Below are positions 1 to 64,000 of a DNA stretch of 64,000 bases, piece by piece. Source of the stretch: Deltaproteobacteria bacterium. Its GTDB lineage: Bacteria; Desulfobacterota; Binatia; UBA9968. The notes beneath the pieces were generated by a model. That model saw only the letters and a list, made by a program, of their open reading frames with translations. It was not told where the DNA came from and made no database searches. The translations under genes were made by a program, and so were the position numbers. Every line of letters starts with the position of its first letter. Position 1 is the first letter of the stretch. The stretch is taken from NCBI GenBank assembly GCA_016874755.1, contig VGTH01000015.1, positions 1 to 64,000 of the forward strand, in the 5' to 3' direction.

Positions 1-219
1 CCGCCCGCAACGCCAGCGGACCGCGCCGCGGCTTTGGAAGCGGGATTCGCGCGTGTATTCAAAGACAAAGAATTTCTCGCCGATGCCGACAAGGCGCGGC
101 TCGATATCGATCCGCTGATCGGCAATCAGATCACCAAGCTGGTCACTGAGTTCCTCGGCATGCCGAGCGATGTGAAAAACAAGCTGCAAACGGTGCTGAA
201 ATCGCCGGTAAAAAAATAA
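1..219 (+). CDS. TctC-type (tripartite tricarboxylate family) solute-binding protein, C-terminal fragment
   Basis: The reading frame is open from base 1 and ends at TAA 217-219, so only the last 72 codons are visible and the start lies outside the window. The start of the fragment (PPATPADR) and its tail (LDIDPLIG) match the C-terminal region of the two complete TctC-like proteins in this window (37690-38718 and 62112-63140), which read PPGTPKDR and LDIDPITG or similar. The family consists of periplasmic binding proteins for carboxylates. No TctA or TctB membrane gene is visible. It ends 30 bases before the next gene, which has its own strong ribosome site. Confidence 0.8.
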   Translation, partial: PPATPADRAAALEAGFARVFKDKEFLADADKARLDIDPLIGNQITKLVTEFLGMPSDVKNKLQTVLKSPVKK

Positions 220-248
220 CCAACTCAAGCCGAGAAGGAGGAATTGCT

Positions 249-1256
249 ATGTTATCCAGGTTCGCCAAGGTCCTCATGCTTTTGACCGCGGGACTGATCC
301 CGACGTTTGGGTGGGCGCAGAGTGAGTCCATCGACGAGCTCTACAAAAAAGCCCTCAAAGAAGGCGGCGTGCTCAATTGCTATTGCTCGCTGGCCCAGAT
401 CAACGCCCAAATAATCTATCCGTTGTTCGAGAAGCGATTCCCCGGCATCAAGATCAACCATGTCGATGCCACCTCCGACAAGCTCGCGGCACGGGTTATT
501 GCCGAGGCGCGCGGCGGCAAGGTCATCGCCGATGTCGTCGAGTTCGGCCTCGAAGACATCAACAAGATTCATGAGCAGGGGCTACTGCTCGACAAAGCGC
601 CGCCCGAGGCGGCGGCCTACCCGGCCAACCTCCAGGGGAGCTACTGGGCGGCCAACAACTTGATTTTCTTTGTCGGCGCCTGGAACACCGACAAGGTGAA
701 GAAGGACGAAGAACCAAAGTTCTTCGAGGATTTCGCCGACCCGCGCTGGAAGGGACGGCTGATCGCCGAGCCGCGCGATTATGAGATTCTGATCGGCTTG
801 ACGCATAAACATAAAAGCTTCGACAAGGCGCGCGAGATCTTGACGCGGATCGCCGCCAATACCGTGGAGTTCCATCGCGGTCACTCGCAACTGGCCGAGT
901 TGCTGGTGGCGGGCCAGGCGGCGGCCTGCTTTACCTGCTACTCGCACCATTTTCCGGCGCGTAAAAGGAAGGGTGCCCCGGTGGATTACATGTTGTCCGA
1001 AGGCGCCGCGGGCATCATCGCCGTATCCGTGCTGAAGTCGGCACCCAACCCCAACACCGCTTGGCTGTTCAGCCGCTGGGCGGCGTCGGAGGAGGGCCAG
1101 AGAGTCTATTCCCAGGGCGGCCGGACGCCGGCACATCCGAAGATCGAGCCCAAAGAAAACATCCGGCCCAAAGCGCTCTACCCGGTGGGGGTTGAAGATC
1201 TCAAGCAGTGGGCCAAGTATGAAAAGGCGTGGAAGGAAGTCTTCCGCTTGCGCTAG
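249..1256 (+). CDS. Fe3+-type ABC transporter solute-binding protein, paralogue 1
   Basis: A 335-residue secreted binding protein. The signal peptide covers about residues 1-23 (cleavage near GWA-Q). AGGAGG at 236-241 lies seven bases before the ATG and fixes the start. The body resembles extracellular family-1 iron or thiamine-type binding proteins (KRFPGIKINHVDATSDKL, FEDFADPRWKGRL). It is the first of three tandem paralogues upstream of a fused permease and an ATPase, so it probably feeds that importer. All three share a Cys-x2-Cys-Tyr-x-His-His motif, here C227, C230, H233 and H234, which is not a feature I know from FbpA-type proteins. This copy also has two Cys near residues 38-40. The substrate is unknown; metal, metal chelate or an organic anion are all possible. 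Confidence 0.85.
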   Translation: MLSRFAKVLMLLTAGLIPTFGWAQSESIDELYKKALKEGGVLNCYCSLAQINAQIIYPLFEKRFPGIKINHVDATSDKLAARVIAEARGGKVIADVVEFGLEDINKIHEQGLLLDKAPPEAAAYPANLQGSYWAANNLIFFVGAWNTDKVKKDEEPKFFEDFADPRWKGRLIAEPRDYEILIGLTHKHKSFDKAREILTRIAANTVEFHRGHSQLAELLVAGQAAACFTCYSHHFPARKRKGAPVDYMLSEGAAGIIAVSVLKSAPNPNTAWLFSRWAASEEGQRVYSQGGRTPAHPKIEPKENIRPKALYPVGVEDLKQWAKYEKAWKEVFRLR

Positions 1257-1294
1257 TTCCAGGCAGGACCTAAGTAAGACACGAGGAGGACCAG

Positions 1295-2296
1295 ATGAAA
1301 CTCTTCAGCGGACTATTAGTGTTGGCGGCGGCGCTCTCTCTTGCCGGCCCGGCGCGGGCGCAGTCGCTCGATGAGCTGCACAAGCTGGCGCTCAAGGAAG
1401 GCGGCGTGCTCAACTTCTACGCGACTTTGGCGCAGATCAACGCCCAGCGCATCCTGCCGGTGTTCGAGAAACGCTTTCCCGGCGTCAAGATCAACCATGT
1501 CGACGCCACGGCCGACAAGCTGGCGGCGCGGGCTATTACAGAGGCGCGCGGCGGCCGGGTGATCGCCGACTTTTTCCAAATGGCCTTGGAAAGTACGCTG
1601 CAAGTCATCGAGCAGAAACTCACGGTCGACTGGCTGCCGCCGGAGGCAGCGGCCTATCCGGCCCATTTCAAGGGCTCCAATTGGCTCGCCGCCGATCTGG
1701 TCATTATCATCGGCGCGTGGAACACTGGACTGGTGAGCAAGGCCGATGAGCCCAAGGTGTTCGAAGACTTCGCCGACCCGAAGTGGAAGGGCAAGCTCAT
1801 CGCCGAAGCCCGCGATGTCGAGCTTCTCATCGCGCTGTCGCGCCACAAGTTCAAAAGCGACGAGAAGGGTGTCGACTACCTGCGCCGGCTGGCGGCCAAC
1901 AATGTCGAGTTTCATAAGGGCCATTCCGAATTGGCGGAATATTTGACCGCTGGCCAAGCGGCGGCCTGCGCGACTTGCTACGCGCACCATTACCCGCCGC
2001 GGATCAAAAGAGGCGCGCCGCTGGGTTACATGCTCGGCGAGGGGATCGCGACGATCACGGCCAACGCGATCGCCAAGGATGCGCCCCATCCCAATACCGC
2101 CAAGCTATTTTACCGTTGGGCAGCGAGCGAAGAGGGACAAAGAGCTTTTGCCGAGGGCGGCCGCTTGCCGCCCCATCCGAAAATCGAACCGGTGGAAAAA
2201 ATTCGTCCGGCGGTGCTCTATCCCATCGGGCTGGAGGAAATCAAAGAATGGCGCCGTTATGAAAAGACCTGGAAGGAAATCTTCAAACTGCGCTGA
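1295..2296 (+). CDS. Fe3+-type ABC transporter solute-binding protein, paralogue 2
   Basis: A 333-residue secreted paralogue of the preceding protein, 38 bases downstream of it. The start is set by GAGGAGG just upstream of the ATG. The signal peptide ends near residue 23 (ARA-Q). It keeps the family blocks VNHVDAT-like, WNTGLV and FEDFADPKWKGKL, and the Cys-x2-Cys-Tyr-x-His-His motif at C225, C228, H231 and H232. It ends with the same KTWKEIFKLR tail seen in the third copy. Tandem copies beside one permease/ATPase pair suggest several binding proteins that widen or tune the substrate range of one importer. Copy divergence looks moderate, so this is not a very recent duplication. Confidence 0.85.
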   Translation: MKLFSGLLVLAAALSLAGPARAQSLDELHKLALKEGGVLNFYATLAQINAQRILPVFEKRFPGVKINHVDATADKLAARAITEARGGRVIADFFQMALESTLQVIEQKLTVDWLPPEAAAYPAHFKGSNWLAADLVIIIGAWNTGLVSKADEPKVFEDFADPKWKGKLIAEARDVELLIALSRHKFKSDEKGVDYLRRLAANNVEFHKGHSELAEYLTAGQAAACATCYAHHYPPRIKRGAPLGYMLGEGIATITANAIAKDAPHPNTAKLFYRWAASEEGQRAFAEGGRLPPHPKIEPVEKIRPAVLYPIGLEEIKEWRRYEKTWKEIFKLR

Positions 2297-2374
2297 CACT
2301 GCTTGACTCCCGGATTTAAGCTGGTATCAACGTCTGACCGTAGTTTCGGACTTTGATTTAAGGGGGATTGCGAG

Positions 2375-3382
2375 ATGAATCGTTCGCTGATGGTTGGGGT
2401 GCTCTTGTTGTTAGGGTGGTTTACCGTGGCCGGCCAGGGCCAGGCCCAATCGCTCGACGAACTGCACAAGCTGGCGCTCAAGGAAGGCGGCACGCTCAAT
2501 TTCTACGCGACTCTCGCCCAGATCAACGCTGAAATTATTCTGCCGATTTTCGAAAAACGCTTCCCAGGCATTAAAGTGAACCATGTCGACGCGACCTCCG
2601 ACAAATTGGTTGCCCGGGCGGTGAGTGAGGCGCGGGGTGGCAAGACGCTGGGCGATGTGTTTCAGGTACCGCTGGAAAACATCATCCAGCTCCAAGAGCA
2701 GGGTTTGATTCTCGATGTTGCCCTGCCGGAATCGTCGGCTTACCCTGACGGACTCAAGGGAGCGTTTTGGACCGCTTCTGACCTGCAGTATTTCGTGGCC
2801 GCATGGAACACGGGCTTGGTAAAAAAAGAAGAAGAACCGAAGAGTTTCGACGACTTTCTCCATGCCCGCTGGAAGGGCCGCTTGATCGCCGAGCCGCGCG
2901 ATCTGGAGATGCTGTTGGCGTTCGCCAAGTATCGCTTCAAGAGCGACGAGAAGGCGATCGACTACTGGCGCAAGATCGCCGCGCACAATGTTGAATTTCA
3001 CAAAGGCCACTCGCAATTGGCAGAACTCTTGGTTGCCGGCCAGGCCGCTGCCTGTTTGACCTGTTATTCGCACCACTATCCGCTGCGCATGAAAAAGGGC
3101 GCGCCGGTCAACATGATGCTGAGCGAAGGTGTCGCCTCGATCAACGGCACGGCGGTCTTCAAGAACGCGCCGCATCCGAATACGGCACTCTTGTTTGCGC
3201 GCTGGGTGGCGAGCGAAACGGGCCAAAAGGTGATGGCGCAGGGCGGGCGTAATCCGGCTCATCCGAAGGTGGACCCGATCGACAAGACCAAGACCGATAA
3301 GACTTACTTCATTACCGTGGCGGATTTGAAAGAATTTCCCAAGTACGAAAAAATCTGGAAAGAGATCTTCAAGCTGCGTTAA
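2375..3382 (+). CDS. Fe3+-type ABC transporter solute-binding protein, paralogue 3
   Basis: A 335-residue secreted protein and the third tandem copy. It starts at the ATG behind a G-rich weak ribosome site. The signal peptide ends near residue 24 (GQA-Q). The order of conserved blocks matches copies 1 and 2, with the Cys/His motif at C227, C230, H233 and H234 (ACLTCYSHH). It is 28 bases upstream of the permease gene on the same strand, which supports one operon of binding proteins, permease and ATPase. Functional assignment to iron rests only on family resemblance and is uncertain. Confidence 0.85.
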   Translation: MNRSLMVGVLLLLGWFTVAGQGQAQSLDELHKLALKEGGTLNFYATLAQINAEIILPIFEKRFPGIKVNHVDATSDKLVARAVSEARGGKTLGDVFQVPLENIIQLQEQGLILDVALPESSAYPDGLKGAFWTASDLQYFVAAWNTGLVKKEEEPKSFDDFLHARWKGRLIAEPRDLEMLLAFAKYRFKSDEKAIDYWRKIAAHNVEFHKGHSQLAELLVAGQAAACLTCYSHHYPLRMKKGAPVNMMLSEGVASINGTAVFKNAPHPNTALLFARWVASETGQKVMAQGGRNPAHPKVDPIDKTKTDKTYFITVADLKEFPKYEKIWKEIFKLR

Positions 3383-3410
3383 GATTCGGTAGGGACCCTA
3401 GGGGAGACTG

Positions 3411-5135
3411 ATGTCGACGATCGCGATACCCAAGACCGCTAAAGAACGCAGCGGTTTCGACCCGGCTCTCCTCGTACCGGTCGTCGGCGCCGGCGTATTG
3501 ATCTACCTCGCTGTCCTGCCGCTGTTCATGCTTTTCCTGGGCAGCTTCCAGGCCGAGGTCGCGCCGCGCGAGTTCGTCTACACCCTAAAGAACTATCAAA
3601 ACGCCTACGCCAGCGAGCATACCTACTCGACGTTCGTCAACTCGCTGATCTTTGCCACTGGTTCGTCGCTTCTGACCTTTTTCCTAGGAACGATGTTGGC
3701 ATGGTTGACCGAACGGACCAACACGCCGCTGAGCACCTTGTTTGTCCCCATCGCGGTGGTGCCGTTGATCTTGCCCGGCGTTTTGGAGTCCATCGCCTGG
3801 ATCTTTCTCCTGAGTCCGAAGTTTGGCTACGTAAACGTCTGGTTGATGAATATCTTCGGGCTCAGCTCGCCGCCATTCAATGTGTTTTCTCTGCCGGGCA
3901 TGATCTGGGTTCATTCAGTGGGCCAAGTGCCGCTGGCGTTCTTGATGATGACCGCTGCCTTCAAATCCATGGACCCGTCCCTCGAAGAGTCGGCGATGAT
4001 GTCCGGCGCCAACACCTGGCAGACGTTCAAGCGCGTGACGCTGCGCTTGCTTGCGCCCACTGCCGGGTCGGTGCTGCTGATTCTCTTTGTGCGCACCCTG
4101 GAGTCCTTCGAGACCCCGGCGCTGATCGGCATTCCGGCGCGCATCTACGTTTATACCAGCGAAATTTTCCTAGCCTTCAACGAGTACCCACCCGACTACG
4201 GCCGTGGCGGCGCGTTGGCGGTGGGGCTGTTGATCTTGAGCGCAATCGGCGTGTGGCTCTACACCCGTGCCACCAAAGAGGGCAAGAAATTTCAGACCGT
4301 CACCGGTAAAGCGTTTCGCCCTCGGCAGTTTGACCTGGGACCGTGGAAGTGGGTGGGGTTTGCGTTTCTGATGGTCTATTTCCTATTCGTCGTGCTGCTA
4401 CCGTTTTTGGTCCTGTTTTGGGCGTCCTTCCTGCCGTTTTTTGCCAAGCCGAGTTGGGACGCTCTCAGTAAGCTCAGCTTGGACAACTATCGTTACTTGG
4501 GAACCTTTAGGCCGTTCTGGCAGGCGATGCAAAACAGCATCCTGCTGGCGACTTTGACCGCCACCGTGGCGATGGTGCTGACCTCGCTGGTGGCGTGGAT
4601 CGTGTACAAGAGCAAGCTGCGCGGCGCTTGGGTTCTCGACTTCCTCGCCTTTGTGCCGATCACGATTCCGGGCATCGTCATGGGCATGTCGCTGATCTTG
4701 CTCTACGTCGCCTTCCCGATTCCGATTTACGGCACGATCTGGGTTCTGCTGATCGCCTACGTGACGCGCTTCATTCCCTACGGCATGAGAGCCTCCTCAG
4801 GGTCGATTCTCCAGATTCATAGCGAATTGGAAGAAGCCGCCGCCGCTTCCGGTGCCTCCTGGTGGGAAACGTTCAAGCGCGTGACGCTGCCGCTCCTGCG
4901 CCCTGGCTTTGTGGCTGGCTGGATCTACATCTGTATCGTTTCGTTCAGAGAATTTTCCACTTCGGTGCTGCTTGCCACGGGTGAGAGCCGGGTGCTATCT
5001 ATTTTGCTCTTTACGATGTTTGAGCAGGGCCAAGTGACCATCGTTGCCGCCATCGGTATTTTAATGATCGTGACGCTGCTGGCCGTGGTCGGAATTTTTT
5101 ATAAGTTAACCGGGCGGGTAGGGATACAAACCTGA
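3411..5135 (+). CDS. Fused ABC transporter permease (FbpB/ThiP-like, two permease domains)
   Basis: A 574-residue inner-membrane protein with about 12 hydrophobic segments. It is a tandem fusion of two binding-protein-dependent transport domains. The two EAA loops that contact the ATPase are visible near residues 191-216 (EESAMMSGA then FKRVTLRLL) and 472-497 (LEEAAAASGA then FKRVTLPLL). This fused form is typical of iron and thiamine importers. The ATG follows GGGGAG. It is the only ABC importer permease found in the window, and it lies between the three binding proteins and their ATPase. Confidence 0.93.
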   Translation: MSTIAIPKTAKERSGFDPALLVPVVGAGVLIYLAVLPLFMLFLGSFQAEVAPREFVYTLKNYQNAYASEHTYSTFVNSLIFATGSSLLTFFLGTMLAWLTERTNTPLSTLFVPIAVVPLILPGVLESIAWIFLLSPKFGYVNVWLMNIFGLSSPPFNVFSLPGMIWVHSVGQVPLAFLMMTAAFKSMDPSLEESAMMSGANTWQTFKRVTLRLLAPTAGSVLLILFVRTLESFETPALIGIPARIYVYTSEIFLAFNEYPPDYGRGGALAVGLLILSAIGVWLYTRATKEGKKFQTVTGKAFRPRQFDLGPWKWVGFAFLMVYFLFVVLLPFLVLFWASFLPFFAKPSWDALSKLSLDNYRYLGTFRPFWQAMQNSILLATLTATVAMVLTSLVAWIVYKSKLRGAWVLDFLAFVPITIPGIVMGMSLILLYVAFPIPIYGTIWVLLIAYVTRFIPYGMRASSGSILQIHSELEEAAAASGASWWETFKRVTLPLLRPGFVAGWIYICIVSFREFSTSVLLATGESRVLSILLFTMFEQGQVTIVAAIGILMIVTLLAVVGIFYKLTGRVGIQT

Positions 5136-5140
5136 TGAGA

Positions 5141-5202
5141 GTTCCGTGTTGCGGGTTTTGGGTTTCGGGTTGGCTCGAAACTCGAAACTCTGAACACGAA
5201 AC
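5141..5202. repeat. Imperfect inverted repeat between permease and ATPase genes
   Basis: The left arm starts GTTCCGTGTTGCGGG and the right arm, read as complement, starts GTTTCGTGTTCAGAG. Both continue with GTTTCG-rich units, giving a long imperfect hairpin in a 5'-GAAACTCGAAACTC-like low-complexity sequence. It resembles the other intergenic hairpins of this window. Confidence 0.6.
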
Positions 5203-5216
5203 TGAAGGAATCTTCC

Positions 5217-6317
5217 GTGATCGAAGTTAAGTCGCTCACTAAAATTTACGAAGATGGCTCCAGCGCCGGTGTGAAGGCGGTCAGCGAAGTTTCGTTCACC
5301 GTCGAAGAAGGTCGCTTCTATACCCTGCTCGGCCCTTCGGGGTGCGGCAAAACCACGACTCTGCGCTGCATTGCCGGCCTGGAAAAAGCCAATGGCGGCG
5401 AGATCCTGGTGGCTGGCCAGAAGGTCTACTCGGGGGAAAATAATACCTACGTGCCGGCATACCGCCGGCCCATTGGCATGGTGTTTCAGAGCTATGCGAT
5501 CTGGCCGCATCTGACGGTTTTTGAAAACGTCGCTTTTCCGCTGCGGGTCGGTAAACAAAAGGTTGCCAGTGCCGAGATCAAGAAAAAAGTTTCGACCGCC
5601 CTGGAGCAAGTGGAGCTGGGCGGCTACGAAGAACGCATGGCAACGCAACTCTCCGGCGGCCAACAGCAGCGCCTCGCCCTGGCCCGCGCGTTGGTGCGCG
5701 AGCCCCAGGTTTTGCTGCTCGACGAGCCCCTGAGTAACCTTGACGCCAAGCTGCGCGAGCGCATGCGCTTTGAGCTGCGCGAGCTGCAGCGCCGCCTGCG
5801 CATTACAACCCTGTATGTGACCCATGATCAGATCGAAGCCTTGTCCATGTCAAACGTGATTGCCGTGATGAATACCGGTGTGATCGTCCAGGAGGGCGCG
5901 CCGCGCGATGTCTACATGGCGCCGAAGAGCAAGTTCGTCGCCAATTTTATTGGCTCCACCAATCAATTGACCGGACAGGTCAAGTCTTTGGAAAACGACG
6001 GTCGGGGCAGGGTGAGCACCGACGACGGTGAGCTCGACTGTGGTGTGCTGCAAGGGCTCAAACCTGGCAATAAGGTCGTTGTAGTCGTTCGTCCCGAGAG
6101 CGTCAATCTGCATCTAAAAAAACCGGCCAACGCCGACAACGTGCTCGAAGCCAAGATCGGCGCCGCGATGTTTCTCGGCGAGTATCTTGACTGCACCGTG
6201 GAGCTTGGCAAAAACGTGTTGCAAACCCATCAGCGCCACTCGCTTGAAGTCCGGCGCGGCGACCCAGTGTGGGTCGAATTGCCCGCCGGCGAATGCATGG
6301 CTCTGCCAGCCGAATAA
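5217..6317 (+). CDS. ABC transporter ATP-binding protein (FbpC/PotA-like)
   Basis: A 366-residue ATPase starting at GTG. The Walker A motif GPSGCGKTT is at about residues 39-47, the LSGGQQQR signature near 144, Walker B VLLLDEP near 162, and the H-loop YVTHDQ near 200. A C-terminal TOBE-like regulatory domain follows (residues about 240-366; VVVRPESVNL). It energises the fused permease encoded just upstream. The 81-base gap between the two genes holds an imperfect inverted repeat (5141-5202), so expression of the ATPase may differ from that of the upstream genes. Confidence 0.93.
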   Translation: MIEVKSLTKIYEDGSSAGVKAVSEVSFTVEEGRFYTLLGPSGCGKTTTLRCIAGLEKANGGEILVAGQKVYSGENNTYVPAYRRPIGMVFQSYAIWPHLTVFENVAFPLRVGKQKVASAEIKKKVSTALEQVELGGYEERMATQLSGGQQQRLALARALVREPQVLLLDEPLSNLDAKLRERMRFELRELQRRLRITTLYVTHDQIEALSMSNVIAVMNTGVIVQEGAPRDVYMAPKSKFVANFIGSTNQLTGQVKSLENDGRGRVSTDDGELDCGVLQGLKPGNKVVVVVRPESVNLHLKKPANADNVLEAKIGAAMFLGEYLDCTVELGKNVLQTHQRHSLEVRRGDPVWVELPAGECMALPAE

Positions 6318-6426
6318 CCAACGAGAATCGGGATATTTCTTCCTGCCTTCAAATCCGATCGGTCGACGGTTAGTGTTTCAATCAGAGGGGCGCGGCCTTC
6401 GGCTGCACCAATGGAGGTCTCTACCA

Positions 6427-7413
6427 ATGGTCAAAAGCGTCATCGTGGCGGTATTGTTGGCGTGCAACGCTGGCGCGTTGGCACAGGCTCAGGAGCGCTT
6501 GAAGATCGCCTACAGCTCGGCCGATTCGACCAACGTCATTTGGTACACGGCCCTGGAGGCAGGCTTTTATAAAAAGCATGGCCTGGATGTCGAGCTTATT
6601 TTTATTCCAACTTCGACGACCACGGTGTCCAGCGTGGTTGCAGGCGATATCCAGGTTGCCAACGTTTCGGGCGGTGTGGTTGCCAGTGCCAACGTAGGCG
6701 GCGCCAATCTAGTGCTCACCGCTTGCTATATCAACACGCTGCCCTACGAGCTGGTGGTGCATGAATCGATCAAATCAGCTGAGGAGCTGCGCGGCAAGAG
6801 CGTCGGCATCAGCCGCGTAGGGAGCGCGTCGGATGTTGCGGCGCGGGTGCTGATCCGAGGTCTAGGCTTGGAGCCGGTTAAAGAGGTGCCGATTCTCCAA
6901 GTCGGCGGCGCTTCGGAGCGCGCGGCGGCATTTCGCACCGGCCGCATCGTTGGCTTTCCTTCTCCTCCCGCAATTATTCATCTCGCCAAGGGCATGCCCC
7001 ATCGCATTTTGATCAGCACCGCTGACTTTCAGAAGCGCTTTGAGTTTCCGTTTATTTGCTCGTTGACGCAGAAGAGTTTTCTGACCAACCGGCGCGACAC
7101 GATCCGCAGAGTCACGATGTCGCTGATCGAAGCGACCCATTTCCTCAAGACGCGCAAGGAAGAGACCAAGAAATATATCGCCAAGTACGCGCGGCAGGAC
7201 AACCCGCAGTTTCTCGAGGCAGCGTACAACGCCATGATCAAGCTGCATGACCGAGTGCCGCTGGTGACTCGCGAAGGCGTGGAGGTTCAAATCAAAGATG
7301 CGTTGAGCCGCAAGCCCGGGCTGACCATGCGCTTCGAAGAACTGGCCGATGACAGCCTGGTGCGTGAGCTCGACAAGAGCGGCTTTATCGACAAGGTTTA
7401 CAGCCAGAAATGA
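6427..7413 (+). CDS. NMT1/THI5-like (NitT/TauT family) solute-binding protein
   Basis: A 328-residue secreted protein. The ATG at 6427 is chosen because it opens a signal peptide (about residues 1-21, ALAQAQ) and has GGAGG about 10 bases upstream; the open frame extends further 5' inside the ATPase gene but carries no export signal there. Family blocks include LKIAYSS, a GFYKKHGLDVEL motif and ELRGKSVGISR. The C-terminus (RELDKSGFIDKVY) is shared with three other binding proteins of this window. No permease or ATPase of the SsuBC type is nearby. The substrate is unknown; the family takes up thiamine precursors, sulfonates, nitrate or aromatic acids. Confidence 0.85.
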   Translation: MVKSVIVAVLLACNAGALAQAQERLKIAYSSADSTNVIWYTALEAGFYKKHGLDVELIFIPTSTTTVSSVVAGDIQVANVSGGVVASANVGGANLVLTACYINTLPYELVVHESIKSAEELRGKSVGISRVGSASDVAARVLIRGLGLEPVKEVPILQVGGASERAAAFRTGRIVGFPSPPAIIHLAKGMPHRILISTADFQKRFEFPFICSLTQKSFLTNRRDTIRRVTMSLIEATHFLKTRKEETKKYIAKYARQDNPQFLEAAYNAMIKLHDRVPLVTREGVEVQIKDALSRKPGLTMRFEELADDSLVRELDKSGFIDKVYSQK

Positions 7414-7516
7414 TCTTTACTAGTACGGCGCGTAGAATCTCCCCGTATCCCTCTTTTGCAAAGGGAAAAGTTTATCCCGGTTGTTCCCTGCTTTATTGCG
7501 AAAGCGAGCGAGAGTT

Positions 7517-7537
7517 CCCCTCTTTGGAAAAGAGGGG
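7517..7537. repeat. Perfect 9-bp stem hairpin
   Basis: CCCCTCTTT and AAAGAGGGG are separated by three bases, in a 160-base gap that also holds the looser unit CCCTCTTTTGCAAAGGG (from about 7445). It could act as a terminator for the upstream binding protein, but there is no T-run. Similar CCCTCTTT hairpins are common intergenic repeats in environmental bacteria. Confidence 0.6.
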
Positions 7538-7573
7538 TAGGGGAGATTTAGGGCGGTTGCGGTGGGGCGATTC

Positions 7574-8164
7574 ATGATTGTTGCTGTGGTTCTTTCCGCT
7601 GGTGAGTCGAGCCGCATGGGGCGCCCCAAGGCATTGCTGCCGATCGAGGGCCAGACCTTTATTGACAAAATCGTTAGCGCGTTAAAAGACAGTGGCATCG
7701 AGCGCGTCGTCGTTGTGTTGGGCTTCAACGCCGCGGAGATGCGCCGCAGGATCGAACATCTACCGGTGGAAATTGTCGTCAATCCCGACTACAAACAGGG
7801 GCAGCTTTCGTCGTTGCAAACGGCGATTCGCGATTTGCAGGCGACGCCGGATTGCGACGGCATGCTGGTCCATCTCGTCGATCATCCCTACATCGACGCA
7901 AGGCTCGTGCGCGTGATGTTGCAACGATTTGCCGAATCGCGCGCGCCGATCGTCGTGCCGATCCATCAGGGCAAGCGCGGGCACCCGGTGATTTTTTCGC
8001 GCGCGCTTTTTCAAGAACTGCTGAACGCGCCAATGGATCAAGGAGCCAAGGCGGTGGTGAATGCACACCGCGCTGAAACTTTCGAAATCGACACGGATGA
8101 CGTCGGCATTACCCTCGATATCGACACGCCGGAGCTCTACCGGCAGCATGTGAAAGGTGAGTAA
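7574..8164 (+). CDS. MobA/MocA-like nucleotidyltransferase
   Basis: A 196-residue cytoplasmic NTP-transferase-fold protein. The nucleotide-binding signature LSAGESSRMGRPKALLP sits near the N-terminus, and the metal-site block LVHLVDHPYID is in mid-protein. This pattern fits MocA-type molybdenum cofactor cytidylyltransferases, which make the MCD cofactor of xanthine-dehydrogenase-family enzymes; two such enzymes are encoded in this window. Start: the ATG at 7574 is preferred over a GTG four codons earlier. The stop codon is immediately followed by the ATG of the next gene, so the two are probably co-translated. MobA (GTP) or another sugar-type transferase is an alternative. Confidence 0.8.
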   Translation: MIVAVVLSAGESSRMGRPKALLPIEGQTFIDKIVSALKDSGIERVVVVLGFNAAEMRRRIEHLPVEIVVNPDYKQGQLSSLQTAIRDLQATPDCDGMLVHLVDHPYIDARLVRVMLQRFAESRAPIVVPIHQGKRGHPVIFSRALFQELLNAPMDQGAKAVVNAHRAETFEIDTDDVGITLDIDTPELYRQHVKGE

Positions 8165-9136
8165 ATGGCGAGATTACAACTAACGTTGGCGTGCGGCGAT
8201 TACGATTTTCTGCGGCCGTTGATCAACGGCGAGATCCAACCCCAGGGCATCGAATTGAATGTCCTGACCATGCCGTCGCCAGAGCGGCATGGCCGCATGC
8301 TACGCCATGAGGAGTTCGACGTCTGCGAGCTGTCGTTGGTCGGCTATCTGGTCTCGCGCGACAAGGGGTGCAATTACAATGCGATCCCGGTGTTTCCGCA
8401 CCGCCGCTTTCGGCATCAATATATGGTCAAGCGCACCGGCTGCGGCATCGAGAAACCGTCGGATTTGAACGGCAAACGGATCGCGCTCGATACGTTGCAA
8501 AACTCCGCCGGCCTATGGATGCGCGGTATTCTCCAGGACCACTACGGTGTTGATCTAAAGACCGTCGAATGGTGGTGCCAGGAAGAAGAAGATATCGCGT
8601 TTGAACCGGCGAGCTGGATGAACGTCAAGCGCGTGGCGCACGGCAAGAACGTCGATCAAATGCTGCTCGACGGCGAGCTCGAAGCGGCGCTCTATCCGGA
8701 GACGCTGCCGTCGATTCGCCAAGGTGATCCGAGAGTCGCGCTGCTATTCCCCGATCCGAAAAAAGCCGAGATCGAGTATTACAAAAACGGCGGCTTCTTC
8801 CCGATCATGCACACCGTGGTGGTGAAAAATCACATTCTCCAAGAGCATCCCTGGGTCGGCATCAGCCTGGTGCGTGCCTTCGAGCAAGCCAAGCAGATCT
8901 GCTACGAGCGCAACAGCGACCCGCGCAGTTTTGCGCTGGTCTGGGTGCAAGACCTGATGCGCGAACAGAAAGAGATCTTTGGACCCGACCCTTGGCCGTA
9001 CAATCTAGAAGACAATCGCGAGGCGCTCGAAGCGGTCATTCGCTACGAATACGAGCAGGGCATGATCAAGAAAAAGCCCAATGCCGAAGAGCTGTTTTTC
9101 GCGCCGAGCTTGCAGCGCATTCAACACTACGTCTGA
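8165..9136 (+). CDS. 4,5-dihydroxyphthalate decarboxylase-like protein (binding-protein fold)
   Basis: A 323-residue protein with no signal peptide. Blocks such as LTLACGDYDFLRPL, FDVCELSLVGYL and PVFPHRRFRHQY match the family annotated as 4,5-dihydroxyphthalate decarboxylase, which shares the periplasmic type-II binding-protein fold but acts in the cytoplasm. The lack of an export signal fits an enzyme rather than a transporter component. It starts directly at the stop codon of the nucleotidyltransferase gene. The real substrate is not shown by the sequence; many proteins with this label are uncharacterised. Confidence 0.75.
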   Translation: MARLQLTLACGDYDFLRPLINGEIQPQGIELNVLTMPSPERHGRMLRHEEFDVCELSLVGYLVSRDKGCNYNAIPVFPHRRFRHQYMVKRTGCGIEKPSDLNGKRIALDTLQNSAGLWMRGILQDHYGVDLKTVEWWCQEEEDIAFEPASWMNVKRVAHGKNVDQMLLDGELEAALYPETLPSIRQGDPRVALLFPDPKKAEIEYYKNGGFFPIMHTVVVKNHILQEHPWVGISLVRAFEQAKQICYERNSDPRSFALVWVQDLMREQKEIFGPDPWPYNLEDNREALEAVIRYEYEQGMIKKKPNAEELFFAPSLQRIQHYV

Positions 9137-9140
9137 ACTC

Positions 9141-9168
9141 AATGGATAATGGAAAATTGAAAATGGGG
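9141..9168. repeat. A-rich low-complexity unit (AATGGATAATGG / AAAATTGAAAATGG)
   Basis: It lies directly after the stop codon of the decarboxylase-like gene. The same unit recurs at 49694-49730, 50721-50756 and 57203-57279, always at gene ends or starts. Confidence 0.55.
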
Positions 9169-9220
9169 GAGAGGGAGTCGCGCTATGTGGTTGAGTGGCG
9201 TTTGGACCCGGTCGGCGTTG

Positions 9221-9940
9221 TTACTTCGACAACGCTTGCACCTCTTGCTCGACTCGTGTGACAAATTGCTTTCGCGATGGGAAATCGCCGGCGTAAAATG
9301 CCCTGCCGAAGTTGACCTGCGCCAACCAGCGCTCACCTTCAACGTAACTCAGACCCACCGGCACGATGGGGATGTGCCGCCCGAGCGCTTTGGCCGCGGC
9401 GCCGGCGATCACAGCGAACCCGGCATTGAACGGCAAAAATTCGTCGCGAGTTTTTTTCGGCGTATAGTTGGGGTCAATATTCGGATAGCCCTCGGGAAAA
9501 ATCAGCAGTACCTTGCCATCAACCAACAGTTGTACGGCGTCGCGCAAAGCGCGGCGCTGATACGCGGCAATATCGCTTTCGCGAAATACACTATCTTTCT
9601 GCGGCCGAACGCCATCCGCACCGGACGTTAGGGCATCAGGCCGAAGCACCACGGGCCATTCGGCGAGCCGAGTCACCGCTTCCATGCAGTAGCGGATCCA
9701 GCGGCTTTGGGCCCAGTCGAGTGTGACGAGGAAATGCAGCTCGCGCGGCAGGGTCTGATACAAGGCAACGCCGTCGTACAAGTGATGATAGTGGCGCGCC
9801 ACCAGCAGTACTGGGCCCTCCTGCGGTACATTGGCGATTCCTGAGACTGCAATTTCGATACGCCCGCCGTTTAGCCAGCGCGCGAGCTGTCCCATGGCGC
9901 GGCGGCGCACGTATTTGGCGATCGGCGTTGCCAAGTTCAC
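9221..9940 (-). CDS. Lysophospholipid-type acyltransferase (PlsC/LPLAT-like)
   Basis: About 240 residues, starting at GTG 9940, seven bases after the stop codon of the upstream glycosyltransferase gene; an ATG at 9895 is a second possible start. It has the LPLAT FPEG block (LLIFPEGYPNID) and an N-terminal block ARHYHHLYDG. The canonical catalytic motif is H-x4-D; here the spacing between H50 and D56 is five residues, with two more His between them. The family transfers acyl chains to glycerolipids or to glycosylated carotenoid or lipid acceptors. With the upstream GT2 gene and a secreted protein it forms a three-gene minus-strand operon, so the acceptor may be the glycosylated product of the neighbour (inference). 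Confidence 0.75.
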   Translation of the reverse strand: MNLATPIAKYVRRRAMGQLARWLNGGRIEIAVSGIANVPQEGPVLLVARHYHHLYDGVALYQTLPRELHFLVTLDWAQSRWIRYCMEAVTRLAEWPVVLRPDALTSGADGVRPQKDSVFRESDIAAYQRRALRDAVQLLVDGKVLLIFPEGYPNIDPNYTPKKTRDEFLPFNAGFAVIAGAAAKALGRHIPIVPVGLSYVEGERWLAQVNFGRAFYAGDFPSRKQFVTRVEQEVQALSK

Positions 9941-9947
9941 GGCTGAT

Positions 9948-11027
9948 TCAAAGCGGCTCGAAAGTGCCGCCACGGCGGCGCACATAGGTGCGGCCGCGCC
10001 AACGGTGCTGGCGCTTGAGCGCATTGTAAAGGACGCGCAGCACCACCGGTAAATCGCACAGGGGAGAGAGCCAATAACTCCACGGCCTCCCGGGATAGGC
10101 GCGCGCCGTACCGAAGAGAACGCCAAGTCGAATCGAGAACAACGCTCCGGCCAAGAGAAGTAGCCAGAGCGGCGCTCCGATGAAAGCGCCAAGCACGAAA
10201 GTCGGCAGTGGCAATGCCTGCAACGGCAAGAGCGCTATCAAACCGAGTGCCTCGCGCCCGGCGAAATAGTGATCGCGCATTGGCAAAGAACGCGGCCAAT
10301 TGTTCCAGGTTTCACGCCAATGCGCGTACATTTTTACCGTGATAAGATAGTCGCTCTCGTAGAAGCCCACCGCTTCGCCGCATTCCGCCAGCCGCCGCAC
10401 GATGGTGATGTCCTCGCACAGCGAGCGCCGCGCGGCGTAAAACGCTCCGGTGCGCAACAGAGTTTCGCGGCGGCTGAAGAAGCATTGGCCGTTGGCGTGA
10501 ACCTTGTGGCGATCCCGCGTCGCCGCTCCCGGGCTGCCGAAACGGTATATAAGTGTTGTCAGCATGGCCGGATGCAGCAGACCGTCGATCCACCCGGAGA
10601 GATGCTGCAGCGTGGCCACCGAAAAGTTATCGATGCTGGTACGCCGCGCATGGGCGAGGAGCGAGCGCACCAGTTGCGGTGCGGCGCGCACATCGGCGTC
10701 GATACAAAGAATCCAATCGCTCTGAGATGCGGACTGCTGCAGGCCGCGATGAAGTCCCCAAGCTTTGCCCGTCCATTCTGGGTCCACCGGGCTCGCGTCC
10801 ACCAGCCGAACCCGGCCATCGCGCATGGCAAAGCCATCCACTAGCGCTTGGGTACCGTCACTGGAGCCGCCGTCGATGACGAGAATCTCGCGCACCTCAC
10901 GCGGCTGGGCGATCAATGTTTCCAGACAACCGGCGAGTCGCTGCAACTCGTTTAGCACCGGCAAGAGAATCGTGACGCTCTCATGGCTTGGGGTATCGGA
11001 GGCTTCGACGCGCTGTTTGACGGACAT
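9948..11027 (-). CDS. Family 2 glycosyltransferase, membrane-anchored
   Basis: About 359 residues. The ATG at 11027 is preferred over a TTG eight codons upstream. The GT-A domain shows VTILLPVLNE, DGGSSDGT and the metal-binding DAD (LCIDADVRAAP, near residue 100). A GKAWGLHRG block resembles hopanoid- or carotenoid-linked GT2 enzymes. Two or three hydrophobic C-terminal segments (about residues 270-330) anchor it to the inner membrane. It is flanked tightly by a secreted protein gene and an acyltransferase gene. A lipid acceptor is inferred; nothing in the sequence names the sugar. Confidence 0.85.
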   Translation of the reverse strand: MSVKQRVEASDTPSHESVTILLPVLNELQRLAGCLETLIAQPREVREILVIDGGSSDGTQALVDGFAMRDGRVRLVDASPVDPEWTGKAWGLHRGLQQSASQSDWILCIDADVRAAPQLVRSLLAHARRTSIDNFSVATLQHLSGWIDGLLHPAMLTTLIYRFGSPGAATRDRHKVHANGQCFFSRRETLLRTGAFYAARRSLCEDITIVRRLAECGEAVGFYESDYLITVKMYAHWRETWNNWPRSLPMRDHYFAGREALGLIALLPLQALPLPTFVLGAFIGAPLWLLLLAGALFSIRLGVLFGTARAYPGRPWSYWLSPLCDLPVVLRVLYNALKRQHRWRGRTYVRRRGGTFEPL

Positions 11028-11054
11028 GCGAATCTGACCCGTTCCCGCCAAAAA

Positions 11055-11834
11055 CTATTTTGCCGCCGAGGCGCGCAGAGTTTCACAGGAGCTGCCGGTC
11101 GGCAGGGGGCTCATCACAAAGCGGCTTTCTTTCGGGTCGGGGGTAATTTCCGGTGACGCGTTGAGGAAGGCCGGCCTGGCACCGAGCACCCGCTGGGCGA
11201 AACTTTGCACCTCGATGGTGCCCTCGATTCTGCCGGCTTGTAGAATGCGGCCGTTGAGAATCGAGCGACCGCGTTGAACTACGTAGAGCTCGCCATCGGG
11301 CAGCAGAGGGATCGTTATTTTCAATGTGGCTGCCGGCAAGCCGTCACCGTCCCAGTCAAACACCGCCGGATCGTCGATTTTCTCCGGCAGTTTTACATCG
11401 TCGCCGACCGGCCGATAGCCGATGCGCTCGATGCCCAAGTCCGCGCGGTAACGCCAGCCCTGGGTGTCTCTCTCGACTTCGACGCTGTAGCTGTGATTGG
11501 CAAGGGCCGCAATAAATTTTTCCGGGAAGATCATCTTGATAAATTTCGAGTCTTCGAGCAGGCGGAAGTCGCAAACCTTGTGGCTTTGGACGAAACTGCC
11601 GCCACTACGTTTAACTTCCACCAGCGAAACCGATTTCGAAGCGGACTTCGAGCTACCGAAAAAAGGCACCTTGGTAGTCGACGCTAGGATCATTTCCAGT
11701 TTATAGGTGCCAGGCGCGAGAAGCGCTTCCTCTTGGGCGGCTAAGTTTTTAAAGGCCGGCGGGAGTAAGGCGAACAGCAGTGCAGCTGGCAGCGAGAGCA
11801 TGCTTAGGCGAAACCATCGACGACGCATCATCAC
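11055..11834 (-). CDS. Secreted protein of unknown function (DUF3108-like features)
   Basis: 259 residues with an N-terminal signal peptide (basic MMMRRRWFR, hydrophobic core, cleavage near LAAQ). The mature part is mostly predicted beta-strand, with blocks KLEMILASTTKVPFFGSSKS, VEVKRSGGSF and a calcium-like DWDGDGLP segment near residue 160. A DUF3108-like outer-membrane-associated beta protein is possible, but I do not recognise it with certainty. It is the first gene of the minus-strand operon with the glycosyltransferase and acyltransferase, which suggests a role in envelope lipid or glycan handling. Confidence 0.7.
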   Translation of the reverse strand: MMMRRRWFRLSMLSLPAALLFALLPPAFKNLAAQEEALLAPGTYKLEMILASTTKVPFFGSSKSASKSVSLVEVKRSGGSFVQSHKVCDFRLLEDSKFIKMIFPEKFIAALANHSYSVEVERDTQGWRYRADLGIERIGYRPVGDDVKLPEKIDDPAVFDWDGDGLPAATLKITIPLLPDGELYVVQRGRSILNGRILQAGRIEGTIEVQSFAQRVLGARPAFLNASPEITPDPKESRFVMSPLPTGSSCETLRASAAK

Positions 11835-11894
11835 ACTCCTGAGCTCAAGATTATTGCGAAGACCAAGCTAGCACGGATTGCCCGTGCAAGAAAA

Positions 11895-13559
11895 GTGACG
11901 GACCAGGCGGGCAGCCCAAAAGTTGCCGTTGAGCGGGCCGTGGCCTATTTTACCAAAGCCCAAGCAAGAACTTTCTTGCGCCGACAGATGAATCAAGCCG
12001 AACTATTCAAGAACGCCATCGTGTTTGCGGGGGCTGAGGATGGCTCGATGTCGTTGGTGTCTGTGCAGCCCCAAGAAACGCCGGTTGATTTCCGACCGGC
12101 GATTATGGAAGAGAACCTCGTCAGTAGCCCTAAACCTGAGTCCGCCGCTCCGGTAGTAAAAGCACCATCTCCTCCCCCCGTCGCAGCGCCGCCGCCGGCA
12201 CCGAAAGCACCAGCTATGCCGAGCCCAGAAAAGGCCGGACTGGTAAACAAACCGAGCGAGCCCATGATTGTTGTCATGAAGCCCGAGCCGGCGCCAAGAC
12301 ATGAACCCGCCGCTGAAAGTCCAAAGGAAGCGCCCGCGACCCTCGCGGCAGCGCCAAAAATGCCAACTCCCGACCGCTCACCTGGCACCGGCAGGGTGCC
12401 TGAGCCAGTCATTGTTGTTGTGCCACCCCCTGCGCAAGCCCAAGCCAATGCAGCTGCGGCGCGCCCAGAAGCGGCTGCGATCACAGCTCCCGCAGCCGTG
12501 GCAAATCCAGCGTTGGATCGTCCTGCCAACGCCGTGACTTCGGCAGTCTCACCGAAAACGAAAACGCAAACCGAGCCGGAGACTCCGTTGAGTTTGCCGC
12601 GGGCCGAAACGAACCGAGAAGCGTCCCCACAGCCAGCGCCACCGGTGGCTGAAAGCAGGGCATCCCAGCCAGCCAAAGCTCAATCTCCTGGGACAACAAT
12701 TGCTCAGCCGAGTGTTTCGGCAACGCTGCCAACGACGGTGCCGCGCCAATCTGAGATGAGAGAATCCGCCAACCTTTCGGCAAAAACCAGCGAACCGGCC
12801 GCAGCGCCTGCAGCCGTGCCGATTCCGCCTCCGGCCGAGCCCAAGGCGGTGAGCGAAAGCAAACCGGTTAGCGCTCCGCCTCCTACCCTAGCCGTGCCAG
12901 AAACCGTCGCTCCAAAGACAAGGGCAGAGCCGCCAGCAGTGCTAACGCCAGCGAAAAACCCCGCAGCGATGGTGCCGAAGCCAATGGATCTAGCTGAGAA
13001 AAGCACCGGGGCAAAGGCCATCACTGCCGCACCGCCACCGCCTGCGACAGAGAAGTTAGAGACGCGCGGTCCCGCTGCGGAACAGTTGGCAATGTCACCG
13101 CCTCCTGTGCGCGAAACCGCGCCGGCTCCGAGGCCTCTTCCAACGCCGAGCACGGTGGCGGCTCCGCCTGCCCCCGTGGTCGAACCGCCGCCGGCACGCG
13201 CGCCCGTGAGCGCTGCGCCGCAGCAATTGGCATCTCTGCCAAAGACCACCGAGAGCGCGCCTGATGCTAAAGCGCCGCCACGGCCGGTGCCCAGGCCGCT
13301 TGCGGGCTACATCGTGCAGATTGCGTTCAATGACGCCTCTACGGCGCAGCGATGGGCGGAGAGTATGGAGCGCAAAGGCTTCGCGGTATCGGTCACCGAG
13401 GCGGGAGAGCCAGGGGCCTTTCGCGTCCGCCTGGGTAATTTCCCTGTGCGCGCCGATGCCGAGCGGCAACTTGTCGCACTGCGTCAGGAGGGGCTGCGCG
13501 GCATCGTGCTTAATTTGCCGCAGGCCTTTCGGCCCGAAGCCGCCTCTTCCCTACCCTAG
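11895..13559 (+). CDS. Pro/Ala-rich SPOR-domain protein
   Basis: 554 residues from GTG 11895. A short N-terminal segment (1-80; AVAYFTKAQARTFLRRQ) is followed by about 390 residues of low-complexity Pro/Ala/Lys sequence, then a C-terminal SPOR domain (about 470-550; GYIVQIAFND, AERQLVALRQEGL) of the type that binds denuded peptidoglycan at division sites. No signal peptide or membrane helix precedes the linker, unusual for a SPOR protein. The frame stays open upstream to at least 11826 without a standard start codon, so the start is uncertain. It converges on gatB with one base between the stop codons. Confidence 0.75.
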   Translation: MTDQAGSPKVAVERAVAYFTKAQARTFLRRQMNQAELFKNAIVFAGAEDGSMSLVSVQPQETPVDFRPAIMEENLVSSPKPESAAPVVKAPSPPPVAAPPPAPKAPAMPSPEKAGLVNKPSEPMIVVMKPEPAPRHEPAAESPKEAPATLAAAPKMPTPDRSPGTGRVPEPVIVVVPPPAQAQANAAAARPEAAAITAPAAVANPALDRPANAVTSAVSPKTKTQTEPETPLSLPRAETNREASPQPAPPVAESRASQPAKAQSPGTTIAQPSVSATLPTTVPRQSEMRESANLSAKTSEPAAAPAAVPIPPPAEPKAVSESKPVSAPPPTLAVPETVAPKTRAEPPAVLTPAKNPAAMVPKPMDLAEKSTGAKAITAAPPPPATEKLETRGPAAEQLAMSPPPVRETAPAPRPLPTPSTVAAPPAPVVEPPPARAPVSAAPQQLASLPKTTESAPDAKAPPRPVPRPLAGYIVQIAFNDASTAQRWAESMERKGFAVSVTEAGEPGAFRVRLGNFPVRADAERQLVALRQEGLRGIVLNLPQAFRPEAASSLP

Positions 13560-13560
13560 A

Positions 13561-15000
13561 CTACTGCAGTTTTGCGCGCAGCAAATTGTTAACGGTTTGC
13601 GGATTGGCTTTGCCGCCGGTCGCTTTCATGACTTGGCCCACCAGGTAGCCAAAAATTTTGTCGTTGCCGGACTTGTATTGTTCCACCTGTTTGCCATTGG
13701 CGGCGAGCACGCGGTCGATTTCGATCTCGATGCTGCTCCTGTCAGAGACTTGTTCGAGCCCCTTATCGCTGACGATTTGCTGTGGGGATTTACCGCTGGA
13801 CAACATTTCAGCGAAAACCGTCTTAGCGATCTTGCCACTGATTTTCCCCTGATCGATCAAGCGAACCAATTCCCCGAGGCGCTCAGCCGCCACCGGCCAG
13901 CGGTCAATGTAGAATTCTTCATCCAGTTTCTGTTCCTTTAGCACCCGAAAGAGATCGCCGACGATCCAATTGGCAACCGCTTTCGCATTCGCGTGGGCCG
14001 TGACCGCCTCCTCAAAATAATCGGCGATGTCTTTTCGGCTGGTCAAAAGTTCGGCCTCGTAAGCCGGCAATTGATAACCTTGCATGAAGCGCGCTTTGCG
14101 TGCGGCGGGCAGTTCCGGCAGCCCGGCACGGACTTCGGCGATCCAATCAGCGTTGATCACTAGCGGCAGCAGATCGGGATCGGGAAAGTAGCGATAGTCA
14201 TGGGCCGACTCCTTCGAGCGCATCGAGCGGGTCTCTTCGCGATGCTCATCCCACAGCCGGGTTTCCTGCACCAATTGGCCGCCGCCGGAAAGAACATCGC
14301 TTTGCCTTTCGATTTCAAAGGCGATTGCCTTTTCGATGGCTTTGAAGGAGTTCAAGTTCTTGATCTCAATCTTGGTGCCGAGTCGGTCGCTGCCAGCAGG
14401 CCGCACCGAGACGTTGGCGTCGCAGCGAAAACTGCCTTCCTCCATGTTGCCGTCGCAGACACCGAGAAACTGCACAATAGCGCGCAGGGTTTTGAGATAA
14501 CTGACCGCTTCATCGGCGCTGCGCAAATCCGGCTCGCTGACGATTTCCAGAAGCGGCACGCCGGCGCGGTTGAGATCGACCAGGCTCGAGTCGCCATGTT
14601 GATCGTGAATATTTTTGCCGGCGTCTTCTTCCATGTGAATGCGTGTCAGGCGCACCCGCTTAGTCGCGCCGCTGACTTCGATGTCGATGTAGCCATGCTC
14701 GCAGATCGGCAGTTCGTATTGGCTGATTTGATAGCCCTTGGGCAGGTCGGGATAAAAATAGTTTTTGCGCGCCAAGCGGCTCGCGCGGGTGATTTCACAA
14801 TGGGTCGCCAGGCCGGCGCGCAGCGCAAATTCGACGACTTTCCGGTTCAACACCGGCAGCACCCCGGGCAAGCCGATGCACACCGGGCACGTGTTGGCGT
14901 TGGGTTCAGCGCCAAAACGGGTGGAGCAGCCGCAGAAGATCTTCGAATCGGTGAGCAGTTGCGCGTGGACTTCCAGGCCGATGACGGGTTCGTAGTTCAT
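13561..15000 (-). CDS. gatB: Aspartyl/glutamyl-tRNA amidotransferase subunit B
   Basis: 479 residues, the full family length. The N-terminus [17 protein letters not shown] and the zinc Cys set (IFCGC, NTCPVC) are typical, and the C-terminal YqeY-like tail ends in NNLLRAKLQ. With GatA and GatC it converts Glu-tRNA(Gln) and/or Asp-tRNA(Asn) to the amidated form, in the cytoplasm. It is the last gene of the minus-strand gatC-gatA-gatB set. A 71-base gap with an inverted repeat (15022-15086) separates it from gatA. Confidence 0.97.
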
Positions 15001-15021
15001 GGTTCTGATCGTTAACCGATT

Positions 15022-15086
15022 GAGGATAGAAGATGGAGGATCGAGGAGGGTAAGAATGGTTCTGCGACCCTCTATCCTCTATCCTC
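15022..15086. repeat. Inverted repeat GAGGATAGAxGATxGAGG between gatA and gatB
   Basis: The left arm at 15022-15051 and the right arm at 15066-15086 are built of GAGGATAGA/GGATAGAGGG units. The right arm overlaps the 3' end of gatA and encodes its last four residues and its TAG stop codon (15072-15074). Confidence 0.7.
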
Positions 15087-16535
15087 GGGTTTCATTGTGT
15101 GACACTCGGTCGCTTGCTCATAAGCGTACGCCACGCGCAGGATCGTCGCTTCATCGAACGGTTTCCCGATGATTTGCAGGCCGATCGGCAAGCCTGCTTT
15201 ATCAAAGCCGCAGGGTAGGGAGATGGCCGGCAAGCCAGCGAGGTTCACCGAGATCGTATAGATGTCCGACAAGTACATTTGTAACGGATCTTGGGTTTTC
15301 TCACCGATCTTGAAGGCAGTGGTCGGCATGGTCGGTGTGACGATGGCGTCGCAGCTTGCAAAAGCCTGATCGAAGTCGCGTTTGATCAATGCGCGCACAC
15401 GCTGGGCTTTGAGGTAGTAGGCTTCGTAGTAGCCGGCGGAGAGCGCATAGGTGCCGAGCATGATGCGCCGCTTGACCTCGGCGCCGAAACCTTCCTCGCG
15501 GCTTAGCATGTAGGTGTCATTTAGATCTGCGGCTTCGGCGCGATGGCCGTAGCGCATGCCGTCGTAGCGCGCCAGATTGGAGCTCGCCTCAGCGGTGGCG
15601 ATAATGTAATAGACTGCCACCGCGTAACTCGTGTGCGGCAGAGAAATATCTTCGATGCGCGCGCCCTGTTTTTCCAGCTCGGCGATGGCGCGCCGCACGG
15701 CTTGCTCGACCTCGGGCGCCATGCCGGCGACGAAATATTCGCGCGGAACGCCGAGGCGCAGGCCTTTGACACCGCCCGTCAGGGCTTCGCTGTATTTCGG
15801 CACCGGTCGCTGCACCGAGGTGGCATCGGCCGGGTCGTGGCCGGCGATCGCTTCGAGCAACAGCGCGCTATCGCGCACGTCCTTGGTCATGGGTCCCACT
15901 TGGTCCATCGATGAGGCAAAGGCGATGATGCCGTAGCGGCTCACCCGTCCGTAGCTGGGCTTTAACCCAACGATGCCGCAACAAGCCGCCGGCTGGCGAA
16001 TCGAGCCGCCGGTGTCGGTGCCCAATGCCGCAATGCATTCATCGGCGGCGACGGCAGCGGCGGAGCCGCCCGACGAGCCTCCCGGCACACGCGCGCCATC
16101 CCAAGGGTTGCGCGTCGGATGGAACGCCGAATTCTCCGCCGACGAGCCCATGGCGAATTCATCGAGATTGGTCTTGCCCACGATCACCGCCCCCGCGTTG
16201 CGCAGCTTGGCCACCGTTGTGGCGTCGTAGGGCGGTACGAAATCGCCGAGAATTTTCGAGGCACAGGTGGTTTTTAGGCCGCGCGTCAGAAAGTTATCCT
16301 TGAGCGCCAGCGGCACGCCGAGCAAAGGGCTGTCTGACTTATTTTCGCTGAGAAGTTTATCCGCTTGGCGCGCCTGGTCGCGGGCCCCCTGGCGATCAAC
16401 GGTTAGGTAAGCACGGATGTTCTCATCGCTAGCCGCGATGCGCGCCAGCACGGCTTCGGTCAGCTCGACGCTGGAGCACTCGCGGCGGCGCAATGTATCG
16501 CTGGCTGCATGCAGCGTCAGGGCGGCGAGAGTCAT
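15072..16535 (-). CDS. gatA: Aspartyl/glutamyl-tRNA amidotransferase subunit A
   Basis: 487 residues. The amidase-signature catalytic elements are present: the Lys in LALKDNFLT (near residue 80) and the Ser pair in [15 protein letters not shown] (near 155-170). GatA releases ammonia from glutamine for tRNA transamidation. Its ATG overlaps the stop codon of gatC by four bases (ATGA), indicating coupled translation. The last four codons and the stop lie in an intergenic-type repeat, so the native C-terminus was probably changed by the repeat. Confidence 0.97.
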
Positions 16536-16828
16536 TCGATGATCTTCGGAACTTTGAAAAAGCTGCCGTCGCGCTCGGGTGCGTTGGCGAGCAGCGCGTC
16601 GGCGTTCGGCTGATTGACCTCTTTATCTTCGCGCAGTGCAGTGACCGCGTCGTTGGCATGGCTGAAAGGCTCGACGCCCGTGATGTCGAGCTGATTCAAT
16701 TGCTCCATGTATTCGAGAATGGCGCCCAACTGCTCGGCCAGCTGTTCTTCTTCGCTGGCGGTCAAGCGCAGGCGCGCCAACAGCGCCACCCGTTGTACTT
16801 CGTCGCGCGACAATTTCATTTGAGCCAT
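16532..16828 (-). CDS. gatC: Aspartyl/glutamyl-tRNA amidotransferase subunit C
   Basis: 98 residues, the normal size. Blocks [15 protein letters not shown] and [18 protein letters not shown] are diagnostic of this small subunit, which wraps around GatA and stabilises the complex. It is the first gene of the gatCAB operon and overlaps gatA by four bases. It is divergent from rnhB, with about 80 bases between the starts that should hold both promoters. Confidence 0.95.
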
Positions 16829-16908
16829 TTTTTAGCATAGGGTCTCGGCTAATTCCATTGCGAGTGAATTTGCAGTCACACCGGCTTTTGGCTACAAAAG
16901 AAAAATCC

Positions 16909-17636
16909 ATGCGTCGCCCGCAGCTCTCTTTGTCCGAAGATTTTATTCGACCGCCGGAGTTCAACAAGATCGAGCAGGACGGCTACGCCCGCGGCTTCAA
17001 CGTCATCGCCGGCCTCGATGAAGTGGGGCGCGGGCCATTGGCCGGCCCGGTGGTTGCCGCAGCGGTGGTTTTGCCGCGGGGTTTCGAGCATGCGGGCATC
17101 AGAGATTCGAAGTTATTGACGGCAAAGCAGCGCGAGGAGATCGCGCCGATTATCAAATCGCGTGCAATCAGTTGGGCCGTCGGTGTCGTCGACGTTGGTG
17201 CAATTGACCGGCTAAACATTCTTAACGCCAGTCTGCGCGCCATGCTCAAGGCGGCGCGCGCCCTGGAGCCGGCGCCCGAATATCTTTTGATCGATGGCAA
17301 CCAAGTGATTCCTCCCGGTTGGTTTAGCAAGGGCAAAGCGGCGCGTAATTTTTTGCCGCAGCAGCGTACCGTGATCAAAGGCGATCAGCTTTGTCTGTCC
17401 ATTGCCGCGGCATCGATTGTCGCCAAAGTGGCGCGCGATGCGATCATGGTCGAGTTGGACGCCAGCTATCCCGGCTATGGCTTCGCCGAGCACAAAGGCT
17501 ATGCCTGCGCGAGTCATCTTGAAGCGCTGCGCCGCTACGGTCCGTCACCAGCGCACCGGCAAAGCTTCGCCCCGGTGCGCGAGGTGACCGTCAAAACCCA
17601 CCGCAGCGATTTCGGACCGCTCTTTCAAGCGCGCTG

Positions 17637-17637
<1 letters not shown>
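16909..17637 (+). CDS. rnhB: Ribonuclease HII
   Basis: 242 residues from ATG 16909; an upstream TTG would add 17 residues without family similarity. Catalytic acidic residues are visible in AGLDEVGRGPLAGP (Asp-Glu near residue 36) and LLIDGNQ, plus the SIAAASIVAKVARD block. It removes RNA from RNA/DNA hybrids, including single ribonucleotides. Its stop codon overlaps the start of yraN (TGATG), indicating coupling. Confidence 0.96.
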
Positions 17638-19288
<1,651 letters not shown>

Positions 19289-19303
19289 GGGAGGGTTTTG
19301 TAG

Positions 19304-19324
19304 GGACAGGCCTTGTGCCTGTCC
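19304..19324. repeat. Hairpin GGACAGGC-CTTGT-GCCTGTCC
   Basis: A perfect 8-bp stem with a 5-base loop in the 49-base gap between serS and the DUF6941-like gene. It belongs to the class of TAGGGACAGG hairpins dispersed in environmental genomes. It could also attenuate transcription between the two genes. Confidence 0.65.
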
Positions 19325-19337
19325 TTCGGACGGGATC

Positions 19338-19745
19338 ATGCCTAAGCTCTTAATCGCCACCCTGTGCGACGACGTCCGCGAAGAAAAGACCGGCAAGGTC
19401 AGCCTCATGGGCGTCTTCGATCGCTTCATGGTCGCCGACTTTCGAGTGGCGCTGCCAACTTTCTGGTTGTTTGCCCAGATCGGTTGTGAAACCGAAGGGG
19501 AACATACCCTCACTGTTGAATTTCGCCGCGTCGAGGGCGACGTGGTTTTGCGCGGCGACATCAAGCATTCCGTTGTGGGAGAGAACAGCGTGACCCATCT
19601 CTATCACGCCAATATCGACATGCGCCTCGAACATGTGATGTTGCCAGGCCCCGGTGCCTACGAATTTGCCATCGATAGCGACGGCGTGCCGGTCGGCTCC
19701 GTCGCCGTGGATGTGATCCAGCCGGCACCGCAGCTGCTGCAATAA
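19338..19745 (+). CDS. DUF6941-like conserved protein
   Basis: 135 residues from ATG 19338. The N-terminus (LLIATLCDDVREEKTGKVSLMGVFDRF) matches a widespread conserved bacterial family annotated as DUF6941. It has no signal peptide or membrane segment, and the body looks like a beta-sandwich. The role is unknown. It lies 49 bases after serS on the same strand, with a hairpin between, so it may be read through from the serS operon. Confidence 0.7.
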   Translation: MPKLLIATLCDDVREEKTGKVSLMGVFDRFMVADFRVALPTFWLFAQIGCETEGEHTLTVEFRRVEGDVVLRGDIKHSVVGENSVTHLYHANIDMRLEHVMLPGPGAYEFAIDSDGVPVGSVAVDVIQPAPQLLQ

Positions 19746-19839
19746 CCTGTGCCAACGCAGCGCGACTGCAGTTGAGCAGCCGGCCCGCGAAAAGAGAAAT
19801 CGCCGCGATGCGATTCTGCGTTACGGCGTTGGAGTGCTT

Positions 19840-21111
19840 TCATCGTGAACGTTTCAATTGAGCCCAGGGTCTAATCAAACGCGAGGTGAGAATCGCAGCG
19901 AAAAACAATGCGCTGGTCATCCCCCATAGGACCGTAGCATAGCTTTGCGTCTGGTCATAAATGGCGCCGGCGATGACGGGACCGCAAACGTTGCCCCAGG
20001 TGTAAAAGAGATTCATATTGCCGCGGAGGGTGCCGAAGGACTTCCTGCCGAAGAAATCGCCCACCGATGCCCAGTAAACCGGGATCGACGCATCGAGCAC
20101 CGTGTAAAACGCCGTAAACATCCAAAGCGCCCAGAGAGAGTCGCTCCAGATCATCGGCAGCACAGCGGCCGCGCCGATGAACATGCAGATCGTGACCACC
20201 TTCGGTTTGTTGACAAAGTCAGCGATCCAGCCCAGAAGAAAATGCACCAGTAAGTTGATCATGGCAAAGCCGGCGAGCAAAAACGCGGCATGCTGCTGGG
20301 ATAACCCTTTCCAGACCATCATTGGAATAAAATGCGTCGTTACCGTGGCGAACGCCGCGCCGCGCGCGGTCATCGACACGATCATGATCCAGAACAGCGC
20401 CATGCGGAATGCCTGTTTGGCAGTGACTTCGGGCTCGTGGACTGAGCCTGAAGAAGCCGTCGCTTTACCATCCTCAGGTTGAACCGCGACACCGTCGGGC
20501 AGCATGCCCATGCTCTCCGGTGAGCGGCGCACGAGCATGGCCAGCGGCACGCCGAGCACGATAAAAAGAATGCCGGCGATAAACGCGCCCCAGCGCCAAC
20601 CCAACTGGGTGACGACGACGGCGAGCAGCGGCGTAATCAGCGTGCCGCCGATGGGCACGGCGGAGCTGACCACTGTCATGGCGCGAGCACGCAGGCGGAT
20701 GAACCAACTATTGGCGACGATCGTCGGCGCGTGGATAAAGCCAGCGGTGAACGCCAGCGAGATGACGCCCAGGTAGACAATCAGAAATGTCGTGTAGCTG
20801 TTGATGTAAGAAAACAAAATATAACCGATGCCGGCCAGCAGGCAGGCCGCCACCATCATCGGGCTAGGGCCGTAGCGGTCGATTAGGTAGCCGGCCACCG
20901 GTGATTCGATGGCGCCTTCGGCGCGCGCCAAAGAAAAGGCCAGCGAGGTCATCGCGCGCGAAATGCCGAGCTCCTGGCTAACAGGCAGGAAAAATACCGT
21001 GAACCCGTACTGGTGCAGTCCACCGCCGACAACGCGGATCGCCGAGACTAACCCGATCATGCGCCACCCGTAGTACAGTTTGGAAAGTTTCTCCGTGAAT
21101 GAAGATAGCAT
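19840..21111 (-). CDS. Major facilitator superfamily transporter (oxalate/formate or monocarboxylate type)
   Basis: 423 residues from ATG 21111; the frame extends upstream by 40 residues, but the first transmembrane helix follows the chosen start. About 12 hydrophobic helices are visible, with the MFS-like loop GYLIDRYGPSPMM near residue 80 and a long central loop (RRSPESMGMLPDG) between the two halves. The RRSPESMGMLPDG-type loop is typical of OFA/MCT-like carriers of organic anions. The substrate is unknown. It stands alone, with a divergent tRNA-Ser gene upstream. Confidence 0.85.
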   Translation of the reverse strand: MLSSFTEKLSKLYYGWRMIGLVSAIRVVGGGLHQYGFTVFFLPVSQELGISRAMTSLAFSLARAEGAIESPVAGYLIDRYGPSPMMVAACLLAGIGYILFSYINSYTTFLIVYLGVISLAFTAGFIHAPTIVANSWFIRLRARAMTVVSSAVPIGGTLITPLLAVVVTQLGWRWGAFIAGILFIVLGVPLAMLVRRSPESMGMLPDGVAVQPEDGKATASSGSVHEPEVTAKQAFRMALFWIMIVSMTARGAAFATVTTHFIPMMVWKGLSQQHAAFLLAGFAMINLLVHFLLGWIADFVNKPKVVTICMFIGAAAVLPMIWSDSLWALWMFTAFYTVLDASIPVYWASVGDFFGRKSFGTLRGNMNLFYTWGNVCGPVIAGAIYDQTQSYATVLWGMTSALFFAAILTSRLIRPWAQLKRSR

Positions 21112-21397
21112 GGTCGGGTGCGCAGGCGCTTGGGTGTGAAGAATTTGAGTTAGCCATACTACGGATGGGCACGGGTTGCCACTTCTAGCAGATGATCGCG
21201 CGGGTTTGAACAGCGGTATGGACGACGCCATCGAGCTGGTTTATCGAGGCGGGTTCGAACGCGCCGTCTCTGGACTAAAGACTCTGAGTGGGTCTCATCC
21301 AAGATCGCGCGTGATGCTTGTAAAAAAACACAAAAAAATGGCAAAATGAAAATCCTTCGGTCAATACCCTGCCAGCTAAGTTATTGTTTTCACTTAT

Positions 21398-21486
21398 GGA
21401 GGGGTGGGAGAGCGGTTTAATCCACCGGTCTTGAAAACCGGCGTCCACTTCGTGGACCGCGAGTTCAAATCTCGCCCCCTCCGCCA
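21398..21486 (+). tRNA. tRNA-Ser (anticodon UGA)
   Basis: A complete class II tRNA with encoded CCA. The acceptor GGAGGGG (21398-21404) pairs with CCCCTCC (21476-21482); G is the discriminator and CCA is at 21484-21486. The anticodon arm CCGGT-CTTGAAA-ACCGG carries TGA. A long variable arm (GTCCACTTCGTGGAC) and the T arm GCGAG-TTCAAAT-CTCGC are present. Confidence 0.97.
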
Positions 21487-21612
21487 GATCTCCGCTCAAG
21501 CCACGGGCATTAGTGTGCGTCATAGTAAAGATCGGCGCAGCACTGTCTTGCGCGCCGGGCTGACGCTCGGTAAATCTGACATAATCGTAGACGCAGGAGA
21601 GGAAAGCCCTTT

Positions 21613-23016
21613 ATGGCCAATGCAGCCAATGCGACTTTGCAATTCCTCGGTGCCGCGGGCGGCGTGACCGGCTCGAAATATTTGTTTGCGCACGGCGACG
21701 ATCAGGTGTTGATCGATTGCGGACTGTTTCAGGGACTGAAAGAGCTGCGGTTGCGCAACTGGGCGCCGGTGCCGCTGGATTTTGCCCGCTTGCGCGCCGT
21801 CGTGCTGACTCACGCCCACATCGACCATTCCGGCTATTTACCGCGCATCGTCTCCAAAGGCTTTCGCGGGCCGGTCTATGCGACGCCGGGGACTTGCGAC
21901 CTTTTGCGTGTGATGCTTCCGGACGCGGCCCATCTGCAGGAGGAAGAGGCGCGCTACGCCAATCAAAAAGGCTACTCCAAACATGCGCCGGCGCTGCCGC
22001 TCTACACTGTCGAAGACGCCGAGCGCGCCTTGAAACTACTGCGGCCGACGCACAACCGCGATGGTGTCGAGGTGACCAAGGGCGTCGTGCTGAATTTTGG
22101 CCGCGTCGGGCACATCTTAGGCGCGGGATCGGCGCGGCTGACTTTTGAAACGAACGGGCGCAAAGTGCGGCTGATCGATTCGGGCGACCTCGGGCGCTAC
22201 GATCGGCCGATCTTGAAAGACCCGGAAGCCGGCGGCAGCGCCGATTGGTTGTTGATCGAATCGACCTACGGCAATCGCCTGCACCCCAAAGAATCCGAGG
22301 CCGAGCTGCGCAAAATCATCAAAGACGTGGCCGACCAACGCGGTTGTCTGCTGATTCCCGCTTTCGCCATCGGTCGAACTCAAGAGCTGATCTATATCAT
22401 CCGCAAAATGGAAGACGAGGGAGCGATCCCGGCCATACCGGTTTTTGTCGACAGTCCGATGGGTATCGAAGCGACGGAGATTTACTCGCGCCATACCAGC
22501 GAGCACGATTTCGAGATGGAACAGCTGCGCAATCAAGCTCGCAACCCGATCCGGTCGCGCCACCTGGTGATGGCCAAGACGCCGGAGCAATCGAAAAGGA
22601 TCAACGACATGGGCGCGCCGATGATTATTATCTCGGCGAGCGGCATGGCCACCGGCGGCCGGGTACTGCACCATTTGAAACATCGCTTGCCCGATCCGAA
22701 AACGACGGTCCTGCTGGCCGGCTACCAAGCCGAAGGGACGCGTGGACGGCTGCTGCAGGACGGCGCCAAGGAAATCAAAATGCTCGGTGAAGTTATTTCG
22801 GTCCGAGCCAAGATCAAGCTCCTCGACGGCTTTTCGGCCCACGCCGACCAGGGCGAGATTCTGCGCTGGCTCAAAACTTTCGAGCGCGCGCCGCGCATGA
22901 CCTATATCGTGCACGGTGAAGCCGCCGGAGCAACGGCGCTCGCGCAAGTGATCCACGAACAGCTTAAGTGGCCGGTGGAGATCGCCAGGTATCAGCAGAA
23001 AGTAGCGCTGGCCTAA
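21613..23016 (+). CDS. Beta-CASP metallo-beta-lactamase-fold ribonuclease
   Basis: 467 residues. The metal-binding HxHxDH motif is at residues 67-72 (THAHIDHSG), with later metal ligands in HILGAGSAR and DSGDLGRYD. The beta-CASP insertion and C-terminal RMMBL part (GFSAHADQGEIL, YIVHGE) are those of bacterial YSH1/CPSF-like RNA-processing nucleases. It acts in the cytoplasm on RNA. The start is supported by GGAGAGG upstream. A P-type ATPase gene begins 41 bases later and may be co-transcribed. Confidence 0.92.
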   Translation: MANAANATLQFLGAAGGVTGSKYLFAHGDDQVLIDCGLFQGLKELRLRNWAPVPLDFARLRAVVLTHAHIDHSGYLPRIVSKGFRGPVYATPGTCDLLRVMLPDAAHLQEEEARYANQKGYSKHAPALPLYTVEDAERALKLLRPTHNRDGVEVTKGVVLNFGRVGHILGAGSARLTFETNGRKVRLIDSGDLGRYDRPILKDPEAGGSADWLLIESTYGNRLHPKESEAELRKIIKDVADQRGCLLIPAFAIGRTQELIYIIRKMEDEGAIPAIPVFVDSPMGIEATEIYSRHTSEHDFEMEQLRNQARNPIRSRHLVMAKTPEQSKRINDMGAPMIIISASGMATGGRVLHHLKHRLPDPKTTVLLAGYQAEGTRGRLLQDGAKEIKMLGEVISVRAKIKLLDGFSAHADQGEILRWLKTFERAPRMTYIVHGEAAGATALAQVIHEQLKWPVEIARYQQKVALA

Positions 23017-23057
23017 TTTGTCTCGCCTCCGAACGCAAACAGCGCTAGATTGGGAGC

Positions 23058-25538
23058 ATGAGCGAGCCCGATCAAATCATCGATCCGATCTGCGATATGA
23101 CAGTCGATCCGGCGCGTGCGGCTGGGAAAACCGAGCACGCTGGCAAGACTTACTATTTTTGCAGCGTTCATTGTCAAAAACTTTTTCAGACCGACCCGCC
23201 CAAGTATCTGGCGGCGGCCGAAGCGCGGCGCGCCAACCTTAGCAAGCCCAAACCTGCCGCACCGGCACACGATCATGAGCATCATGATAAACCGCCGGCT
23301 GCAGCAACGTCGGCGGCGAGCTACATCTGCCGAATGTGTCCTGAAGTACAGCAAAAGGCGCCCGGACCCTGCCCGAAATGCGGCATGGCCTTGGAGCCGG
23401 CCGACCTGAGCGCCGCTCTCAGTAAGATCGAATACACTTGTCCGATGCATCCCGAAATTGTGCGCGCTCAGCCGGGCTCTTGCCCTATTTGCGGCATGGC
23501 CCTGGAGCCGCGCACGGTGGCGCTCAGTGATGAAAAAAACCCCGAGCTCGAAGACATGACGCGGCGTTTTTGGATCGCGCTGCCACTGTCGCTGCCGGTC
23601 TTGCTGGCGGCCATGTCGGACATGCTGCCCGGCCAGCCGCTGCATCGGATGTTTGCGCCGCGCGCGCTGGTTTGGTTCCAATTCATCCTTTCGACGCCGG
23701 TCGTGCTCTGGTGCGGCTGGCCGTTTTTTCAACGCGCTTGGACGTCGCTGGTCAACCGCAGCATGAACATGTTTACCCTGGTCGGTATCGGTGTGGGCAC
23801 CGCCTACGGCTACAGCGTTTTTGCAGCCTTGTTTCCTCAATTGTTCCCGCACTCGTTTCATGGTCATGGCGGCGAGGTCGGGGTTTACTTTGAGGCGGCT
23901 GCCGCGATCACAACGCTGGTGTTGCTTGGCCAAGTGTTGGAGCTGCGCGCGCGCAGCAAAACCAGCGGCGCTATCCGAGCGCTGCTCGGCTTGGCACCCA
24001 AGACGGCGCGGCGCGTGGCCAGCGGAGTTGAGCAGGACATTCCGCTCGATCAGGTGCAGATCGGCGACGTGTTGCGGGTGCGCCCTGGCGAAAAGGTTCC
24101 GGTGGATGGTGTGGTGGTCGAGGGAAGTAGCTCGATCGATGAGTCGATGGTGACCGGCGAGCCGATTCCGGTGGAAAAAATTCAAAACAGCAAAGTCACC
24201 GGCGGCACCGTCAATGGCACCGGCGGTTTTCTCATGCGCGCCGAGCGGGTCGGCAGCGCGACGCTGCTGGCGCAGATCGTGCGCATGGTTAGCGAGGCGC
24301 AGCGCGGCCGCGCGCCGATCCAGAAACTCGCGGACGTCGTGGCCTCGTATTTTGTGCCTATTGTGATCCTCGCAGCGCTGATCACGTTTGTCATTTGGGC
24401 GAGCTGGGGGCCCGAGCCGCAATTGGCCTATGCGTTGGTCAACGCCGTGGCGGTGTTGATCATCGCCTGCCCCTGCGCCTTGGGTTTGGCCACGCCAATG
24501 TCGATCATGGTCGGCACCGGCCGCGGTGCCACGGCCGGTGTGTTGATCAAAAATGCCGAAGCGCTCGAGGTTTTGCAGAAGGTCGATACGCTGGTCGTCG
24601 ACAAAACCGGCACGTTGACCGAAGGCAAGCCGAAACTTGCATCTGTAGTCGCGTTGGCGGGGCAGGACGAGAACGAAGTCCTGCGCCTGGCGGCGAGTCT
24701 TGAGAAGGCGAGCGAGCACCCGCTCGCAGCGGCGATCGTGGCCGGCGCGGCAGACCGCCAGTTAACACTTGCCAAGTATCAGGGATTTCAGTCATACACG
24801 GGCAAGGGTATTTTCGGTGTGGTCGAAGGCAAGCGCGTCGCGCTTGGTAATTTGAAACTTTTCGAAGAGATGCGCATCCCGGTGCAGGCGCTGCGCGAGC
24901 GCGCCGAGCAACTGCGCGCCCAGGGGCAAACCGTCATGTTCGTGGCCATCGATAAACAGTTGGCCGGCATCATCGGTGTCGCCGATCCGATCAAAGCGTC
25001 GACGAAAGAAGCCGTGCGGCTCTTGCACGACGAAGGCGTGCGGCTGGTCATGCTCACCGGCGACAGTAAAGCGACGGCCGATGCCGTGGCGCGCCAGTTG
25101 GGCATCGATGACGTGCATGCCGAAGTGCTGCCCGCTCAGAAAGGTGAAATCGTCAAACAACTGCAATCCCAAGGTCGCGTCGTCGCCATGGCGGGCGACG
25201 GCGTCAACGACGCGCCGGCATTAGCGCAAGCACAGGTGGGCATCGCGATGGGCACGGGAACCGACATCGCGATGGAGAGCGCCGGTGTGACGTTGGTGAA
25301 AGGCGATCTGCGCGGCATCGCCAAAGCGCGCCGCTTGAGCCAAGCGACCATAACGAACATCCGGCAAAATTTATTCTTCGCTTTTTTCTACAACATCCTC
25401 GGCGTGCCGATCGCGGCGGGCATTCTCTATCCGTTCTTCGGCATTCTTTTGAGCCCTATGATCGCCAGCGCGGCGATGACTTTCAGCTCGGTGTCGGTGA
25501 TCGCCAACGCGCTGCGGCTGAATAAAGTCGAGCTCTGA
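23058..25538 (+). CDS. Copper/heavy-metal-translocating P1B-type ATPase with YHS and two Cys-rich N-terminal domains
   Basis: An 826-residue inner-membrane metal exporter. The N-terminus has a YHS domain (about 8-50; [19 protein letters not shown]), then two heavy-metal-binding repeats with M-C-PE/H-PE and CPxCGMALEP motifs (about 93-118 and 135-160), instead of the usual HMA domain. The membrane metal site CPC is at 471-473, the phosphorylated Asp of DKTGT at 515, then SEHPLA and GDGVNDAP. The CPC motif and these N-terminal domains point to Cu(I) or Ag(I). No regulator or chaperone is next to it. Confidence 0.95.
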
Positions 25539-25539
25539 T

Positions 25540-26658
25540 TCACGCGCTGTCAAACAATTTCGAGTATTGCTCCCACGACGCTGGGGCGACTTTGGCTGTG
25601 GCCAGATTTTCCTCAAGATGGGCGATTTGCTTCATGCCCACCAGCGCGGTTGTCACGCCTGGGGTCGAGCGAACGAATTGCAAGGCGCGCTGGCCATCGG
25701 TTTCCAGGCCGGGGAATGCGTCATGAATAACCGGCGGCAGGTCGTGGGTGAGCTGGCCCTGTAAGATTGACGCGCTGCACATAACCGTGATGCCGAGCGC
25801 CTGGGCGGCTTCGAGGAGCGTCATCGTTTTGCCGTTCACCGTCTGGTTGGTCAGTGACAGCGCTTCACTCATGCCAAGATTGACCGGCAGCTGAATGACT
25901 TTGAAGCGGTGCTCTTCACCGCCGACGCGCCGGGCGGTCTCGATCACTTGGGCAAGCGACAGATAATCGCGCGCGCTGGCTTCCCTGCGGAAACCGTTCC
26001 AGGTCGCCGCGCCGTACATGCGGATTTTGCCGGCCGCGGCGGCGCTTTCGAGAGCTTCGAACGCTCGCAATAGGCGCTGGTTGAACTCTTCGCGCGCGAT
26101 CTTGCCCAGCTGGGTTTCCGGGTTGTGGAGATAGTAGATATCGATGCACTCGATGCCGAGATTGCGCAGGCTGCTGTCGATCTGGTGGGTAAGATATGCT
26201 GGCGTCATGCAATGACAGTTGGCGACGATGTCGCTCGCCTGGGCAATTGCCGGTTTGATAAACGTCTCAGCGAAATAAGCGGGAGTGTCCTTCGGCGGCA
26301 CGCCGTCGTAGGGGAGGAAGCCGCCTTTGGTGGCGATGACGATTTCTTCGCGGCAGCAGCCTTTGCCGGCGAGCTCTTTAAGCGCGCTGCCGATGGCGCG
26401 CTCGCTGCGCTGGCAGCGGTAGTTAACCGCGCTGTCGAGGACGTTGCAGCCGGAGGAGACGGCTTGCACGATGGCGGCGCAGTATTGCCGATCGGTTTCG
26501 TTGTCGTAGTTGCCAAGGTAGGTTCCCAGGCCGATGGAGGAAAGCCACAGACCTTGGGCGCGCCGAAAGTGTCCTGGGGCGACGCCGCCGGCAAAGCGGT
26601 GGGCGTAGCTCTCGGTCGCTTGCGGCGTGGCGCAGCCGGCGAGGCTCGTTTGGTTCAT
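25540..26658 (-). CDS. Aldo/keto reductase
   Basis: 372 residues. The AKR TIM-barrel signatures are present: IGLGTYLG near the N-terminus, the catalytic Asp and Tyr in LDSAVNYRCQRSE, Lys in IATKGGF, and His near YYLHNPE. It reduces aldehydes or ketones with NAD(P)H in the cytoplasm. The ATG overlaps the stop codon of the DoxX-like gene by four bases. Its stop lies one base from that of the convergent P-type ATPase gene. Confidence 0.9.
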   Translation of the reverse strand: MNQTSLAGCATPQATESYAHRFAGGVAPGHFRRAQGLWLSSIGLGTYLGNYDNETDRQYCAAIVQAVSSGCNVLDSAVNYRCQRSERAIGSALKELAGKGCCREEIVIATKGGFLPYDGVPPKDTPAYFAETFIKPAIAQASDIVANCHCMTPAYLTHQIDSSLRNLGIECIDIYYLHNPETQLGKIAREEFNQRLLRAFEALESAAAAGKIRMYGAATWNGFRREASARDYLSLAQVIETARRVGGEEHRFKVIQLPVNLGMSEALSLTNQTVNGKTMTLLEAAQALGITVMCSASILQGQLTHDLPPVIHDAFPGLETDGQRALQFVRSTPGVTTALVGMKQIAHLEENLATAKVAPASWEQYSKLFDSA

Positions 26659-27137
26659 CGTGCACCTCGACGCGGCTCAGCGCGGCCGCCAAAAAGCCAA
26701 CCGTCGAGTCCAAGCGTGCGGCCGGCACCGGACATGAGGATGATAAAGAGGCCGATGATGAACGTCTGCTGCATGGCCAAGGGAGCGCCGCCGCGCGCCA
26801 TGCCGGGCCCGAGCATGTAGTTGACCATCATAAATAGCCCGATGCAGGCATTGAACCGAGTAAGCAGCCCGAGCACCAGGCAGCCGCCGACGACAATTTC
26901 GCCGATCATCACGAGATAGCCAAACAACTCGTGATGGGGCACGACGTAATCAATCAGTAGTTTCTTGTACCAGGGATAAAGATCGAGAGTGGCGATATCG
27001 CCGATTTGCCGGCCGATCCAATCGCCTTTGGGAAAGTCGCGTTGAAACTTGCGCACGCCTTGCCAGCATAGGTAATAGCCGATGTAGATACGCAATAGGG
27101 AGATATACCAGAGATAGGTGCGCGCTTGCAGATTCAA
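26655..27137 (-). CDS. DoxX-family membrane protein
   Basis: 160 residues with four hydrophobic segments. Blocks LLRIYIGYYLCWQGVRKF, GEIVVGGCLVLGLLTRF and MMVNYMLGPGMARGG fit the DoxX/TQO small-subunit family of inner-membrane proteins linked to quinone-dependent or stress redox functions. It has an AGGAGG-like site upstream (GCAGGAGGTCATC). It is translationally coupled to the following aldo/keto reductase. Confidence 0.85.
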   Translation of the reverse strand: MNLQARTYLWYISLLRIYIGYYLCWQGVRKFQRDFPKGDWIGRQIGDIATLDLYPWYKKLLIDYVVPHHELFGYLVMIGEIVVGGCLVLGLLTRFNACIGLFMMVNYMLGPGMARGGAPLAMQQTFIIGLFIILMSGAGRTLGLDGWLFGGRAEPRRGAR

Positions 27138-27291
27138 AAGATGACCTCCTGCGTGGAAAGACGCTCGCTGGCCAGCCTCTAGTAACCGGAGAGTGGTGTC
27201 GTATTCGTGCCGAGTCGATGCCGAAACGGTGCTAAGATAGCGTTGATGCCGAGAGCGATCAAGCGAACCGCTGATTTTTGCTTATTAAATG

Positions 27292-27366
27292 TGGTAGGCC
27301 GGAGTGGAGTTGAACCACTGTCGGACCCTTATAAGGGGTCTGCTCTCACCGTTGAGCTACCGGCCC
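27292..27366 (-). tRNA. tRNA-Ile (anticodon UAU)
   Basis: A 75-base class I cloverleaf with encoded CCA. The acceptor GGGCCGG pairs with CCGGCCT (the first pair is G-U), the D stem is GCTC/GAGC, and the anticodon arm GACCC-CTTATAA-GGGTC places TAT at positions 34-36. The T arm is AGTGG-TTCAACT-CCACT and the discriminator is A. UAU reads the isoleucine codon AUA directly, whereas most bacteria use a lysidine-modified CAU tRNA. All stems are intact. Confidence 0.9.
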
Positions 27367-27413
27367 GTAATGGGTCGGCCGCCGACGGCGGCAGGGTGAG
27401 AAAGGGCTCTCCG

Positions 27414-28181
27414 CTAAAACGAGTCTTTTAACTTCCGCACCGTCGCAAACACCGACACCGGGTCGAGGCGCTGATCGGATATTCGACTCTTGACGCTCGT
27501 CTGAATCTCTTTGCTGTCCCAGCGCAGAAACGGGTTGGTTTGCTTCTCTTCTTCCAGGGTCGCCGGCACGGTTGACATGCCGCGGGCGCGCAGCGCTTGG
27601 ACGCGCTCGAAGCGCGACACGAGTTTGTGGTTTTTCGGCTCCACGGACATGGCAAAGCGCAGGTTGCTCTCGGTGTACTCGTGGCCGCAGTAGACTTTCG
27701 TGTCATCAGGCAGCGCCATTAGTTTTTTTAGCGAAGCGTGCATCATTTCCGGGGTGCCCTCGAAAAGCCGGCCGCAGCCGGCGGTAAACAGACAATCGCC
27801 GCTAAACAGCGCATTGCCGAACAGATAAGCGACGTGTCCAGTCGTATGGCCAGGAATGAAGAGCACCTTGCCTTTCAACTCACCGATTTGAATCTCGTCA
27901 CCCTCGTCGACGCCGTTGGTCAAACCGGGAATGCGACCCTGGTCGCTCTTGTGGCCATACACTTTGAGGCTGTGCTTTGCCAGCAGTCCTTCATTGCCAC
28001 CGGTATGGTCGCGATGATGATGGGTATTCAGAATTGCCGTGAGGGAAATTTTTCCCTGCTCGGCCCGCCGCCAAACCGGCTCCGCTTCCGACGGATCGAC
28101 GATGGCAGCGGCGTTGGTTTTTTGACAAATCAGCAAATACCCGTAGTTATCGCGGAGCAGCGGAATTTGAACGATTTTCAT
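27414..28181 (-). CDS. gloB: Hydroxyacylglutathione hydrolase (glyoxalase II)
   Basis: 255 residues, normal for the family. The dinuclear metal motif THHHRDHTGG is near residue 53, with later ligands in PGHTTGHVAY and SGDCLFTAGCGR, then YCGHEYT. The C-terminal substrate domain ends in FATVRKLKDSF. It hydrolyses S-lactoylglutathione. The tRNA-Ile gene follows 48 bases downstream on the same strand. Confidence 0.93.
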   Translation of the reverse strand: MKIVQIPLLRDNYGYLLICQKTNAAAIVDPSEAEPVWRRAEQGKISLTAILNTHHHRDHTGGNEGLLAKHSLKVYGHKSDQGRIPGLTNGVDEGDEIQIGELKGKVLFIPGHTTGHVAYLFGNALFSGDCLFTAGCGRLFEGTPEMMHASLKKLMALPDDTKVYCGHEYTESNLRFAMSVEPKNHKLVSRFERVQALRARGMSTVPATLEEEKQTNPFLRWDSKEIQTSVKSRISDQRLDPVSVFATVRKLKDSF

Positions 28182-28351
28182 AACGATCCTGACCTCCTAT
28201 GGCGTAGGAGTTGCTTAAAAATCTAGCCTAATTTAGCGAGCCGATCAATCTTGGCTTACGGCGTGAGTTCGCCGCAACCTCACGCGAGTTAAGGAATCCT
28301 TGGCCGCGCCCGATTCAAATTGTGAGTGTTCGATGAATTTGAGGAGAACCG

Positions 28352-28834
28352 ATGGTCAATTCGCATGGTTTGCAAACGATCGAAGTGCTGCTGGTGGAAG
28401 ACAACGCCGGCGACATTCGTCTCACCAAGGAAGCGCTCAAAGAGAGCAGCTTATTGATCCACCTAAATGTCGCGCGGGACGGCGAGGAAGCCATGGCTTT
28501 TCTACGGCGCGAAGGCGTTCATGCCGGTGCGCCTACTCCCGATTTAATACTCCTCGACCTCAATTTGCCGCGTAAAGATGGCCGGGAGGTGCTGCAGGAA
28601 ATTAAGGCCGATGCAGACCTCAAACGCATTCCCGTCGTAGTGTTAACAACCTCTGAAGCCGACTCGGATATTTTGACCACCTACGGTTTGCACGCCAACT
28701 GCTATATCACCAAGCCCGTCGACATGGACCAGTTCATCAAAATCGTCAAGCTGCTCGAAGAGTTCTGGTTCACCATCGTCAAGCTGCCTTCGCGTGAAGC
28801 GCTGGGGGAAGCGCGCTTCAAGAAGATCGCCTGA
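28352..28834 (+). CDS. Rcp1-like single-domain response regulator
   Basis: 160 residues, essentially one receiver domain. The acidic pocket VEDNAGD is near residue 15, the phospho-acceptor is D69 (LILLDLNLP), and the switch Thr/Lys lie in VVLTTSE and YITKPVD. There is no output domain. The style (LVEDNAGDIRLTKEAL) matches the Rcp1 family that partners with bacteriophytochrome-like kinases, but no histidine kinase is nearby. GAGGAG six bases upstream fixes the start. Confidence 0.92.
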   Translation: MVNSHGLQTIEVLLVEDNAGDIRLTKEALKESSLLIHLNVARDGEEAMAFLRREGVHAGAPTPDLILLDLNLPRKDGREVLQEIKADADLKRIPVVVLTTSEADSDILTTYGLHANCYITKPVDMDQFIKIVKLLEEFWFTIVKLPSREALGEARFKKIA

Positions 28835-28876
28835 CGCACAAGAAGCACAGGGCGCGTACCCCTTGACACTTTGCGC

Positions 28877-29572
28877 TTAGCCTTTCGCCCGTCGCCCTTG
28901 GCCGAACAGCACTTTCTTGGCTTCCTCACTTATCCCGCGTGAAGTATTAACCGTGTCCGCAATCGCGTAGGCGCGCTTGACCGCCTCACGCTGTTGAATC
29001 TTTTCGAACCAGCGTTTGAGATTCGGGAAGTCAGTGAGATTCATCCCTTGCCGCTCATGCAGGAGGATCCAGGGATAACAGGCCATGTCGGCGATGGAGT
29101 ATTCGCCGGCGGCGTATTCGCGATCGGCTAAGCGCTCGTCGAGCACGCCGTAAAGGCGTTCAGTTTCTTTGGTGTAGCGCTCGATGGCGTAGGTGATTTT
29201 CTCTGCGGCGTAGCCGCGAAAATGATGATTCTGCCCCAACATCGGTCCCAACCCGCCCATCTGCCAGAACAACCACTGCATGACTTCAACGCGCCGGCGC
29301 ACATCGCGTGGCAGAAATTTGCCGCTCTTGTCGGCGAGATACTCTAGAATCGCCCCCGACTCGAAAACACTGATCGGCGCGCCGCCGTCGGCGGGACCGT
29401 TGTCGACAATCGCCGGAATGCGATTGTTGGGCGATATCTTCAGAAACTCCGGCTTGAACTGATCGCCCTTGCCGATGTTAATCGGTTTGACGTTGTAGGC
29501 GACGCCCGCTTCTTCGAGGAATATCGTAATCTTGTGACCATTCGGTGTGGTTCAGTAGTAGAGATCGATCAT
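28877..29572 (-). pseudogene. Glutathione S-transferase (YfcG/YghU type) with an in-frame TGA at codon 7
   Basis: From ATG 29572 the frame reads MIDLYY, then TGA (29552-29554), then TTPNGHKITIFLEEAG, and continues without break to 28877: 231 codons plus the final stop. The family has Trp or Ala at this place, so TGG to TGA is a one-base change. The rest of the protein is intact and YfcG-like (KISPNNRIPAIVD, FESGAILEYLA, GGLGPMLGQNHHF). Possible readings are a nonsense mutation, a base-call error, readthrough, or internal initiation at GTG 29302, which would lose the thioredoxin-fold domain. The first two seem most likely. Confidence 0.75.
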
Positions 29573-29583
29573 CACCACCTCCG

Positions 29584-29609
29584 GTGCCTGTTGCCTCACG
29601 CCTGTTGCC
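29584..29609. repeat. Direct repeat of GGCAACAGGC (minus strand)
   Basis: Two copies, one after the other, overlap the 3' end of the molybdenum hydroxylase gene. The upstream copy encodes its last residues (RQQA) and the TGA follows at 29596-29598. Confidence 0.55.
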
Positions 29610-31839
29610 TTCTTAATTCCCGATACACCTTCTCCGCCGTTACCGGCACATCGAACAAGCGCACGCCCACCGCATCGGCAACGGCATTGCAAATCGCCGC
29701 CGGTGGCGTGACGTTGGCGTGTTCGCCGATGCCTTTGGCTTCGTAGGGGCCCGGGCCATTTTTGCCTTTGACCAGGACGGTTTTGAACTTTGGGATATCG
29801 ACGATGTTAGGGATCTTGTACTCGCCCAAATTGGTTTGGGTTACTTTGCCTTGATCGTGGGTGATCTCTTCCATTAGTCCCGAACCGATCGCCATGATGG
29901 CTTCGCCGTCGATCTGGCCCTGGTGGCCGAGCGGGTTGATGATCGTGCCGACGTCGTGGTCGGTGACGAATTTGTTGAGCTTGACGCGGCCAGTGTCGCG
30001 GTCGACTTCGACCTCGGCGACCTGGGCGATGAACGAAGTCGACGAGCCTTTGCGCGGCACTTCGGTCTCGACGCTGACGGTCACCGGAGTGCCGATGGCT
30101 TTGACAATGTCCTTTAGCGAGAGCGGTTTGGTTTTGGCGCCTTTGGCGCTGAACTTGCCTTTGGCGTAGCTCACTTTGTCCTCGGCGCAAGCTAAGTTTT
30201 TAGCGGCGATGGCGTTGAGTTTGGCCTTTAGTTCGCCGCAGGCCTGATAGGCCGCCGCGCTGTTGATGTTGGTCGAGCGGCTGCCGCCAAAACCGACATC
30301 GACGCTGTAGTTGACGTCCGCCGTGTTGCCGATCTTGCAGCGCACGTGATCGTAGGGCACTTGCATCTCATTGGCGACGGTCTGGCAGAGCACCGTTTGT
30401 AATCCCGTCCCCTGATCGCCGGCGACGGTGAAAACGGTGAACGTGCCGTCCGCTTCGGCAGTTAAGTTTACCCATACTTTGCCGGCGCCCGTGCCGCGCT
30501 CGTACATCGCGACGCCGCGGCCGACGTTTGATTTTTTTGGCGATTTCCAACCCGCCGCATCGAGGGCGGCTTTGAGCGTCTCTTTCGCTTTGACGCCGAT
30601 CCATTTTTTGCCCAGCGCGTTCTCGTCATCTTCCTCAACCAGGTTGATCATGCGAAACCTGGCCGGGTCCATTTTTAATTCTTTGGCGATCAAGTCCATG
30701 TGCGACTCGGCGGCGAAGACCGCTTGAATCGCACCCGGCGCGCGCCAAAAACCGCAGGGGACGGTATTCGTATAAACCTGCAGCGCTTCCATGTAGGTGT
30801 TGTCCATTTTGTAGGGCATCGCCGAGCCCGCACCGCCGATGCTGGCGCGGCCGGGCTTCATGCCGGCGTAGGCGCCGGTGCCATGGATCGCTTGCAGGTA
30901 GCGCGCGGTGATGCGGCCGTTTTTCTTCACGCCGGTTTTGACTTTGATGACCGTGTCGTGGTCGGGGTTCATCGCGGTCAATTCTTCGGAATGCGACAGG
31001 ACGATCTTCACCGGCCGGCTAGCGCGCTTGGCGAGGAAGTAACAAATGGGCAACTCACCGGCGCCGCTCTTGCCGCCGAAGTCGGCGCCGACGTGAACGG
31101 CTTGCAGATGAATATCACTCGGTTTGATGCCCACCGCTTTAGCAAACTGGGCGCGGGTGCCAAACGGTCCCTTGGTCGAAGCCCACGCGTGCACAGTGCC
31201 GTCACCGTCGATCTTGACCAAAAACGACTGCGGCTCGAGATAACCTTGATGGTGCATCGGCATGCGAAACGTGTGTTCGAGGACGAGATCCGCATCGGCG
31301 AATCCTTTTTCGATATCGCCCTTACCCCAGGTGAGCTTGTTGACGATGTTGCCGCCGGCCGGCGCCATGATGTCGGCCGGCGCGCCGTCATAGGCGGGCG
31401 CGTTGTCGTGCAGCACCGGCGCGCCAGGCTTGATCGCATCGACGACGTCGAAGACGGCGGGCAACTCTTCATATTCCACTTCAATCAAACTGACGGCTTC
31501 CTCGGCGGCGTCTTTGTCCTGCGCCGCCACCGCGGCGACCCGGTCGCCGACGAAACGGACTTTGTCCCAACAGAGGACCGGTATGTCGCGAATGCTTTTG
31601 CCTTGGTAATGCTCAGGCTCGTCCTTGCCGGTGACAACGGCTTTGACGCCGGGCACTTTCAGAGCTTTGGAAACATCGATGCTCTTGATGCGCGCGTGCG
31701 GGTAGGGGCTGCGCAAAATCCTGCCCCAGAGCGCGTCGCGAAAATGGACGTCGGCGCCGTAGATGGCGCGGCCGCTGACTTTGTCCGCGCCTTCAACCCG
31801 GCCGACGGCGGCGCCGATGATTGAGGATTCTCTTGCCAT
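29596..31839 (-). CDS. Xanthine-dehydrogenase-family molybdopterin-binding subunit
   Basis: 747 residues, matching the large subunit of CO/xanthine-dehydrogenase-type hydroxylases. The a/b hammerhead domain starts at GRVEGADKVSGRAIYGAD. Cofactor-binding blocks are HVGADFGGKSG, GFWRAPGAIQ and GDQGTGLQT. The catalytic Glu lies in EAKGIGEHANVTPPA near the C-terminus. The [2Fe-2S] and FAD subunits that normally accompany it are absent on both sides, so it must pair with proteins encoded elsewhere or work alone. It would need MCD cofactor. The last residues are encoded by a small direct repeat. Confidence 0.93.
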   Translation of the reverse strand: MARESSIIGAAVGRVEGADKVSGRAIYGADVHFRDALWGRILRSPYPHARIKSIDVSKALKVPGVKAVVTGKDEPEHYQGKSIRDIPVLCWDKVRFVGDRVAAVAAQDKDAAEEAVSLIEVEYEELPAVFDVVDAIKPGAPVLHDNAPAYDGAPADIMAPAGGNIVNKLTWGKGDIEKGFADADLVLEHTFRMPMHHQGYLEPQSFLVKIDGDGTVHAWASTKGPFGTRAQFAKAVGIKPSDIHLQAVHVGADFGGKSGAGELPICYFLAKRASRPVKIVLSHSEELTAMNPDHDTVIKVKTGVKKNGRITARYLQAIHGTGAYAGMKPGRASIGGAGSAMPYKMDNTYMEALQVYTNTVPCGFWRAPGAIQAVFAAESHMDLIAKELKMDPARFRMINLVEEDDENALGKKWIGVKAKETLKAALDAAGWKSPKKSNVGRGVAMYERGTGAGKVWVNLTAEADGTFTVFTVAGDQGTGLQTVLCQTVANEMQVPYDHVRCKIGNTADVNYSVDVGFGGSRSTNINSAAAYQACGELKAKLNAIAAKNLACAEDKVSYAKGKFSAKGAKTKPLSLKDIVKAIGTPVTVSVETEVPRKGSSTSFIAQVAEVEVDRDTGRVKLNKFVTDHDVGTIINPLGHQGQIDGEAIMAIGSGLMEEITHDQGKVTQTNLGEYKIPNIVDIPKFKTVLVKGKNGPGPYEAKGIGEHANVTPPAAICNAVADAVGVRLFDVPVTAEKVYRELRRQQA

Positions 31840-31897
31840 GCGAGATTCTCCTTCTGTAATTGGCTAACCTGGGTTATGAAGAGTAAGTAAAATGTTG

Positions 31898-31984
31898 CAC
31901 CACGAAGGCGCGGAGAGCACGAAGTTCGGAAAAGGTTCTTTTGAGTTTCCCTGCTTCGTGTTCTTCATGCCTCACTTCGTGGTG
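31898..31984. repeat. Dispersed inverted repeat of the CACCACGAAG family, copy 1
   Basis: The left arm CACCACGAAGGCGCGGAGAG continues to CACGAAGTTCGG (to 31928). The right arm CTTCGTGTTCTTCATG ends ACTTCGTGGTG (31953-31984). Together they can fold into a long imperfect hairpin. The repeat ends 10 bases before the next start codon. Confidence 0.75.
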
Positions 31985-31994
31985 AAGGTTTCTT

Positions 31995-32564
31995 ATGCTC
32001 CACTCCGCCCATTGCCGCGCTTGCAAAGTGCGCGTGCGTGAATTGCTCGCTGCCATTTACGGCGATTGCCAGGTCAATCGCGGTTTCGAGTGGCCGTCGC
32101 AACCGCAAGGCTACGCGCACACGCTGATCGGCGCGCCATTGCAGCAGATCGCCGATGCGCTAGGAAACCTGCGCGGCCACCGCGACTACATCAAAAGTCC
32201 AACCATGCCACCCTGCGACTATTTTATTGCCGACCCGGGTTTTATCTTAGAATTCGACGAGAGCCAACACTTTTCTTGGCCGCGGCTAATAACGCTGGCG
32301 CAATATCCGCAGGACCTCCAGGTTGGGTATTCGATCTCGCGCTGGCAAACGCTGTGCCGGCAGATCGCCGCGGTCGACAACACGCCGCTGGATCGCGACG
32401 AGCGGCGCGCGTGGTACGATACCCTGCGCGATTTGCTGCCTATCATTCATGGGTTTCGGCCGACGGTGCGGCTCTATGCGGGCGATTTCCAGTGGTGTGC
32501 GCTGGACCCGGGAAACGCGGCGGATCGGGCGACTTTCGCGGCTCGTTGTGAATCGAGGCTTTGA
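31995..32564 (+). CDS. Uncharacterised protein with a possible PD-(D/E)xK nuclease core
   Basis: 189 residues, no signal peptide. The segment D75-Y-F-I ... I-L-E86-F-D88-E-S-Q-H92 resembles the DF..(x)..E-x-D-G-S-Q-H signature of Vsr/DUF559-type nucleases, with E in place of G. The N-terminus carries a C-x2-C pair (HCRACK, residues 6-11) that might bind metal. No restriction-modification partner is nearby. It starts 10 bases after a dispersed repeat that may have displaced its native upstream region. The function is unproven; the nuclease link is inference from one motif. Confidence 0.6.
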   Translation: MLHSAHCRACKVRVRELLAAIYGDCQVNRGFEWPSQPQGYAHTLIGAPLQQIADALGNLRGHRDYIKSPTMPPCDYFIADPGFILEFDESQHFSWPRLITLAQYPQDLQVGYSISRWQTLCRQIAAVDNTPLDRDERRAWYDTLRDLLPIIHGFRPTVRLYAGDFQWCALDPGNAADRATFAARCESRL

Positions 32565-32696
32565 GCTTTGGGAGCGCCGTGCCCCTTGATACCGTCCCCG
32601 CGGACTTATTCAGAGAGTCGCATGTAGGAAAAGGCGATCAGGTGACATCGAGGGAGGGATTGAAAGTTCTCAGTTCATGGTTATCTTTGACTTTAA

Positions 32697-33698
32697 ATGG
32701 CGGAGCCTAACTATTATCAAACCCTCGGTTTACAGCGCGGCGCATCGAACGATGACATCCGCAAGGCTTATCGTAAACTGGCACGCAAGTACCATCCCGA
32801 CGTCAATCCCGGCAACAAAGAGGCGGAGGCCAAGTTCAAAGAGCTGTCAGTCGCCTACGATGTCCTAGGCGACGATAATAAACGTAAGCTGTACGACGAG
32901 TTCGGTGCGGCCGGCCTAGCTGCGGGCTTCGACCCAGCGCAAGCGCGCCGCTATCAGCAAGCGCAGCAGCAGTGGTCGCGGCAGGGAATGGGCAATGGCG
33001 ACGAATTCTCACCCGAGGGCTTCGGTGACTTGTTCAGTCATATCTTTAGCGGCGGCATGCATGGCGCGCGTGGTCCCGCACGCGGGTCCGATATTGAGTC
33101 GACGATAGATATCGACTTTCTCGACGCCGTGCGCGGTTTTCAAACTGCGCTCTCTTTGCAACGGGCGGTCAGCTGCGAGAGCTGCCACGGCAGCGGCAAG
33201 AAAGGCAGAGCCGATTGTCCGACTTGTGCCGGCACGGGGCGGCTGGTGCGCTCCGATACCTTGCGAGTTAACATCCCGCCTGGCGCCGAGCCAGGCAAGA
33301 AGATTCGTCTGCGCGGCAAAGGGCAGGCTGGTCTACGAGGCGCGCCGGCCGGCGACCTATACTTAACACCGCGGATTCGACCGCACCCGTTGTTCACGCG
33401 CTCAGGTCCGGACCTCATGATGGATTTACCGATCACTGTCGGCGAAGCGTTGCGCGGTTCCACCATCGATGTGCCCACGCCCAGCGGCACTATCAATGTG
33501 AAGGTACCTGCGGGCGCGCAAAACGGTCAGCAACTCCGTATCAAAGGCAAGGGTGTCGCGGCCCACGGCCAAACCGCGGCGGGCGACCTCTACCTGCGCC
33601 TGATGGTTCGGGTGCCGCAGGGGGCGCTTGCCAGCGATGTCGTGGACAAGATCGATGCGGCCTACGCCGCCGACGTGCGCAAAGATCTGCGCTTATAG
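32697..33698 (+). CDS. DnaJ-like co-chaperone with a half-size zinc-finger region
   Basis: 333 residues. The J domain covers about residues 4-70, with the HPD motif (KYHPDVNPG). A Gly-rich stretch ([12 protein letters not shown]) follows. Two C-x2-C motifs, C160/C163 (CESCHGSG) and C174/C177 (CPTCAGTG), then two C-terminal substrate-binding beta domains (about 190-320). Canonical DnaJ has four such motifs and two zinc sites; CbpA has none. This protein has exactly half a zinc-finger domain, enough for one site. It should stimulate a DnaK ATPase. No dnaK or grpE is adjacent. Confidence 0.9.
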
Positions 33699-33771
33699 TC
33701 GTTCCGTGTCCGCTATCAAAAAAATCGATGACTTGTTGCTACCGTGGCGTGGCTGACGTTAGACTGAACCT

Positions 33772-35067
33772 GTGAAAAAAGTCCTCGCGATTATCTTGGG
33801 CGGCGGTCAGGGGAGCCGCCTCTATCCGCTAACAAAATTGCGGGCCAAGCCGGCGGTGCCGCTGGGCGCCAAGTATCGGCTGATCGACATTCCGATCAGT
33901 AACTGCATCAATTCCGAAATCCAAAAAATTTACGTGCTGACCCAGTTTAATTCGGCGTCGCTCAACCGCCACATTACGCGGACCTATGCGATGGCTGGCG
34001 CCGGTTTCTCCCAAGGCTTTGTCGAAGTGTTGGCGGCGCAGCAGACCTCTGAAAAATCCACCTGGTTCGAAGGCACCGCCGATGCCGTCCGTAAGTACGG
34101 CAACCTGTTCGCCGAATGGAGCATGGATCAGTATCTGATCCTCTCCGGCGATCATCTTTACCGCATGAACTACGCCGATTTCGTTCAGCACCATCAAAAG
34201 ACCAAGGCCGATCTTACCTTGTCGGTGGTGGCCGTCGATGAAAGCCGCGCCTCGGAATTTGGCTTGATGAAAATCGACCAGAACGGTCGCGTGACTGCGT
34301 TCAGTGAGAAGCCGACAGGGGAAGCACTCAAAGCGATGGCAGTGGACACCACGGTGCTGGGTCTCTCGCCGCAGGAGGCTCGCGCGAAGCCCTACATCGC
34401 TTCCATGGGCATCTATGTCTTCGAGAAGCAGGTGATGCACGATTTGCTGAGCGAAAAGGTTGAACGCACCGATTTCGGCAAAGAGATCATTCCCGCGGCC
34501 ATCGAGCGGCACAAGGTGCAGGCTTATTTGTTCAACGACTACTGGGAGGACATCGGCACTATCGAGGCCTTTTACGACGCCAATCTGGCGCTCACCAAGC
34601 AGCCAGAGCCACTGTTTAGTTTCTATGATGAAAAAGCACCGATCTACACTCGCGAGCGCCATCTGCCACCGACCAAGCTGCTCGACAGCCACGTGATGGA
34701 GTCGATGGTGGGCGAGGGCTGCCTTTTGCGAGAATGCACCGTGAAGAAATCGGTCATCGGCGTGCGCTCGCGCATCGAAAGCGGCTCTGTGATCGACAGC
34801 GCTTTGCTGATGGGCTCGGATTTCTATGAGTCGCCGGTGGAACGTTTTCGCTTGCTGGAAAGCGGCGGTATTCCGCTGGGAGTCGGGAGCAACTCGACGG
34901 TCAAGAAAACCATCGTCGATAAAAATGCCCGCATCGGTCGCAACGTCCGGATTGTCAACAAAGACGGGGTTAGCGAGGGTGGCCGCGAGGCAGAAGGGTT
35001 CCTCATCAAGAGCGGTATCGTGGTCGTCATTAAGGACGCCACGATTCCAGACGGCACGATCATTTGA
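33772..35067 (+). CDS. glgC: Glucose-1-phosphate adenylyltransferase
   Basis: 431 residues from GTG 33772. The nucleotide-binding signature [22 protein letters not shown] is at the N-terminus. The blocks [25 protein letters not shown] and [10 protein letters not shown], and the left-handed beta-helix C-terminus, are closest to the cyanobacterial/plant type. It makes ADP-glucose for glycogen. No glgA, glgB or glgP is nearby. Its last eight bases overlap the 3' end of the convergent methyltransferase gene. Confidence 0.96.
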
Positions 35068-36244
35068 TAGTCGAGTCGTGATCGGCGCCGGCCGCGCCAG
35101 CGGTAGTTTTGCGCAGGGTACCCGCGACCATTTTGTACTCGAACAAGCGACACTCCAAGGCGCCGTTGAACAGCGGCGTGCGCTTCGACACCGCTAGGCG
35201 GATCAGTTTGGGCAAGCGCATATCGGCGCTCAGGAAATAGGCTCGCCAGCCCGTGAACTGCTTTTTTAGCAAGTCGCCCAGCTTGGGGTAGAACTCGGCA
35301 AGTTGCTGCTGCTCGCCCAGGCGCACGCCATAGGGCGGGTTAGTAACGATGATGCCTTCCGGTGCGGGCGCGGTAAGCGACAGAGCGTCGGCCTGCTTGA
35401 GCTTGACGCACTCGCTTAAACCGGCGCGCGCGAGATTGGCGCGCGCAGCTTTGAGCACCCGGGCGTCGATGTCGCTGCCGAAGATTGCCAGAGGGCGCTT
35501 TGGCTGCTGCCGCGCTGTGGTTTGCCGCTGCAATTCCCGCCAGTGTTGCTCGTCGAAATTTCGCAATTTCTCAAAAGCAAATTCGCGCCCTAGCCCAGGC
35601 GCGATGTCGAGCGCCATGGTTGCCGCTTCGACTAGAATCGTCCCGCTGCCACACATCGGATCGAGCAGCGGCAGGTCCGGCGTCCAACCTGCTAGGCGCA
35701 ATATCCCCGCCGCGAGATTTTCGCGCAACGGCGCCGCGCCGGTGGCGCCGCGCTGGCCGCGTTTGAACAGCGGCTCACCGGTGGTGTCGATGTAAAGTGT
35801 GAATCCGCGATCGGTTAGATGGGCTTGGATCGGAATATCCGGCGCCCGGGTGTCGACGCTAGGACGCTGATTCGACAAGCGGCGAATCTTGTCGCAGATC
35901 GCGTCTTTGATTTTGAGCGTGACGAAGTTGAGGCTGGTCAGTGGGCTCTTGGTGGCCGAGACATCGATGCGAATGGTGCGCGCTGGGTCGAAATACTGCG
36001 TCCACGGCAGGGCGAATGCGGTGCGATAAATATCGTCTTCGCCGGCGTAGCTCGCGCTGCCGACTCGCCACAGTACCCGGCTGGCGATGCGGCTCTCCAG
36101 ATTAACGCGGTAGCACAGCGCGAAATTGCCGATGAACTCAACGCCGCCGCCCACCGCGTGAACTTTCTCCGCGCGCAGCTGGCGCAGCTCGTCTACCAAC
36201 ACCAACTCCAGGCCGCGCGGGCATGTGGCAAAGAATCTCTCCAT
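35060..36244 (-). CDS. THUMP-domain class I SAM-dependent RNA methyltransferase (RlmL N-terminal/YpsC type)
   Basis: 394 residues from ATG 36244 ([13 protein letters not shown]); the longer frame adds a tail without family similarity. A THUMP domain occupies about residues 45-155. The methyltransferase core has [14 protein letters not shown] (near 185), FGSDID, and the base-methylation NPPYG motif (near 305). The family makes m2G in 23S rRNA (position 2445 type). It overlaps glgC tail to tail by eight bases. Confidence 0.92.
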
Positions 36245-36373
36245 GGTCCAGCAATTTCGACTGCGAGCAAGATTGCATGAGCCAGCACCGTTGTCGAGCA
36301 CAGGTCAATGCGGTAGCGCTTTTAAACGTTGCGGCTCACTGATAAGGGTTGCCTAAATTTGAAGAGGAGAATT

Positions 36374-36451
36374 GCACCACGAAGGCGCGAAGCACACGAG
36401 GTTCGGAGAAGACTTTTTGATTCTTTTCTCTTTACCTTCATGATCTCGCGG
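36374..36451. repeat. Dispersed CACCACGAAG repeat, copy 2 (decayed right arm)
   Basis: The left arm CACCACGAAGGCGCGAAGCA continues to CACGAGGTTCGG, as in copy 1. The right arm keeps only ACCTTCATGATCTCGCGGTC and has lost the CTTCGTGGTG end. It occupies most of the 240-base gap before the next binding-protein gene. Confidence 0.65.
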
Positions 36452-36484
36452 TCAGATATAAGGTTTAGGGGCAGGGGGCTTGGG

Positions 36485-37441
36485 ATGAAGAGATTTGCAC
36501 TCGTATGTGTCTTGTTGGGCATCAGTTTTGGGCAAGGCGCGGCAGCGGAGAAGATCAAGTTATCGATCTCTTCGATCGACGTTTCGTTCTTGAACGCCGG
36601 TATCGCGCAGCAGCGCGGATTCTTCAAAGACGAAGGCCTCGATGTCGAAGTGATCCGGATGATTGCCAACGTGTCGATCAACGCCTTGGCCTCCGGTGAC
36701 ATTGATTATTCCATGGTATTTGCCTCGGTGATTCGCGGTGCGATGGTTGGTTTGCCGATGCGGGTGGTGGCTAATTTCATGGACAGCTCGACCCATGTGC
36801 TGTTGGCGCGGCCGCAATTCAAATCGGTGAAAGAGCTCAAGGGGCGAACCCTCGGCGTCAGTACCTTCGGCGCAACCGCCGAAGTGGCGGCCAAGATGAT
36901 GATTCGCCAGGGCGGTATCGATCCGGACAAAGAAATGAAAGTGGTGCCCTTGGGCTCGACGGGGGCGCGCTTCGCGGCGTTAAAAGAAGGCATCGCCGAC
37001 GTTGTTGTGCTCTCGCCGCCGGCCGACTCAGAAGGTGTCAAACAGGGCTTCAACGTCGTGGCGCGCGCGCATGAAGCGTTTCAAATGCCTTTTAGCGGCT
37101 TGGGGACCAATCTCAAGCGCTTAAAGGAGCGTCCCGATGAAGTGAAGCGGATGATCAAAGCGTTTATTCGCTCGAGCCGCTACGTGCGCCAAAACCGTGA
37201 AGGCGCCGTGCAGACGCTGATGAAATGGAGCCGCACCGACCGTGAGAGCGCTGAAGCGACTTATGACTCGACTTGGAAGATCTTCACCGAGGATGGCAAC
37301 ATGTCGCAGGACGGATTGAAGTTGGTGATCGATCAGGGGCGAGAGTCGAGCAAAATCACCCGTGCCGTAGCGATCTCAGAAGTGGCAGAGTTCGGCCCGC
37401 TGCGCGAAGCGCAGAAAGAGTTGGGAATAAAGCCGAGATAA
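36485..37441 (+). CDS. NMT1/THI5-like (NitT/TauT family) solute-binding protein
   Basis: 318 residues from ATG 36485, which opens a signal peptide (MKRFALVCVLLGISFGQGAAA). The longer frame upstream runs through a repeat and is not coding. Blocks IAQQRGFFKDEGLDVEVI, ASGDIDYSM and LKGRTLGVSTFG are typical of the family. Unlike the other copies it lacks the LDxSGFxDxLY tail. It opens the plus-strand catabolic island. No permease gene is nearby. Confidence 0.85.
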   Translation: MKRFALVCVLLGISFGQGAAAEKIKLSISSIDVSFLNAGIAQQRGFFKDEGLDVEVIRMIANVSINALASGDIDYSMVFASVIRGAMVGLPMRVVANFMDSSTHVLLARPQFKSVKELKGRTLGVSTFGATAEVAAKMMIRQGGIDPDKEMKVVPLGSTGARFAALKEGIADVVVLSPPADSEGVKQGFNVVARAHEAFQMPFSGLGTNLKRLKERPDEVKRMIKAFIRSSRYVRQNREGAVQTLMKWSRTDRESAEATYDSTWKIFTEDGNMSQDGLKLVIDQGRESSKITRAVAISEVAEFGPLREAQKELGIKPR

Positions 37442-37479
37442 GAGTGGCCACAAAAAGCGCAAAATAGAATCCGACATAG

Positions 37480-37500
37480 GGGCGGGTTTCAAACCCGCCC
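37480..37500. repeat. Hairpin GGGCGGGTTT-C-AAACCCGCCC
   Basis: A near-perfect palindrome 38 bases after the binding-protein stop codon, in a 248-base gap that otherwise holds only low-complexity sequence (CACAAAAAGCGC). It may serve as a terminator although only a short T-run (TTTT, 37507-37510) follows. Confidence 0.7.
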
Positions 37501-37689
37501 TCCGAATTTTCATCGTCGGGAGAATGCCGGCAAGTTGGAAGGTGGCTCTCCATGTTTAGCATCAAACTAGTCCTCTCCCCATTTTGTGCCCTCTGGGCTC
37601 TTTGTGGTTAAACCGCCCGAGTGTTTTGATCTTGATTCCCATCCGTTGGCTGTGATTTACCTGTGACGATCGGTTGTGGAGGCTGCGTC

Positions 37690-38718
37690 ATGGACAGTCG
37701 GTCAGCGTTTAGACTCGTTCTCGTCGTTCTTTTGCTCTCGTGCGGTGTCGCCTCCGCTCAAGAGTCCTACTACAAAGGCAAACAGGTCACCTTTCTCGTC
37801 GGCGCGCCGCCGGGCGGTGGCTTCGACACGATGACGCGCATTGTCGCGCGCCATCTTGGACGCCACATCCCCGGGAATCCGATCGTCGTCGTGCAAAACA
37901 TGCCCGGCGCGGGTACGGTGATCGCGGCTAATCATCTCTACAATCGTTCCAAACCGGATGGGCTCACCATCGGCGTGTGGGTCGGCAGCCTGGCGCTGCA
38001 AAAGTTCATGGGTGGCCCCGGTTTGGAGTTCGATCCGCTTAAGTTCGAATGGATCGGCGTGCCGGTGCAGCAGACGATGCTGTGCGCTTTCACCAAAGCT
38101 AGCGGCATCAACTCTATGGACAAATGGTATGCGTCCAAGACCCCGGTGAAGATGGGCGGGCAGGTGCCCGGGACGCGGCCTGACGATATTTCGTCGATCC
38201 TCAAAGCGGCGCTGAATCTGCCGATTCAATTGGTCCAGGGCTACAAAGGTACTGCTGATATCACGATGGCGGCCGAAGCGGGGGAGTTGGCGGGACAGTG
38301 TACCAGCTGGCAAGGCTTGAAAAGCAGTTGGCGCCGGCAGTATGAGGCCGGGGATGTGCACGTTGTGCTGCAAACCAATCGGAAATCGATTCCTGAATTG
38401 ACACACGTGCCGCTGGCGATTAGCTACGCCAAGACTGAGGACGCCAAACAGCTCATCGAAGTCGGTATCCACGATCTGAATGCGATCACGCTGGCCTATT
38501 CCGCGCCGCCAGGAACGCCGAAGGACAAAGTGCAAACGCTGCGAAATGCGGTCGCTGCGACGTTGAAAGACCCGGCGTTTCTCGCTGATGCGAAGGCGGC
38601 GCAACAGGATGTCGATCCCATAGGTGGCGAAGATCTAGCTGCGACAATTGCCGGGTTCAAACGCATTCCCGGGCCAGTGATGGCCAAGTTGGCCGAAATA
38701 TTGTTGCCGAAGAAATGA
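37690..38718 (+). CDS. TctC-type solute-binding protein
   Basis: 342 residues from ATG 37690, chosen over a GTG nine codons earlier because GGAGG (37678-37682) is correctly spaced. A signal peptide (about 1-24, GVASAQ) precedes the family blocks KGKQVTFLVGAPPGGGFD, ARHLGRHIPGNP and NMPGAGT. It binds carboxylates in the periplasm. TctA/TctB are absent, as is common for the large BUG-type expansions of this family. The next gene starts 65 bases later, after a small hairpin. Confidence 0.9.
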   Translation: MDSRSAFRLVLVVLLLSCGVASAQESYYKGKQVTFLVGAPPGGGFDTMTRIVARHLGRHIPGNPIVVVQNMPGAGTVIAANHLYNRSKPDGLTIGVWVGSLALQKFMGGPGLEFDPLKFEWIGVPVQQTMLCAFTKASGINSMDKWYASKTPVKMGGQVPGTRPDDISSILKAALNLPIQLVQGYKGTADITMAAEAGELAGQCTSWQGLKSSWRRQYEAGDVHVVLQTNRKSIPELTHVPLAISYAKTEDAKQLIEVGIHDLNAITLAYSAPPGTPKDKVQTLRNAVAATLKDPAFLADAKAAQQDVDPIGGEDLAATIAGFKRIPGPVMAKLAEILLPKK

Positions 38719-38727
38719 CGAACCTGG

Positions 38728-38747
38728 ATGCCGGCCTACGCCGGCAT
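38728..38747. repeat. Hairpin ATGCCGGC-CTAC-GCCGGCAT
   Basis: A perfect 8-bp stem with a 4-base loop between the TctC and M24 genes. The sequence CTGGATGCCGGC is a widespread intergenic repeat type. Confidence 0.7.
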
Positions 38748-38783
38748 GACGATAACACGCAACGGCGATTCACGAGGAGAACA

Positions 38784-40031
38784 ATGCTGCTGGCTGAAGA
38801 AGAACTCGAACGCATGCACAAGCGCTTTCCTTACCCGCGCTTTTCCAAGGCGGAGTACGAGCGCCGTTATCGCAACATCCGCGCGATGATGAAGGAAAAG
38901 AACCTCGATTGTTTGCTGGTCGTCGGCGGCTCGGCGGCCTACGGACGGCTCTGGTTCAATTTCCGTTACGTCACCAACATGATGGGCAAAGCGGAGCAGG
39001 CCAACTATTGTTTCATTCCCAAAGAAGGCGACCCGGCAGTCGTGACGCGCCCTGGCCATTCTCTAGCCGGCGGCATGCTGGCGCGCTCGGCATTGCGCAA
39101 CATCATTGTTGGCCAACCTAGCGTGCTCGGCTCCATCGTCAACGAGATCAAAGACAAAGGCTACGATAAGGGCCGCGTTGGCATCGTCGAGTACGATCCC
39201 TATGTATCGATACCGCACAACCATTGGGAGTTTTTCACCAAGAATTTGCCGCAGGCCGAATTCGTCATCGTCACCAAAGAGTTCGTCGCGGTGCGATTGC
39301 TCAAGAGCCAGGAGGAGATCGACGCGCTGGAGAAATCAGCCGAGTACGGCGACGCGACGATTCTTGCCATGGCCGAGCGGGTGAAGCCCGGAATGACCGA
39401 AGGCGAGCTATTTGGCATCGCGCACGAGGCGGCCATGAAAGCCGGCGGCGAGATGGGCATGATTCAGTTGGGCTCGTCGCCGATGGACGATCCCGATATC
39501 AACGACCAGCGGCCGCGCCCGGTCGAGCGCGTGATCGGCCCGCGTGATTTCATCAACAACGAGATCGGTATTTTTCACAACGGCTACGAATCGCAAACCG
39601 GCAAGCCGATCATCACCGGCGCGCCGCCGAAATGGTTCGAAGAGATGTTCGAGCTGGCGCTGGAAGCTTACAAGCGGATCGAGCCGACGCTGCGAGTGGG
39701 GAGGACCAGCGAGGATTCGCTCAATGCGGGGAGGGTAGTGCTCGACTCGGGCTATGAGTACTACGGCGGTTTTCTCCAGGGCATGCTCGGCGCCAACCCG
39801 CGCCACGAGCCGCAGATCGGCTATGACCGGGTGCAGAGCAGCGAGGACCGGTTTTTGTTCGAAGCCGATGGCAAGCTGACTTATAAGCCAGGCATGATGT
39901 TCACTTTGCAAGTGCACCTGATCGACAAAGCGCACACGCGCAGTTTGTTCCTGGGTGACAGCTACGCGATCACGGAGAGCGGCGCCAAGTGCTTGAACAA
40001 AGTACCGCCGCAGTACTTTCGCGCGAAGTAG
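38784..40031 (+). CDS. Creatinase-like M24 family protein lacking most metal ligands
   Basis: 415 residues from ATG 38784, with GAGGAG upstream. It has the N-terminal creatinase-type domain and the C-terminal pita-bread fold (PGMTEGELFGIAHEAA onward). The five metal ligands of aminopeptidases are mostly replaced: the first Asp by Glu260 (NNEIG), the second Asp by Gln271 (YESQTG), the His by Gln in GGFLQG, and the first Glu by Gln376 (FTLQVHL). Only the last Glu (E398, AITESG) remains. Creatinase, which hydrolyses creatine without metal, shows that such a protein can be active. It is probably a metal-free amidine or amide hydrolase; an Xaa-Pro peptidase is unlikely. Confidence 0.8.
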   Translation: MLLAEEELERMHKRFPYPRFSKAEYERRYRNIRAMMKEKNLDCLLVVGGSAAYGRLWFNFRYVTNMMGKAEQANYCFIPKEGDPAVVTRPGHSLAGGMLARSALRNIIVGQPSVLGSIVNEIKDKGYDKGRVGIVEYDPYVSIPHNHWEFFTKNLPQAEFVIVTKEFVAVRLLKSQEEIDALEKSAEYGDATILAMAERVKPGMTEGELFGIAHEAAMKAGGEMGMIQLGSSPMDDPDINDQRPRPVERVIGPRDFINNEIGIFHNGYESQTGKPIITGAPPKWFEEMFELALEAYKRIEPTLRVGRTSEDSLNAGRVVLDSGYEYYGGFLQGMLGANPRHEPQIGYDRVQSSEDRFLFEADGKLTYKPGMMFTLQVHLIDKAHTRSLFLGDSYAITESGAKCLNKVPPQYFRAK

Positions 40032-40062
40032 GAAATCGGGATCGGATGATTTAACCGCAAAA

Positions 40063-40130
40063 AGCGCAGAAGGCGCAAAATAAATTCGGATTGCCTCGCG
40101 CAAAGAGCGCAGAGAACGCAAAGTTTGGGA
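40063..40130. repeat. CGCAAA/GCGCAGA low-complexity repeat
   Basis: Two successive units, CCGCAAAAAGCGCAGAAGGC and CGCAAAGAGCGCAGAGAACG, lead into the inverted repeat at 40139. Related single units lie at 42366-42390 and 58984-59012. Confidence 0.6.
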
Positions 40131-40138
40131 AAAAAAAC

Positions 40139-40244
40139 CACTCACCACGAAGACATGAAGGACACGAAGTTCGGATAAAGAAATTGTTCTTTTCTTCTCT
40201 TCTCTTCTCTTACCTTCGTGATCTTCGTGTCTTCGTGGTGAGTG
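40139..40244. repeat. Dispersed CACCACGAAG inverted repeat, copy 3 (best preserved)
   Basis: The left arm CACTCACCACGAAGACATGA continues to CACGAAGTTCGG. The right arm CTTCGTGATCTTCGTGTC ends TTCGTGGTGAGTG. About 30 bases pair with three or four mismatches around a TTCTC-rich loop. It ends 19 bases before the amidohydrolase start codon. Confidence 0.85.
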
Positions 40245-40263
40245 TCATCCGAACGGGTGCACT

Positions 40264-41382
40264 ATGAAACACGGCTTTAAGACCTTTGACAGCGACATGC
40301 ATGTTTACGATCACCCCGATCTCTACACGAAATATATGAATCCCCGCTGGGGCGATCGGGTGCCGGTGGCCGAAGGCTGGTCGCAACATGGCCGGCCGCA
40401 GTTCAGAATCGGCGGTGGCGCCAAGCTTAGGCCGCGCGATCGGTTGCTCGATGAATCGGAAAAGCGGGTCGAGCAGCGCTACGGCTTTGCCTTGGCGCGC
40501 GGCTACGACGCGGTGTCGCAGGTGCAGGCGATGGATATGGAAGGCCTCGATGCCGCGGTGCTGTTTCGCACCTCGCCGCTGCATTGCGATGAAACGTTTG
40601 AGCCCGAGTACGCCAACGATCTCTGCAAAGCCTGGAATAGCTGGATCGCCGATTTCTGCCGGGTCAGTCCCAAGCGGCTCAAAGCTTCGGCGCTGATCAC
40701 GCTGCACGATGTCGATCTTGCCATCGACGAAGTCCGCCGCGCGGTGAACGAGTTGGGCGTGGCCGGCCTGTCGCTTTGCCCGGAGCCGATCAACGGCAAG
40801 TTCATCCACGATCGCCACTTCGACCCGCTCTGGGCGGAGATCGAAAAGTTAGGCGTCGCGCTTTGCTTCCATCCGCCGGCGGCGCCGAAGCAGGACCAGG
40901 TCGCTAACAAATTTTTTTCCCATCCCAACGGCAGCATCGTCGCTATGGCGCTGCGCAATCCGGTGGAGTTGATCCTCGCCGTGTCGGAGTTCTGCGCCGG
41001 CGGCGTGTTGGAGAAATTTCCCAAACTGCGGGTCGCCTTCCTCGAAGGCAATTGCGCTTGGCTGCCGTGGCTGCTCTATCGGCTCGACGAGCGCGCCAAG
41101 CTGCACGGGCCGCTGGCCGACGTGCCGCTGTCGAAGAAACCGAGCGATTATTTTTTCAAGCAATGCTTTATTTCCGTCGATCCCGATGAATCTCTGGTCA
41201 CCGACGTGGTCCAGCGCATCGGCGACGACAATATCTTGATCTCCACCGACTACCCGCATATCGATGCCCACTTTCCCCATGCGCTGGATGAGTTTTTTGA
41301 GATCGAAGACCTGAGCGAAACAAGCCGGCGCAAGATATTGTGGGACAACTGTGTGCGTTTGTACGCAGTGGGAAACGACTAG
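40264..41382 (+). CDS. PF04909 amidohydrolase/decarboxylase (ACMSD-like), copy A
   Basis: 372 residues, cytoplasmic. A TIM-barrel metal enzyme with D-x-H at residues 11-13 (DSDMHVYD), a mid-barrel His (LCFHPP, near 202), and the catalytic Asp in STDYPHID near 332. Family members decarboxylate aromatic or muconate-type acids, or hydrolyse related compounds. It is a paralogue of 47460-48569, sharing long blocks such as LFRTSPLHCDET and DERAKLHGPLADVPLSKKPS. It heads the amidohydrolase-SDR module. The substrate is unknown. Confidence 0.88.
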   Translation: MKHGFKTFDSDMHVYDHPDLYTKYMNPRWGDRVPVAEGWSQHGRPQFRIGGGAKLRPRDRLLDESEKRVEQRYGFALARGYDAVSQVQAMDMEGLDAAVLFRTSPLHCDETFEPEYANDLCKAWNSWIADFCRVSPKRLKASALITLHDVDLAIDEVRRAVNELGVAGLSLCPEPINGKFIHDRHFDPLWAEIEKLGVALCFHPPAAPKQDQVANKFFSHPNGSIVAMALRNPVELILAVSEFCAGGVLEKFPKLRVAFLEGNCAWLPWLLYRLDERAKLHGPLADVPLSKKPSDYFFKQCFISVDPDESLVTDVVQRIGDDNILISTDYPHIDAHFPHALDEFFEIEDLSETSRRKILWDNCVRLYAVGND

Positions 41383-41409
41383 CAATTTGCAATCGATCTG
41401 GGAGGAGTC

Positions 41410-42351
41410 ATGGGCACAACCTTGGTAACCGGCGCCGGCCTGGTCGGCACATCCTTTGGACAAGTCGCACTTAAGCGCGGCGAAAAATTGGTCTATTTCG
41501 ACCCGCAGCCGCGGCGCGACTTTCTTGATATGAAGCTCGGCAAAGGCAACTTTGAAGTGGTTCAAAAAGATGTGCGCGACTTGCCGGCGATCATTCAGGC
41601 GATCAAGGATTTTAAAGCCGAGACGGTATTGCACACGGCGGGTTTGATCGGTCCGCGGGTGGCCGATTCACTCTATACCGGTTTTCACATCAATGTTGTC
41701 GGCACGATGAACGTCGCCGAAGCGGTGCGCCTCACCGGCGTCAGGCGTCTGGTGCACATCAGCACCTTTGGCGTCTACGACTGGCGCCACCCGGCGCCGG
41801 CGCCGATCACTGAAGATTTCTACCGCGGCAGCGGCGTTCCTTATGGCAACTCCAAAGTTGCTAAAGAGCTGCTGTTGGAGTCCTACCGCAACATGCACAA
41901 GTTCGAGCTGATGGTGATTCGTCCGGCCAACGTCTACGGCCTCGGCCATTTCTGGTCAGGCTCGGGCGGCGGCGAGAAGATTCAAGCGTTGCTGGTCAGC
42001 GGCCTGAAGGGCGAAGTCGCCAAAATTCCGCAGGAGCAGACTATGGCGTTTGAATACATCTACTGCAAAGACATCGGCCGCGCCGTGGATCTAGCCGCGA
42101 CGGTGCCGATGCCGGAGCAGAATATTTTCAACATCGCCGAAGGCAAAGTGACCTATTTCCAAGAGATCGTCGATATCGTCAAGAAGCTCTTGCCCAAGTG
42201 CTCGGTAGAGATCATTCCCGGCACCCCGCCGGTGTCGCGCACGCAGCACTTGGATATTTCCCGCGCGAAGAAATATTTGGGCTGGGAGCCGCAATATTCC
42301 ATGGAGCAGGGCTTCCGCGATTACATAGAAGACTTGAAGCGGACAATGTGA
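41410..42351 (+). CDS. Extended SDR, NAD(P)-dependent epimerase/dehydratase family
   Basis: 313 residues. The Rossmann motif is VTGAGLVGTSFG at the N-terminus; the catalytic Ser is in HISTFGVYD and the Tyr-x3-Lys in YGNSKVAKE (about 145-155). It follows amidohydrolase A by 27 bases with GGAGGAG before its ATG. It is only distantly similar to the two other SDR genes downstream. A reaction on a sugar is not implied; in this context a hydroxy- or keto-acid substrate is equally possible. Confidence 0.88.
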   Translation: MGTTLVTGAGLVGTSFGQVALKRGEKLVYFDPQPRRDFLDMKLGKGNFEVVQKDVRDLPAIIQAIKDFKAETVLHTAGLIGPRVADSLYTGFHINVVGTMNVAEAVRLTGVRRLVHISTFGVYDWRHPAPAPITEDFYRGSGVPYGNSKVAKELLLESYRNMHKFELMVIRPANVYGLGHFWSGSGGGEKIQALLVSGLKGEVAKIPQEQTMAFEYIYCKDIGRAVDLAATVPMPEQNIFNIAEGKVTYFQEIVDIVKKLLPKCSVEIIPGTPPVSRTQHLDISRAKKYLGWEPQYSMEQGFRDYIEDLKRTM

Positions 42352-42365
42352 TTCGGAATTTCTCC

Positions 42366-42390
42366 CGCAAAGACGCAAAGGCGCAAAGGA
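42366..42390. repeat. CGCAAAGA / CGCAAAGG / CGCAAAGGA repeat
   Basis: Three imperfect 9-base units between the SDR gene and the short amidohydrolase remnant. The last unit ends in AAAGGA, which serves as the ribosome-binding site of the ATG at 42397. Confidence 0.6.
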
Positions 42391-42396
42391 AATTGG

Positions 42397-42648
42397 ATGA
42401 AAAACGGCATGATGGCCCTCGATAGCGACATGCATGTCTATGATCCGCCGGATCTCTATCTAAATTACATGGATAAGAAGTGGGGCGACCGGATTCCCCG
42501 CGGCGAATGGCCCACCGACTATCCGCACATCGATTCCAAGTGGCCGCACGCGCTCAATAGTTTCTTGGCGATCAAAGGATTAGATCAAGTGTCGCAGCAG
42601 AAAATTCTCTGGGACAACTGCGCGCGTTTGTATGGGTTGAATCCATGA
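42397..42648 (+). CDS. Internally deleted PF04909 amidohydrolase (mini-protein, 83 residues)
   Basis: Residues 1-37 match the N-terminus of the full amidohydrolases in this window (DSDMHVYDPPDLY, WGDRIPRGEW). Residues 38-83 match their C-terminus (PTDYPHID, KILWDNCARLYG). About 289 central residues are missing, and the junction is in frame. Both retained ends carry active-site elements (D-x-H and TDYPH), but the barrel centre and the other ligands are gone, so the usual enzyme activity is not expected. It has its own ribosome site and its stop overlaps the next ATG (ATGA), so it may persist as a leader that couples translation of the SDR. Confidence 0.7.
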   Translation: MKNGMMALDSDMHVYDPPDLYLNYMDKKWGDRIPRGEWPTDYPHIDSKWPHALNSFLAIKGLDQVSQQKILWDNCARLYGLNP

Positions 42649-43613
42649 GCACACTAGTTTTCGGCGGCGCCGGTTTCGTCGGTTCCCATGTCGTGCGCAA
42701 GTTGATGGACGAGGGTGAGGACGTCGTTGCGCTCGATATCGGCATGCCCGATCCGCCGATGCCGCCGCTGCGCGATGTCATGGGCACGCTCAAATTCGAG
42801 ATTTGCCATAGCGAGTACGCTGCCGAGGTCAACGACGCGGTGCGCCGGCACAAAGCCGATCGGGTGATCAATCTAGTCACTTCCTATTCTCCCGACTTTG
42901 AGAACAATCCGCCGCGCGGCGTCGATATCAACTTGCACACCCAGCTCAATATTCTCGAAGCGGCGCGCAATTTCGGCATCCAGCGCGTGATCCAGTCGAG
43001 CTCGAGCCACGTCTATGGCGCGGGCCGACCGGATGTGGTCGATGAAGAGAGCCTACCGCGACCCGATACGCTCTATGGCGCTTGCAAGGCGATGAATGAG
43101 TATCTTGGGCAGCATTATCACGAGCATTTCCGCATCGATCACGTGGCTCTGCGTTTTTGCCTGGTGCTTGGCTGGGGGCGCGGGCAGCGTAAGGTGCTCT
43201 CGCATCGTGGACCGTGGATCGTCGAGCTGTTTGAGCGACCGTTGGCCGGTTTGCCTGTCAGGGTGCCGTTCGCCTCGTCGAAGGGCTCGATCATCTATGT
43301 GAAAGATCTCGTCACCGTTTTGCTCACTGTTCTGCGTGCCGACAAATTGCCCCATCGGGTTTACGACGTGGTGACGGAGCCGCGCAGCAAAGCCGAAGCG
43401 GCAGCGATTGTGAAAAAACTACTCCCGGACGCCAAGATCGAGATCGACTTGCACGGCGCTTTCGGCGTAGAGCGGCCGCCGGAACGGATGACCGAGCGCG
43501 CCTGGCAGAACCCGCTACTGACGCGGGACTTCGGGTTTCGCGAAAAGTATTCCTACGAAGCCGCGATCACCGACTACATCCGCATGGCCCAGGACGGTCA
43601 GTTTAAGTGGTAG
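42645..43613 (+). CDS. Extended SDR, NAD-dependent epimerase/dehydratase family, tandem copy 1
   Basis: 322 residues. The cofactor motif VFGGAGFVGSHVV is at residues 4-16; catalytic Ser in QSSSSHVYG and Tyr-x3-Lys in LYGACKAMNEYLG (about 145-157). It overlaps the mini-amidohydrolase by four bases. It is a close paralogue of 44625-45593: 69 bases (42900-42968) are identical to 44880-44948. An NMT1-like binding-protein gene overlaps or follows directly. The substrate is unknown. Confidence 0.9.
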   Translation: MSTLVFGGAGFVGSHVVRKLMDEGEDVVALDIGMPDPPMPPLRDVMGTLKFEICHSEYAAEVNDAVRRHKADRVINLVTSYSPDFENNPPRGVDINLHTQLNILEAARNFGIQRVIQSSSSHVYGAGRPDVVDEESLPRPDTLYGACKAMNEYLGQHYHEHFRIDHVALRFCLVLGWGRGQRKVLSHRGPWIVELFERPLAGLPVRVPFASSKGSIIYVKDLVTVLLTVLRADKLPHRVYDVVTEPRSKAEAAAIVKKLLPDAKIEIDLHGAFGVERPPERMTERAWQNPLLTRDFGFREKYSYEAAITDYIRMAQDGQFKW

Positions 43614-43618
43614 TGAAG

Positions 43619-44617
43619 ATGCGCGCGCTCCGAGTTGCGCTATTCTCGATGCTCTGTGTCGCAGCCACGGTGGCGTCCGCGCAGGCGCAGCTCACCAAGA
43701 TCAACGTTAGTTACAGCTCCATTAGCACGGACCAGCTGCCGCTCTGGGTCGGGAAGGAAAGCGGCATTTTCGCCAAGAATGGCCTCGATGTGCAGATGAT
43801 CTATATTCGCGCAGCGATGTCGGCCATGGGGCTGCTCTCCGGCGATACGCCGATCGCTCAGGCCGCCGGGCCGGGGATCGTATCGAGCAACTTGCAGGGG
43901 TCGGACACAGTGATGGTCGGCGGCGGTGTGGTGGCGCTCAATCATTGGCTGGTGAGCCGGCCGGAGATCAAGACGCCGCAACAGTTGAAGGGCGGCAACG
44001 TCGCGGTCGGCGCGATCGGCTCTTTGACCGACTACGTAGCGCGTTTCGCGCTGCAAAAGATCGGTCTGACGCCGCTCAAAGATGTGTCGATGCTCGCCAT
44101 CGGCGCGCCGCCCGATCGCATCCTCGCCGTGGAATCGGGCCGCGCGCAGGCGACGGTTTTGATTCCGCCCGGCAGCTTTTCCATGCAGAAGCGCGGCTAC
44201 AATGTCTTGGCCGACGTGGCCGCGCTCGGCTTGCCATACCAGGTTGCCGGTGTAGCCACCACGCGCCGCTTTATCGAGAAGAATCCCGACATCGTGCGGC
44301 GCTACATGCGCGCGCAAATCGAGACCGTGCACCGGATGAAAACCGATCGCGAGACGACGATCAAAGTGCTGATGAAATATTTTTCCGGTCTCAAGGACCG
44401 CGATGTGTTCGACAAAACCTACGATCAGATTGTCGGCAGCGATAAGATTCTGCCCCCGAAGCAGTATCCGACTTTGGAAGGCCTCAAGACGATACTGGAG
44501 ACCCTGGCAGAGCGGGAACCCAAGGCGAAGACGGCCAAGCCTGAGGACTTTGTCGATATGCGCTTTGCCAAAGAGTTGGACGACAGCGGCTTTGTCGACC
44601 GGCTTTATCGACGATGA
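43619..44617 (+). CDS. NMT1/THI5-like solute-binding protein, tandem copy 1
   Basis: 332 residues from ATG 43619; a GTG four codons earlier, inside the preceding gene, is also possible. The signal peptide ends near ASAQAQ. Blocks LWVGKESGIFAKNGLDVQMI and LLSGDTPIAQAAG are typical. The C-terminus AKELDDSGFVDRLY is the tail shared with 6427-7413, 45614-46591 and, more loosely, 49716-50720. It sits between two SDR copies in a duplicated SDR plus binding-protein unit. Confidence 0.87.
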   Translation: MRALRVALFSMLCVAATVASAQAQLTKINVSYSSISTDQLPLWVGKESGIFAKNGLDVQMIYIRAAMSAMGLLSGDTPIAQAAGPGIVSSNLQGSDTVMVGGGVVALNHWLVSRPEIKTPQQLKGGNVAVGAIGSLTDYVARFALQKIGLTPLKDVSMLAIGAPPDRILAVESGRAQATVLIPPGSFSMQKRGYNVLADVAALGLPYQVAGVATTRRFIEKNPDIVRRYMRAQIETVHRMKTDRETTIKVLMKYFSGLKDRDVFDKTYDQIVGSDKILPPKQYPTLEGLKTILETLAEREPKAKTAKPEDFVDMRFAKELDDSGFVDRLYRR

Positions 44618-44624
44618 GGAACTT

Positions 44625-45593
44625 ATGAGCACACTGGTCTTCGGCGGCGCCGGGTTTGTCGGTTCCCACGTGGTGCGCAAATTGATGGACGAGGGCGAGG
44701 ACGTCGTCGCCCTCGACATCAGCATGCCCGATCCGCCGATGCCGCCGCTGCGCGATGTCATGGGCAAGCTCAAGTTCGAGTACTGCCATGGCGAGTACGC
44801 CGCCGAAGTCGATAGCGCGGTGGCGCGGCAGAAGCCCGACCGGATCATCAACTTGGTCACGTCCTACCTGCCGGAGTTCGAGAACAATCCGCCGCGCGGC
44901 GTCGATATCAACTTGCACACCCAGCTCAATATTCTCGAAGCGGCGCGCCATTTCGGGGTCAGGCGAGTCGTGCAGTCGAGCTCGGGCCACTACTACGGGC
45001 CCGACCGCGGCGAATGGGTCAATGAGGACAGCCTGGCCAATCCCGATACTCTGTACGGCGCCTGCAAGGCGATGAACGAGTACCTTGGCATGCATTATCA
45101 CGAACGCTTCGGCGTCGACTTCGTGGCACTGCGCTTTTCACTGGTGCTGGGCTGGGGCAGAGGGCAGCGCAAGTTTATTTCGGATCGCGGCCCGTGGATC
45201 GTCGATATTTTCGAGAAGCCGCTGGCCGGGCTGCCGGTGCGCATTCCGTACGCCGCCAAAGAAGGTTCGGTGGTTTATATCAAAGACTTGGTCACGATCA
45301 TCATGACCGTGCTGATGGCGCCCAAGCTGCCGCATCGGGTTTACGATGTCGTCACCGAACCGCGCAGTAAAGCCCGGGCGGCCGAGATCGTGCGCAAGTT
45401 GATTCCAGGAGCGCAGATCGAGCTCGATATGAATGGCGCCTTCGGCCAAGAGTGGCCGGTGGAAAAACCGCCCAGACGCGCTTGGGAGAAAATGCGCTTG
45501 ACGGAAGATTTTGGTTATCGGCATAAGTATTCCTTCGAAGCGGCGATTGCCGATTACATTCAAATGGCCAAGGCGAACAAGTTTTCATGGTAA
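44625..45593 (+). CDS. Extended SDR, NAD-dependent epimerase/dehydratase family, tandem copy 2
   Basis: 322 residues from ATG 44625; the frame runs further upstream inside the previous gene, but similarity to copy 1 begins here (MSTLVFGGAGFVG). Catalytic residues match copy 1: QSSSGHYYG and LYGACKAMNEYLG. It has exactly the same length as copy 1. It lies eight bases after the stop of the binding-protein gene, behind GAGGAA. The start-to-start distance from copy 1 is 1980 bases. Confidence 0.92.
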   Translation: MSTLVFGGAGFVGSHVVRKLMDEGEDVVALDISMPDPPMPPLRDVMGKLKFEYCHGEYAAEVDSAVARQKPDRIINLVTSYLPEFENNPPRGVDINLHTQLNILEAARHFGVRRVVQSSSGHYYGPDRGEWVNEDSLANPDTLYGACKAMNEYLGMHYHERFGVDFVALRFSLVLGWGRGQRKFISDRGPWIVDIFEKPLAGLPVRIPYAAKEGSVVYIKDLVTIIMTVLMAPKLPHRVYDVVTEPRSKARAAEIVRKLIPGAQIELDMNGAFGQEWPVEKPPRRAWEKMRLTEDFGYRHKYSFEAAIADYIQMAKANKFSW

Positions 45594-45613
45594 CTCGTTG
45601 TTCGGGAGGGGCG

Positions 45614-46591
45614 ATGATTCTCCATCGATGGGTGGGTGCCAATCTATTACTCGCCGCGCTCCTCTGGGCGCCGGTGCTCCACGGCGCGGAAAAACTCAAT
45701 CTCGGCTATGCCCAGGGGAGCGGTCTCTGGCCGTTCTGGGTGGCCATCGACGGCGGCTATTTCAAACAGAACGACCTTGACGTCCAAGCCGTGATGACCG
45801 GCGGCTCCGGTGTCACCATGGCAGGCCTCATCTCCGGTGATCTGTTCGTTTCCGCGGGCGGCAGCGCGGCGGGTGTTTCTCTGGTCGGCAGCGGCGCGGC
45901 GATCGTGCTCATCGGCCGCTGCGGCCGGCCGCCGTTTACGCTGGTGACCTCCGACCCGACCGTGCGCACGATCAAGGATCTCAGGGGCAAAGTGATTACT
46001 ACCGGCACCGGGCAAAGCGGCGATCTGGTGCTGCGCGACCTGCTGCAGCGAAACGGCATGAAGGTCAATGATTTGCAGTATATCTACCAGGCCGATCAAC
46101 AGGCCCGTTACATGTCGGTGCTTAATCAGCGCGCCGCTGCTGCGGTGATCAGCCCGCCCTACGATCTGATGGCGCGCAAAGCCAACCTGCGCGAGCTAGC
46201 CGATTTCAACACGGTCGGCAGCCCGCTCATGACCTGCGGCATCTGGGTGCGTAAGAATAACCTGGAGCAGCGCGGTGCGACGCTGGAGCGCTTCATCCGC
46301 GCCTACGTCCAGGCCGTGGCGCGGTTTCATCTCGACCGGCCGTTTGCCGTGCAATCGTTTCTCAAACACACCAGAAGCAAAGACATGGAGACCGCCGAGC
46401 ACACCTACCGGCGCCAGGTCGACCTGGTGCCGCGCAAGCCCTATGTGATCAACGACGCGCTGCAGCCGTTGATCGATCAGGCGCTCGAAGCGAAGCCGGA
46501 TATGAAAGCGCGCAAGCCGGAGGAGTTCTACGACAATCGCATCGTCAAAAAGCTCGACGAGTCGGGCTTCATCGACGGACTCTACAAATGA
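45614..46591 (+). CDS. NMT1/THI5-like solute-binding protein, tandem copy 2
   Basis: 325 residues from ATG 45614, behind GGGAGGGG. The signal peptide covers about 1-22 (VLHGAEK). Family blocks include LNLGYAQGSG, DGGYFKQNDLDVQAV and LRGKVITTGTGQSGD. The tail VKKLDESGFIDGLY belongs to the shared C-terminal signature. The stop codon overlaps the ATG of the following SDR gene (ATGA), so a secreted protein and a cytoplasmic enzyme are translationally coupled. Confidence 0.88.
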   Translation: MILHRWVGANLLLAALLWAPVLHGAEKLNLGYAQGSGLWPFWVAIDGGYFKQNDLDVQAVMTGGSGVTMAGLISGDLFVSAGGSAAGVSLVGSGAAIVLIGRCGRPPFTLVTSDPTVRTIKDLRGKVITTGTGQSGDLVLRDLLQRNGMKVNDLQYIYQADQQARYMSVLNQRAAAAVISPPYDLMARKANLRELADFNTVGSPLMTCGIWVRKNNLEQRGATLERFIRAYVQAVARFHLDRPFAVQSFLKHTRSKDMETAEHTYRRQVDLVPRKPYVINDALQPLIDQALEAKPDMKARKPEEFYDNRIVKKLDESGFIDGLYK

Positions 46592-47355
46592 ATAACGCTT
46601 TTGCAGCCCGGGCATTGCAAGACAAAGTCGCCCTGGTCACCGGAGCCGGCCACGGTATCGGCAAAGCGACGGCGACGTTGCTGGCGGAGCTGGGCGCGAA
46701 AGTAATTGTGAACGACGTCAACGCTGGCACCGCCCGGCAGACGGCATCCGAGCTATCAAGCCGCGGCTTGGCAGCGATCGCCTGTCCTGCCGACGTGACG
46801 TCGCGCGGCGCAGTTGCGCAGATGATCGGCGACGCGGTTGGGCAAAACGGCGCGCTCGACATCCTGGTCAACAACGCCGGCAGTACCCTGGGCGAACAGA
46901 AGTTCGACAGCTTTGCCGACGAAGACGAGGAGCTGATTGAGCGCATCGTTCAATTGAACCTCATGGGCGCGGTGTGGTGCTCACGCGCGGCGGTCAAGCA
47001 CATGAGCGCGCGCAGGAGCGGCTGCATTATTAGCGTTTCGTCCAGCGTCGCGCTGCCCGGCGATCCCAAGTTTATGGCTTATTCCACCGCGAAAGGCGGC
47101 ATCATCAGCTTCACCCGCTCGCTGGCGCGCCAGATGGCGCCCTTCGGCGTGCGTGTGAATGCGATCGTGCCCGGCACCATCAACTCGGGGAATCGGAGCC
47201 CCGAGTATTTGGTGAAACAAATTCAGCGCGTGCCGTTGGGCCGCGCCGGCACCTCCGAAGATGTCGCGAACGCCATCGCATTTCTGGCGTCGGATGCGGC
47301 GAGTTTTATCACCGGCCAAGTGTTGCCTGTGAATGGCGGGCAGACAATGCAGTGA
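46588..47355 (+). CDS. Classical SDR oxidoreductase (FabG-like)
   Basis: 255 residues. The motifs are TGAGHGIGKA (cofactor), NNAGST, catalytic Ser in ISVSSSVALPG and Tyr-x3-Lys in YSTAKGG (about 160-164), with a C-terminal FITGQVLPVNGG typical of the family. It is an NAD(P)-dependent alcohol or ketone oxidoreductase. It is coupled to the binding-protein gene before it and lies about 100 bases before amidohydrolase B. A catabolic role is more likely than fatty-acid synthesis because no fab genes are near. Confidence 0.93.
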   Translation: MNNAFAARALQDKVALVTGAGHGIGKATATLLAELGAKVIVNDVNAGTARQTASELSSRGLAAIACPADVTSRGAVAQMIGDAVGQNGALDILVNNAGSTLGEQKFDSFADEDEELIERIVQLNLMGAVWCSRAAVKHMSARRSGCIISVSSSVALPGDPKFMAYSTAKGGIISFTRSLARQMAPFGVRVNAIVPGTINSGNRSPEYLVKQIQRVPLGRAGTSEDVANAIAFLASDAASFITGQVLPVNGGQTMQ

Positions 47356-47459
47356 TGGTGTGTCAGTCTCGGGTTGCCGGTTTCGCGTTTTGGTTGCGCG
47401 CCGATGCAGTCTTTGCACTCGGAACCGAAAATCCAAGAAAACTTAGTAAGGAGTAAAGA

Positions 47460-48569
47460 ATGAAAAACGGATTCAAAGCCTTTGACAGCGACATGCATGT
47501 CTACGATGCCGCCGGCATGTACGAAAAATACATGGACCCGAAATGGGGCGCGCGCGTTCCGGTGGGCCAGCGCAACGGCAAGCATGGCCGGGTGGAGTTC
47601 AAGATCGGCGGCGGGCAAAAGATGCGGGCGATCACCGAGGTGATTAACCACGGCCAACAAGTAGTCGCCGACCGTTACGCTTTCGCCGTGGCGCGCGACT
47701 ACGATCCGGTGTCGCAGCTCCAGGGCATGGACATGGAAGGGTTGGACGTCGCCGTGCTCTTCCGCACCTCGCCCCTGCACTGCGATGAGACGTTAGAGCC
47801 GTCATACGCCAACGATTTGTGCAAAGCTTGGAATAGCTGGATTGCCGACTTTTGCAAAGAAGATCCCAAGCGCCTCAAAGCCTCGGCATTGATTACACTG
47901 CACGACGTCGATCTCGCCGTGGAAGAGGTGCGCCGGGTTGTCCATAAGCTTGGCATCCGCGCCTTGTCGCTTTGCCCTGAGCCGATCAATGACAAGCGGA
48001 TCCACGACCGCCATTTCGATCCGCTCTGGGCCGAGATCGAGAAACTCGGCGTCGCACTGTGCTTTCATCCGCCGGCGCGGCCCAAACAGGACCAGGTGGC
48101 GAACAAATTCTTCGGTCATCCGAACGCTAACATCATCGCCTTGGCGCTGCGCAACCCGGTGGAGCTGATCCAGGCGATCTCATGCTTTTGCGCCGGCGGC
48201 GTGCTGGAGAAGTTTCCCAACTTGCGCATCGCTTTTCTCGAAGGCAACTGTGCCTGGCTGCCCTGGCTGCTCTATCGCCTCGATGAGCGCGCCAAGCTGC
48301 ACGGCCCGTTGGCCGATGTGCCGCTGTCGAAAAAGCCGAGCGATTATTTCTTGCAGCAATGCTTTATTTCGATGGATCCTGACGAGGAGCTTGTCACCGA
48401 CGTGATCAAGCGGATTGGCGATGACGCGGTTCTGATTTCGACGGATTATCCGCATATCGATGCGCACTTTCCCCATGCGTTAGATGAGTTTTTCGAGATT
48501 GAGGGCATTGGCGATGCGAGCCGGCGCAAGATTCTATGGGACAACTGTGCGCGTCTGTACGGGATGTGA
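47460..48569 (+). CDS. PF04909 amidohydrolase/decarboxylase (ACMSD-like), copy B
   Basis: 369 residues, a close paralogue of 40264-41382 over the full length. It has the same D-x-H (DSDMHVYD, residues 9-16), mid-barrel LCFHPP and C-terminal STDYPHIDAHFP. The differences cluster around residues 30-75, which may shape the pocket. It is preceded by AAGGAG. The two full copies and the deleted mini-copy show that the amidohydrolase gene has been duplicated repeatedly in this island. Confidence 0.9.
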   Translation: MKNGFKAFDSDMHVYDAAGMYEKYMDPKWGARVPVGQRNGKHGRVEFKIGGGQKMRAITEVINHGQQVVADRYAFAVARDYDPVSQLQGMDMEGLDVAVLFRTSPLHCDETLEPSYANDLCKAWNSWIADFCKEDPKRLKASALITLHDVDLAVEEVRRVVHKLGIRALSLCPEPINDKRIHDRHFDPLWAEIEKLGVALCFHPPARPKQDQVANKFFGHPNANIIALALRNPVELIQAISCFCAGGVLEKFPNLRIAFLEGNCAWLPWLLYRLDERAKLHGPLADVPLSKKPSDYFLQQCFISMDPDEELVTDVIKRIGDDAVLISTDYPHIDAHFPHALDEFFEIEGIGDASRRKILWDNCARLYGM

Positions 48570-48594
48570 TTTTCGATGCGGCGCGATGAAACGC

Positions 48595-48614
48595 GGGCGA
48601 CCAGGCGGTCGCCC
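48595..48614. repeat. Hairpin GGGCGACC-AGGC-GGTCGCCC
   Basis: A perfect 8-bp stem with a 4-base loop, between amidohydrolase B and the next binding-protein gene. GGTCGCCCCTAC hairpins of this type are dispersed intergenic repeats in many environmental genomes. Confidence 0.75.
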
Positions 48615-48632
48615 CTACAGAAGGCGCAGAGA

Positions 48633-49634
48633 ATGGGTGGTCGCGCTATTGTGAACTGTCTGCGGTCAACGACGTTGGTGCTACTCCTTTCGTTATCTTC
48701 CTTTTGTCAGGCAGCGGAGACGCCGGCCAAAACCATCTTCGCCTACGGCGCCATCAACGCCTACATGACCTCGACCTGGGTCGCCAGGGATCTCGGCTTG
48801 TTTCGCAAACACAACGTCGAGGTCGAACCGGTGTTCATCATTGCCGGGCGCGCCGCGCCGGCGATGCTCGCCGGTGAAGTGCAGGTGGGACTCATCGGGC
48901 CGACCCATGTGACTAACGCGGTGGCGGCGGGCGGCGACATGGTGATGTTCATGGGCAATCAGAACAACGTGCGCTACATTTTGGTTGTCCACCCGAGCAT
49001 CAAGCGGCCCGAAGACTTGAAGGGCAAGCGCATCGCCATCGGCGCCAGCCAAGCGGGGCTCGCCTCGCTGGCGACCCATGCGGCGTTGGATCACATGGGG
49101 CTCAACGCCAAGCGCGATAACGTCACGCTGCTCTTAATCGGCGAGGAGCCGCTGCGGCTGGCCGCCTTACAGACCGGCAACGTCCAGGGAACGTTGATCG
49201 CGCCGGAGTTGGCCGGCGTCGCGGCGAGCCAAGGCTTTCCGATCCTGCTCGACATGGCCAAGCTCAATATTCCCTTCCAAGCGAGCGGCATGGTGACCAC
49301 ACGGCGCATCATGAAAGCCGATCCTATCATGCTCGAAAGGGTCGGCCGGGCGACCGTCGAGTCGATTCAATACATTCGCAACCCGGCCAACAAGAAGACT
49401 GTCTTGGGCATCATGACGAAGAATCTCAAACTCTCGAAGCCTGACAAAATCGAGCTGTCGTACAACGATCTCGTCGAAGAGTTGCCGCGCAGCATTTGCC
49501 CGACGGTGCCGGGGGTGCGCTCGGTGATGAAGTTCATGGCCGATCTCGGCTTGAACGCCAAAGCGGCCCAGATGAAGACCGACGAGGTTGTCGACCTGAC
49601 GCTCTGCAAACGTTTGGGAGGGGATGGCAACTGA
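48633..49634 (+). CDS. NMT1/THI5-like solute-binding protein
   Basis: 333 residues from ATG 48633. An ATG at 48576 would add 19 residues translated from a hairpin repeat, so the later start is preferred; it gives a proper signal peptide (LRSTTLVLLLSLSSFCQAAE). Blocks TSTWVARDLGLFRKHNVEVEPVF, LIGPTHVTNAV and LKGKRIAIGASQ are typical. The tail differs from the ELDxSGF group. It is followed by another binding protein of the same family. Confidence 0.83.
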   Translation: MGGRAIVNCLRSTTLVLLLSLSSFCQAAETPAKTIFAYGAINAYMTSTWVARDLGLFRKHNVEVEPVFIIAGRAAPAMLAGEVQVGLIGPTHVTNAVAAGGDMVMFMGNQNNVRYILVVHPSIKRPEDLKGKRIAIGASQAGLASLATHAALDHMGLNAKRDNVTLLLIGEEPLRLAALQTGNVQGTLIAPELAGVAASQGFPILLDMAKLNIPFQASGMVTTRRIMKADPIMLERVGRATVESIQYIRNPANKKTVLGIMTKNLKLSKPDKIELSYNDLVEELPRSICPTVPGVRSVMKFMADLGLNAKAAQMKTDEVVDLTLCKRLGGDGN

Positions 49635-49693
49635 CTAAAAGATCGATGGATTATTGCATGCTACGACATTGGGCGTATATGATCTTTTCATTA

Positions 49694-49730
49694 ATTGAAA
49701 ACGGAGAACGCAAAATTGAAACTTTTCGGA
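49694..49730. repeat. ATTGAAAACGG / AAATTGAAACTTTTCGG unit
   Basis: A-rich unit closely related to 50721-50756. It contains the ribosome-binding site (GGAG, 49702-49705) and the TTG start of the following gene. Confidence 0.55.
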
Positions 49731-50720
49731 ACGGTTCGGCCATTCCTGCTTAGCGCTCTAGTCCTCAGCTTCCTGCTGCTTCACACATCTCGCTCCACTT
49801 GGGCGAGGGACAGGCTGGTTATTGGCTACACCGCGATTACAGGCATCAAGGCGGGCCTGTGGGTTGCCGAAGATGCCGGGATCTTTGACAAGCACAACAT
49901 TCAAGCCGACATGATTTTGGTTACCTCGGCATCGAAGATGGTGCAGGCCATGCTTGGCGGCGACGTGCCGTTTGCCGCGGCGGGCGGCAACGCCGCCGTC
50001 GATGCCAGTCTCTCCGGCGCCGATATGGTGATGCTCGGTGTGCTCGCCAAGGTGCCGGCGTTTTACATCATGGCGCTGCCGGAGATCAAAACCATCGAAG
50101 ATTTGCGCGGCAAGCCGGTGGGGGTGACGCGCTTCGGTTCGTCCACCGATTTCACCATGCGCTATCTGTTGCGTAAGCATGGGATGAATCCAGACCGTGA
50201 CGTGACGATGATTCAAGCCGGCGATTTGAACGCGGCGGCGGCGATGCTCAAGACCAAGGCGATCGTTGCGGCGCCGTTTTCAAGCCCAGCCAATTTGCGC
50301 GCACAGGAAACGGGCGCGCGGTCATTGCTCAACATGGGGACGGCAGGCGTTTACTTTCCCCATGATGCTCTGATGGCGCGCCGGTCATTCGTTGCGGCCA
50401 ACGAAGATCTCGTGCGCCGGCTGACTCGCGCCTACTCCGAGGGTGTGCACCGGCTGTTCACCGATCCGGCGGCTGGCAAGAAGGCAGTGCGAAAATATGC
50501 GCGGACGAGTGATCCCAAAGTTATTGACGCGGTCTATCAGTACGCCCTCGACTATGTGGAAAAGATCCCCTACAACTCGAAGGAAGCGGTGCAGGAGGTT
50601 TTGAGCCAGGCCGCGGTGCGTAATCCTAAAGCGAAGGACGCCAAGCCAGAGAGCTTCTACGATGATCGGTTCGTCAAAGAGTTGGATGGGCAGGGTTTTT
50701 ATAAGCAGCTTTGGAAATAA
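49716..50720 (+). CDS. NMT1/THI5-like solute-binding protein
   Basis: 334 residues from TTG 49716, chosen because GGAG lies 10 bases upstream; another TTG at 49695 is possible. The signal peptide extends to about residue 30 (TSRSTWA). Blocks LVIGYTAITGIKAGLWVAED, GIFDKHNIQADMI and LRGKPVGVTRFGSS are typical. The C-terminus FVKELDGQGFYKQLWK is a variant of the shared tail. Both ends of the gene lie in an A-rich dispersed repeat: the start codon is inside one copy and the stop codon abuts another. Confidence 0.85.
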   Translation: MKLFGTVRPFLLSALVLSFLLLHTSRSTWARDRLVIGYTAITGIKAGLWVAEDAGIFDKHNIQADMILVTSASKMVQAMLGGDVPFAAAGGNAAVDASLSGADMVMLGVLAKVPAFYIMALPEIKTIEDLRGKPVGVTRFGSSTDFTMRYLLRKHGMNPDRDVTMIQAGDLNAAAAMLKTKAIVAAPFSSPANLRAQETGARSLLNMGTAGVYFPHDALMARRSFVAANEDLVRRLTRAYSEGVHRLFTDPAAGKKAVRKYARTSDPKVIDAVYQYALDYVEKIPYNSKEAVQEVLSQAAVRNPKAKDAKPESFYDDRFVKELDGQGFYKQLWK

Positions 50721-50756
50721 TTGAAAATTGAAAATGGAAAATTGAAAATTTTCGGA
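50721..50756. repeat. TTGAAAATTGAAAATGGAAA-type repeat ending TTTTCGGA
   Basis: Direct repeats of AAAATTGAAAA follow the TAA stop immediately and end in TTCGGAATCC. A small 6-bp hairpin AGTGCC/GGCACT (50763-50778) comes next. Together they fill the 91-base gap before the carboxyltransferase gene. Confidence 0.6.
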
Positions 50757-50811
50757 ATCCGTAGTGCCAAGAGGCACTGTTGATACAGACAATTGAAGTG
50801 CCGCCAGTCCA

Positions 50812-52275
50812 ATGGAAGAAATTCACATAGTCGATACTACGCTGCGCGACGGCGACATCAGTCTGTGGGCTTATGGCATGACCACGGGCATGATGCTGCC
50901 GACGCTGCGCCATTTGGACGAAGCCGGTTTCGACTCCATGGAATTTTTCTTGCAGCAGCGCTTCAAGAAATTTGTCCGCGAGCACAAGGAAGATCCGTGG
51001 GATTGGCTGCGATTGGGCACGAAAGAAATCAAGAAAACCCGGCTGCGCTATCACGGTGGCATCCACAGCGGCTTTGAGTTTATTCCGGAGTGCATTCGCA
51101 AGCTGGTGATCAAGACGGTCGCCAAATACGGTGTCGACCTCACCCGCACGTCGAGCTTCTGGAACGATTTCGATGAGCTCGCCCATGAGACCAAGGAGCT
51201 GCGCGAGCTGGGCATGGAGGCGGTGGTCAACTTAATCTATTCGATCTCACCACGCCACACCGACGCGTACTACGAACAGAAAGCCAAGGACGCCGCGGCG
51301 ATCAAGCCCTATCGCATCTGCTTCAAAGATGTTGGCGGCATGCTCACGCCCGAGCGCACGCGCGACTTGGTGCGATTGATCAAGCGGCACACCGGCGACA
51401 TTCCCATTGAATTCCACGCCCACTGCAACAACGGTCTCGCGCCGTTCAACCTGCTCGAAGCGGTGAAAGAAGGGATTCGCATCGTGCACACGGCGATCCC
51501 GCCGCTGGCCAACGGCTCGTCGCAGCCGTCAGTGTTCAACGTCGCCCATAATTTGACCGCTTTGGGCTACAAGCCGTTGGTGAATCTCGACGCGCTGCCG
51601 CCGGTGAGCGAACATCTCTCGGCGGTGGCCCAGCAGGCCAACTTGCCGATCGGCGCGCCGCGCGAATACGACCAGGCGTGGTATCGCCATCAGATCCCGG
51701 GCGGAATGATTTCCAATCTTTTGCATCAACTGAAACTCATGGGCAAAGGCGACAAGCTCGACGAAGTGCTGGAAGAGACGGCGCTGGTGCGCGCTGAGTT
51801 GGGCTATCCGATCATGGTAACGCCGCTGTCGCAGTTTGTCGGTGCCCAGGCGGCGATTAACGTGATGGTGGGCGAGCACTATAAGGAAGTGACCGATCAG
51901 GTGATCCAATACGCGCTGGGTCAGTGGGGCAACGAAGGCAGCGCGCATATGGATAACGAGGTCAGAGCGAAGATCCTCGATCGCAAACGGGCGCGCGAGC
52001 TGGCCGAGGTGAAACATGCTGAGCCGACGCTCGAAGAAGTGCGGCGCCAGTACGGCGGCGCGCATTTGTCGGACGAAGAGTTGATTCTGCGCTACTATGC
52101 GGGACCGGAGTTTGTCGACGCGCTCAAATCGGCGCCGCCGCGGAAGGAATATCTCGACGGGCGCAAGCCGTTGGTGCGACTGATGGAAGAGATCGGCAAG
52201 AGAAAACAAACCGGGTATGTTTCGATTCGGAGGGGAGATTTTTCGCTTGAGCTGCGCAGAGCAAGTGTCGATTGA
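50812..52275 (+). CDS. Pyruvate/oxaloacetate carboxyltransferase-like protein (HMGL superfamily)
   Basis: 487 residues. The TIM-barrel carboxyltransferase signature is present: VDTTLRDGDISLWAYGM (metal Asp and Arg, residues 6-22), catalytic Lys in ICFKDVGGMLTP (near 171), and metal His pair in EFHAHCNNG (near 203). The C-terminal PYC-OADA domain follows (VTPLSQFVGAQAAINVM). There is no biotinyl domain, and no biotin carboxylase is nearby, so the partner proteins are elsewhere or the enzyme acts on another substrate. It closes the catabolic island. Confidence 0.88.
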   Translation: MEEIHIVDTTLRDGDISLWAYGMTTGMMLPTLRHLDEAGFDSMEFFLQQRFKKFVREHKEDPWDWLRLGTKEIKKTRLRYHGGIHSGFEFIPECIRKLVIKTVAKYGVDLTRTSSFWNDFDELAHETKELRELGMEAVVNLIYSISPRHTDAYYEQKAKDAAAIKPYRICFKDVGGMLTPERTRDLVRLIKRHTGDIPIEFHAHCNNGLAPFNLLEAVKEGIRIVHTAIPPLANGSSQPSVFNVAHNLTALGYKPLVNLDALPPVSEHLSAVAQQANLPIGAPREYDQAWYRHQIPGGMISNLLHQLKLMGKGDKLDEVLEETALVRAELGYPIMVTPLSQFVGAQAAINVMVGEHYKEVTDQVIQYALGQWGNEGSAHMDNEVRAKILDRKRARELAEVKHAEPTLEEVRRQYGGAHLSDEELILRYYAGPEFVDALKSAPPRKEYLDGRKPLVRLMEEIGKRKQTGYVSIRRGDFSLELRRASVD

Positions 52276-52304
52276 ATGCACAAAGTGATTTCCGACCTCC
52301 ACTC

Positions 52305-52393
52305 CCTTTGGGAAGGGATTGAGGTGAGGGCGCATCGTGGCGCGATTCTGCCACACTTCGAACAGCCCTCACCCTAGCCCTCTCCCAAAGGGC
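52305..52393. repeat. Inverted repeat CCCTTTGGGA...GGTGAGGGC / GCCCTCACC...TCCCAAAGGG
   Basis: Two arms of about 30 bases surround a short spacer, in the 200-base gap before the family-5 binding-protein genes. CCCTAGCCCTCTCCC repeats of this type are widespread. It may end transcription of the upstream island. Confidence 0.75.
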
Positions 52394-52474
52394 GAGGGAA
52401 CCGGATCGTCTCAGTGCCGCACTGATGCTTTTTGTCGAAAAGAGGACTAACAATTCCAATGTGACGGAGGTTCT

Positions 52475-53995
52475 ATGAAATCACGATTAGTGCAATCGTT
52501 ATTCGTATGGGCAAGCGTTTTGATATCGTTAGGATCGGCGCGCCAGCTCAGTGCGGAAACGCGCATCTCGGTGGGCGTCACCGAGACGATGGAGACGTTC
52601 AACCCCTACGGTGAGAGCGTCTCATTGATGTATAGCGTGTGGTGTCAGGTGCTGGGCTGCCTCGGCACCTACGATTTCGCCCAGGGTAAGAATGTAGGTC
52701 TCTTGGTCGAACGTTGGGAGACCAAAGACCCGAAGACCTGGTATTTCTACCTGCGGAAAGACGCGCGTTTTCACGACGGCTCGCCGGTGACGGCCGAAGA
52801 CGTGGTGCACTCGCTGCGGCGCACGCGCGACGATCCCTATACCAAACAGAGGCAATTGATTGCGCCGGTGGCGAGCGAAAGTGTCGTGGATAGCCATACG
52901 GTTAAGGTCGTCACTAAAGAACCCACCGCGCCGTTGCTCGATTACCTCTTTGATCGCATCATCATCACCAGCAAAGCTGTCTACGACAAATACGGCCCGG
53001 AGGTGACCGACCGGCAATATCCCATCGGCGCCGGGCCATACAAGTTTCGCGAGCTGATTCCCGGCCAACGCCTGGTGATCGGCAAAGACCCGCGCCACCC
53101 GATGTGGAAGCAGCACAAACAAGCGCCGGACGAAATCGTTTTTCGCATCATGCGCGAGCCGGAACAGCGGGTCACTGCGTTGCTGAACAACGAAATCCAG
53201 GTCGCCATGTTTGTGCCGCCGCATATGCGCGAGCGGGTGGATCGCAGCGCCAACCACAAGATCGCCAAATTCAACAGCGCAGAAGTGATGTTTCTGGCGA
53301 TGATGCCTAAGTTCAAGCCGTGGGATAACAAGCTTTTGCGCCAGGCTGTGACCTATGCCATCGACCGCGACACGATCGTCAAAACCATTTTGCGCGGAGA
53401 GGCCGATCGCATCGAGGGGCCGCTGGCGAGCGGCATGTTCGCGTTTGACCCTAATCTGCAGCCGCGCCAGACCTACAATCCGGAAAAAGCCAAAGAGCTC
53501 GTCAAGCAGGCCGGCTATCCCAACGGCCTCGATGTCGAGCTGTTCACACCGGTCAACCGCTACACTTTCGATAAACAATTGACCGAAGCGATGGTGCCGA
53601 TGCTCACCGCCGTCGGCATCCGCACCAAACTGATGACGCCCGAATGGGCGACGCTGTGGGCCAACGTGCAAACCGGCAAAGTGCCGTTCTACTACATGGG
53701 GCGCGGCAGCGTCGTCGATCCGAGCGCGTATCTGGCGCAATATTTCGAGACCGGCGGCTCGCCGCGCATCGGTTTTTCCCATCCGAAAGTGGACGAGTTG
53801 TTGGCGCAGGAGCGGCAGACGTTTGACGTCGAAAAGCGCAAAAGAGTCCTGCGCCAGGCGATGAGCGTGATCAACGAGGAGGCGCCGGCGGCGTTTTTAT
53901 GGCGCCACCAGCTCTATTTCGGCATGAGCAAAAACATCGATTACAATCCGTTGCCCAGCGAGCGGCTTTACGGTTGGAACATCAAAGTCAAATAA
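52475..53995 (+). CDS. Family-5 (OppA/DppA-like) solute-binding protein, tandem copy 1
   Basis: 506 residues. The signal peptide covers about 1-27 (RQLSAE). The family-5 domain starts at VGVTETMETFNPYG, and the blocks LVERWETKD, VTAEDVVHSL, AIDRDTIVKT and YPNGLDVEL follow. The family binds peptides, nickel or other small molecules for ABC import. Two conserved Cys (VWCQVLGCLGTYD, near 50-57) occur in all three copies. No oligopeptide permease or ATPase genes are adjacent. The ATG is preceded by GGAGG. Confidence 0.92.
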   Translation: MKSRLVQSLFVWASVLISLGSARQLSAETRISVGVTETMETFNPYGESVSLMYSVWCQVLGCLGTYDFAQGKNVGLLVERWETKDPKTWYFYLRKDARFHDGSPVTAEDVVHSLRRTRDDPYTKQRQLIAPVASESVVDSHTVKVVTKEPTAPLLDYLFDRIIITSKAVYDKYGPEVTDRQYPIGAGPYKFRELIPGQRLVIGKDPRHPMWKQHKQAPDEIVFRIMREPEQRVTALLNNEIQVAMFVPPHMRERVDRSANHKIAKFNSAEVMFLAMMPKFKPWDNKLLRQAVTYAIDRDTIVKTILRGEADRIEGPLASGMFAFDPNLQPRQTYNPEKAKELVKQAGYPNGLDVELFTPVNRYTFDKQLTEAMVPMLTAVGIRTKLMTPEWATLWANVQTGKVPFYYMGRGSVVDPSAYLAQYFETGGSPRIGFSHPKVDELLAQERQTFDVEKRKRVLRQAMSVINEEAPAAFLWRHQLYFGMSKNIDYNPLPSERLYGWNIKVK

Positions 53996-54005
53996 GAATC
54001 GAAAA

Positions 54006-54029
54006 CCCTCGCCCGCTTGCGGGCGAGGG
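54006..54029. repeat. Perfect 11-bp hairpin CCCTCGCCCGC-TT-GCGGGCGAGGG
   Basis: It starts 10 bases after the first family-5 gene and is followed by a G-run, not a T-run. It may be an intergenic repeat that also stabilises the transcript's 3' end. Confidence 0.75.
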
Positions 54030-54134
54030 CGGGGGGGTCCATCTTACCGCGTTGATGTCGGAAGACGAGGTCCTTCGCCCATCGGCTCAGGCTGACAAAG
54101 CTGTCGATTTCCCTATGGTAGCATAGGAGCAGGT

Positions 54135-55661
54135 ATGAAGCAGCATAGTTTTGGATTGTTTGCCTTTGCGCTTGCGCTTACGGTTACGGCAGGGCTGTGC
54201 TCGACAGCGAGCCGCGCCGCTGAAACTCGCGTCTCGGTCGGCGTTACCGAGACCATGGAAACGTTTAATCCCTACGGCGACAGCGTGGCGTTGATGTACG
54301 GCGTCTGGTGTCAGGTGTTGGGCTGTCTCGGAACCTATGATTTTGACAAGGGTCAGTATGTTGGAACAATCGCGGAGCGCTGGGAAGTCAAGGATCCCAA
54401 CAACTGGATCTTCCACGTGCGCAAAGGAGTGAAATTTCACAACGGCACGCGCGTGACGGCGCATGATATCGTTCACTCCATAGGGCGTGCACGCAAGGAT
54501 CCGCTGAGCAAGCAGACGATTATTGTTGCCGCCGTGGCGAGCGAAAAAGCCTTGGACGATTACACCGTTCAATTGACGACGAAAATTCCCACGGCGCCGC
54601 TGCTCGACTATCTCTTCGACCTGCTGATCATCACCAGCAAGGATCTGTACGACAAGTATGGTCCGGAGGTGGCCGACCGGCAGTATCCCATAGGTGCAGG
54701 ACCCTACAAGTTCCGCGAATTGATTCCCGGCCAACGTTTGGTGATCGGCAAAGACAAAACGCACCCGATGTGGAAGCAGTATCCGCAGGCGCCCGATGAA
54801 ATTGTTTTTCGCATCATGCGCGAGCCGGAGCAGCGGGTGACGGCGCTACTCAGCAACGAAATCCAAATCGCCCAATTCGTGCCGCCCCATATGCGCGAGC
54901 GGGTGGAGAATAGCCCCAACCATAGGATCGTAAAACTTCTCGCTAACGAGCTCATGTTTTTGGCCATGATGAATAAAGTTAAGCCGTGGGATAATAAGCT
55001 GGTGCGCCAAGCGGTGGCCTACGCGATCGATCGCGACACGATTATCAAAACTTTGCTGCGTGGCGAGGCGTCGAGGCTCGATGGTCCTTTGGGCGAGGGG
55101 CAGTATGGCTACGATCCCAATTTGCAGCCGAAATACACTTACAATCCGGAGAAAGCTAAAGAACTTCTAAAGCAGGCCGGTTATCCGAATGGTGTCGACG
55201 TGGAGCTGCAAACCCCGGTGGGGCGGTACACTCTCGACAAACAACTGACTGAAGCGATGATTCCGATGCTCAACGCGGCGGGCTTTCGCGCCAAGCTGCT
55301 GACACCGGACTGGGCGACGCTATGGGCTAACGTCCAAGTCGGCAAGGTACCGTTCTACTACATGGGCCGCGGTAGCGTGCTCGATCCTAGCCTCGCGCTG
55401 GCGCAGTATTTCGAAACCGGCGCATCGCCGCGCATCGGTTATTCCAATCCCAAAGTAGACGAACTACTGCAGCAGGAGCGACAAACTTTCGATCCGGCGA
55501 AACGCAAAAAGATTCTGGCACAAGCGATGAGCTTGATCACGGAAGATGCCCCGGCGCATTTTCTTTGGCGCCATCAGTTGTTTTTTGGCATGGCCAAGAA
55601 CGTCGAGTACCGGCCGCTGCCCAATGAGCGGATTTATGGCTGGAACATAAAAGTAAAGTAG
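54135..55661 (+). CDS. Family-5 (OppA/DppA-like) solute-binding protein, tandem copy 2
   Basis: 508 residues, very similar to copies 1 and 3 along the whole length. Signal peptide about 1-28 (ASRAAE). Shared blocks include GPYKFRELIPGQRLVIGKD, EPEQRVTALL and LTPDWATLWANVQVGKVPFYYMGRGS. The Cys pair near residue 50 is kept. It lies 140 bases after copy 1 and only 13 bases before copy 3, so copies 2 and 3 are surely co-transcribed. The difference at the tip YDPNLQPKYTYNPE versus copy 1 may reflect ligand choice. Confidence 0.92.
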   Translation: MKQHSFGLFAFALALTVTAGLCSTASRAAETRVSVGVTETMETFNPYGDSVALMYGVWCQVLGCLGTYDFDKGQYVGTIAERWEVKDPNNWIFHVRKGVKFHNGTRVTAHDIVHSIGRARKDPLSKQTIIVAAVASEKALDDYTVQLTTKIPTAPLLDYLFDLLIITSKDLYDKYGPEVADRQYPIGAGPYKFRELIPGQRLVIGKDKTHPMWKQYPQAPDEIVFRIMREPEQRVTALLSNEIQIAQFVPPHMRERVENSPNHRIVKLLANELMFLAMMNKVKPWDNKLVRQAVAYAIDRDTIIKTLLRGEASRLDGPLGEGQYGYDPNLQPKYTYNPEKAKELLKQAGYPNGVDVELQTPVGRYTLDKQLTEAMIPMLNAAGFRAKLLTPDWATLWANVQVGKVPFYYMGRGSVLDPSLALAQYFETGASPRIGYSNPKVDELLQQERQTFDPAKRKKILAQAMSLITEDAPAHFLWRHQLFFGMAKNVEYRPLPNERIYGWNIKVK

Positions 55662-55674
55662 AAACGGAGACAAT

Positions 55675-57201
55675 ATGAAAATCGGTGGGTCGCTACGTCT
55701 GATTGTTTTGGCTTTTTCCCTGTCAGTCGCTCCCGGGTTGCCGCCGCGCGCCGCCCAGGCCGCAGAGACTCGCATCTCCATCGGCGTGACGGAGACGATG
55801 GACACCTTCAATCCCTACGCCGATAGCGTGTCACTCATGTACAGCGTGTGGTGCCAGGTGTTGGGCTGCCTCGGGACTTATGATTTCGACAAAGCGCAGC
55901 ATGTCGGGCTGGTGTTGGAAAAATGGGAAGTGAAAGATCCCAATAACTGGCTGTTTCATGTGCGCAAGGGGCTCAAGTTTCACAACGGCACACCGGTGAC
56001 GGCGCATGATGTCGTGCATTCGATGGGGCGGACGCGCAAGGACCCGCAGAGTAAGCAAACGCAGAATATCTCGGCGGTGGCGAGCGAAAAGGCGCTCAAC
56101 GATTACACGGTCCAAGTTACCACCAAGATTCCGACCGCGCCGCTGCTGGATTATCTCTTCGACCGCATCATCATTACCAGCAAAGATCTCTACGATAAGC
56201 TGGGACCCGAGCAGGCTGACAAGCAGCCCTTCGGCGCGGGCCCGTACAAGTTTCGCGAACTGATCCCCGGCCAGCGTTTGGTCATCGGCAAAGATCGATC
56301 CCATCCCATGTGGAAACAGTATCCCCAGGCACCCGATGAGATTGTGTTCCGCTTGATGCGGGAGCCGGAGCAGCGGGTGACTGCGCTGTTGAATAACGAG
56401 ATTCAGATCGCGCAGTTTGTGCCGCCGCATTTGCGTGAGCGCGTTGAGCGCAGTGCCAATCATAGGATTGTCAATTTTCACACCGCGGAAATTATGTTCC
56501 TGGCGATGCAGCCGAAAGTAAAACCCTGGGATAACAAACTGGTGCGCCAGGCAGTAGCCCATGCGATCGACCGCGATACCATCATCAAGACGCTGTTGCG
56601 CGGCGAAGCGGCGCGGCTCGATGGACCGCTGGGCGAGGGACAGTATGGCTACGATCCCAACCTGCAACCTAGGTACACCTACAATCCCGAGAAGGCACGC
56701 GAGCTGTTAAAGCAGGCCGGTTATCCCAATGGCGTCGACGTCGAGCTGCAAACGCCGGTGGGGCGCTATACGCTGGATAAGCAAATCACTGAAGCGATGG
56801 TTCCCATGCTTAACGCGGCCGGCTTCCGCGCCAAGCTGCTGACACCGGATTGGGCGACGCTGTGGGCCAACGTGCAGGTCGGCAAAGTGCCTTTCTACTA
56901 TATGGGCCGCGGCGGTGTCGTCGACCCAAGCGCTGCGCTGGCGCAATACTTTGAGACGGGTGCGTCGCCGCGCATCGGCTTTTCCAATCCCAAGGTCGAT
57001 GAGCTGCTAAAACAGGAGCGGCAAACCTTCGAGCCCGCCAAGCGCAAGAAGCTCTTGGCCGAAGCGATGAGCGTGATCACCGAAGAAGCGCCGGCGCACT
57101 TTCTCTGGCGCCATCAGCTGCTCTTCGGCATGGCGAAAAACGTCGAGTATCGGCCGCTGCCGAGCGAGCGGATTTTTGGCTGGAATATGAAGGTGAGATA
57201 A
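55675..57201 (+). CDS. Family-5 (OppA/DppA-like) solute-binding protein, tandem copy 3
   Basis: 508 residues, closest to copy 2 (shared EGQYGYDPNLQP and GVDVELQTPVGRYTLDKQ). Signal peptide about 1-28 (AAQAAE). It keeps the Cys pair and all the conserved blocks of copies 1 and 2, and has a few differences such as KQPFGAGPYK where the others read RQYPIGAGPYK. It is preceded by GGAGA. Downstream is an A/T-rich inverted repeat shared with the end of the convergent flavoprotein gene. Confidence 0.92.
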   Translation: MKIGGSLRLIVLAFSLSVAPGLPPRAAQAAETRISIGVTETMDTFNPYADSVSLMYSVWCQVLGCLGTYDFDKAQHVGLVLEKWEVKDPNNWLFHVRKGLKFHNGTPVTAHDVVHSMGRTRKDPQSKQTQNISAVASEKALNDYTVQVTTKIPTAPLLDYLFDRIIITSKDLYDKLGPEQADKQPFGAGPYKFRELIPGQRLVIGKDRSHPMWKQYPQAPDEIVFRLMREPEQRVTALLNNEIQIAQFVPPHLRERVERSANHRIVNFHTAEIMFLAMQPKVKPWDNKLVRQAVAHAIDRDTIIKTLLRGEAARLDGPLGEGQYGYDPNLQPRYTYNPEKARELLKQAGYPNGVDVELQTPVGRYTLDKQITEAMVPMLNAAGFRAKLLTPDWATLWANVQVGKVPFYYMGRGGVVDPSAALAQYFETGASPRIGFSNPKVDELLKQERQTFEPAKRKKLLAEAMSVITEEAPAHFLWRHQLLFGMAKNVEYRPLPSERIFGWNMKVR

Positions 57202-57202
57202 T

Positions 57203-57279
57203 AATGGGCAATGGATAATGGATAATTTTCGGAGAGGGGGTTGGGCGTTATCAATTGTCCATTATGCATTATCAATTGT
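57203..57279. repeat. Inverted repeat AATGGATAATGGATAATT / AATTGATAATGCATAATGG
   Basis: The left arm is at 57203-57227 and the right arm at 57247-57279, with TTTTCGG after the left arm. The right arm encodes the last five residues (TIDNA) and the TAA stop of the minus-strand flavoprotein. Confidence 0.7.
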
Positions 57280-58947
57280 GGGTATTACGTCGCCCTCTGC
57301 AAACGGGATAGGTTCAGTTCGGCAGGTGATGTTTTCGCCGGCTTTTTGGAGTTTGATCCACTTCGGTAAGGCTTTATCGAGAGCAGGGAAGTCGTCGCGG
57401 TAGTGTTGGCCGCGCGATTCCCTGCGCGCGAGGGCGCTGCGGGTGACCATTGCACCAACCCAGGCGAGGTTGGCGCATTCTAAGGCTTTGATCCAACTGC
57501 GTTGGTCGGTGCCTTTTAGTTCTGAGATTTTTTCTTTACGGATCGCGTCAAATCCCGCGACGCCGGTGTTCAATCCTGTTTCGTTGCGCACAACGCCCGC
57601 AGTGGACCAGGCGAGGTCTTTGATCTCGCGCTCGATCTCGTAGGGATTCAGTCCGCCTTCGCCGCGAAACGATTCCACTCGCTTGATTTCATCGTGTAGG
57701 GCGCCTTCGTCGAACGATGCTAGGGCATTCGCGTTGGCGAAATGCGCGGCGTATTTTCCGGCGCGGGCGCCGAGCACCATGCAGCTCGCGATCGCATTGC
57801 CGGACAAGCGGTTCGAGCCGTGGATGCCGGTGGCCGATTCGCCAGCGGCGAATAGACCGGGGATGGTCGTCTCGCACTTCTCGTTGACGAACAAACCTCC
57901 CAAAAAGGTGTGCAGCGCCGGCACCCAGGCAAAGCGGTCGCGCCGGCAATCGATGCCGGCGGCGGAAAGCTTCGGCGCGTATTCGAACTGAATCTCGTCG
58001 TCCCACTTTTCGTCAGGGATAAACGATGGGTCGATGCAGATGGGCCCCTTGCCGGCGAGCATTTCCTTGTAGGTGGCCTGGACCAAGATCGCCCGCGTCG
58101 TGCCTTCCAATCTTTGCGGATCGTATTTTTCCAAGAATCTTTCCCCGGCGGCGTTCAAAAAACGGCCGCCTTTGCTGGTGAAGGGCGAGAGGCCGGCCAT
58201 CGGCACGGTGATGCCGTTCGGCGCGGGAATCAGGGTAAACTCGAGAAACTCCATGTTGGCCAACTCCGCGCCGATATTGAACGCGGCGACATAGGCGTCA
58301 CCGGTGGTGTGAAAGTTGGCGCTGGTAAATTTCTGCAAACCCACGGCGCTGCCGGCGGCGAGAATGATCGCCTTGGCTTTGTAGAGGCGAAACTCACCCG
58401 TCTGGACGTTGAGACCAAGGGCACCCGTGACGCGATCGTTGGCCGTGAAGAGCTTAGTGATCATCGTCCACTGCTGGACCTGGACTTCGCGGTTCAAGAC
58501 TTCCTTGCGCAGCGTGCCCATCATGCCGACGCTGCCGCCGATGGGCGGCACGCTGCGCGCGAAGGAGCTGCCGAGCCGTTTCTCCTGATAGAAGTGCTTG
58601 CCGTCGACGGCTTTCTTAAAGTGGAGGCCAATTTCTTCCAGCTCGATGATGCGCTCGGTGATTTCGTCGACCACGGCGCGGACGATCTTCTGGTGCGGGA
58701 TGTAGTCGCCGCCAATGACGGTATCTCTGAAATGAACGTCTTTGTTGTCGCGCGGGTCGGCATGACCGAAGGCCGCCTGAGGCACGCCGCCGGAGGTCGG
58801 GCTGGAGCCGCTGCGGCCAAGGCGGCCTTTGTCAACGAGGATGACGTCCATACCGCGCTTGGACGCCTCCAGCGCCGCCATGCAGGCGGCAAGCCCGCCG
58901 CCGACGATCAGGACGTCGCATTCATGGGTTTGTTTGACGACGGTCAT
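57262..58947 (-). CDS. FAD-dependent oxidoreductase of the succinate dehydrogenase/fumarate reductase flavoprotein family
   Basis: 561 residues. The FAD-binding motif DVLIVGGGLAACMAALEA is at residues 10-27. The body has the LGGLFVNEKCETTIPGLFAAGE and GIHGSNRLSGNA blocks, and the C-terminal RRESRGQHYRDDFP with the Arg typical of SdhA, NadB and AprA. The covalent-FAD His of SdhA is not evident. It follows a ferredoxin gene, so it may pass electrons between the ferredoxin and a dicarboxylate, enoate or amino-acid-type substrate. It is the last gene of a minus-strand operon with a molybdenum dehydrogenase. Its tail is repeat-derived. Confidence 0.88.
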   Translation of the reverse strand: MTVVKQTHECDVLIVGGGLAACMAALEASKRGMDVILVDKGRLGRSGSSPTSGGVPQAAFGHADPRDNKDVHFRDTVIGGDYIPHQKIVRAVVDEITERIIELEEIGLHFKKAVDGKHFYQEKRLGSSFARSVPPIGGSVGMMGTLRKEVLNREVQVQQWTMITKLFTANDRVTGALGLNVQTGEFRLYKAKAIILAAGSAVGLQKFTSANFHTTGDAYVAAFNIGAELANMEFLEFTLIPAPNGITVPMAGLSPFTSKGGRFLNAAGERFLEKYDPQRLEGTTRAILVQATYKEMLAGKGPICIDPSFIPDEKWDDEIQFEYAPKLSAAGIDCRRDRFAWVPALHTFLGGLFVNEKCETTIPGLFAAGESATGIHGSNRLSGNAIASCMVLGARAGKYAAHFANANALASFDEGALHDEIKRVESFRGEGGLNPYEIEREIKDLAWSTAGVVRNETGLNTGVAGFDAIRKEKISELKGTDQRSWIKALECANLAWVGAMVTRSALARRESRGQHYRDDFPALDKALPKWIKLQKAGENITCRTEPIPFAEGDVIPTIDNA

Positions 58948-58983
58948 GGTTCTACTTATAGCGTTGTGACTCGGAATTATCTC

Positions 58984-59012
58984 GCGTAGAGGCGCAGGGG
59001 ACGCAAAGTTCG
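58984..59012. repeat. GCGTAGAGGCGCAGG / GACGCAAAGTTCGG unit
   Basis: A single unit of the CGCAAAG family upstream of the flavoprotein start, ending in the TTCGG tag and followed by the inverted repeat at 59027. Confidence 0.55.
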
Positions 59013-59026
59013 GATTGGGAAATATT

Positions 59027-59120
59027 CACCACCAAGACACGAAGGGCACGAAGTTCGGAAGAGGAAAGTTTTTCGAAACTATCTTCCTCTTGCCTTCGTA
59101 TCCTTTGTGCCTTCGTGGTG
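59027..59120. repeat. Dispersed CACCACGAAG inverted repeat, copy 4
   Basis: The left arm CACCACCAAGACACGAAGGG continues to CACGAAGTTCGG. The right arm CCTTCGTATCCTTTGTGCC ends TTCGTGGTG. The right arm overlaps the 3' end of the ferredoxin gene and supplies its last 13 codons and stop. Confidence 0.85.
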
Positions 59121-59321
59121 AAAATCCGATTTCCTCGGCGCCAAAACAACTTCAATGGCGTCCTCCGGGCAGACCAGCTCGCACAGGAAACAGTTGACGC
59201 AATACTTGTTGCCATAGGGAAAGACTTTGTCTTTCTTTTCGTTGAAGCGAAAGACGTCGGCGCCGCAGTCGTAAACGCAGATGCCGCAGCCGTCGCACTT
59301 GTTGGGATCGACTTTAATCAT
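59079..59321 (-). CDS. Ferredoxin with two [4Fe-4S] clusters and a repeat-derived tail
   Basis: 80 residues. Two C-x2-C-x2-C-x3-C motifs are visible: CDGCGICVYDC (about 9-19) and CVNCFLCELVC (about 41-51), enough for two cubane clusters. The start overlaps the stop of the molybdenum dehydrogenase gene (ATGA). The natural fold ends near VLAPRK; the last residues (HHEGTKDTKARGR) are a translation of the dispersed repeat at 59027-59120. It probably carries electrons between the dehydrogenase and the flavoprotein (inference). Confidence 0.93.
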   Translation of the reverse strand: MIKVDPNKCDGCGICVYDCGADVFRFNEKKDKVFPYGNKYCVNCFLCELVCPEDAIEVVLAPRKSDFHHEGTKDTKARGR

Positions 59322-62080
59322 TTGTCTTTCGCGGCGAGGGCGCGCCAGACCTTTTCCGGCGTCAGCGGCAGCTCGGTCAGCCGCACGCCGACGGCGTTGA
59401 ACAGGGCGTTGCCGATGGCCGACGGCACGGTGAGGAGGCCGCTTTCGCCCATGCCCTTGGCGCCGTAGGGACCGGGGCCGTTGCCGTTTTCGAAGAGAAT
59501 CGTGACCAGCTCTTCAGGCAAATCTTTTACGTTGGGCACACGATAGTTGATCAAGCCTGGATTGACCATGACGCCGTTCTCGTACTCGGTCTTCTCAAAA
59601 AACGCCTGGCCAATGCCCTGCACCAGCGCGCCGACTTCCTGGGTGTGGCACTGCTGCGGGTTGATCGCTTTGCCGGCGTCGGCGATGGTGACGAATTTTA
59701 CAATCTTGATTTGGCCGGTGTCGCGGTCGACTTTGATTTTCGCCGCGCCCCAACTCACCTCCCAGAAGGGCGCCTTGGCGCCCATGAGAATATTCGGGTC
59801 TTTGGTGCTTTCGTAGCGGCCGTGGCCGGCGACGACGCCGTTGGCGCCCTTTAGGTGGCGGACCACGTCTGCCGTGCTCAGCGCAGTTTCGCCGAAGCGG
59901 ACAAAACCATCGCGCAACGAATAGTCGGCATCGGAACGAGCGGTCATTTGCGTGGCGCCTTCGATCAACTGCGCTTTCACCGACTGGGCCGCGCGCTGCA
60001 CGGCCAGGCCCATAACCGTAGTGCCGCTGCTCGCATAGGTTCCGAAGTCCAGCGGTGTGTGCGCCGTGTCGAGCGGCGCAAGCGCAACTTCGTTCGCGGT
60101 GAGCCCCAATTCTTGAGCGGCTATTTTTCGCAGCGCTGTGTTAGCACCCTGACCGATCTCCACCGTGCCCTCGAACAGCGTCACTTTGCCGTCGGTATTC
60201 ACTTCGACGCGCGCCTCGGAGACTTTGTAGTTGCCGCCGCCGTCCTTGAGCGCGCAGCTGACGCCGATGCCGCAGTCTGGTTCGAGTTTCTCACCCCAGC
60301 CGATCTCTTTGGCGACGCGCCGCAGTCCTTCCTTCATGTCGCAGTCCACCGGCGTGTCGCCGGGGCAGAAGTCGTGGCCTACGGTCATGAGATTCTTCAT
60401 GCTAAATTCCACCGCGTCCCAACCCATCTCGTGGGCGATCATGTCCATCTGCGATTCGTAGGCCCAGACCACTTGCGGTGTGCCCATGCCGCGGAAAGCG
60501 CCGGCGGGAACGGTGTTGGTATAAACTGCGTAGCCGTCGGATTTGATATTAGGAATGACGTAGGGCCCGTGCACACGGAAGGCGGCTTTCTGGCAGACGC
60601 GCGGGCCCGCGTCGGAGTAGGCACCGCTGTCGACATGGGCCACCGATTCTCGCGCGATGATTAAACCGTCCTTGCTGACGCCGGTCTTGATGCGCACGCG
60701 CATGGCTGGCTTACTGACGGTGCGAAACGTATCTTCGGCAGTCAGTGCTAAAAACACCGGCCGCTGCGCTTTGCGCGCCAACATCGTGATCAATGGTTCG
60801 AACTTGGTGTGATTCTTGTTGCCGTAGGCGCCGCCGACCCAGGGCACGATGACGCGCACTTTGTCGCGCGGCATGTCGAGCATTTCGGCGATTTCTTGCT
60901 GGGCGAGAAACGGGTGCTGGGTCGAGCTCCAGACGGTGACGAAGTCGCCGTTCCATTCGGCTAGAGCTAGATGCGGTTCTAGGGAGTAGTGCGCGACTTT
61001 GGAAAAATAAAAACTGTGCTCGAAAACGCGGACCGACTCCGCAAAGCCTTTGGCAACGTCGCCCTTTTGCCAACCGAAGTGAAAGCTTGTGTTGCGATGC
61101 CGCTTGGCTTCTTCGTCGACACTCGGATAGCCGGGAAATTTCTCGCCGTGTTCGCTGGTGTAGTCGTGAATCTGGGGCGCATCGGCAGCGACGGATTCGT
61201 CCAGGCTCAAGAGCGCGGGCAGCTCATCGTAGTCCACTTGAATCAGTTTGAGCGCGGCTTCAGCGATCTCGACGCTCTCCGCCGCCACCGCTGCCACGGG
61301 ATCGCCCTCGTAGCGAACTTTCTGCATCGCGAGAATGGCCTGGTCCTTCACCAGCGGGCCAAAGTAGGGATTGATATCTTTTAGATCGTCGCGCGTCAGC
61401 ACGGCGACCACACCGGGTAGCTGCTCAGCGGCTTTTGCGTCGATGCGTCTGATGACCGCGTGGGGCAGGGGGCTGCGGAGAATCTTGGCGTAGAGCATGC
61501 CTGGTCGCTGCAAATCGGCGGTGTAGATCGGCGCGCCGCGAACTTTCTCGGCGCCGTCGAGACGGAGCCGCTCCCGATCCAATGGCTGAGTTGCTTTTGT
61601 GCGCAACAAATCCGCGGCGCGCTTGACCGCGGCGATGATTGAGACGTAGCCGGTGCAGCGACAGATGTTGCTGGCGAGGTGGTGTTTGATTTCCTCGTCG
61701 GTGGGATTAGGAGTTTTCGCCAGGAGCGCATAGGTCGACAAAATCATCCCCGGCGTGCAGTAGCCGCACTCGAAGCCGCCCTCCTGCCAGAAGGCTTGCT
61801 GGATCGGATGAAGCTTGTCGCCATCGGCGAGACCCTCGATGGTTAAAAGCGACTTGCCGTCGATTTCAAAGGCCGGCGTCGTGCACGCGCTCACGGGATT
61901 GCCATCGACAAGTACAGTGCAAGCGCCGCAGACCTGCACGTCGCAACTGACCCGGGTGCCTTTGAGATTTAGTTCGTCGCGGAGAAAATCGGCGAGTAGT
62001 CGCTGCGGCTGGACGGTGGTGTCGCGCCACTGGCCATTGAGCTGAAAGCGAATCGATTTCTGCTCTAAAGAGGTGCTCAC
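59318..62080 (-). CDS. Xanthine-dehydrogenase-type enzyme, fused [2Fe-2S] and molybdopterin subunits
   Basis: 920 residues from GTG 62080. The N-terminal part has the two [2Fe-2S] sites (CDVQVCGAC about 45-53; CGYCTPGM and NICRCTGY about 100-145). From about residue 165 the molybdopterin subunit follows: hammerhead start DGAEKVRGAPIYTAD, GGAYGNKNHTKFEP, GAFRGMGTPQ, EIGQGANT and the catalytic Glu in GAKGMGESG near 890. The separate FAD subunit of classical enzymes is missing; the ferredoxin and flavoprotein just downstream may replace it. The substrate could be an N-heterocycle, an aldehyde or an aromatic acid. Confidence 0.94.
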   Translation of the reverse strand: MSTSLEQKSIRFQLNGQWRDTTVQPQRLLADFLRDELNLKGTRVSCDVQVCGACTVLVDGNPVSACTTPAFEIDGKSLLTIEGLADGDKLHPIQQAFWQEGGFECGYCTPGMILSTYALLAKTPNPTDEEIKHHLASNICRCTGYVSIIAAVKRAADLLRTKATQPLDRERLRLDGAEKVRGAPIYTADLQRPGMLYAKILRSPLPHAVIRRIDAKAAEQLPGVVAVLTRDDLKDINPYFGPLVKDQAILAMQKVRYEGDPVAAVAAESVEIAEAALKLIQVDYDELPALLSLDESVAADAPQIHDYTSEHGEKFPGYPSVDEEAKRHRNTSFHFGWQKGDVAKGFAESVRVFEHSFYFSKVAHYSLEPHLALAEWNGDFVTVWSSTQHPFLAQQEIAEMLDMPRDKVRVIVPWVGGAYGNKNHTKFEPLITMLARKAQRPVFLALTAEDTFRTVSKPAMRVRIKTGVSKDGLIIARESVAHVDSGAYSDAGPRVCQKAAFRVHGPYVIPNIKSDGYAVYTNTVPAGAFRGMGTPQVVWAYESQMDMIAHEMGWDAVEFSMKNLMTVGHDFCPGDTPVDCDMKEGLRRVAKEIGWGEKLEPDCGIGVSCALKDGGGNYKVSEARVEVNTDGKVTLFEGTVEIGQGANTALRKIAAQELGLTANEVALAPLDTAHTPLDFGTYASSGTTVMGLAVQRAAQSVKAQLIEGATQMTARSDADYSLRDGFVRFGETALSTADVVRHLKGANGVVAGHGRYESTKDPNILMGAKAPFWEVSWGAAKIKVDRDTGQIKIVKFVTIADAGKAINPQQCHTQEVGALVQGIGQAFFEKTEYENGVMVNPGLINYRVPNVKDLPEELVTILFENGNGPGPYGAKGMGESGLLTVPSAIGNALFNAVGVRLTELPLTPEKVWRALAAKDK

Positions 62081-62111
62081 GTCTCGGTCTACCTTTCATG
62101 CACAAGCAGCA

Positions 62112-63140
62112 TCATGGCAAGATAATGTTCCTTAGTCGCTCAAACGTCGCCGGCGAGATATTCTTGACGCCGGCGACGATCTTACCGATTTCGTCGCCGG
62201 TAATCGGATCGATGTCCAAGCGGCCCTTTTTCGCTTCAGCGAGAAACTCCGGATCTTTCATGGTTTCCTGAAAGGCGTTCTGCAGCAGGCGCACGCGATC
62301 CTTTGGCGTGCCCGGCGGCAGCGAATAGAGGCGGTTGATGGTACCACCGACGTTATGCACGACGAGGTTGAACAGATCGCGACCTTCGTTGGATTTTATT
62401 AGGTCGACGGCCCGTGGAATCTTCAGATGCTCGGGGTGCGCCTTGGCCACGGCCTGCAAAACCACCATGCCTTCTCCGGCATCCAAGACGTTGCGCCAGG
62501 AGGCTTTGGTTCCCTCCCAACTCGAACAAAAACCGGCGACTTCACCGGCCTCGGCGGCCAGACGCACATCTGCCACGCCCTTGTAGCCTTCGATGAGCTG
62601 CAGCGGAAGGTTCGTGAACTTCATCAACAGTCGAGGAATATCGGCGGTGGTGGAACCGGCCGCTTCCGCGCCGATCTTCACCAGCGCTTTCGATTGCTGC
62701 CACTTGTCCAAGCTAGTGATGCCGCTTTTTTTGGTGAACGCGCAAATATTATTGATGCGCACGGGCGAGCCAACCCATTCGAACTTTTGCGCATCGAAGG
62801 AAACCCCCTTGGCGTTTAGATACTGTTGAATGATCAATCCGCCGATCCAATTGCCGACGGTCAGGCCGTCCGGCTTGGCCTGATTGTAGATGTGATTGGC
62901 CGTGATGAGGCTACCGGCGCCGGGCATGTTCTCAACGGTCACGGTCGGCTTACCCGGCAGATGTTTTCCCATGTGCCGCGCGATCGCGCGCGAGTGGGCA
63001 TCAAAGCCCCCGCCCGGGGAAAACCCGACGATGATGCGAATGGTCTTGCCTTCGAAGAATCTTTCTTGCGCTTCAGCAACAGGCGGAAATAGGGCAAGGG
63101 TACCGAATAAGAGCCCGATCGCAATTGATGTGACTTGCAT
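62112..63140 (-). CDS. TctC-type solute-binding protein
   Basis: 342 residues with a signal peptide (about 1-24, PPVAEAQ). The family blocks are GKTIRIIVGFSPGGGFD, HMGKHLPGKPTV, NMPGAGS and PPGTPKDRVR. It is 31 bases upstream of the molybdenum dehydrogenase gene on the same strand. This suggests that the bound compound is the substrate, or a precursor of the substrate, of that enzyme. No TctA/TctB gene is visible. It is a paralogue of 37690-38718. Confidence 0.92.
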   Translation of the reverse strand: MQVTSIAIGLLFGTLALFPPVAEAQERFFEGKTIRIIVGFSPGGGFDAHSRAIARHMGKHLPGKPTVTVENMPGAGSLITANHIYNQAKPDGLTVGNWIGGLIIQQYLNAKGVSFDAQKFEWVGSPVRINNICAFTKKSGITSLDKWQQSKALVKIGAEAAGSTTADIPRLLMKFTNLPLQLIEGYKGVADVRLAAEAGEVAGFCSSWEGTKASWRNVLDAGEGMVVLQAVAKAHPEHLKIPRAVDLIKSNEGRDLFNLVVHNVGGTINRLYSLPPGTPKDRVRLLQNAFQETMKDPEFLAEAKKGRLDIDPITGDEIGKIVAGVKNISPATFERLRNIILP

Positions 63141-63349
63141 GAGCGTATTTCCCTCCGCAAAGTGTCGCCACCATACTGAGAGGGTTGAGGCGTGTCAATG
63201 AACTACGACTCTGGCTGTAGCGTTGACTCGGCATTGGCCTTTGGCTAGGAAAACCCATATATTGGCGTTTCAAAGCTGCGGGGTTGCAGCTCAAAGTTTG
63301 AACGAGGAACTGGAATTTTGAACCCCGAGTTTCGGAAGGAGCAAGTTTC

Positions 63350-64000
63350 ATGGCAAGAGTCGGCTACGCTTTAGGCTACGGTAAATTCACCAACGTGGCG
63401 GAAATGTCCAACATCATGCATCAAGCCGAGGAGCGCGGCTTCGAGATGGCGTTTTTCTCCGAGACCATCGAGCTGATGCGCGACTCGGTCAGCTCGCTGG
63501 CGGGCATCAGCTTGGCAACCAAGAAGATGATCATGGGGACGACCCAAATCGTGCGGCTGCGCGGTCCGGTGGTGATGGCGCAGTCTTTGGCCACGTTGGA
63601 CGAGTTGAGCGGCGGGCGCATCACTGCTGCGCCGGGGGCTTGCACCAAAAGCCACGCGCGCGTGCACGCCCTGCCGCAGGACGTCGGCGCCACACCGACG
63701 GAAGTATTGCGCGAATATGTCGAGTCGATGCGCTTGCTGTTTAGCGGCGAGAAGGTTTCCTATCGCGGCAAGTTCGTCAACTTTGACAACGTCGGTTTGG
63801 GCTGGAAGCCGATTCGCACGCATATTCCATTCTACGTGCCGGCGACCGCGACGGTTGGATTGAAACTGGCCGGAGCGATCGGCGACGGAGTTATTCTTAA
63901 TGCGGTTTGTTCGCCGGAATACACCGTCAACGCGCTCAAGATCATCAAAGAATCGGCGCAAGCGGCCGGGCGCGACTTTTCCAAGTTCTTCGTCGCGCAG
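63350..64000 (+). CDS. LLM-class flavin-dependent oxidoreductase (luciferase-like), 5' part
   Basis: 217 codons from ATG 63350 to the window edge with no stop; the gene continues outside. GGAAGGAG lies just upstream of the start. Blocks YALGYGKFTNVAEM, RGFEMAFFSET, MIMGTTQIVRLRGPVVMAQ, LDELSGGRITAAPGA and YRGKFVNFDNV are those of bacterial luciferase-like/F420-dependent (methylene-H4MPT reductase-like) enzymes. It uses FMN or F420. The preceding 210-base gap (63141-63349) holds only a GAACGAGGAACTGG low-complexity tail and probably promoters for both directions. Confidence 0.9.
   Translation, partial: MARVGYALGYGKFTNVAEMSNIMHQAEERGFEMAFFSETIELMRDSVSSLAGISLATKKMIMGTTQIVRLRGPVVMAQSLATLDELSGGRITAAPGACTKSHARVHALPQDVGATPTEVLREYVESMRLLFSGEKVSYRGKFVNFDNVGLGWKPIRTHIPFYVPATATVGLKLAGAIGDGVILNAVCSPEYTVNALKIIKESAQAAGRDFSKFFVAQ

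Follow-up and report, generated by a model that had tools for sequence, protein, structure and literature searches.

A co-inherited molybdenum dehydrogenase, ferredoxin and fumarate reductase-fold flavoprotein in uncultured Candidatus Binatia

A flavin-free molybdenum (Mo) dehydrogenase, a 2[4Fe-4S] ferredoxin and an SdhA-like flavoprotein, encoded together in the stretch of DNA analysed here, are supported as a co-inherited module, because their orthologues share one pattern of occurrence among 97 genomes and the ferredoxin gene adjoins the flavoprotein gene in all 12 genomes that have them. The gene set is real and co-inherited and is a new combination of known parts, while its function is predicted. 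The reading that we favour, tentatively and at slightly less than an even chance, is a two-enzyme catabolic module in which a flavin-free Mo hydroxylase would pass electrons through the ferredoxin to an FrdA-fold 2-enoate reductase.

The gene cluster and its products

The window, which is the whole 64,000-nucleotide stretch analysed, is part of a 5.56 Mb genome that is 99.55% complete. The host is an uncultured soil bacterium of the Candidatus Binatia. The sequence-only reading had described four genes on the minus strand, in the order TctC protein, fused Mo dehydrogenase, ferredoxin and FAD protein; this order, the coordinates and the Pfam domains were confirmed. The features are as follows.

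62112-63140, minus strand: TctC/Bug-type periplasmic solute-binding protein, 342 aa (PF03401), the first gene of the cluster
59318-62080, minus strand: fused 2x[2Fe-2S] and molybdopterin dehydrogenase, 920 aa, GTG start, FAD domain absent (Pfam)
59079-59321, minus strand: 2[4Fe-4S] ferredoxin, 80 aa with a core of ~65 aa (Fer4 families)
59025-59122, minus strand: palindromic dispersed element, spanning the 3' end of the ferredoxin gene and the junction to the FAD gene
57262-58947, minus strand: SdhA/FrdA-fold flavoprotein, 561 aa, with predicted noncovalent FAD and predicted to be a 2-enoate reductase (PF00890, PF02910)

The first gene product belongs to the TctC family by a narrow margin (PF03401, 29.4 bits; cut-off 27). 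In G008 and G023 its orthologues (73-75%) immediately precede the Mo gene. Hydantoinase and LLM genes just outside the window (L039) were considered as pathway partners and were not counted, because the flank differs in G023.

The Mo protein carries both [2Fe-2S] domains and the Mo domains on one chain (Fer2, Fer2_2, Ald_Xan_dh_C, MoCoBD_1 and MoCoBD_2) with no FAD_binding_5 domain, which is the FAD-free fused layout of the XO family. Its eight cluster Cys and the Glu of the terminal GxGE motif (E879) were invariant in the 10 of 12 orthologues aligned, the broken sequences of G023 and G026 being omitted. Comparison with the PDB matched the full-length protein to the Desulfovibrio gigas aldehyde oxidoreductase (AOR, 1sij), and the best match of the Mo half was HCR alpha (1rm6). 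The score against the NCBIfam equivalog of the D. gigas enzyme (NF045668) was 490.1 bits, below the cut-off of 1100, and the protein is therefore described as working like MOP/DgAOR and not as being one. The Mo half scored best against HcrA (TIGR03194), where its 523.1 bits also fell below the cut-off of 994.55. Being flavin-free, the Mo enzyme depends on an external acceptor.

The ferredoxin gene shares 4 nt (ATGA) with the Mo gene, and the eight Cys of its product were invariant in the 10 of 12 orthologues aligned. A gap of 131 bp separates it from the flavoprotein gene in the window. This gap contains the palindromic element, which has a hairpin z of -6.1 and further copies at 36375 and 40143, where chance would give none. 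The same junction is a 4-nt overlap in six of 11 relatives (G008, G023, G026, G027, G029 and G032), and the ferredoxins of the relatives have short junctions and other C-terminal tails. As the palindrome sits at the junction and the relatives have short junctions, the last ~13 residues of the window ferredoxin derive from the palindrome; this tail is unconserved.

Distribution and linkage of the three redox genes

Ninety-seven genomes, including that of the window, were searched and nine Mo candidates of each, which should include any orthologue, were scored. The search for the gene set elsewhere, which the sequence-only reading had itself suggested, gave an identical set of 12 genomes, out of the 97, for orthologues of the Mo protein, the ferredoxin and the flavoprotein; the remaining genomes had none. 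The Mo orthologues are fused and have 62-77% identity (G000, G008, G012, G023, G026-G030 and G032-G034); the gene is frameshifted in G023 and cut by a contig end in G026. The flavoprotein orthologues reach 68-84%, with the next best match at 36%; the protein is in two pieces in G023 and a contig-end fragment in G034. The ferredoxin had one extra match besides its 12 orthologues, in G018 (47%). Gene positions in the GC-rich loci of family f3 were taken from tblastn, as greedy picking of open reading frames had chosen antisense frames.

The independent events behind this pattern are few, since eight of the 12 genomes belong to one genus of family f3. The ninth member of this genus searched (G031, 76% complete) had none of the three genes. 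Within the family of the window (f1), all three genes were present in four of 25 genomes, which span four genera, and none of them in the other 21; the naive probability of this, 1/C(25,4) = 8e-5, ignores relatedness. At a threshold of 1e-90, a flavoprotein match was found in eight of 395 genomes of the phylum, the host of the window being one. Co-occurrence of this kind could also arise if the genes shared a pathway and no electrons passed directly between their products. UbiD genes lie near the module in several genomes and were considered as a conserved partner. Their proximity was given little weight and the candidate was rejected because each genome has many copies (43 in the genome of the window, 19-121 across the 12).

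The ferredoxin gene immediately precedes the flavoprotein gene in all 12 genomes. The distance from the Mo stop to the ferredoxin start is -4 nt in G000, 17 nt in G008 and 12 nt in G023. In the six genomes of family f3 that have them on a single contig, the Mo gene and the ferredoxin-flavoprotein (Fd-FAD) genes lie 2-14 kb apart. The Mo-to-ferredoxin distance was 2.1 kb in G034, 4.3 kb in G028, 4.5 kb in G032, 5.8 kb in G026, 9.7 kb in G029 and 13.8 kb in G030, and it would be 5.6 kb in G033 if the contig is circular. G027 has the Mo and Fd-FAD genes on two short contigs, and in G012 they lie on different contigs, each among other genes. From the constant adjacency of the pair and the variable distance of the Mo gene it follows that Fd-FAD is a tight unit to which the Mo gene is coupled mainly via co-inheritance.

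Outside the 12 genomes, a genome from another family of the same phylum (G130) encodes a ferredoxin (41%) and a flavoprotein (44%) in tandem, and no Mo orthologue was found among the 26 Mo-protein matches listed for it, the best of which reached 810 bits and was not full length. The Fd-FAD pair can thus work with another donor. A remote FAD-Fd pair in G018 (flavoprotein 25%, ferredoxin 49%) is followed by a gene for a GltD-like NAD(P)H oxidoreductase, an arrangement consistent with a ferredoxin-fed reductase and with Fd-FAD units having different donors.

These linkage data bear on a reading in which the two enzymes serve the same pathway with no direct coupling, so that the ferredoxin would serve the flavoprotein only and the Mo enzyme would use another acceptor. 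The tightness of the Fd-FAD pair (12/12), the Mo gene lying often kilobases away, the pair without a Mo enzyme in G130 and the occurrence of flavoprotein relatives next to Mo enzymes with their own CoxM all speak for it. However, the Mo and ferredoxin genes are overlapping or almost contiguous in G000, G008 and G023, and among the genes examined no other acceptor is co-inherited with the FAD-free Mo enzyme, which needs one. We consider this uncoupled arrangement unlikely.

The flavoprotein and the question of CoxM

The flavoprotein belongs to the SdhA/FrdA superfamily, with FAD_binding_2 and Succ_DH_flav_C domains and the FrdA fold. Its structure was modelled from 29 sequences with a pLDDT of 91.2; an earlier model from 10 sequences had a pLDDT of 47.8 and was discarded. 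The model aligned with Escherichia coli FrdA (5vpn_A) over 541 residues with a Z of 52.3 and an rmsd of 2.4. The Z values were 39.3 for APS reductase and 37.6 for UrdA (6t86), the latter over the shorter domain of UrdA. The VIA-align rows were a re-examination of Foldseek matches only.

Profile alignment to SdhA placed R285 at the position of the proton-donor Arg and H346 and R380 at carboxylate contacts, on the basis of the residue numbers and roles of SdhA. The three residues were invariant in the orthologue alignment (A1, 10 of 12 sequences, with G023 and G034 omitted) and at least 90% conserved in 29 wider sequences (A4). The Arg/His/Arg triad for carboxylate binding and proton donation, which is also a mark of UrdA-like enoate reductases, is therefore present. 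In the SdhA alignment the His for the second carboxylate is replaced by T238 and the Thr-Glu pair is absent, and the position of the covalent-FAD His is occupied by G or S. The protein thus differs from succinate dehydrogenase and fumarate reductase proper in the covalent-FAD His and the dicarboxylate residues, and its partner is a 2[4Fe-4S] ferredoxin and not an SdhB-type subunit. It scored below the equivalog cut-offs of TIGR01812 (281 against 567) and TfrA (363.9 against 718).

In UrdA the same contacts are reported to hold the carboxylate of urocanate, the His and Glu of the fumarate site being unconserved (PMC7921117). As the triad is kept and the second-carboxylate residues are lost in both proteins, the residue pattern predicts that the substrate of the flavoprotein has one carboxylate beside a C=C bond. 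These residues support the view that the flavoprotein is probably a catalytic enoate-type reductase and not a relay. Relatives of the flavoprotein on plasmids comprised 186 records, all below 60% identity, those listed being 28-31%; of three examined, two had SdhB-type subunits and the third was without annotation.

The sequence-only reading had placed the flavoprotein in the position of the usual FAD subunit, on the grounds that classical enzymes carry a CoxM-type subunit and that it is absent here. The absence itself was borne out. The genome of the window contains 16 CoxM (PF00941) genes, all of them elsewhere than in the cluster, and the 12 stretches that surround the Mo gene, seven of which also hold the Fd-FAD genes, yielded no CoxM- or HcrB-like gene. 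CoxM proteins from the same genome served as queries in this search, and recovery of the CoxM genes in L112 and L120 provided positive controls. The general premise overlooked the FAD-free AOR of D. gigas, and the census of the genome did not bear out a replacement: among 34 MoCoBD_1 genes (35 matches, one of them split), a CoxM gene lies within 6 kb of 16 and is missing from that range in the other 18. In L112 and L120, moreover, a 33-34% relative of the flavoprotein adjoins CoxS, CoxL and CoxM genes.

A literal replacement, in which the flavoprotein would act for CoxM as the electron outlet of the Mo enzyme to quinone, NAD or oxygen, would fit the lack of a nearby CoxM and the co-inheritance of the three genes. 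We judge it highly improbable. The catalytic triad is invariant and would be needless in a relay, no CoxM-type domain was found in the flavoprotein by Pfam and the protein is unrelated to CoxM, and the genome has a single copy of the module although 18 of its 34 Mo genes are CoxM-free. Because CoxM-free Mo genes are common, CoxM occurs beside relatives of the flavoprotein and G130 has the pair without a Mo orthologue, the replacement is unsupported. The flavoprotein is best seen as a separate enzyme, given these relatives beside CoxM-bearing Mo genes and the G130 pair. Of the earlier interpretation, the co-inherited set and the reductase-type flavoprotein were retained and the stand-in for CoxM was dropped.

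Proposed electron flow and comparison with known systems

In the favoured two-enzyme module, the flavin-free Mo hydroxylase would act in the cytoplasm and oxidise an imported organic substrate with water. Its own [2Fe-2S] clusters would hand the electrons on to a dedicated 2[4Fe-4S] ferredoxin, which would dock onto the FrdA-fold flavoprotein. The flavoprotein would then reduce a C=C bond beside a carboxylate, either on an intermediate of the same pathway or on another acid. The transfer of ferredoxin-level electrons into an enoate is downhill and the reverse is not, and for this reason flow from Mo through ferredoxin and FAD to the C=C bond is the likely direction. A stronger version would be a self-contained couple, with (hetero)aromatic or unsaturated acids hydroxylated and reduced in balance inside the cell and no need of oxygen, quinone or NAD(P) in the cytoplasm; this appears somewhat unlikely. 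If the module works as proposed, it would provide a concrete electron partner for part of the large number of CoxM-free Mo dehydrogenases in uncultured Binatia, FrdA-fold reductases could accept electrons from a ferredoxin that a Mo hydroxylase has reduced, and there would be a redox-neutral route of attack on ring acids.

No title or abstract opening among those found described this gene set; subscription papers lay mostly outside this scope, and absence from the literature is not claimed. The AOR of D. gigas (MOP, 1sij/1vlb) resembles the Mo protein in uniting two [2Fe-2S] domains and a Mo domain in a single chain, in lacking FAD and in needing an external carrier. It pairs with flavodoxin as the small carrier (PMC10223205). 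In contrast, the companions of the Mo protein here are a ferredoxin and an FrdA-fold reductase. Urocanate reductase and Fcc3-type enzymes share with the flavoprotein an FrdA-like catalytic domain in which the carboxylate triad is kept and the second-carboxylate site is changed, whereas the present protein is closest to SdhA/FrdA by fold and sequence and has a 2[4Fe-4S] ferredoxin as partner in place of FMN or haem domains. AprAB likewise pairs an SdhA-like FAD protein with a partner resembling a 2[4Fe-4S] ferredoxin, but the scores here were below the cut-offs for both AprA (117.8 against 557 bits) and AprB (36.4 against 135.65 bits).

A Mo hydroxylation followed by partial saturation of a ring acid occurs in nicotinate fermentation by Eubacterium barkeri (PMC9304392). 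The likeness to its nicotinate dehydrogenase and 6-hydroxynicotinate reductase lies in this sequence of Mo hydroxylation and then reduction. The ferredoxin link of 6-hydroxynicotinate reductase (Hnr) and its sequence family are part of the background to this comparison.

The main rival to the favoured module is that both enzymes are reductive, so that a ferredoxin reduced elsewhere would feed the Mo enzyme, acting in dehydroxylation, as well as the flavin reductase. Models for such a Mo step are 4-hydroxybenzoyl-CoA reductase, the XdhD of uric acid degradation and the urolithin enzyme Ucdh. HcrABC is ferredoxin-linked and gave the best family score and, through 1rm6, the best PDB match of the Mo half; 4-HBCR receives its electrons from ferredoxin (PMC12771579). 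On the other hand, the HcrA score is below its cut-off, no HcrB-like subunit with FAD and [4Fe-4S] is encoded near the Mo gene and the Mo and 2Fe-2S parts are fused here. The XO family is mostly oxidative, and a dedicated ferredoxin reductase was not seen beside the module in the stretches examined. We hold a fully reductive module to be distinctly unlikely.

Reductive uric acid degradation is the nearest conceptual precedent for the gene set. It joins an XO-family Mo enzyme (XdhD) to a flavin-dependent dearomatising reductase (YgfK/UacX), the two working one after the other, and ferredoxin is proposed as the donor for a clostridial XdhD that lacks an FAD subunit (PMC12507026). Unlike the flavoprotein studied here, the flavin enzyme of that system is of the PydA/YgfK type and not of the FrdA fold, and both of its steps are reductive.

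Expanded gene families and possibly split dehydrogenase genes

The prFMN decarboxylases and Mo dehydrogenases form large expansions in G000, the genome containing the window, with 43 UbiD (PF01977) and 34 MoCoBD_1 genes counted genome-wide. In G012, which carries all three redox genes of the cluster, there were 121 UbiD matches. The window itself encodes another Mo dehydrogenase protein:

29596-31839, minus strand: second MoCoBD_1 protein, 747 aa, without CoxM

Matches to the fused [2Fe-2S]/Mo protein crossed a single in-frame stop in a paralogous group (G011:C227, G028:C1:1242293, G033:C1:2194727 and others). This suggests that the 2Fe-2S and Mo genes are adjacent and in one frame, and the pair may represent a fusion/fission intermediate.

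Flavoprotein-ferredoxin loci in other genomes

In G018 (L113, contig C99), genes for an SdhA-like FAD protein, a ferredoxin and a GltD-like oxidoreductase were found together, and farther downstream was what we take, by eye, to be a UbiD-like protein. In G130 (L118, contig C64), the ferredoxin was followed by two FrdA-like proteins in tandem, with UbiD and, presumably, nitrile hydratase subunits (identified by eye) close by.

Surroundings of the cluster

52475-57201, plus strand: three tandem family-5 solute-binding proteins (73-84% pairwise identity)
L039 (extending past the window end) 10465-14254, outside the window, divergent from the cluster: hydantoinase A-like gene (PF01968) and probable HyuB, adjoining an LLM oxidoreductase
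36375, 40143, 59101: copies of a dispersed palindromic element, core CACCACGAAGGCAC

The L039 genes are possibly ring-opening genes; none of them was seen in the flank of G023. One copy of the palindromic element forms the C-terminus of the ferredoxin.
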